Shown here: piece after piece, positions 1 through 29,807 of the stretch | Layout of the letters: every line of letters begins with the position of its first letter | Position numbering within the stretch: position 1 is the first letter of the stretch | Origin: a virus | Virus record (IMG/VR): IMGVR_UViG_3300005731_000122 | Coordinates: 1 to 29,807 of that record | Reading direction: 5' to 3' (one strand) | DNA: 29,807 nucleotides | Notes under the pieces: generated by a model | Database searches by the model: none | The model's input: the letters and a program-made list of their open reading frames with translations, nothing else | Told to the model about the DNA's origin: nothing | Translations under genes and position numbers: made by a program

Positions 1-3000
1 GTACCCGACACAACCGAACAAGCTGCGAAAACGGAGGCGGCCTCGGGCAGCAAACCCGAGGTCGCACCCAAACCCTCCGATGTCCCCCTTGAGCAATGGA
101 CCGCACTGACAGCCGCCCGCAAAGAGGGTGACGCTGACGCTGCAGCCAAGGCTGTGCTGGAAGCGGCAGGCATCGAGCCGACACCTGAAGCCATCACGGC
201 AATGACCATGAGCGGCAACGCCTCGAACGGGCAGCGCTTGCGTCGCGCCTTTGACAGCCTTGACGTGGCGGATCCCACACCGCTGTCAGCCAAGCAGGAA
301 GTGTCGCTGCGCAAATCGGCAGAGGGCGCCCTGAGCGACACGCCGCATTACACCGACATGAATGCTATGGCGAACGAAGCCAAGCGCCGCGGGTTTGAGG
401 TTGATCCGAAGGATCCGGATCGGGATGCGATCCTGAAGTCGCTGGCAAAAGAGATCGTCGGTGAACCGGAGCCCAGCGAGATGGACGCCGATATCGAGGC
501 GGGCTTCGGGGACGCATGGCGCCCGATGGTCAAAGAGATTGGCGGCGCCGGTGTTAAGATGGACACTGCAGAGCAAACCATGCGCGAGATCACCGAGGCT
601 GAAGGCTACGAGATCTCGGCACTGTTCAGCCCCGACGGGATCCTGTTGGGTGCCGGTACGCTGGGCGACCCGAACGCGGTCAGCATCGCCAAGACCGAAT
701 GGGACGCCAAGGGCAACACCTTCACACACACCCACCCGTACCAGACCCCACCGTCCGGTTCTGACACCATGTTGCTGGCCGACATGGGTGATGATGCCAC
801 GGTGCGCGCGGTCTTGCCTGATGGGCAGGTGATCTCTGTTCGCAAGACCGACAATAGCATCACAGCCAAGCAGATGGAGGCTGTCACTATCGACGTCATG
901 CGCGCGGCGGAGGAGGCGAAAGCAACCGGCGCTATGCGGGACGCAATGCCAATGGTGGCGAACGCACGGGTTGTTCAGGAGGCCACCCTGCGGTACATGG
1001 AAACACTGGGCTTGATCAATGTTGACAGCCCGTTGCAAAAGTTGAGCGGAGAAGAGAATGCCGAAATCGAAACAATCGTCGACATCGCAACCGACCGTGG
1101 CGCGGGAGCATCTAATGATGTCGGATCAGGAGCTGCGCAAGCTGAAAGACGACCCGCTGGCGCGGGAGGCATTGGCCTCACGCCGCGCGGCGCGGGAGCG
1201 CAAGCTGGGTCAACAACAGTCCAAGACGTAATCTTCGAGACTGCTGGCCTGAAAGGAAGGGTCGAGCAGTTGATGGATCAGACCGGCATGACTGCCGGTG
1301 AAGCTATGGTCCAGCCTGAGGTGCGCGACCAATGGCATGCCATCGGCAGAATGATGACCGAAGTGGATGGCACCAACGAGCGTGCCGGATACGGCTCACC
1401 CGCTGACATGGCCACTCGCCAGTACATCTTCGGGTCAGAGACCGTGACGGGTCGGGACAAGGCTGTGGCTCGCCTCGCACGGGACGCCATGCAGCTCGCA
1501 TCTGTCGAGACCGGCATGCCTTACGTGGCGCCGGACGCGAACCGTGAAGCGATTGTGATTATGGGGCCACCGGCAGCTGGCAAGTCCAGCATCGCTGGCA
1601 AGATCGCGTACGACAGCGGGTCAGCCATCGTCGACAGTGATGAGGCAAAGAAGATCCTGCCGGAATATGCTGATGGCGCAGGCGCTGCCGTGGTTCACGA
1701 GGAGAGCTCGGATCTCGGCAAGGACATGCTGAAATTGCTGTCTGACCGCGGTATCAATATGGTGATCCCCAAGGTTGGGGACACAGTCAAATCCATGCAG
1801 AAGACCGTCGATACGCTGGCGGCCAAGGGGTACACGGTCAAGTTCGTGTTGCAGGATGTCACCCCGACCAGCGCACTGGACCGCATGGCCAGCCGGTTCG
1901 TCAAGACCGGTCGCCTAATCCCGTCTTTCGTGTCGGATAACGTCGGCTTTAAGCCGCAGGAAACATTCCGCCAGTTGGTGGACCAAGGTATTGGCGTGGG
2001 TCACACCGCGCTGGATGGAGAAGTAGCATATGGACAACCCCTCCCAGTCAAGCAAACAGCAGGCTTCGCCCCAGTCAGTGGAGCAACTTTCGACGCAAAA
2101 CAAGTATCCGTTCGACAACCTCGGGGAGGAGACGGATCAGGAGCGGTACGCCCGCAATCCGGATCTGGCGCATATGGATCGGGCCGCTTCGGCGGAGCTG
2201 GACCAACTGTTGCGGAAGGGATAACCCCGCAGCCTGCAGACCAGCCTTACGACAAGATCAAATCCATCGCCAACCAAGAGCGCGTGGCCGAGCTGGTCGC
2301 GGGCATTCAGGCCGTGGCACCAAGCCTGTCCCGCAAGAAGTCGGCGACAGAGAAGGATATCATCAGTGGCGCAATCACCACCAAGCAGTTGACGGACGCG
2401 ATCAACGCGGCTGCGATGTCGACCGGTGGCGAGGGCTCGAAGTTCTCCAACGCTGTGTTCAACACAGCCAAGGCGATGTACCCCCGCGCCAATTTCGATT
2501 TCATGCAGATCGTCGAGGGCAAAGACCGCAAGGGCAAGAAGATCAAGGTGCCCAACAAGGCCATGGCCGAGAAGCTGAACCATGCCTTCAACGTGATCCA
2601 TATGACCGGCCATGCTGGCCATGGCCGTTTCATGTCACAGAAAGCAGACGTCAAGGCGCGCTCGGGCTTCGTCTTCGAGACGCAATTCCTGCGCATGGAC
2701 TATGACCTGCAGAAGTTCTTGGACTTCACCTCACCAGCCGAGTTCCGTTTCCACACGCCAATGACGGATCCGAGCGATGTCTCTGCCATCGTGCGGCGCC
2801 CATCCACCAGCCGCTTCGATGCGGATGCACTGGAGGCGGCGAAGAATACCGCACGGATCCTGCAGTCCAACGTCTACACCATCGATCAGGCGCAGGTTGA
2901 CGCGCTGACGGTTGATGATCTGATCTCGGATCGCAAGCTGGGCCAGATGCGGATGAAGCGCGAGAACATCGTGGGCCCAGACGGTCACACAATCGACACC

Positions 3001-6000
3001 ACCAAGCTAACCGATGATCAGGCGATGTTCATTGGCGAGCAGCGCGGATATGCGCAGGCCATCCTGCAGAACCTGAAACGCGCGGCCAAGGCGCACGGTG
3101 ACAATCCTGTGGGCTTCCGTTATCGGATCTCTGACAATGGCCGGATCACAGCTGACGGGTTCTTCCACCCGCAGACAGCCGACGCCGTCAAGTCTATCTT
3201 CCTGCACAACGGCCAATCCCTGAAGGCAATGCCGACAGTCGACCACTCTGCGTCTGGCTGGCAGATGACAGCTCTCATCGCGCGCGATGCCGAGGCAGCC
3301 AAGCACTTCAACCTTGGTAAGGATCAAGCCCTGACAGAGGGCTATGAGAAGTCGGACATCTACAACGGTGTGACAGACATGGCCAAGGCGCAGATCGTTG
3401 CTGATGCGGCCAATGAGGATCACCCGAAGAACCAACAGGCTAAGCTTATCAAGGCGAAAATCATCGATAAGGGGATCGCCTTCGCTAAGCCTCAAGTCAA
3501 GGTGCCAACCATCGCCACGAACTATGGCGCGGGATCCAGCAAGTTCTCTGAGGAGCTCAACAAGATCTACAAGAGCGAGTTCAAAGGCGTGCCTGAGGCC
3601 GACATGAAGGGCCTGTGGGGGTATTTCGGCGACACGACATACGACAAGCTGGCAGAGCTGGCCCCGCAATCCATGGCGTTCCAAGGCTGGGCGCTGCGGA
3701 ACCTGACAAAGCTGGTCGAGGCTGCAGAGACCGGCCCATTTGATGCTGCCCCCAAACTGGAGTTCACCGTCGGCCTCGACGGGAAGTTCGCAGCCAAGCG
3801 CGCGAAGCGCGCCAAGGTCTACGTTCAGACCATCACCAAGCGCGCCATTGTGGATGCCGAGGGCACGATGGGCGAGCGCCAGCTGAACCAGATGCTGGAC
3901 ACCAATCTCAAGCAGCTGGACCCAAAGGCGACAGCCCGCACTATCTACAGCCAATTGATCCAAGGCTTCGATGCCTCAACGCTGCACCGCGCAGTGGACA
4001 TTTATACCAGCGACGGGGGTGATTACGTCACCACCAACCACGACAGCTACACCGTGCCGCAAGGCAGTGCTGGACAGATTGCCGCAGCTGCCCGCCAGTC
4101 AATGCAGGAGATCATGTCTGAAGCAGGCAACGTGCCAATGCGTCTCTACAACGAGATGGTCACACAGGCCGAGGCTCTTGGCGTGGATGTCGATATCGAA
4201 CAGCCACCGGCGCTGGGTGATTACGATCTGGCAGATCTGGACACCAGTGTGCCTGCCTTCGTCGAGAATGCGGAAGATGCCCCACCGGCCTTTACCGACA
4301 CGTCCGGCGAGATCAAGGAGGGGGCCCCGAGCTTCCCAGCGATTGCGCGTGCCATCGACTATGATGCAGCCGACACAGGCGCAGAGACCGGCGTGAAGAT
4401 GGACACCAGCCTGCCAAAGGCTGCCATTCATGCCGAGCAACACCAGTACCGGACAGGGCGCGACTTCAAGGTTGCCCTACAGGAAATGGCCAAGGCCGCA
4501 CAGGCAGAGCAGGGGATCGATCTTACCCAGCTGACAGACGAGAACGTCGAGCGACTGGCTGACTTCCTTGTTGAGGATGCGCAGGCGGCCTTCGTGAACA
4601 ACTCGAACGCTGTTGGCTGGTATGACCGGACGGTCACCGAGGCAAAGCAAACGCTACAGGAGATCCACCCAGAGCTGGCGACAGACCCAGAGGCCGAGTT
4701 CAAGTTCATTTGGGCGCTGGCCGTCACGTCGAACGGGATCAAGGTCAACAAGAACTTCGAGCTGGCTGACCAAGCTTATGAGTACATGAAGCGCAACGGC
4801 AGCTTCCCGACCAACATCGGTATCGGGGATGCGGCCAAGGCCATCAACGCGGGCCTTGCCATGTACGATGTGCTGGTAAAGAACCTCGGCGGCTGGGAAG
4901 CTGCGCGTGACTTCATGGTCAAGCGCCAGACAGTCAAGGAAGCTGAGGTTGCCAGCGGCATCAAGATCAGCGGCGAAGGGAAAGGCACAACCGTACGTGG
5001 CGCCGCCATCCTCGGCCCGAAGATCGGCAACGGGTTCTTCTCGAACCTCTATGGGCACTTCAATGAGCTGACCATGGACCGGTGGCTGGTGCGTACGGTC
5101 GGCCGCTGGCGCGGTGGCCTGATCGGCATCAACGAAAAGATGGTCGGTGAGAAGCAGCGGCAACTGAAGGACGCTCTGAAATCCCTGTCACCTGCGGAGC
5201 TGAGGGCTATCCGCGGCATGTTCGAAGGGTATGACGGACCTATCCGCAAGACCATGTCGAACGCTGCGATTGACCGTCTGGCCAATGAGATCAACAAGAG
5301 ATCTACCAGCGCCGCGTGGCGGACAGATCTCAACGGCCTGACCGGCGGCGAGACCATCCGTAAGGTCGGCAATGGTCTGGCAGGTTATCTGGACGGCCAG
5401 ATCGAGCAACCGGCGGGGGTCAAGGATCGCGACTTTATTCGCAAGGTGTTCAACCGTGGGCTTGACAAACTGCGTCAAAACCCCGAGATGTCAGAGCTAA
5501 CAATGGCTGACCTTCAGGCGCTGGTTTGGTATCCAGAGCGCCGCCTGTACGACACAGCCAAAAAACCAGCAGGTCAGGAGGCCTTAGGATATGCAGACGA
5601 CGAAGCACCAGACTACGCAAACGCAGCCAGACGACTTGTATCTGGACGCCGTGGATCCGAGCCAAGCGGATCAGGATCTGGAATTGACCAAGGCGGTGGC
5701 GGCAGCCCAGCCGGTGACCCGACAGTCGCTCGAGGCACAGGGTTTGGATCCAGCCAAGATCGATCAGACGGTCCTGACGATGGCAACAATGTATCCTTCG
5801 ACCGAGGCTCTGCTTCAGGACTATCCCGACCTGCGGAGGGCGTAGAATATGCCGATGCTATGGGAAGGGCTGGGGCAGCCATGGGTCCAATCGCAGCCCA
5901 AGTCTCCAGAGTTGAACCTGATGCCCAAGTTGACCGATACCTTCTTGATGGAGGCTCAACTGGATATGCTCTCGACGGGGATAACATTATCGGTGTTTTC

Positions 6001-9000
6001 AGCACCCCCAATGTCTCCCCGCAGGGTGCCGCCCAGCGCGTTCTTCAAGATGCCGTCAACAGAGGCGGACGACGCCTTGACGGCTTCGACACCTTCCTCC
6101 CGAAGATCTACGCCCAAGGTGGGTTCAAAGCTGTAGCTCGGCTGCCGTTTGACCCCACCTACGCGCCAGCTGTCGACCAAGGTTCACTGGCGGACTGGGA
6201 TAATGCAACAATGGCCCGCTGGAATGATGGCCAGCCTGATGTGGTGTTTATGGTCTATGACCCTGACAACGCGACACCGGACACAGACAATGTCGTAGGA
6301 GAATATGATGACGGGATCGCAGCACAAGACGCAGCTCTTGAAGGAATTGCGGGAGAGCGTGGCGGAGCTGGAGAAGGACGGGGATACACCGGCTTCTCCG
6401 ACAGTGCGCCGTCTCTTGCAGCAGGGGTCAACGAGTGGACCGGACGCAAGCCAGACGTAACCGACAATGATATCCGTGATGAAGTCGCGAGGCTGATGCA
6501 GACAGGCCGGACCACACCCAATGCGGTGCTGGCCGGTATCCGGCACAGCCCGATGTTTGCGTATGATCGCAAAATGAATGACGCGACACGCCGCGATAGC
6601 AAAGACTACGGCCACGAGTTTATGGCTGAGCACGCTCGGTTCACGGTCGGTATGCGTGCAACACTGGCAGGCCTGACGAAAGGCATGAAGCCCGAGGCTG
6701 CCGCGTTCTACTTGAGCATGGCTGACAAGCAGCTCGCAGACCACCAGAAGAAACTGATCCACGGCATTGAGCGCGGGACCATTGAGGTTTCCGACGTGGA
6801 CCGGAAGCAGAAGATGTACAAGATCCCCAAAGAGGAGCCTGAGTACGTGCCTATGGAGGCGGCTGGTATTGATCCGCCCGTAAAGACAGTCAAGGCGTAC
6901 AAGCTGTTCCGTCAGCGCGACGGCAAGCTGTACCCCCTGTTTGTGGACGCAAACACAGAGGTGCCGGTAGGGGTGTGGCTGGCAGCCGCCTCGCCCATGT
7001 CGTTTGTAGCAGAGAATGGCCGGACATACGTGCCGTCCACAGGCCCGAAAAAGACCGGCGACAATATCAAGATCCCCAACGCGGAAGTCGCGCAGCAACT
7101 GGTCGACGCTGGGATCACTAAGAGTGTGAACACCAAGACCGTGAAGGCCGTGGCCCAGCGTGCCGGATGGCATGCCGGTGACCTGCCGTTCTCCACCCAC
7201 ATTGGCCCGATGGTGGATGGGCAGAAGGTGCGCGGCGCTGACGAGGTGTGGGCAGAGATCGAGATGCCTGCCGATGTCGATTGGCAGGCCGAGGCGAACA
7301 AGCGCGCCAAGCGCAACAAGGCCGGTGAGATCATCGCCAAGACGGCAGAGATCAACGACCAGATGCCAGAGGGTGGCTATTACCACTACAAGACTAACCC
7401 GAATATGACCGGCAGCTGGATGATCTCCGGCGGCATGAAGGTCAACAAGATCCTGTCTGACACAGAGGTAGCAACCCTGAACGAGGAGGCTGGCGTGGTT
7501 GACTTGCCGCGTGTTCCGACCGCCGCGGCTGGCGTCAATGCGCCCAAGTGGATGGACATCGGAGCTGGCAAGTCCACCACCGAGACGGCCAAGGATGCGT
7601 ACAACAAGATCGTCGCCACGGCCTCGGATCCTCTCGGGTTCTCTGACAGCGTCATGGCTAAGGTCGAGACCAATATCTTCAACCGGTTTGCCCCGATCCG
7701 CCGTCTGGAGATGGCAGCCAAGGGCAAGTTGGGTATCGGCGCGGAGAGCGCCTACAAGGCGGCCGAGACAGCCGTCAATGACAGTGGTCGCAATGAGCAA
7801 CTGCTGTTCTGGGGTGCCGCCAAGAAAGGCAAGCACGGCGAGTTCACCCACGCAGAGGGCACACTCGGCCTGCGTCAGATCTTCGATAAGGTTGCGAACA
7901 GCGTGCCTGAAGGCGAGAGGGGTCAGGCGATGTCTGACTGGATGGGTTACATGGTGGCCCGCCGGATCAAGGAGCTGCGTGCGCGCGGGTTCACAGGATC
8001 TTTCCCGATCCCAGACAGCGAGCTGGACGGTTGGATTGCCAAGGAAACCCCCGCCATGAAAGAGGCGGCGGAGGATTGGCGCAAGCACAACGAAGCAAAC
8101 ATCGACTTCCTTGTGGACACCGACCGGATCAGCAAGAAGCAGGCGGATGCCATGAAGGAAACGGCAGCCTATGTGCCGTTCTTCCGCAGCGACATGAACG
8201 CAGACGGATCCAGCCCAGAGCTGGACCTCGGTGACATCAAAACCTTCCGCAAGGGCGGCGGCGAGATCATGGCGCGCAACCCGAATATCAAAGCTCTGAA
8301 GGGCGGCGACAAGAAAGCCTTCGACAACATCATGCTCAACATGATCCGCAACAGCCAAGCCTTCGCGGCAGCTGGTATGCGGAACGACGCGGCCAACAAG
8401 ACCTTCGACCTAATGAAGGATGCAGGGCTGGCCAAGGACAGCAAAGGTAAAGGTCGAGAGAAACCCAGCAAGGATGCTGTGGCTGTCTGGGTCGACGGCA
8501 ATAAGCGATGGGTGGAAGTCACTGACGACCGCGCCGTTCCACTATTGCAGGCGATGGCAGGGCTGCAGCCACTGCAGCTTGGCCGGATCCAGTCGCTGAT
8601 GGCCGGTATCGGTTCTATCTTTCGTCAGGGGATCACCCTGACGCCAGCCTTCATGGTGCGCAACGCTATCCGTGGTGCCGTGGCAACCGGCCTCCTGACC
8701 GGCGGTGCAAACCTGAGCGTGGCAAACAACACCCTGACCGGCTTCCGTGAAGCCTACCGTGGCAGCGATGCCGTCCGTGCATTCAAGGCACAGTCGGGCA
8801 TGGGTGATTACCGCTTCGGGTCGACAGACACCGGCATCGGCAAGGACGACATCCTGATCGAATACGGGTTGGCGCCATCGACTGTCAGCTCGAAGATCCG
8901 CGCACTGGTGCAGAAGGGTGAAGATGTCGGGACAGCCACAGAATTGGCTGACCGGATTGCCGCCTACCACACCCTAATCGACAAGGGTGTGCGTCCGGAT

Positions 9001-10209
9001 GAGGCTGCCTATCAGGCACGCGCCATCATGGATTATGCCCGCAAAGGATCGAACCCAGAGCTGCGTGCGTGGCTACCCATGGTGCCGTTCCTCAACGCAC
9101 GACTGCAGGGTTACAGCCGCCTGATGGAAGGTAGCTTGGACCGCAAGACCGGCGCCGGTTATGGCGAAGTCTCGCGCGCACAGGCTGGCAAGGCCCTCAT
9201 GCTGCATGGCGCTGTACTGATGGCGCTGAGCGCTGCTCTGTGGGCGCGCAACGCCTTTGATGATGAGCGTCAGGAGAAGTACAAAGAGGAGCCGCTACAC
9301 CGCCGCCTGAATTACCACATCGTCTATGCTGGTGACAAAACCATCCTGATCCCGAAAGCCTTCGAGCTTGGGCATATCTTCAGCTCAATCCCAGAGCTGT
9401 TTGCGGATGCGATGGTCAACGACATGAACGAGGTTGGTGCTGGCGTGAAGAAGATCGCGGCCGACACAGTGGCATTCAACCTCATCCCCGCCGCCGTACT
9501 GCCTATTATTGAGGCGCAAGCCAATTACAGCTTCTTCCGTGGCGCACCAATCGAGGGGCGGCGTGAGCAGAGTATGGCACCGCGTGACCGTGTGACCGGC
9601 GCAGGATCCCTGTCCCGCTTTGTCGGGCAGCAGCTGGGCATCAGTGAGGCGACCGGCGTTAGCCCTGCGATGATCGAGCATTATTTCCAAGGCTTCGGTG
9701 GCACCTACTTCCTGACAGCAGCGTCAGCGATGGACGTCGCAGCCGCTGAGCTGGGGTACGGCAGTGCTCCGGTAGGTGGAGCCTTCGGGGACATTCCGCT
9801 TATTAGCGGTGGCCTGCAGCGCGCCTTCGGGTCTATGATGAAGGACAGCGAGCAGTCATCCACCAAGTACATGGAGGAGTTCTACCGGAACAAGGATTAC
9901 GTGACGCAGATCATGCGGTCAGCCAAGGACGCAGCTGCCAACGGGGATGTGGAGTATGCACGGCGCCTGTTGTTGAACGCAGAGGCTGCACCAGTGGCGT
10001 ATAAGCTGCTAAACAAGGCAAGCCCGAAGTTGGCAGACATAAACGCAGCGATCCGGAGTATCCGAGCCGACACCTCTATGACGCCAGCCCAGAAGCGGAA
10101 GAAGATCACGCCCTTGATTAATGCCCGCAACGATTTGGTCAGAGCAGTGTCGCAGGTTATCGCGGATCTGGAAAAGAAACAGGGGCGCACATTTAAGAGC
10201 GCAAGATGA
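1..10209 (+). CDS. Giant polyvalent / candidate virion RNA polymerase protein (5' partial)
   Basis: The frame is open from base 1 to TGA 10207-10209, so at least 3,402 residues are present and the true start is probably upstream; GTG 154 is only the first start-like codon in the window. Counting residues from base 1: a JAMM-like HTHP...D motif (243-255); a zeta-toxin-like P-loop kinase with Walker A GPPAAGKSS (522-530) and DSDE (545-548); a T7-type RNA polymerase segment (about 745-1475); a helical domain with GPKIGNGFFSNLYGHFNELT (about 1670); a domain with FDTFLPKIYAQGGFKAVARL (about 1980-2100); and a long C-terminal part resembling polyvalent-protein domain LPD38, with hydrophobic helices near 9200 and 9480. 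Length, domain mix and position before the terminase fit a protein packaged and ejected with the DNA, as the ~3,500-residue N4 virion RNA polymerase is; that role is inferred. Gly/Ser/Ala-rich joints coincide with small +1-frame genes. It ends in an ATGA overlap with the terminase gene. Confidence 0.93.
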   Translation, partial: VPDTTEQAAKTEAASGSKPEVAPKPSDVPLEQWTALTAARKEGDADAAAKAVLEAAGIEPTPEAITAMTMSGNASNGQRLRRAFDSLDVADPTPLSAKQEVSLRKSAEGALSDTPHYTDMNAMANEAKRRGFEVDPKDPDRDAILKSLAKEIVGEPEPSEMDADIEAGFGDAWRPMVKEIGGAGVKMDTAEQTMREITEAEGYEISALFSPDGILLGAGTLGDPNAVSIAKTEWDAKGNTFTHTHPYQTPPSGSDTMLLADMGDDATVRAVLPDGQVISVRKTDNSITAKQMEAVTIDVMRAAEEAKATGAMRDAMPMVANARVVQEATLRYMETLGLINVDSPLQKLSGEENAEIETIVDIATDRGAGASNDVGSGAAQAERRPAGAGGIGLTPRGAGAQAGSTTVQDVIFETAGLKGRVEQLMDQTGMTAGEAMVQPEVRDQWHAIGRMMTEVDGTNERAGYGSPADMATRQYIFGSETVTGRDKAVARLARDAMQLASVETGMPYVAPDANREAIVIMGPPAAGKSSIAGKIAYDSGSAIVDSDEAKKILPEYADGAGAAVVHEESSDLGKDMLKLLSDRGINMVIPKVGDTVKSMQKTVDTLAAKGYTVKFVLQDVTPTSALDRMASRFVKTGRLIPSFVSDNVGFKPQETFRQLVDQGIGVGHTALDGEVAYGQPLPVKQTAGFAPVSGATFDAKQVSVRQPRGGDGSGAVRPQSGSGAYGSGRFGGAGPTVAEGITPQPADQPYDKIKSIANQERVAELVAGIQAVAPSLSRKKSATEKDIISGAITTKQLTDAINAAAMSTGGEGSKFSNAVFNTAKAMYPRANFDFMQIVEGKDRKGKKIKVPNKAMAEKLNHAFNVIHMTGHAGHGRFMSQKADVKARSGFVFETQFLRMDYDLQKFLDFTSPAEFRFHTPMTDPSDVSAIVRRPSTSRFDADALEAAKNTARILQSNVYTIDQAQVDALTVDDLISDRKLGQMRMKRENIVGPDGHTIDTTKLTDDQAMFIGEQRGYAQAILQNLKRAAKAHGDNPVGFRYRISDNGRITADGFFHPQTADAVKSIFLHNGQSLKAMPTVDHSASGWQMTALIARDAEAAKHFNLGKDQALTEGYEKSDIYNGVTDMAKAQIVADAANEDHPKNQQAKLIKAKIIDKGIAFAKPQVKVPTIATNYGAGSSKFSEELNKIYKSEFKGVPEADMKGLWGYFGDTTYDKLAELAPQSMAFQGWALRNLTKLVEAAETGPFDAAPKLEFTVGLDGKFAAKRAKRAKVYVQTITKRAIVDAEGTMGERQLNQMLDTNLKQLDPKATARTIYSQLIQGFDASTLHRAVDIYTSDGGDYVTTNHDSYTVPQGSAGQIAAAARQSMQEIMSEAGNVPMRLYNEMVTQAEALGVDVDIEQPPALGDYDLADLDTSVPAFVENAEDAPPAFTDTSGEIKEGAPSFPAIARAIDYDAADTGAETGVKMDTSLPKAAIHAEQHQYRTGRDFKVALQEMAKAAQAEQGIDLTQLTDENVERLADFLVEDAQAAFVNNSNAVGWYDRTVTEAKQTLQEIHPELATDPEAEFKFIWALAVTSNGIKVNKNFELADQAYEYMKRNGSFPTNIGIGDAAKAINAGLAMYDVLVKNLGGWEAARDFMVKRQTVKEAEVASGIKISGEGKGTTVRGAAILGPKIGNGFFSNLYGHFNELTMDRWLVRTVGRWRGGLIGINEKMVGEKQRQLKDALKSLSPAELRAIRGMFEGYDGPIRKTMSNAAIDRLANEINKRSTSAAWRTDLNGLTGGETIRKVGNGLAGYLDGQIEQPAGVKDRDFIRKVFNRGLDKLRQNPEMSELTMADLQALVWYPERRLYDTAKKPAGQEALGYADDEAPDYANAARRLVSGRRGSEPSGSGSGIDQGGGGSPAGDPTVARGTGFGSSQDRSDGPDDGNNVSFDRGSASGLSRPAEGVEYADAMGRAGAAMGPIAAQVSRVEPDAQVDRYLLDGGSTGYALDGDNIIGVFSTPNVSPQGAAQRVLQDAVNRGGRRLDGFDTFLPKIYAQGGFKAVARLPFDPTYAPAVDQGSLADWDNATMARWNDGQPDVVFMVYDPDNATPDTDNVVGEYDDGIAAQDAALEGIAGERGGAGEGRGYTGFSDSAPSLAAGVNEWTGRKPDVTDNDIRDEVARLMQTGRTTPNAVLAGIRHSPMFAYDRKMNDATRRDSKDYGHEFMAEHARFTVGMRATLAGLTKGMKPEAAAFYLSMADKQLADHQKKLIHGIERGTIEVSDVDRKQKMYKIPKEEPEYVPMEAAGIDPPVKTVKAYKLFRQRDGKLYPLFVDANTEVPVGVWLAAASPMSFVAENGRTYVPSTGPKKTGDNIKIPNAEVAQQLVDAGITKSVNTKTVKAVAQRAGWHAGDLPFSTHIGPMVDGQKVRGADEVWAEIEMPADVDWQAEANKRAKRNKAGEIIAKTAEINDQMPEGGYYHYKTNPNMTGSWMISGGMKVNKILSDTEVATLNEEAGVVDLPRVPTAAAGVNAPKWMDIGAGKSTTETAKDAYNKIVATASDPLGFSDSVMAKVETNIFNRFAPIRRLEMAAKGKLGIGAESAYKAAETAVNDSGRNEQLLFWGAAKKGKHGEFTHAEGTLGLRQIFDKVANSVPEGERGQAMSDWMGYMVARRIKELRARGFTGSFPIPDSELDGWIAKETPAMKEAAEDWRKHNEANIDFLVDTDRISKKQADAMKETAAYVPFFRSDMNADGSSPELDLGDIKTFRKGGGEIMARNPNIKALKGGDKKAFDNIMLNMIRNSQAFAAAGMRNDAANKTFDLMKDAGLAKDSKGKGREKPSKDAVAVWVDGNKRWVEVTDDRAVPLLQAMAGLQPLQLGRIQSLMAGIGSIFRQGITLTPAFMVRNAIRGAVATGLLTGGANLSVANNTLTGFREAYRGSDAVRAFKAQSGMGDYRFGSTDTGIGKDDILIEYGLAPSTVSSKIRALVQKGEDVGTATELADRIAAYHTLIDKGVRPDEAAYQARAIMDYARKGSNPELRAWLPMVPFLNARLQGYSRLMEGSLDRKTGAGYGEVSRAQAGKALMLHGAVLMALSAALWARNAFDDERQEKYKEEPLHRRLNYHIVYAGDKTILIPKAFELGHIFSSIPELFADAMVNDMNEVGAGVKKIAADTVAFNLIPAAVLPIIEAQANYSFFRGAPIEGRREQSMAPRDRVTGAGSLSRFVGQQLGISEATGVSPAMIEHYFQGFGGTYFLTAASAMDVAAAELGYGSAPVGGAFGDIPLISGGLQRAFGSMMKDSEQSSTKYMEEFYRNKDYVTQIMRSAKDAAANGDVEYARRLLLNAEAAPVAYKLLNKASPKLADINAAIRSIRADTSMTPAQKRKKITPLINARNDLVRAVSQVIADLEKKQGRTFKSAR
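1058..1231 (+). CDS. Overprinted small ORF 1 (57 aa) in a Gly/Ala linker of the giant gene
   Basis: This ORF lies in the +1 frame inside the giant gene. A GGAG at 1048-1051 sits six bases before ATG 1058, and a TGA in the same frame at 1043-1045 precedes it; TAA is at 1229-1231. The product is hydrophilic and basic, with a helical-looking C-terminus (MSDQELRKLKDDPLAREALA...). An internal double ATG at 1115/1118 is a possible alternative start. Over the same bases the giant frame reads a Gly/Ala-rich string (GAGASNDVGSGAAQAE). By hand count, third-position GC is 43/57 codons in this frame against 27/57 in the giant frame. It sits between the JAMM-like and kinase segments. Function is not recognised. 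Confidence 0.5.
   Translation: MPKSKQSSTSQPTVAREHLMMSDQELRKLKDDPLAREALASRRAARERKLGQQQSKT
2030..2224 (+). CDS. Overprinted small ORF 2 (64 aa) between kinase and RNA polymerase segments
   Basis: This ORF lies in the +1 frame inside the giant gene. GGAGAAG at 2017-2023 lies six bases before ATG 2030, and TAG 2024-2026 closes the same frame just upstream. The product is acidic and hydrophilic with a helical C-terminal half (YARNPDLAHMDRAASAELDQ). The giant frame over the same DNA is low-complexity (GGDGSGAVRPQSGSGAYGSG). By hand count, third-position GC is 48/64 codons here and only 25/64 in the giant frame. In ordinary giant-frame coding at 3541-3660 it is 34/40, so the coding phase appears to switch frame across this interval. 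No family is recognised. Confidence 0.6.
   Translation: MDNPSQSSKQQASPQSVEQLSTQNKYPFDNLGEETDQERYARNPDLAHMDRAASAELDQLLRKG
2233..4425 (+). other. T7-like single-subunit RNA polymerase domain inside the giant protein
   Basis: Four motifs of the T7/N4/mitochondrial RNA polymerase family occur in the right order. A T/DxxGR-type element SDNGR (3130-3144) is followed by FFHPQTADAVKS, which parallels the T7 stretch FNPQGNDMTKG. Motif A is DHSASGWQ (3241-3264; T7 DGSCSGIQ), giving the first catalytic Asp. Motif B is KPQVKVPTIATNYG (3487-3528), with the same spacing as T7 R627...K631...Y639-G640, including the catalytic Lys and the Tyr that selects NTPs. Motif C is HDS (4039-4047; T7 H811-D812-S813), the second catalytic Asp. 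After motif C, a segment ending PPALGDYDLADLDTSVPAFV mirrors the T7 C-terminus (LPALPAKGNLNLRDILESDFAFA-like). The ~730-residue domain is shorter than T7 RNA polymerase (883). Both catalytic Asp residues and the Lys are intact, so activity is plausible. The boundaries are approximate. Confidence 0.86.
5591..5845 (+). CDS. Overprinted small ORF 3 (84 aa) after the helical domain
   Basis: This is the best supported nested gene. AGGAGG at 5576-5581 lies nine bases before ATG 5591, with a same-frame TAG at 5585-5587 immediately upstream. The product has normal protein composition, Asp/Gln-rich and mostly helical-looking (LEAQGLDPAKIDQTVLTMAT, ending LLQDYPDLRRA). The giant frame here reads GSEPSGSGSGIDQGGGGSPA-type low complexity, although its first ~50 bases (PDYANAARRLV) still look like genuine domain sequence. 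By hand count, third-position GC is 61/84 codons in this frame against 35/84 in the giant frame. The next +1-frame ORF starts three bases after its stop, as in an operon. Function unknown. Confidence 0.65.
   Translation: MQTTKHQTTQTQPDDLYLDAVDPSQADQDLELTKAVAAAQPVTRQSLEAQGLDPAKIDQTVLTMATMYPSTEALLQDYPDLRRA
5849..6136 (+). CDS. Possible overprinted ORF 4 (up to 95 aa)
   Basis: ATG 5849 follows the TAG of the preceding nested ORF after three bases, with GGAGGG at 5836-5841 as a well spaced ribosome binding site. Over its first 44 codons (to about 5980) third-position GC is 34/44 in this frame against 17/44 in the giant frame, and the product begins MPMLWEGLGQPWVQSQPKSP. Beyond about 5980 this frame turns Ser/Pro/Arg-rich and looks like a shadow, while the giant frame resumes a convincing domain (IIGVFSTPNVSPQGAAQRVL). 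Either only the N-terminal part is meaningful, or the two frames truly overlap here. Confidence 0.3.
   Translation: MPMLWEGLGQPWVQSQPKSPELNLMPKLTDTFLMEAQLDMLSTGITLSVFSAPPMSPRRVPPSAFFKMPSTEADDALTASTPSSRRSTPKVGSKL
6308..6460 (+). CDS. Overprinted small ORF 5 (50 aa) before the C-terminal polyvalent domains
   Basis: This ORF lies in the +1 frame inside the giant gene. AGGAG at 6297-6301 precedes a double ATG (6305 and 6308); 6308 has the better six-base spacing. A TAG in the same frame overlaps the ribosome binding site, and TAA is at 6458-6460. The product starts MTGSQHKTQLLKELRESVAE and continues ELEKDGDTPASPTVRRLLQQ, a plausible short charged helical protein. The giant frame over the same bases is GIAGERGGAGEGRGYTGFSD-like. 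By hand count, third-position GC is 38/50 codons here and 25/50 in the giant frame. Function unknown. Confidence 0.52.
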   Translation: MTGSQHKTQLLKELRESVAELEKDGDTPASPTVRRLLQQGSTSGPDASQT

Positions 10210-11156
10210 AGGCACTAAGAAACCATGAGCTAGAGACCCTTCGCCGTCGCTTCGAGGCGGTGAAGGCGAAGCAGTTCGACCCCTACGCCCAGTTCGAGAC
10301 GATCCCGTCACCAATCGAGCTGGGCGAAGCCTATTTGGGTTTCGGTCTGGATCTCTGGCAGAAAGACTACATGCTGTCCGCGCCTGCCATGGCGCGCATC
10401 GCTATCGCCGCCAGTCGGCAGTCAGGCAAATCAACAGTCACGGCGATCTTCGTGGCGTGGTGCCTGATATTTATCCCCAAGTTCACCGTGCTGGTGGCCT
10501 CACGCTCACTGCGTCAGGCATCGTACTATGTGGACAAGGTGAGGGAGATCGTGTTGGGGATTATCCCGAAGGACGCAATGGTTCAGTTGAACCGGCTCAG
10601 CATGGAGCTCCCCAACGGCTCTCAGATTATCTCAATCCCCTGCGCGCAACCAGACGCTGGACGGGGCTTTTCGCCGCACCTGATCCTTTTGGATGAGGCC
10701 GCGTTCGCCCCTGAGATGTTGTTCACCGCCATCATGCCATCGGTGGCTGCGACACACGGAGCCATCCACATGATCTCCTCACCGAACGGTCGCCAAGGTC
10801 GGTTCTTCGAGGCGCATGAGGGCACAGCCAAGGATGTCTGGTGGTCGCAGCGCGTGACGTGGAAAGACTGCCCGAGGATGACGCAGGAGCAGATGGAGAT
10901 CGAGAAGATTGCCATGGGGGAGTTGTACTGGCGGCAAGAATTTATGGCCGAGTTTGTCCAGCCGCTCGGGGCGTTCTTCGGTAACCGAGGGGTGCTGTCT
11001 TTTGAGGATGGTGAAGATATGGATCTGACCGGTTTGGATTTAAGGGACATGGAGGGTATGCTTGAAGACATCGCGCCATCCATCGACCCGACAATTGAGG
11101 ATGTGCGCGCAGCAATAGATGCCGCTGATAGAGTGAATAGGTTGCTACAGGACTGA
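10206..11156 (+). CDS. Terminase large subunit, ATPase half
   Basis: This is the packaging motor ATPase that drives DNA into the procapsid through the portal. The 316-residue product has Walker A SRQSGKST (residues 70-77), Walker B LILLDE (159-164) with the catalytic Glu, and the coupling motif SSPNG (191-195), all in TerL order. The upstream WQKDYM segment also fits the family. It ends in a ~50-residue acidic tail (DGEDMDLTGLDLRDMEGMLE) and stops before the nuclease domain, which is the next gene. Full TerL proteins are usually one 450-700 residue chain, so this one is split. The start overlaps the giant gene by ATGA and the stop overlaps the nuclease start as TGATG, both suggesting coupled translation. 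No separate small terminase is recognisable in the window. Confidence 0.93.
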   Translation: MKALRNHELETLRRRFEAVKAKQFDPYAQFETIPSPIELGEAYLGFGLDLWQKDYMLSAPAMARIAIAASRQSGKSTVTAIFVAWCLIFIPKFTVLVASRSLRQASYYVDKVREIVLGIIPKDAMVQLNRLSMELPNGSQIISIPCAQPDAGRGFSPHLILLDEAAFAPEMLFTAIMPSVAATHGAIHMISSPNGRQGRFFEAHEGTAKDVWWSQRVTWKDCPRMTQEQMEIEKIAMGELYWRQEFMAEFVQPLGAFFGNRGVLSFEDGEDMDLTGLDLRDMEGMLEDIAPSIDPTIEDVRAAIDAADRVNRLLQD

Positions 11157-11905
11157 TGGAAGAGATATTCAATACGATTGGCGACCTGAAGGACCGCGGG
11201 TTCTCTCTCGAAGATCCGCCCCTGAATATTGTGTGCTACGACCCTGCGGGTGACGGGGACGACAACGATGCTGTGGTCATCCTGTCCCGAGAGGAGTGGC
11301 GCCGCGGCGAGCTGCATGATCCAGACTTGGCTGTGGAGATGATCTTCCGCCTGATCCTTTCGTCCTACCTGCCAAACGATATGGAGTTTCCTGACAAGTT
11401 GGCTGCCCTGCTCAGCGTCAACAACCAGATGCTGAAGTGGCAGCGCCAGAAGCGCCAGCACGCCCACGTCATTGGTGTAGAGACGAACGGCGTCGGGTAC
11501 GCTATGGCGTCAAGCTTGCGTACCAAAACCAATGTGCCGGTCATCGGGTACAACACAGTCGGCAACATGAAGGACCGCCCCTTTGAGGGGAAAGACACAT
11601 CCATGCCCCGCCTCGCAGCGCTGGATAACTTTCGGGTCTATCTTGAGATGAACAGAATTAAGATCCTAAAGGATTGCGTTGGCAAAAAGGATATGGTCAA
11701 CGAGCTCAATTCTTTTGTCTGGGCTGCCAAAGGGAGACCTGAGGCTATGGCCGGTGCGCGCGACGATCTGACTATGGCGGCAGCTGGCGCGCTGTGGATT
11801 GGAACCAAGCTGATCCCGCCGATTAATAAACAGGTTCGGATTGATCCAAGATCTGGTATAAGAAGCCACCTAAACCGCACACGCGGCAATATGAGGATGA
11901 ACTAA
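11156..11905 (+). CDS. Terminase large subunit, RNase H-fold nuclease half
   Basis: This is the headful/cutting nuclease of the packaging motor, encoded as its own 249-residue protein. The acidic metal-binding triad of TerL nucleases is visible: CYDPAGDGDD (D29), VIGVETNGVG (E109) and GARDDLTMA (D203/D204). The segment around PVIGYNTVGNMKDR resembles the family's mid region. It starts at ATG 11156 overlapping the ATPase stop by one base, and the portal ATG directly follows its stop. The first ~22 residues precede the nuclease fold and could form the contact with the ATPase chain. No Walker motif is present, so it must work together with the preceding protein. Confidence 0.9.
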   Translation: MEEIFNTIGDLKDRGFSLEDPPLNIVCYDPAGDGDDNDAVVILSREEWRRGELHDPDLAVEMIFRLILSSYLPNDMEFPDKLAALLSVNNQMLKWQRQKRQHAHVIGVETNGVGYAMASSLRTKTNVPVIGYNTVGNMKDRPFEGKDTSMPRLAALDNFRVYLEMNRIKILKDCVGKKDMVNELNSFVWAAKGRPEAMAGARDDLTMAAAGALWIGTKLIPPINKQVRIDPRSGIRSHLNRTRGNMRMN

Positions 11906-14263
11906 ATGGCCGACGGAGCTCGCACATTTACCGACCAAGATAGCGGTGACCTCATCATTGATGGCGGTCAGGAGCAGACAGAACAGAAGGATATGCCGCA
12001 CTTCGGGAACCTGAGCGACGGCGTTATCACCCCCAGAAATCTGGACATACTGTCATCCACCATCACTGAGCTGGTTGCGTGGGACGAGAGTGAGCGCGAG
12101 AAGTGGGAAGAGCTACTCGCTGAAAACACGAAGCTGCTCGGGCTGGGGCCGGAGACAGAGGCGGACAATGTCGAGGATGAAAACTCGGATACGTCAGACC
12201 ACCCCCTTATGCTGACTGCATTGCTGCGCTTCCAGTCGAAGGCATTAAGCGCCCTGCTCCCAGCCCCTGATCGGGTGTGCCGGACGGAATGCGCTCTCGA
12301 TCTGGATATGATCGAAGACGAAACCCAGCGCGACGATGTGCGCGAAGCCAGTGACGAAGCTGGCCGCCGTGTCGAAAAGTTCTTTGCGGATTATCTACTG
12401 AAACGCCACAAGACCTACCGCGAAGACACCGACAAGATCCTCTACGATTGCGGCATGCACGGCATGGGGATCCGGAAGATCTACAACGACTTCTCCAGAG
12501 CCAAGTCGGTGACCCGCGTTGAGCACGTTGACCTGAGCAAGCTGGTCCTGAGCTACGACACAAAGAGCTTCACCTGCGGTCGGATCACCGAGATTATCGA
12601 TATGCCCACACCGGATCTGATCCGGAACATCACCAACGGAACTTACCGATCCACGACGCTCTCCAGCGCGATGGTGGACTTGGCCACACCACTGGTGGAG
12701 GCCGAAGACAGGGTCCACGGACTGGACAGCGGGGCTGTTCGGGAAGGTGAGACCCACCGGATCTACGAGGTGGCCATGGAGCTATTCCTGTCGGACGACC
12801 AGCACCCGAAAGGGTTGGCCCGCCCGTACATCATCACCATTCACGCAGCCACGCAGGAGATCTTGAGCCTGCGCCGCAACTGGCAGGAAGGTGACGAGGA
12901 TGAGGAAGCGATTGAGCGGTATGTTGGCTACATCTTCCAGACAGGCAAGAACGCAGTCAACGCCATGGGTCTCGGACAGATCCTGTCAAACAGCACGCGC
13001 GCCCTGCGCCGCGCGCAGCGCCGCGGCCTAGAGGCCGCCTATCTACAAAACCACCCGTCCGGCTTCAAGCTGTCCAGCATGAAGATCCGAGACGACGGCG
13101 CCAAGATCATTGCCGGTGAGTTCGTCGACGTTGACACACCAACCAACGACATCCGGTCAGCCCTGATGCTGCACCCGTTCCAAGGTCCAAGCCAAGGGCT
13201 CATGACCCTTGCTGATAAGATGGAACAGAACGGGCGCGAGCTGGGCGGCATTGCTGCCATCGACTTCTCACAGTTGATGAAGGCCGGTGTTGCAGCTGGC
13301 CCTGCCATGGCGGCGTACGATGAGAGCACAGAGTTCCAGACCGCCATCCACAGCCGCCTCCACCACTCACATGCGAGCGAGCTCCGCCTGATTATGGACC
13401 GGATGCGCGAAGTGCACGGCTCCAACCCGATCCCCTTCGGCGTAAACTCTACGCTCCAGTCGGGCGATCTGACGCTGGTGGATTTGACCCCGATCATGCG
13501 GCCAAATCAAACCTCCCGCCAGCGCCAGATCTTGGAGGCCAGTGCGATGATGGACCTTGCGTCCGCGCACCCTGACATCATCGATCTACGTCGAGCTGTT
13601 GAGGATTATGTCAAGGCTGTGGGCAAACCCGATGTCTCGCTCTACATCCTGCCGGACCCATCCGAGGAGCCGCCAGAGCCAAGAGATCCAGTCAGCGAAT
13701 ACATGGGCATCCTGAACGGCATGCCTGTACGCGCAGGCATGCACCAGAACCACCAAGCGCATATCGACGCCCACGCGGCACAGATGCGGATGGTCGGCAC
13801 CAGCCAGCTGCCAATTGAAAAGGGCGAAGCTGCGATGGCCATGCTGGCCGCACATATCGCGGAGCACATGGGCATGCAGATGATCGCAGATGTCGCGAGC
13901 CGGTTGGGTATCCCAGCCGAGCAGTTTGGTCAGATCACGCCTGAGATGGAAGCCCAGCTGGCACCAGTCATGGCCGAGCAGATCGCAGCAATCGAAGCCG
14001 AGCGCGCGCCACCTGAAGAGCGGGGCGAGAGCAAGGTTGAAGTTGAGATGGTCAAAGGGCAGAATACCCAAGCTATCAAAGCGCTGGAGCACCAGCAGGC
14101 AGTCGAGCTGGCTGAGTTAAAAGCCCAGCATGAGCGGGCACTGCAGACACAGCGTGACGAAGCTGCTATGGATCGCTCTATACAGGACGACGAGACCGCG
14201 CTGGAAATTGCGGCGATGAAGGATCGAAACACAGCCCCCACCCGTGCTGGTGGGATATCATAG
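11906..14263 (+). CDS. Portal protein
   Basis: This is the dodecameric ring at the capsid vertex through which DNA enters and leaves. At 785 residues it is close in size to the N4-type portal (763) and follows the terminase, as portals usually do. The N-terminal helical region reads HPLMLTALLRFQSKALSALL, typical of podoviral portals. Mid-protein segments such as IPFGVNSTLQSGDLTLVDLT and YILPDPSEEPPEPRD resemble portal clip/crown regions. The last ~110 residues (from about 14000) form a highly charged coiled coil (EHQQAVELAELKAQHERALQ), which could be the barrel entering the capsid. The assignment rests on position, size and these segments. Confidence 0.85.
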   Translation: MADGARTFTDQDSGDLIIDGGQEQTEQKDMPHFGNLSDGVITPRNLDILSSTITELVAWDESEREKWEELLAENTKLLGLGPETEADNVEDENSDTSDHPLMLTALLRFQSKALSALLPAPDRVCRTECALDLDMIEDETQRDDVREASDEAGRRVEKFFADYLLKRHKTYREDTDKILYDCGMHGMGIRKIYNDFSRAKSVTRVEHVDLSKLVLSYDTKSFTCGRITEIIDMPTPDLIRNITNGTYRSTTLSSAMVDLATPLVEAEDRVHGLDSGAVREGETHRIYEVAMELFLSDDQHPKGLARPYIITIHAATQEILSLRRNWQEGDEDEEAIERYVGYIFQTGKNAVNAMGLGQILSNSTRALRRAQRRGLEAAYLQNHPSGFKLSSMKIRDDGAKIIAGEFVDVDTPTNDIRSALMLHPFQGPSQGLMTLADKMEQNGRELGGIAAIDFSQLMKAGVAAGPAMAAYDESTEFQTAIHSRLHHSHASELRLIMDRMREVHGSNPIPFGVNSTLQSGDLTLVDLTPIMRPNQTSRQRQILEASAMMDLASAHPDIIDLRRAVEDYVKAVGKPDVSLYILPDPSEEPPEPRDPVSEYMGILNGMPVRAGMHQNHQAHIDAHAAQMRMVGTSQLPIEKGEAAMAMLAAHIAEHMGMQMIADVASRLGIPAEQFGQITPEMEAQLAPVMAEQIAAIEAERAPPEERGESKVEVEMVKGQNTQAIKALEHQQAVELAELKAQHERALQTQRDEAAMDRSIQDDETALEIAAMKDRNTAPTRAGGIS

Positions 14264-14273
14264 GAGGGATACC

Positions 14274-14438
14274 ATGAAGCAAAGAGACCCATGGAGCTGG
14301 CCACGCAAGGCAAAGGCAGAAGTTGAAGCGCCTGAGCCGGAACCCACGCCCGAGCCTGAGGTGCCCAAGCCGGAACCCACGCCGGAGCCTAGCCCCAAGA
14401 AGGCCCCTGCTAAAAAGGCTGGGAAGAAGGGTGAGTGA
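14274..14438 (+). CDS. Small Pro/Glu/Lys-rich protein
   Basis: This is a 54-residue protein starting at ATG 14274 behind a strong AGGAGGG (14262-14268). It has a WSWPRK segment near the N-terminus, then Pro-Glu repeats (EPEPTPEPEVPKPEPTPEPS) and a Lys/Ala tail (KKAPAKKAGKKGE). The repeat and basic tail resemble disordered linkers or DNA-contacting tails, but no family is recognised. It lies between the portal and head-assembly genes, and its stop overlaps the next start (GTG 14431), so it is probably a head-associated accessory protein. Confidence 0.65.
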   Translation: MKQRDPWSWPRKAKAEVEAPEPEPTPEPEVPKPEPTPEPSPKKAPAKKAGKKGE

Positions 14439-14646
14439 AGTTGCGCTCTTAAACCCGCAGGTCGAGAGTGATTTGGCGATAAGCCTGATCGCCCTTGGCC
14501 AGAAGCGTATTGATGCGCTATCCAATAAGCTCTTGCGAACAGAGCTGTCCCACAACGAGTATCTGAAAGCGTTCGGGGCGATCACAGCTTTGCAAATGTA
14601 TGTCGACGATATGACAGAAACCTACCAGAGAAAGGTAAATGTATGA
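14431..14646 (+). CDS. Small helical hypothetical protein
   Basis: The product is 71 residues, starting at GTG 14431 (SEVALLNPQVESDLAISLIA...) eight bases before the end of the previous gene, with GAAGAAGG just upstream. A longer version from ATG 14323 would add an Arg/Pro-rich stretch that is only the shadow of the previous gene, so the GTG is preferred. The sequence looks like two or three helices with no transmembrane segment or known motif. It ends in an ATGA overlap with the GroES-like gene. Confidence 0.7.
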   Translation: MSEVALLNPQVESDLAISLIALGQKRIDALSNKLLRTELSHNEYLKAFGAITALQMYVDDMTETYQRKVNV

Positions 14647-15164
14647 CCGGACTATTGCTCCCAAAGCGCGCCGCAGCCCAGCGGGTAGCGGAAGCAACCG
14701 CCGAAAGTATTGGCGGATCCGCTGTTCACCGTATGGACAGTGACGACTTCGTTACGCCCGAGAATGTATCCGAGCAGCTCGCCCAGCTTGCTAAGTACGT
14801 GGCAGACCGCCGCGAAGAAGATCCAAACTACCAGCTGCCACAGCCCAGCGGCTGGAAGATGATGGTCCTTATGCTGACCATCCCAGAAAAATCAGCAGGC
14901 GGCGTCATCGTAATGGACGACGCAAAAGAGGCTCGCTCCCTGTCGTCTCCCCAAGGTGTAATCCTTGATATGGGTCCGGCGGTGTACAGCGACCCAAGCC
15001 GGTTTGCCGTCGACGGGGAGATTATTCCTTGGCACGACATCGGTGACCGCATCACGTTGGTAAAGTACGACGCCAGCATGTTTCAAATCGCGAACGGGCA
15101 ACGCCTTGGGTTCATCAATGACACCCAGCCCATCGCCACAATTGACAAAGGATGGACGCTATGA
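14643..15164 (+). CDS. GroES-like co-chaperonin
   Basis: The product is 173 residues. After a ~65-residue N-terminal extension the sequence follows the Cpn10 pattern: SGWKMMVLMLTIPEKSAGG (the strand and mobile-loop region), GVIVMDD...SSPQGVILDMG, then DIGDRITLVKYDASMF and a C-terminal QPIATI strand. Phage co-chaperonins such as T4 gp31 replace host GroES so that the capsid protein can fold in GroEL. Its place two genes after the portal and four before the capsid gene fits that role. The extension and overall divergence are unusual for the family (GroES is about 97 residues). It overlaps both neighbours by ATGA. Confidence 0.72.
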   Translation: MTGLLLPKRAAAQRVAEATAESIGGSAVHRMDSDDFVTPENVSEQLAQLAKYVADRREEDPNYQLPQPSGWKMMVLMLTIPEKSAGGVIVMDDAKEARSLSSPQGVILDMGPAVYSDPSRFAVDGEIIPWHDIGDRITLVKYDASMFQIANGQRLGFINDTQPIATIDKGWTL

Positions 15165-16030
15165 AGCCTGAATGGATGAAGAATTTCATTCTCCGCGCAC
15201 CGGAGAATGAAAGCGGGGGCGGTGGAGTTTTCGAAATTATGGACGAGGGCGCGTCCTCGGAAGATCCCGCCCCTGCAGAAGACCGCACGTCGAAGGTGGA
15301 AGCCCGCCTTGACCGGCTGACCCAATCCCTTGAGGGCTTCATGTCGAAGACCACCAAGCAGGAAGAGGAGAGCAACTCTCGCGTTATTGAGCAGCAGATC
15401 ACTTCGGCAATTCAAAGGCAGGAAGCCCTGCTGGATGAAGCTGAAGACAAGCTGGCCGCCGCCTTTGATGATGGCGATGGCCGCACCATTGCGAAAGCAC
15501 AGCGCGTGGTTGCTCAGGAAGCTGCCAAAGTGGAGCGCGTCAAGGCCCAAGCTGACCAGTACCGGCAGCAGCTCAAGAGCTCCGAGCGCCGCTCCGGTGG
15601 CGCCGGAAGCACTGACCTTGACACTTCAAATCTTGATAGCTGGAAACAAAGACATGTTTCGTGGTACGGTGTTGACAAGGATATGACCAAGGCCGCACAT
15701 GAATTGGATGCCCAGATCCGTTCAGCTGGCGTGTTGGCCTCTGGGTCCAAGGAGTATTTTGATGCGATTGATCGCCAAATGAGACAGAAATTCCCAGACC
15801 GCTTCGGCGGAACACCTCCAACTGGCGGAAGCCAGCAGCGGGGCAATGGCCAGCCTAGCAGCACCAACCGCGTCCGCATCCCAGCGTCCGTGGCTGATGG
15901 GTTCCGCCGCATGGGGATCAACATCGACGATCCGGATACAGCCAAGCGCATGGTTAAAAACCGTGAGAAGGCCGTCAGTAAAGGCTGGCTCAATGACCAA
16001 CCCGCCACAGGAAGGATCTTTCAGCGATGA
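15161..16030 (+). CDS. Scaffold-like capsid assembly protein
   Basis: The product is 289 residues from ATG 15161, chosen because AAAGGA (15147-15152) is well spaced and the start forms an ATGA overlap; ATG 15152 is an in-frame alternative. The protein is very charged, with a long predicted coiled coil (about residues 45-150; VEARLDRLTQSLEGF, AKVERVKAQADQYRQ). A second helical part includes GSKEYFDAIDRQMRQKFPD and a basic tail. A charged coiled coil just upstream of the decoration and capsid genes is the usual profile of a phage scaffolding protein, which organises capsid subunits and then leaves. No protease domain is visible. The call is from composition and position. Confidence 0.6.
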   Translation: MKPEWMKNFILRAPENESGGGGVFEIMDEGASSEDPAPAEDRTSKVEARLDRLTQSLEGFMSKTTKQEEESNSRVIEQQITSAIQRQEALLDEAEDKLAAAFDDGDGRTIAKAQRVVAQEAAKVERVKAQADQYRQQLKSSERRSGGAGSTDLDTSNLDSWKQRHVSWYGVDKDMTKAAHELDAQIRSAGVLASGSKEYFDAIDRQMRQKFPDRFGGTPPTGGSQQRGNGQPSSTNRVRIPASVADGFRRMGINIDDPDTAKRMVKNREKAVSKGWLNDQPATGRIFQR

Positions 16031-16527
16031 CCGACAAGCAAGATCGCGCCCGATCAAACACTACCAAGAGCCGTGAAGCCGACAGCACCGCCGCCATGGA
16101 GCGCCCGCCCATGGAGCGGTGGTCACCTGCCAACACTCTCGAAATGCCGAAGATCCACGGGGAATATCGCCTCCGGTGGATCGCCGAGTACGTTAACGGG
16201 GTTCACACCCCGCGCACCGTACAGTCGGCACTGCGAGAGGGATACGAACGTGTATCCGTCGAAGAATTTGTCGAGCCCTTCATTGTTGACGAGGATCTAA
16301 ACGGGGATGGCTTTGCCAGAACCGGCGGCCTCATCTTGATGAAGATCCCGTCAAAGTTTGCTGAACAGCGTGAGGCATACTACCGCTCGCGTTCAGCTCA
16401 AGGCCTCGAAGGCGCCAATGTTCTGCAGGGTATTGCAGGGCAGAACGCTGTCTATGAGGATCGTGGCACTCGCACCCTGTCAGGTGCAGAGGCTGGTGCC
16501 GCTCTACGCAACTTGTCTAATCAGTAA
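16027..16527 (+). CDS. Conserved-looking head-module protein, unknown function
   Basis: The product is 166 residues, starting in an ATGA overlap with the scaffold-like gene. The first ~40 residues are polar and likely disordered. The core (YRLRWIAEYVNGVHTPRTVQ, then EGYERVSVEEF) looks like the small head proteins often found just before decoration and capsid genes in podoviruses. The C-terminus is Gly/Ala-rich. I cannot assign a function; a minor capsid or assembly role is inferred from position only. Confidence 0.72.
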   Translation: MTDKQDRARSNTTKSREADSTAAMERPPMERWSPANTLEMPKIHGEYRLRWIAEYVNGVHTPRTVQSALREGYERVSVEEFVEPFIVDEDLNGDGFARTGGLILMKIPSKFAEQREAYYRSRSAQGLEGANVLQGIAGQNAVYEDRGTRTLSGAEAGAALRNLSNQ

Positions 16528-16538
16528 GGAGAAGACCT

Positions 16539-17087
16539 ATGGCAGGTTTTGGACTTCGTCTGGCACGGTCGCAAGGCATGGAGGGTTATTCGGGCAACTT
16601 TACTCAGTTCGATATTCTCCCCACCAATGCTGACGCGATCTTCACAGGCGACCCCGTCGTTCTAAACGCGGGCTATCTGGAAGCGGCAACCACCGCTGCC
16701 GGACCTATCCTTGGTGTATTCATGGGGTGTCAGTACGAAGACACCAATGGCGACATCAAGTTTCGCAATCAGTGGGACGGCGCCCCGAACCGCGAGAACA
16801 TCCGAGCTGCAGTCGCTATGCCTGCATCGTCGTTGTTCTGGATCAAGGGCAAAGAAGGCGTGAACTTCGCGCAGTCTACCTCGGTCGGCGCAACTCACCC
16901 GTTTGACACCACTGTAGCTGGTAACACTCAGTACGGCGACAGCCGTGTGACGCTGGGCGCAGCTGGTGCTGGTGCTCTGATTGTTCACCGGCTCGTCGAC
17001 CTTCCGCACAATGCGTGGGGCACTGACGGACCAATCCTTGAAGTCAGCGTCAACTTGCAGGCGGCGACGTTTGCAGACGCATCGTAA
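16539..17087 (+). CDS. Capsid decoration / stabilisation-like protein
   Basis: The product is 182 residues with AGGAG (16527-16531) before ATG 16539. The sequence is beta-rich, begins GFGLRLARSQGMEGYSG, and carries GDPVVLNAGYL and LGVFMGCQYED, a pattern of small structural proteins encoded directly upstream of major capsid genes that decorate or cement the shell. There is no signal peptide or catalytic motif. It lies 14 bases before the capsid gene, with which it is surely cotranscribed. Confidence 0.68.
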   Translation: MAGFGLRLARSQGMEGYSGNFTQFDILPTNADAIFTGDPVVLNAGYLEAATTAAGPILGVFMGCQYEDTNGDIKFRNQWDGAPNRENIRAAVAMPASSLFWIKGKEGVNFAQSTSVGATHPFDTTVAGNTQYGDSRVTLGAAGAGALIVHRLVDLPHNAWGTDGPILEVSVNLQAATFADAS

Positions 17088-17101
17088 GGGGGGCCTGACA
17101 C

Positions 17102-18013
17102 ATGTCCGCTATTAACCGCGCAGCTCTCGCAGAGCACCTATGGCCAGGAATTATTGACTTTTTTGGTCTGGAATACGCAGACTACGAAGAGCAATACACC
17201 CAAATCTTTGACACTCGTGGCTCGACAAAAGCCTATGAAGAGTACGTGATGGAGAGCGGGTTTGGGTTGGCACCAATGAAAGAGGCCGGTGCTCCGATCT
17301 CCTTCGATGAGGCGGCCGACACTTGGAAGGGCCGCGTCGAAATGGTCGCATATGCTCTTGGTTTCGTGATCACTCGCGAAGCTGTTGAGGATGACCAATA
17401 CTTCGATCTGGTTCCACGCTACACTCGTGCGCTGAAGCGCTCGATGGTGCAAACCAAGGAAGTACGTGCAGCCGCATTTGTTGACGGCCTGTTCTCGACT
17501 TCGAAAACCGGCGATGGCCAACCTGTCTGTTCAAACGCGCACCCGCTGAAAAATGGCGATACGTTCTCGAACGTAGCGGCTGCGAATGCCGACCTGAACG
17601 AGACATCATTGGAAGCCGCGATCATCCAGATCGCCGACTATGTCGACGAACGCGGCCTGCGCATCAACGTGCAGCCACAACGGATGATCATCCCCAACGG
17701 ATTGCAGTTCACTGCAGAGCGTCTGATGAAAACCACCGGCGCTCGCGTCGGCACTGGTGATAATGACGTGGCAGCAATCCACACGATGGGCATGATCCCT
17801 GAAGGGTACAAACTCAACAACTACCTGAGCGATCCTCGCGCATGGTTCTTGAAGACGAACGTATCTGAAGGCATGACCTACTGGGATCGTACCCCGCTGG
17901 ATCTCGAAGACGGCGACGGCAGCGAGACCCAGACCATGAAGGTGATGGCCTATGAGCGTTATGCGTTCTCAGCCATGGATCCTCGCGGTATGTGGGGCGC
18001 TGAGGGCCAGTAA
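17102..18013 (+). CDS. Major capsid protein
   Basis: The 303-residue product is in the size range of HK97-fold capsid proteins and resembles the Mu gpT-like capsid group: YEEYVMESGFGLAPMKEAGA, then FVITREAVEDDQYFDLVPRY, a central HPLKNGDTFSN segment and PQRMIIPNGLQFTAERLM. A G-rich ribosome binding site (AAGGGGGG) precedes ATG 17102. The gene follows the scaffold- and decoration-like genes and is followed by a rho-independent terminator, as expected for the most abundant virion protein at the end of a head operon. No N-terminal delta domain to be cleaved is evident. Confidence 0.86.
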   Translation: MSAINRAALAEHLWPGIIDFFGLEYADYEEQYTQIFDTRGSTKAYEEYVMESGFGLAPMKEAGAPISFDEAADTWKGRVEMVAYALGFVITREAVEDDQYFDLVPRYTRALKRSMVQTKEVRAAAFVDGLFSTSKTGDGQPVCSNAHPLKNGDTFSNVAAANADLNETSLEAAIIQIADYVDERGLRINVQPQRMIIPNGLQFTAERLMKTTGARVGTGDNDVAAIHTMGMIPEGYKLNNYLSDPRAWFLKTNVSEGMTYWDRTPLDLEDGDGSETQTMKVMAYERYAFSAMDPRGMWGAEGQ

Positions 18014-18035
18014 GGCCTCAGCATTAAAAGATCAG

Positions 18036-18067
18036 AAGGGGTCGCTCTATGCGGCCCCTTTCTTTTT
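18036..18067 (+). terminator. Rho-independent terminator after the capsid gene
   Basis: A ten-base stem (AAGGGGTCGC with GCGGCCCCTT, one G-U pair) with a five-base loop is followed by TTTCTTTTT. It begins 23 bases after the capsid stop codon. It separates the head operon from the connector and tail genes. Confidence 0.9.
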
Positions 18068-18086
18068 GTGGTAAGGTGCAAGAATA

Positions 18087-18116
18087 ACCACGGTTCGGAA
18101 TGGGTCGGATCGTGGT
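18087..18116 (+). other. Long hairpin between the terminator and the tail-module genes
   Basis: ACCACGGTTCG and CGGATCGTGGT can form an 11-pair stem (two G-U wobbles) around an eight-base loop. A competing five-base pairing GTGGT (18068-18072)/ACCAC (18087-18091) and a short GTGGG/CCCAC hairpin (115-119 with 126-130 of the 18,000s) flank it. It lies 37 bases upstream of the next gene. It has no U-tract of its own, so it is more likely a transcript-processing, stability or promoter-associated structure than a second terminator. Function is unknown. Confidence 0.5.
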
Positions 18117-18153
18117 GGGTTTTGCCCCACAGGCCTCAAGAGGAGACAAAGAC

Positions 18154-18630
18154 ATGGCAAAAAATGCAATCCGCATCCCAACAGATGGACGCACACGCTA
18201 CGAGCACCAAGCTTATGACGTGACCTACGCTGGCAAATCGAAAGAGACCGGCGCCCTTGGCTACGACAGCCGCCTGTCGGCCACCTACGAGGCCAACTTC
18301 CAGATCACCGTTGATGTGTCGGCCACCGGCACGCATGTGTTTGTCCTACCTTCGTGGGTCTATTCGAATGGCTACCTGATCGTCGAAGGTGGCGGCGGAT
18401 CTCCCGTCGCGCAGCTCGAGGTTTCAGATCTGGATGGCGGCAACGCAGTCACACTGGCAGCCGATATCGATATGGGCTCGGTCACTGCGACCAAGGCTGC
18501 GTACGATGCTGGCGTCGTGATTGACGTTGAGGAGGTCGATCAGGTCATCACCATTGATGTGACCACTGCCGGAACCGGCTATGCGACCATCGTTATTCAG
18601 GCGACTATCGTTCAAACTGCTTGGAAGTAA
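18154..18630 (+). CDS. Beta-rich structural protein, unknown
   Basis: The product is 158 residues from ATG 18154, supported by AGGAG at 18141-18145; an in-frame ATG at 18100 would translate through the hairpin region and is rejected. The sequence alternates short hydrophobic strands (THVFVLPSWVYSNGYLIVEG, VDQVITIDVTTAGTGYATIV) with Gly/Asp turns, suggesting one or two beta-sandwich domains. It is the first gene after the capsid terminator. A minor virion protein such as a head-surface or head-tail joining component is possible; no family is recognised. Confidence 0.75.
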   Translation: MAKNAIRIPTDGRTRYEHQAYDVTYAGKSKETGALGYDSRLSATYEANFQITVDVSATGTHVFVLPSWVYSNGYLIVEGGGGSPVAQLEVSDLDGGNAVTLAADIDMGSVTATKAAYDAGVVIDVEEVDQVITIDVTTAGTGYATIVIQATIVQTAWK

Positions 18631-18633
18631 TCC

Positions 18634-19290
18634 ATGGACGAGATTGGGGACACAGCCTTTGACTTCGCTGATGTGGTAGATGAGGCTGTTTCCCGCTCCG
18701 GTGGGGAAACAGCAACAGCAGCTGACATCATGAATGTCCGACGCAGCATGCGGCTCTTGACTGAGCGCTGGCTGGGTCAGGGCTATAACATGTGGCGCAT
18801 CAAAACCATGACGGTGGGGATCTCGGGCTCAAGCCCGATAGTCCAGCTGCCCAAGTGCATTGATGATGTGATCAACGTCAATTCTGTGGTGGAAGGTCTC
18901 GGAAGTGAGGCACCCATGAAGCGCACCACTGCGACACAATACGCCATGCTGACAACCAAAGACACGCAGGGTAGACCTGCGCAATTCTGGTTGAGCCGGA
19001 GCGATCCACCCAGCCTGCACATCTACCCCATCGGGTCGATAGCCACACCGACAACGCTGGTTGTCACCTATGTGGAGAGGCCGGAAGCGTTCGAACGGTA
19101 CGGCGAGACAAGCGACATTCCGTCGCGGTGGCTCGAGGCACTGGTTACCGGCTTGGCTTTGGATCTGGCAAGGAAGCGGCCACCATACAATGAGCCGCTG
19201 ATCGCACGTCTGAAGCAAGAGGCAGCTGAGGCAGAAGACATCGCGCAACGCAATGATCGGGATAGATCACGTTACAAAATGAGGATCTGA
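18634..19290 (+). CDS. Head-tail adaptor-like protein
   Basis: The product is 218 residues. The N-terminal helical half (FADVVDEAVSRSGGE..., MNVRRSMRLLTERWLGQGYN followed by MWRIKT) matches the layout of podoviral adaptor proteins, which dock under the portal and seal packaged DNA (P22 gp4 type). A mid beta region contains FWLSRSDPPSLHIYP, and helices follow (WLEALVTGLALDLARKRPPY, LKQEAAEAEDIAQR). Position after the capsid genes agrees. Its stop overlaps the next start (TGATG). Confidence 0.68.
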   Translation: MDEIGDTAFDFADVVDEAVSRSGGETATAADIMNVRRSMRLLTERWLGQGYNMWRIKTMTVGISGSSPIVQLPKCIDDVINVNSVVEGLGSEAPMKRTTATQYAMLTTKDTQGRPAQFWLSRSDPPSLHIYPIGSIATPTTLVVTYVERPEAFERYGETSDIPSRWLEALVTGLALDLARKRPPYNEPLIARLKQEAAEAEDIAQRNDRDRSRYKMRI

Positions 19291-19637
19291 TGGCTGGACG
19301 CAAAAGCATACGGGGCAGTTATCCAAAGAGGCTTGGCAAACCAAAGGGCAAGGGCCTGATGGAATGTCAGGCCTCTGGTCAATTGCGGCATCCCAGCGAG
19401 ATGGTTCATGACCACAGGCAGGGCATGGTGGCGCGCGAGTTCGCCGACATCACGCCCCGCTTCGGCACGCGCCACCCGCAAGACGTGAAGAGCCTTGGCG
19501 AGCTGGATGATCCAAAGGCAATCAGGGACGCGCGGCCCAAGGACAACAACAATTATTCGAAACAGGATCTCGGCATCAGTGACCAAGAGGTCGAGCTTTC
19601 GATCAGGGAGGGACGCCCTCCCAGAAGAGGTTACTAA
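19290..19637 (+). CDS. Small basic protein with RHPQD motif, tail-completion context
   Basis: The product is 115 residues, rich in Lys/Arg/Gly. A central part with a single Cys (MECQASGQLRHPSEMVHDHR) leads to a FADITPRFGTRHPQDV segment. A similar 'RHPQD' ending occurs in small proteins encoded among podoviral adaptor genes, so a connector or tail-assembly role is suggested by context only. The start overlaps the adaptor stop and the next ATG directly follows its TAA. Confidence 0.7.
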   Translation: MAGRKSIRGSYPKRLGKPKGKGLMECQASGQLRHPSEMVHDHRQGMVAREFADITPRFGTRHPQDVKSLGELDDPKAIRDARPKDNNNYSKQDLGISDQEVELSIREGRPPRRGY

Positions 19638-20294
19638 ATGCCCACCACATATGATGAGCTACTGATCAAGGTTCCCAAGTGGCAGTATGCCAACAACCGA
19701 AGCCTTGTGTCTGACATGCCGCAGGTGATCTCCGATGCTGAGGATCAGATCATCAACATGATTGACCACTACCTATTTCAGACGGTGCTGGTTGATATCC
19801 CCGTTGCAGCTGGCCAGTCTGACATTGACCTGTCGGGCATGGGCGTCCTTGAGGTGCGCGCGATCCGCGCCAATTACCGCACGGCGGGCGGGCGCACCCC
19901 TCTCGAGCGTCGGGATCTCGAGGCTATGACAATGCTGTTCTCTGCGAACCGGCCAGCGCGGCCGCGGTTCTATTCGCAGTATGGCGCCGTGGATATGTTC
20001 AGGCTATTCCCGACCCCGCGCACAGCCTTTGATGTGGAGGTGACGGCCAACGTCCAACCTCCCAAGCTGGGGCCGGACCAGCAGAGCAACATCATCGCCG
20101 AGAAGTTCCCGAGGGTCTTGGATCGTGCAGTGATGAAGCAGGCCGCCATCTATATGAAGAACCCGACAGACGAGGCGCGGTATGGCGAAGAGATGGTGTC
20201 GGCCTTGGCTGAAGCCAACGCGCAGATCGCACGCTGGCGGCGGGACGAAACCGGAACGCGCCTGATCGAAACAACCAACGCGATGGGGCAATGA
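19638..20294 (+). CDS. Second adaptor / tail-tube-like connector protein
   Basis: The product is 218 residues. It starts with helices (ANNRSLVSDMPQVISDAEDQ) and has a central beta part with RPARPRFYSQYGAVDMFRLF followed by PTPRTAFDVEVTANVQPPKL. The 'P-R-x-Y...YG...L-F-P-T-P' pattern and size are typical of podoviral adaptor/tubular proteins such as the T7 gp11 position. The C-terminal helices (EMVSALAEANAQIARWRRDE) would pack in a ring. It probably stacks below the previous adaptor. The subfamily assignment is uncertain. Confidence 0.66.
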   Translation: MPTTYDELLIKVPKWQYANNRSLVSDMPQVISDAEDQIINMIDHYLFQTVLVDIPVAAGQSDIDLSGMGVLEVRAIRANYRTAGGRTPLERRDLEAMTMLFSANRPARPRFYSQYGAVDMFRLFPTPRTAFDVEVTANVQPPKLGPDQQSNIIAEKFPRVLDRAVMKQAAIYMKNPTDEARYGEEMVSALAEANAQIARWRRDETGTRLIETTNAMGQ

Positions 20295-20295
20295 T

Positions 20296-20643
20296 ATGAG
20301 TTGCACGAACACGGTCCAATACTGCGTCACCAAGGGAACCAATTTCTCTGCGGACGTATCCTTCACCACAGCGTGGTCGGAGCTGATCGAGGATCCCTCA
20401 GACTACTATGGCGAGATGGTCTTTCGAGAAGCGCAGGACGATGACGCTGTGGATTACCTCCAGCTGACAGCCATACCAGACACGACCGACCCAGAGGCAC
20501 CTGTCCAGCTGCACTTCACCGCGTCACCGGTCGAAACGACAGCCCTGCCGGATTGGGATATTGTCGGATACTGCGACCTTGTGTCAAATGACGGCACGTC
20601 ACGGCAGCGGCTCTTCAACATGGAGGTATCGGTCAATGAATAA
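20296..20643 (+). CDS. Small Ig-like / fibre-attachment protein
   Basis: The product is 115 residues, starting one base after the previous stop, with only a weak G-rich ribosome binding site (consistent with coupled translation). The sequence is beta-rich (GTNFSADVSFTTAWSELIED, VQLHFTASPVETTALPDWDI, GYCDLVSNDGTSRQRLFNME), resembling small immunoglobulin-like proteins at the start of fibre cassettes. It overlaps the next gene by eight bases. A tail-knob or fibre-anchor role is inferred. Confidence 0.65.
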   Translation: MSCTNTVQYCVTKGTNFSADVSFTTAWSELIEDPSDYYGEMVFREAQDDDAVDYLQLTAIPDTTDPEAPVQLHFTASPVETTALPDWDIVGYCDLVSNDGTSRQRLFNMEVSVNE

Positions 20644-21828
20644 CCCCATCGGAACGATCTACAACAGCGACCAGAAAGTGGTCATCGTCCATAACGGATC
20701 CCGAGGGGCGCGTGGCCTTGTCGGGGAAGATGGCATTCAGGGTGAGCAGGGCGACAGCTTTGTTGTCCGTGGCTTCTGGGTGAGTGGGTCTACCTACGCG
20801 CCGCTGGATGCGGTCAACGCTCGGTCTTCCGTGTCTGAGGGTCTGACCAGCCTGTATATCCAACTCAGCTCAGCTGACACTGCCGTCTCCACCACGGAAC
20901 CCTATCTGGATCCCGCACGGTGGACAGAGATCGGCGTGTCGGATCTGAACAGCACCTTCGGGGGGATCTGGACGGTCGAGCAAACGGGTCATCCATTCCG
21001 ATTTTCGGGACAGCCGGTCACCCATGGCAGCGGCGGGTACGAGCTAGGGTCTGCCAGTACCTATGCTATCGGGGTTGTTCGCGAAGTCATCAATAGCAAT
21101 GCGTTCGTCCTTCAGTCGACCGGCGGTATTTCCGAGGTGGATCCAAGATCCTCTGCCTCCGGAGAATTTCGGGCGGGTGAGATCTACTATGTGTCCGGAT
21201 CCGCCGGCCTTTTGACGGACGTCCCTCCAGCTGGAGCGGGCCAAGTTGTCTCTCCGATCTATGTGGCGACAACATTGTCAGAGGGCGTTGTCTTGCCTTG
21301 GGCGCCAGTGGAAGTACCGGCGCAGCCGGTGCAGGCCGCGACAGCGCTGACCAAGTTCTACTTCACAGCCGAGGAGGGGCAGACAGTGTTCACCGGCGTG
21401 GATGACAATGGCGCAGTCCTCGATATGTCAGGGGCCATGGTTGATGTATTTCTGGGCGGCCTGAACCTGCGGGAGGTCACACAGTATACGAATACGGAAA
21501 CCACTGTGACACTGGCATCTCCAGCCGCATCCAACGAGACACTTGAGGTATGGGCGGCAGCCACCTCACCACTTGCCGCAGCCACACGGGTCAAGGCGGA
21601 CGTGCTGGTGTTTGACGGGACGTCGACGATTTACATTTTGGAGGCGGGTGGTGACGATATCCCGCTGGGCAGCGCGCAAGACTTCGATGTCTATCTGGAC
21701 GGCAACCCGCAAGAGCCCTCGGTGGACTATACGATTATTGATGCAGGCGGCGGTCAGACAGCTATCCGGTTCACCATCGCACCTGAGCAAGAAACATCCT
21801 CTTGGATTGTATACGGTGTCACAGGCTA

Positions 21829-21829
<1 letters not shown>
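20636..21829 (+). CDS. Tail fibre / tip protein with short collagen-like stretch and Ig-like repeats
   Basis: The product is 397 residues from ATG 20636, supported by GGAGG at 20622-20626; the longer frame from 20561 would run inside the previous gene. Near the N-terminus seven Gly-X-Y triplets ([20 protein letters not shown]...) are followed by a carbohydrate-binding-like segment ([20 protein letters not shown]). The C-terminal part has two related beta domains: one from [19 protein letters not shown] with [16 protein letters not shown], and one from [19 protein letters not shown] with [17 protein letters not shown]. These are common in phage fibres. It probably forms the base to which the longer collagen-like fibre joins. 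The stop overlaps the next start (TAATG). Confidence 0.78.
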
Positions 21830-25683
<3,854 letters not shown>

Positions 25684-25694
25684 AGGAAGCGAAG

Positions 25695-28115
25695 ATGGTA
25701 AATTGGCCCAGCAACCCTACTGACGGGGACGTACACACCGAAAACGGGCAGACGTGGGTTTGGCGTTCGCCGCCGAACGTCTGGGATATTGACGCTTCCG
25801 CTCAGGGGTATGTCCTGAGGAGCGGGGACACAATGACCGGTGGTCTGACAGTCGGTGATCCTGACGGCAATCCAACCCTGAACATCTACGCCAACTCGCA
25901 GATTGCAGTTGTCACAGGCGGCAACCCTGTCGACGGCATCAGTGACAGCTCAGGCTTTAGTGTTAGACGTGGGTCTGAGGGCAGCAATCCCAACCAGAAG
26001 ATCCAGATCACCTCTGATGCTTCTGGCAACTATATCCGCTCGCACGGTCTGAGTGCGACAACTGACAAGAACATGTTCGTTGATGTGCTGAGCTCAGACG
26101 GCTCGTCGCGGTTCGCGTTCTTGCGCAACGGGGAGGAAGTGGCGCGGGTAGATGCCAGAGGCGCAGGCACCACCAGTTCGTATTCAATCATCACGCTGGA
26201 AAAAGGCAACGCACGGTATCTGCAGTTGGGTGGCGCTGAAGAAATGACTGGGCAACTGGTCGTTAACAAATCTATTCAGTTCGACCCGAGCGATGCGGCG
26301 GCTTCGAGCCATCTTGCCCTTCTAAACCAGAACCTAGAAACCCCAGTGGTGGGTATCGGCGAGTTGGGGCCTGCGTTGTCCTTCGGAAAGATCTCCTCAG
26401 GCAGGCCTGCGAGTGCTATCTCCGCCATCCAAACTAGCGCCGACAACGATAGACTTGGGTTGGCGTTCTTTACACACGAAGCGTCGGCGACAGGGGACGA
26501 GCTCGTGCATCAGATGACACTGACGCATGACGGTCAGTTGTACCTTGGAGACTTCCAAGATGCCAACAACGCAGTGCAGACCATCAGTGGTGGTGATGCC
26601 AGATACATTCGCACAGACGGCGGCGAGACCCAAACCGTATCCAACCAGATAAATCTGACACGGAACAGCGCGGAAGCGATGTTGACTTGGGATCGTGGCG
26701 GTGAGTTCTGGTGGGGTACAGGGATGTTTTCTACAGGAGCCTACCTGCGGTTTTTGCGCTGGACGATGGTGGATGACGGCGATGGTCCGGAGCCTCAGTT
26801 TGTCGAGGCGGCTCGGATATATGAGCATGATTACGACATCAATAATGCTTTGGCCTCGGTTGGCAGGGCGATCCTCACGCGCGACAAAGCCGACACCAGA
26901 TATCTACAGTTGACCGGCGCTGAAAACATGACCGGCGAGCTGCGCCTAGAAGACGGACTGCGTGCTGGTGATGAGCTGGATCCAGATGATAACTGGCTAA
27001 CCAACCCGACGATCCTCGCGTCCGAGTTGGTTGTCGGCACGTATCTGTACTACACCATCGTGACAGCTGGCGACACAGCTTGGGTGGCCGCAGGGGCACC
27101 TGACAATGATGTGGGCACAACATTCTTGGCCACGTCAGTACCGTTCGCTACTGCGGGTCAGGGCACATGCCGCCGGACAGACATTGGCTGGGTTACGCGC
27201 AACTCCGAGGCGTCAATCATCAACGAGGGGACAGGCAGGGATGTTGCCCTTTGCGTGGCGAACAAAACCGAAGGGGGTGGTAACGGCTACTCGGTCAGCA
27301 TGACTGTTATTGCGAAGAACGACAAGGTGGCAACAGATCTCGGTTCTGAAAGCTACTGGCCGCGCGCTCAAGGCAATTACGGGGAAGCCATCCGTGCGGT
27401 TGATGATGCTGGCAACGTGACGTACGCAGAGATTGATGTCATCAACAACGCGAAGTCTGGCATCTCGACTGCAGGTGTCGGAAGCCCCAACCTCACCCGC
27501 GCCGACGACCTTGAGATTACTCAGCCGGAGAGTAGTATGTCCTACCCTCCGAACGACGATTACCCCTATCCATTCGGGGCGCGCAAACAGGGCACAGCTT
27601 ATGGCTTCTCCATCGCAGCTGGCGGTGATCACAAGGTCAACGACGTCCTGTATGACAGTGATGTCGGTGTTACGTTTGTCAACAATGGCGCGCGCTTCAA
27701 GACCGGCATCCTCTTCAAGAATGATGCTATCCGCGCGAAGACTGGACTGACATCTTGGGGAGAGGGGCAGCAAAGCCTTGCCATCACTATGTATGCGCAA
27801 CAGACACTCACATGGTTCAGATCGAGTGGCGGCGTAACCAATGGGGACGCCTCCGTCGGGATGAACTTTTCCTCAGGAGCTCTGCACTTGGGCTCCAGCC
27901 ATGGCGTGGATATCGACGCGAACGCTGGATCCGCCATTGCGTTCAAGCGCGAAGGTACGACCGTTGCCAGAATTGACGCAGGTGGGACTGCCGTGGTTGG
28001 CGGGGTCACCGTCATCACCAAGGAAAAAGGCGATGCATTGTATGCTCCGGCTGCTTTGGCGGACCTACTTGTGTCGAAGGGTGTTGTAACCCAGAGCGAA
28101 GTGGACGCGCTGTGA
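25695..28115 (+). CDS. Tail fibre protein with repeated RYLQLxG/MTG motifs
   Basis: The product is 806 residues with AGAGGAAG before ATG 25695. The N-terminus (MVNWPSNPTDGDVHTENGQT, then VWRSPPNVWDI and YVLRSGDTMTGGLTV) is a fibre-type attachment and repeat start. Related short repeats recur: ARYLQLGGAEEMTGQL, ARYIRTDGGETQT, TRYLQLTGAENMTGEL and ALYAPAA near the C-terminus. A domain with VGTYLYYTIVTAGDTAWVAA is also common in fibres. The final ~100 residues may be a trimerisation or tip region ending in a helical SKGVVTQSEVDAL. No intramolecular chaperone (peptidase S74) motif is evident. It is probably a receptor-binding fibre working with the collagen-like fibre. Confidence 0.82.
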   Translation: MVNWPSNPTDGDVHTENGQTWVWRSPPNVWDIDASAQGYVLRSGDTMTGGLTVGDPDGNPTLNIYANSQIAVVTGGNPVDGISDSSGFSVRRGSEGSNPNQKIQITSDASGNYIRSHGLSATTDKNMFVDVLSSDGSSRFAFLRNGEEVARVDARGAGTTSSYSIITLEKGNARYLQLGGAEEMTGQLVVNKSIQFDPSDAAASSHLALLNQNLETPVVGIGELGPALSFGKISSGRPASAISAIQTSADNDRLGLAFFTHEASATGDELVHQMTLTHDGQLYLGDFQDANNAVQTISGGDARYIRTDGGETQTVSNQINLTRNSAEAMLTWDRGGEFWWGTGMFSTGAYLRFLRWTMVDDGDGPEPQFVEAARIYEHDYDINNALASVGRAILTRDKADTRYLQLTGAENMTGELRLEDGLRAGDELDPDDNWLTNPTILASELVVGTYLYYTIVTAGDTAWVAAGAPDNDVGTTFLATSVPFATAGQGTCRRTDIGWVTRNSEASIINEGTGRDVALCVANKTEGGGNGYSVSMTVIAKNDKVATDLGSESYWPRAQGNYGEAIRAVDDAGNVTYAEIDVINNAKSGISTAGVGSPNLTRADDLEITQPESSMSYPPNDDYPYPFGARKQGTAYGFSIAAGGDHKVNDVLYDSDVGVTFVNNGARFKTGILFKNDAIRAKTGLTSWGEGQQSLAITMYAQQTLTWFRSSGGVTNGDASVGMNFSSGALHLGSSHGVDIDANAGSAIAFKREGTTVARIDAGGTAVVGGVTVITKEKGDALYAPAALADLLVSKGVVTQSEVDAL

Positions 28116-28166
28116 AGACACGGCGCGCAAAATCGATTAGACTGACGCCAACAGAGGAGACTTACC

Positions 28167-28409
28167 ATGGCGATTACTGAATGCCCCGTTGGGGTTTGGA
28201 CAGACATTCCCGCAGTCGGTGGGGACATGCTCCTCGAGGCTCGGGGCATCGGCTTCTATGTGGACACCACAGGCACCGCGCCTGAAAATCCAGCTGAAGG
28301 TTACGCGCTGGCGAGCAACCAAAGCATGGTCATTAAGGAGGGCCTGAGCGTGGCTGTGCAACCAGCACAGGACGTTAAGCCCGTCATCGCAGTGAGCAAC
28401 CCTGTCTGA
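28167..28409 (+). CDS. Small beta-rich protein in the fibre cluster
   Basis: The product is 80 residues with AGAGGAG shortly before ATG 28167. The sequence (MAITECPVGVWTDIPAVGGD, IGFYVDTTGTAPENPAEGYA, VAVQPAQDVKPVIAVSNPV) looks like one small beta-barrel. A 51-base gap with no obvious promoter or terminator precedes it. The stop overlaps the next fibre gene (TGATG), so it may be a fibre-associated clasp or attachment protein. No family is recognised. Confidence 0.72.
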   Translation: MAITECPVGVWTDIPAVGGDMLLEARGIGFYVDTTGTAPENPAEGYALASNQSMVIKEGLSVAVQPAQDVKPVIAVSNPV

Positions 28410-29807
28410 TGACCCGCCTTGTTGTTCCGAACACGCGCAACGCACAGCTCATGGCGACAACGGCTATCACCCCGTTTCGCCGGAGCATTGTCGCACCCCC
28501 TCTGTTCGATGATAGCTTCGATGACGCACTTCCTGACCGCTACGACTTCACGCGCGCGTCCGGCGCGTCGGTGGTTAACGCTGACGGGTCAATCACTCAG
28601 GTCGCCGCTGACGAACCTCGCACCGGACATCACGTCGCCGGTGTGAACGAGGGCATTTTGGTCGAGACAGAGGGCACGAACCTTGCGGCGAATAACCAAG
28701 GCACCATAGGCCGCAACAACAAAGATACTACGTTCGCAGAGAATGCAGTAGACAGCCCCATCGGTTCCGACACTGGTATCCTATGGACTGACGACGGTGA
28801 TATGGAAACTGGTACTGTATGGACGCAGTGGAACAACATCGCTACAGAGAACGACTGGTATACATGGTCAATCTACGTCAAAGCTGTCGAAGGCAGCACG
28901 TTGGAATATGCGCAACTGCGCATCGAAGGAAACACTGTCAGCACCACGACGTTCAAGTTCCGCTTGTCAGACATGACGCCGACTGTCACTTTTCCGTCAG
29001 ACGGTAGCGTCATTGGGCTGATCGAAGACACAGGTTACGACGGTTGGCACCGCGTGGCCATCTCACGGATACTGGACGCAGGAACAACAACTGACTTCCG
29101 CATCACGATGGCGACAGAGACCTCATCGACTGTTGAACGAGACGGTACGAAACACCTTTACATCGTCGGGGATCAGGTCGAGCGGAGTAAGTTCCCGACC
29201 AGCTTGATCCTGACGTCTGGCACAGAGGAAACGCGCGCCCAAGATGTTCTGACCATCGAACCAGCTGCGTTCCCGTTCCCAGAGGAAACAACTTCAAACG
29301 ACTATCCGCTATCCGAAGACTTCCACAACTCGCTCACGAAGGCGAATGTGACGACAGCACCAGATGTAACGACGGCCCCTGACGGTATGGTGACCGCAGA
29401 TAAGGTCGAAGAGACAGCGCAAAATGCTGGCTTCTGGTTGTCACGCGGGCGCGACTTTATCGCTGGCGAGCAATACTGCATGTCGGTGTACTGGAAGGCG
29501 GCTGAACGCAATCACGCCCAGCTTATCTTCACCAGCGCCCCCTTCCCAACCACCATCGTGGTTGGCTTCGAGCTGACCGGAAATGGTGCCGCTGTCTGGA
29601 ATGGTGAAGGAGAGAACGTCAGCTACGGGATCGAATCTGTTGGGGACGGATGGTATCGCTGCTGGCTGTCTGCACGGGCGCTGGATGACGGCACTGCAGC
29701 GCCCCAATTGCGCATCCAGCAGGCGTTGTCACCCTCTGCTGCTGGGTACGATGGGGTCGCGGGGTCAGGGCTTTACATCTGGGGCGGGCAAATTGAAATC
29801 AGAGACA
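28409..29807 (+). CDS. Tail fibre with duplicated carbohydrate-binding-like domains (3' partial)
   Basis: The frame opens at ATG 28409, overlapping the previous stop, and stays open to the window end (466 codons visible). The N-terminal part DFTRASGASVVNADGSITQV ... EGILVETEGTNLA is the familiar start of phage 'RAT/RTNLL'-type fibre proteins. Two related beta-sandwich units follow: YTWSIYVKAVEGSTLEYAQL with GWHRVAISRILDAGTTTDFR, and YCMSVYWKAAERNHAQLIF with GWYRCWLSARALDDGTAAPQ. The linker IVGDQVERSKFPTSLILTSG is the usual end of such a module. A role in glycan recognition is inferred. The C-terminus lies outside the window. Confidence 0.85.
   Translation, partial: MTRLVVPNTRNAQLMATTAITPFRRSIVAPPLFDDSFDDALPDRYDFTRASGASVVNADGSITQVAADEPRTGHHVAGVNEGILVETEGTNLAANNQGTIGRNNKDTTFAENAVDSPIGSDTGILWTDDGDMETGTVWTQWNNIATENDWYTWSIYVKAVEGSTLEYAQLRIEGNTVSTTTFKFRLSDMTPTVTFPSDGSVIGLIEDTGYDGWHRVAISRILDAGTTTDFRITMATETSSTVERDGTKHLYIVGDQVERSKFPTSLILTSGTEETRAQDVLTIEPAAFPFPEETTSNDYPLSEDFHNSLTKANVTTAPDVTTAPDGMVTADKVEETAQNAGFWLSRGRDFIAGEQYCMSVYWKAAERNHAQLIFTSAPFPTTIVVGFELTGNGAAVWNGEGENVSYGIESVGDGWYRCWLSARALDDGTAAPQLRIQQALSPSAAGYDGVAGSGLYIWGGQIEIRD

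Follow-up and report, generated by a model that had tools for sequence, protein, structure and literature searches.

The 173-residue protein encoded among the head genes of the window, the 29,807-nucleotide stretch of viral DNA analyzed here (IMG/VR record IMGVR_UViG_3300005731_000122), is a divergent Cpn10/GroES co-chaperonin of an already known kind. As a gene it is unremarkable within an established phage family; what is added here is the association of one lineage of major capsid protein (MCP) with Cpn10, obtained by tests of MCP-bearing phage records and IMG/VR contigs. No title or abstract opening across the open-access literature searched states a rule linking MCP to Cpn10. By analogy with known systems, the phage-encoded Cpn10 probably acts as a lid on host GroEL that serves head proteins, a reading to which a probability of roughly 70% is assigned. 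If the link to the capsid is true, the use of a GroEL lid specific to the virus for folding the capsid, best known from T4, would be a fixed trait of a group of sea and freshwater phages, and the testable rule would follow that this capsid protein requires its own lid.

Sequence and predicted fold of the Cpn10 protein

The gene extends on the plus strand from an ATG at position 14643 to a stop codon ending at 15164, the extent that the initial annotation had given for a Cpn10-pattern protein. ATGA junctions link it to both neighbours, its start codon overlapping the end of an ORF of 71 codons and its stop codon overlapping an ATG at 15161, the probable start of the next gene. The whole frame, including an N-terminal extension, is kept in four homologues from IMG/VR contigs with 63–68% identity. 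Between the window and these homologues the core (residues 65–173) is 69–73% identical and the extension (residues 1–64) 45–64% identical, with dN values of 0.21–0.24 and 0.38–0.59 respectively and synonymous sites near saturation. Since the full frame is present in the four homologues and amino-acid change is well under synonymous change, the results indicate a real gene. The pattern of dN indicates that core and extension are both conserved at the protein level, with looser constraint on the extension.

The window protein matched the PHROG family of co-chaperonin GroES (phrog_3188) from residue 67 on with E=5.6e-4. Searched alone it matched no Pfam model and no PDB sequence, and matches to NCBIfam were far below the cut-offs only. 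A tblastn search of 50,697 phage records returned 10 records at E≤1, all annotated GroES or chaperonin 10, the best with E=3e-12. A profile of five window-lineage sequences gave no significant match in the PDB, the best being CadC (E=0.5) followed by 3nx6 (E=1.4). When 11 sequences were used, the profile matched Cpn20 (7ekq, 1.1e-23), Xanthomonas Cpn10 (3nx6, 1.1e-16) and E. coli GroES (1.6e-6); 18 of the 20 rows were Cpn10-type and the other two were named Scone. A 39-sequence profile returned the same families, with Cpn10-type entries in 18 of 19 rows. Among the 39 aligned proteins, 36 matched Pfam Cpn10 (PF00166) and all 39 matched PHROG co-chaperonin GroES, in each case with E≤0.01. The window Cpn10 is 21–32% identical to the 34 remoter members. 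Since the single protein and the lineage profile fail, membership in Cpn10 is reached via intermediate relatives combined with the fold. Three seeds found at least 598, at least 597 and 434 relatives in IMG/VR, sets that may overlap. The loci analyzed were the best 80 from each of the three largest lists of relatives, and a complete frame was obtained for 164 of 166 loci, the remaining two being dropped. In contigs of bacterial and archaeal genomes, 167 pattern matches were obtained, none of them to a relative.

The structure was predicted with AlphaFold2 from 39 sequences chosen out of more found, and the model is of middling confidence (mean pLDDT 72.7, pTM 0.58). Foldseek against the PDB placed Cpn10-type chains at all of ranks 1–27 with a best E of 1.5e-3, T4 gp31 (1g31) being rank 27. 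VIA-align gave Z 7.3 for Thermus Cpn10 (1wnr, 76 residues at 3.5 Å), 7.2 for 3nx6, 6.2 for gp31 in 2cgt and 5.5 for 1g31. Every Z was below 8, yet the Cpn10s formed a single block above all others, with 16 Cpn10-type entries at Z 7.3–5.5 and the first non-Cpn10 entry at Z 4.3. The viral structure library BFVD returned nine matches at E≤0.001, eight named co-chaperonin GroES and one nameless. Thus, in the comparison with GroES and gp31 that the initial annotation had proposed, solved Cpn10s were nearest with gp31 among them, and the predicted model contains a Cpn10 β-barrel. The PHROG match, the family profile against solved Cpn10s and the predicted fold all agree on a Cpn10-pattern protein. 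A chance similarity or a spurious ORF would be in keeping with the lack of Pfam and PDB matches for the single protein and its sub-cutoff NCBIfam matches, a possibility of negligible probability that is refuted by the conserved homologues, the profile matches, the fold match and the gene order.

Mobile loop, roof position and N-terminal extension

The mobile-loop region spans residues 80–100 (14880–14942, plus strand) and was predicted with low confidence, the mean pLDDT being 56 for residues 81–90 and 49 for residues 91–100. Within it, the sequence GG-VIV at residues 86–90 (14898–14912, plus strand) aligns with the GG pair and the tripeptide in Cpn10s of solved structure, so that the hydrophobic tripeptide sought at the suggestion of the initial annotation was found. 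Conservation was evaluated in 180 distinct homologues, mostly the best 80 from each of three seeds, with the repeats L176 and L177 and the partial L178 omitted. The tripeptide is all-hydrophobic in 178 of the 180, the exceptions being L258 (IHL) and MinM2 (IIR), and it is preceded by GG in 173 homologues and by SG in 7. Among the sequence features, the retention of this putative docking peptide argues most strongly that the protein would still work with GroEL.

The conservation of this peptide bears on the alternative that the Cpn10 fold was repurposed as a head-assembly or virion protein, with GroEL binding lost and a new function residing in the extension. The strong divergence from the 34 remoter members, the long variable extension and the adjoining scaffold-candidate gene are consistent with such a change of role. 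In contrast, GG or SG and the hydrophobic tripeptide are kept in the homologues while much else changes, and the low confidence of the loop is as expected of a flexible loop. A repurposed fold is thus considered very improbable.

The roof-loop position corresponds to residues 111–135 (14973–15047, plus strand), located between predicted strands at residues 104–110 and 136–139. Residue D117 is invariant across the 39-sequence alignment. No deletion was seen in this 25-residue segment, which the model is too poor to place; in this respect the window protein may differ from T4 gp31, which we take to lack the roof hairpin and so to provide a larger cage. The protein shares the Cpn10 core and the mobile-loop tripeptide with bacterial GroES/Cpn10, and differs by the extension of approximately 65 residues, the location in a phage head module and, as aligned with the 39-sequence profile, an insertion of four residues following the mobile loop.

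The N-terminal extension comprises residues 1–64 (14643–14834, plus strand). The initial annotation had estimated its length at about 65 residues, which is right because the Cpn10 match begins at residue 67. The extension is conserved within the window lineage, as judged from ten distinct members: the window, L005, L006, L173, L175, L178 (N-terminal end only), L278, L281, L282 and L284. All ten have the start M-[TS]-x(0,2)-L-[LF]-x-P and, ahead of a predicted helix, the block [ST]-D-[DAE]-[FW]-[VAI]-[TS]. The helix was predicted by AlphaFold2 at residues 39–59, with a pLDDT of 83–93 over most of its length. A wrong choice of start codon as the origin of the extension was rejected, as it is kept in the four homologues with many synonymous changes and the motifs are present in ten of ten members. 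The extensions of pelagiphage and DSL-LC04 relatives are different in sequence, and the CRP type has a short one. By eye, the L-L-x-P peptide resembles the tripeptide plus proline of many Cpn10 mobile loops.

Gene order and association with the major capsid protein

The Cpn10 gene was initially described as located between portal and scaffold-like genes. The first part of that description held, in that the gene is downstream of the portal with two small ORFs between, while the scaffold label is positional only. The portal protein (11906–14263, plus strand) was assigned by phrog_1216 (E=2.4e-4) over the whole protein, no single stretch being significant, and matched nothing in Pfam. The second small ORF (14431–14646, plus strand) has 71 codons and a GTG start, and ORFs of 71–72 residues occupy the same place in L006 and L005. 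Directly after Cpn10 is a gene of approximately 290 residues (15161–16030, plus strand; alternative in-frame ATG possible at 15152), a scaffold candidate from position only that belongs to a PHROG family of unknown function (phrog_28737). It is followed by two conserved head-module genes, one of 166 residues (16027–16527, plus strand) assigned by gene order and by phrog_36003, also of unknown function, and one of 182 residues (16539–17087, plus strand) assigned by gene order with no PHROG match. The MCP, the proposed client, follows at 17102–18013 (plus strand; PF25209, 6.1e-14) with 303 residues and an estimated mass of ∼33 kDa.

The order Cpn10, three genes (∼260–355, 135–185 and 180–220 residues) and MCP is common to relatives, phages of Pelagibacter, Roseobacter and others in which the gene four places ahead of the MCP is annotated GroES. 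It was found in HTVC027P, CRP-902, DSL-LC04, 023Pt_psg01, HTVC023P, ct2os315, CRP-901, QDWS535, MW202785, MW202545, GB2A and RW. MW202675 has the same order from Cpn10 to MCP with extra small ORFs, and in MinM2 the first two of the three intervening genes are at the record end and the MCP at the record start. The window ORFs fit the HTVC023P-type order, in which genes of ∼290–355, 150–170 and 180–220 residues separate Cpn10 from the MCP, when compared with HTVC027P, 023Pt_psg01 and HTVC023P. The upstream side is variable, most having a portal, a connector or a large unnamed gene with 0–11 small ORFs between; in CRP-901 and CRP-902 the nearest large upstream gene is annotated nuclease.

In order to ask, conversely, whether this MCP is invariably accompanied by a Cpn10, phage records were collected with the window MCP, which finds 21 by tblastn at 25–49% identity. 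In this set, 16 records were tested, OQ135106, OQ137561 and MW202604 were left out, and for OL906435 and PP438419, beyond the 16, a GroES was seen in the Cpn10 tblastn search. One Cpn10 over the Pfam cut-off (PF00166) was present in each of the 16 tested records, half of which (8/16) were new relative to the Cpn10 tblastn search. The Cpn10 gene was within the head module in 14 of the 16, counting MinM2 across the record ends. The two others are MW202601 and vir526, a virus assigned to archaea, both with Cpn10 located away from the head operon. In MW202601 it lies two genes from the gene of a single-stranded DNA-binding protein, and in vir526 one gene ahead of the terminase. The 39-sequence Cpn10 profile misses the vir526 copy and finds the MW202601 copy at E=0.005, which suggests, without proving, separate acquisition. 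Locus L276 (BK063670.1, 42826–43182) encodes the 10 kDa chaperonin of a tailed virus one gene from the terminase; the record names Methanomicrobiales (archaea) as host, and its capsid protein is 30% identical to the window MCP.

Among IMG/VR contigs found by the MCP, Cpn10 was upstream in 10 of 12, and in the two misses the contig reaches just 1304 and 1993 bases upstream, which leaves no room for Cpn10. Five of the 12 (L005, L007, L280, L173 and L175) were already known through Cpn10, and the seven newly found comprise five with Cpn10 and the two that end too early. L007 and L280 encode the same Cpn10 protein, and L285 has a partial gene only. In nine hand-picked control phages, five of them on Pelagibacter, Roseobacter or Caulobacter, Cpn10 was found in one (T4). 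PF25209 was over the cut-off in N4, HTVC010P and Mu and below it in LKA1, all without Cpn10. Cpn10 as a trait of all phages with a PF25209 capsid was consequently rejected, since N4, HTVC010P and Mu match that family and lack the gene. Since the records are partly close kin and five of the 12 contigs had been found via Cpn10, the counts are not of independent events; together with the hand-chosen controls, this makes the result an MCP–Cpn10 association and not a statistic.

Cpn60 was found in none of the 16 tested MCP relatives, which points to host GroEL as the probable partner. No co-encoded GroEL was found in the window record, which is possibly a fragment, so that this absence says little. 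The steady company of Cpn10 with one MCP lineage favours a role in capsid folding with host GroEL. It was also considered that the protein is a general co-chaperonin, increasing the capacity of GroEL or diverting it to phage proteins of all kinds without a particular tie to the capsid protein, the site among head genes reflecting late expression. The occurrence of Cpn10s in other phages (the BFVD matches and T4) and the location outside the head operon in vir526 and MW202601 are in agreement with a general role. However, the tie to one MCP lineage in all tested records and the absence of Cpn10 from eight of the nine control phages fit a specific client better, and a general role is judged unlikely.

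According to the preferred reading, that of a lid on host GroEL serving head proteins, seven copies of Cpn10 would assemble as the lid and the mobile loop with GG-VIV would dock onto the apical domains of GroEL. The substrate folded in the capped chamber would be the 303-residue MCP or some other protein of the head, for which host GroES may be a poor partner or too scarce. The N-terminal extension may provide a contact peculiar to the phage, whether with the client, with GroEL or among the subunits of the lid. A more speculative version, somewhat doubtful although not far-fetched, is that host GroEL-GroES is unable to fold one capsid lineage, which is therefore invariably accompanied by its own lid, not bound to the head operon and perhaps acquired repeatedly. 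In this version the lid of the window lineage would have gained a second, N-terminal mobile-loop-like peptide, L-[LF]-x-P, that may contend for the docking site on GroEL or supplement it.

Known systems and other genes of the window

The initial annotation had set the co-chaperonin against a podovirus-like genome. The relatives are indeed of podophage type, but the gene is not unusual there; it is routine in the group and a published core gene, one study placing the co-chaperonin in the 13-gene core of the HTVC023P-type phages and giving a count of 82 genomes (PMC9599517). A genome figure for the CRP-901 type likewise marks a co-chaperonin (PMC10149686), and co-chaperonin GroES is listed with structural genes in viral genomic islands in a further report (PMC6487183). 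Chaperonin genes of the thermosome and GroEL types are given for only 7 of 2,429 reference viral genomes in another (PMC5332604). The phages of the HTVC023P type (HTVC023P, HTVC027P), CRP-901/902 and DSL-LC04 have, as the window does, a Cpn10 of the same family four genes before an MCP of the same family (43–49% identity to that of the window), are without Cpn60, and in most cases have an N-terminal extension. Their Cpn10s are only 24–29% identical to that of the window, and the window lineage differs from the HTVC023P-type group in having its own extension with the conserved L-[LF]-x-P start.

Enlargement of the cage, the reason applying to T4 gp23, need not apply to the window MCP since it has only 303 residues. 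The window protein would resemble T4 gp31, and RB49 CocO, as a phage Cpn10 paired with host GroEL, and its predicted model matches gp31 in structure. It differs in sequence, with 11–14% identity to gp31, and the window MCP is smaller. The analogy with gp31 is limited to function. In T4, gp31 takes the place of GroES on E. coli GroEL and folds the capsid protein (PMC3012670).

Other genes of the window were also noted. A 3351-residue ORF (154–10209, plus strand) has a zeta-toxin-like kinase domain at residues 461–608, a single-subunit RNA polymerase region at approximately 1029–1369 (PHROG RNA polymerase, E=4.6e-17; Pfam RNA_pol, 2.2e-9) and LPD38 close to the C-terminus, and is reminiscent of the giant N4 virion RNA polymerase. 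The sequences DHSASGWQ (1030), K-x7-YG (1116–1125) and HDS (1296–1298) resemble motifs A, B and C of T7-type polymerases. Phage matches of the polymerase at E≤0.001 were confined to three records (LKA1 twice and HHBS14_1) with 24–25% identity, N4 being absent, and no PDB polymerase was matched by the ORF. The polymerase region gave no match to a 58-kb relative in a search run without a positive control. The large terminase subunit seems split into an ATPase ORF of 316 residues (10206–11156, plus strand; PF03237) and an ORF of 249 residues (11156–11905, plus strand) with a weak terminase match, joined by a TGATG overlap; MW202785 likewise has two ORFs annotated large terminase. A 1293-residue ORF at 21802–25683 (plus strand) matches many repetitive tail-fibre and collagen-like PHROG families.
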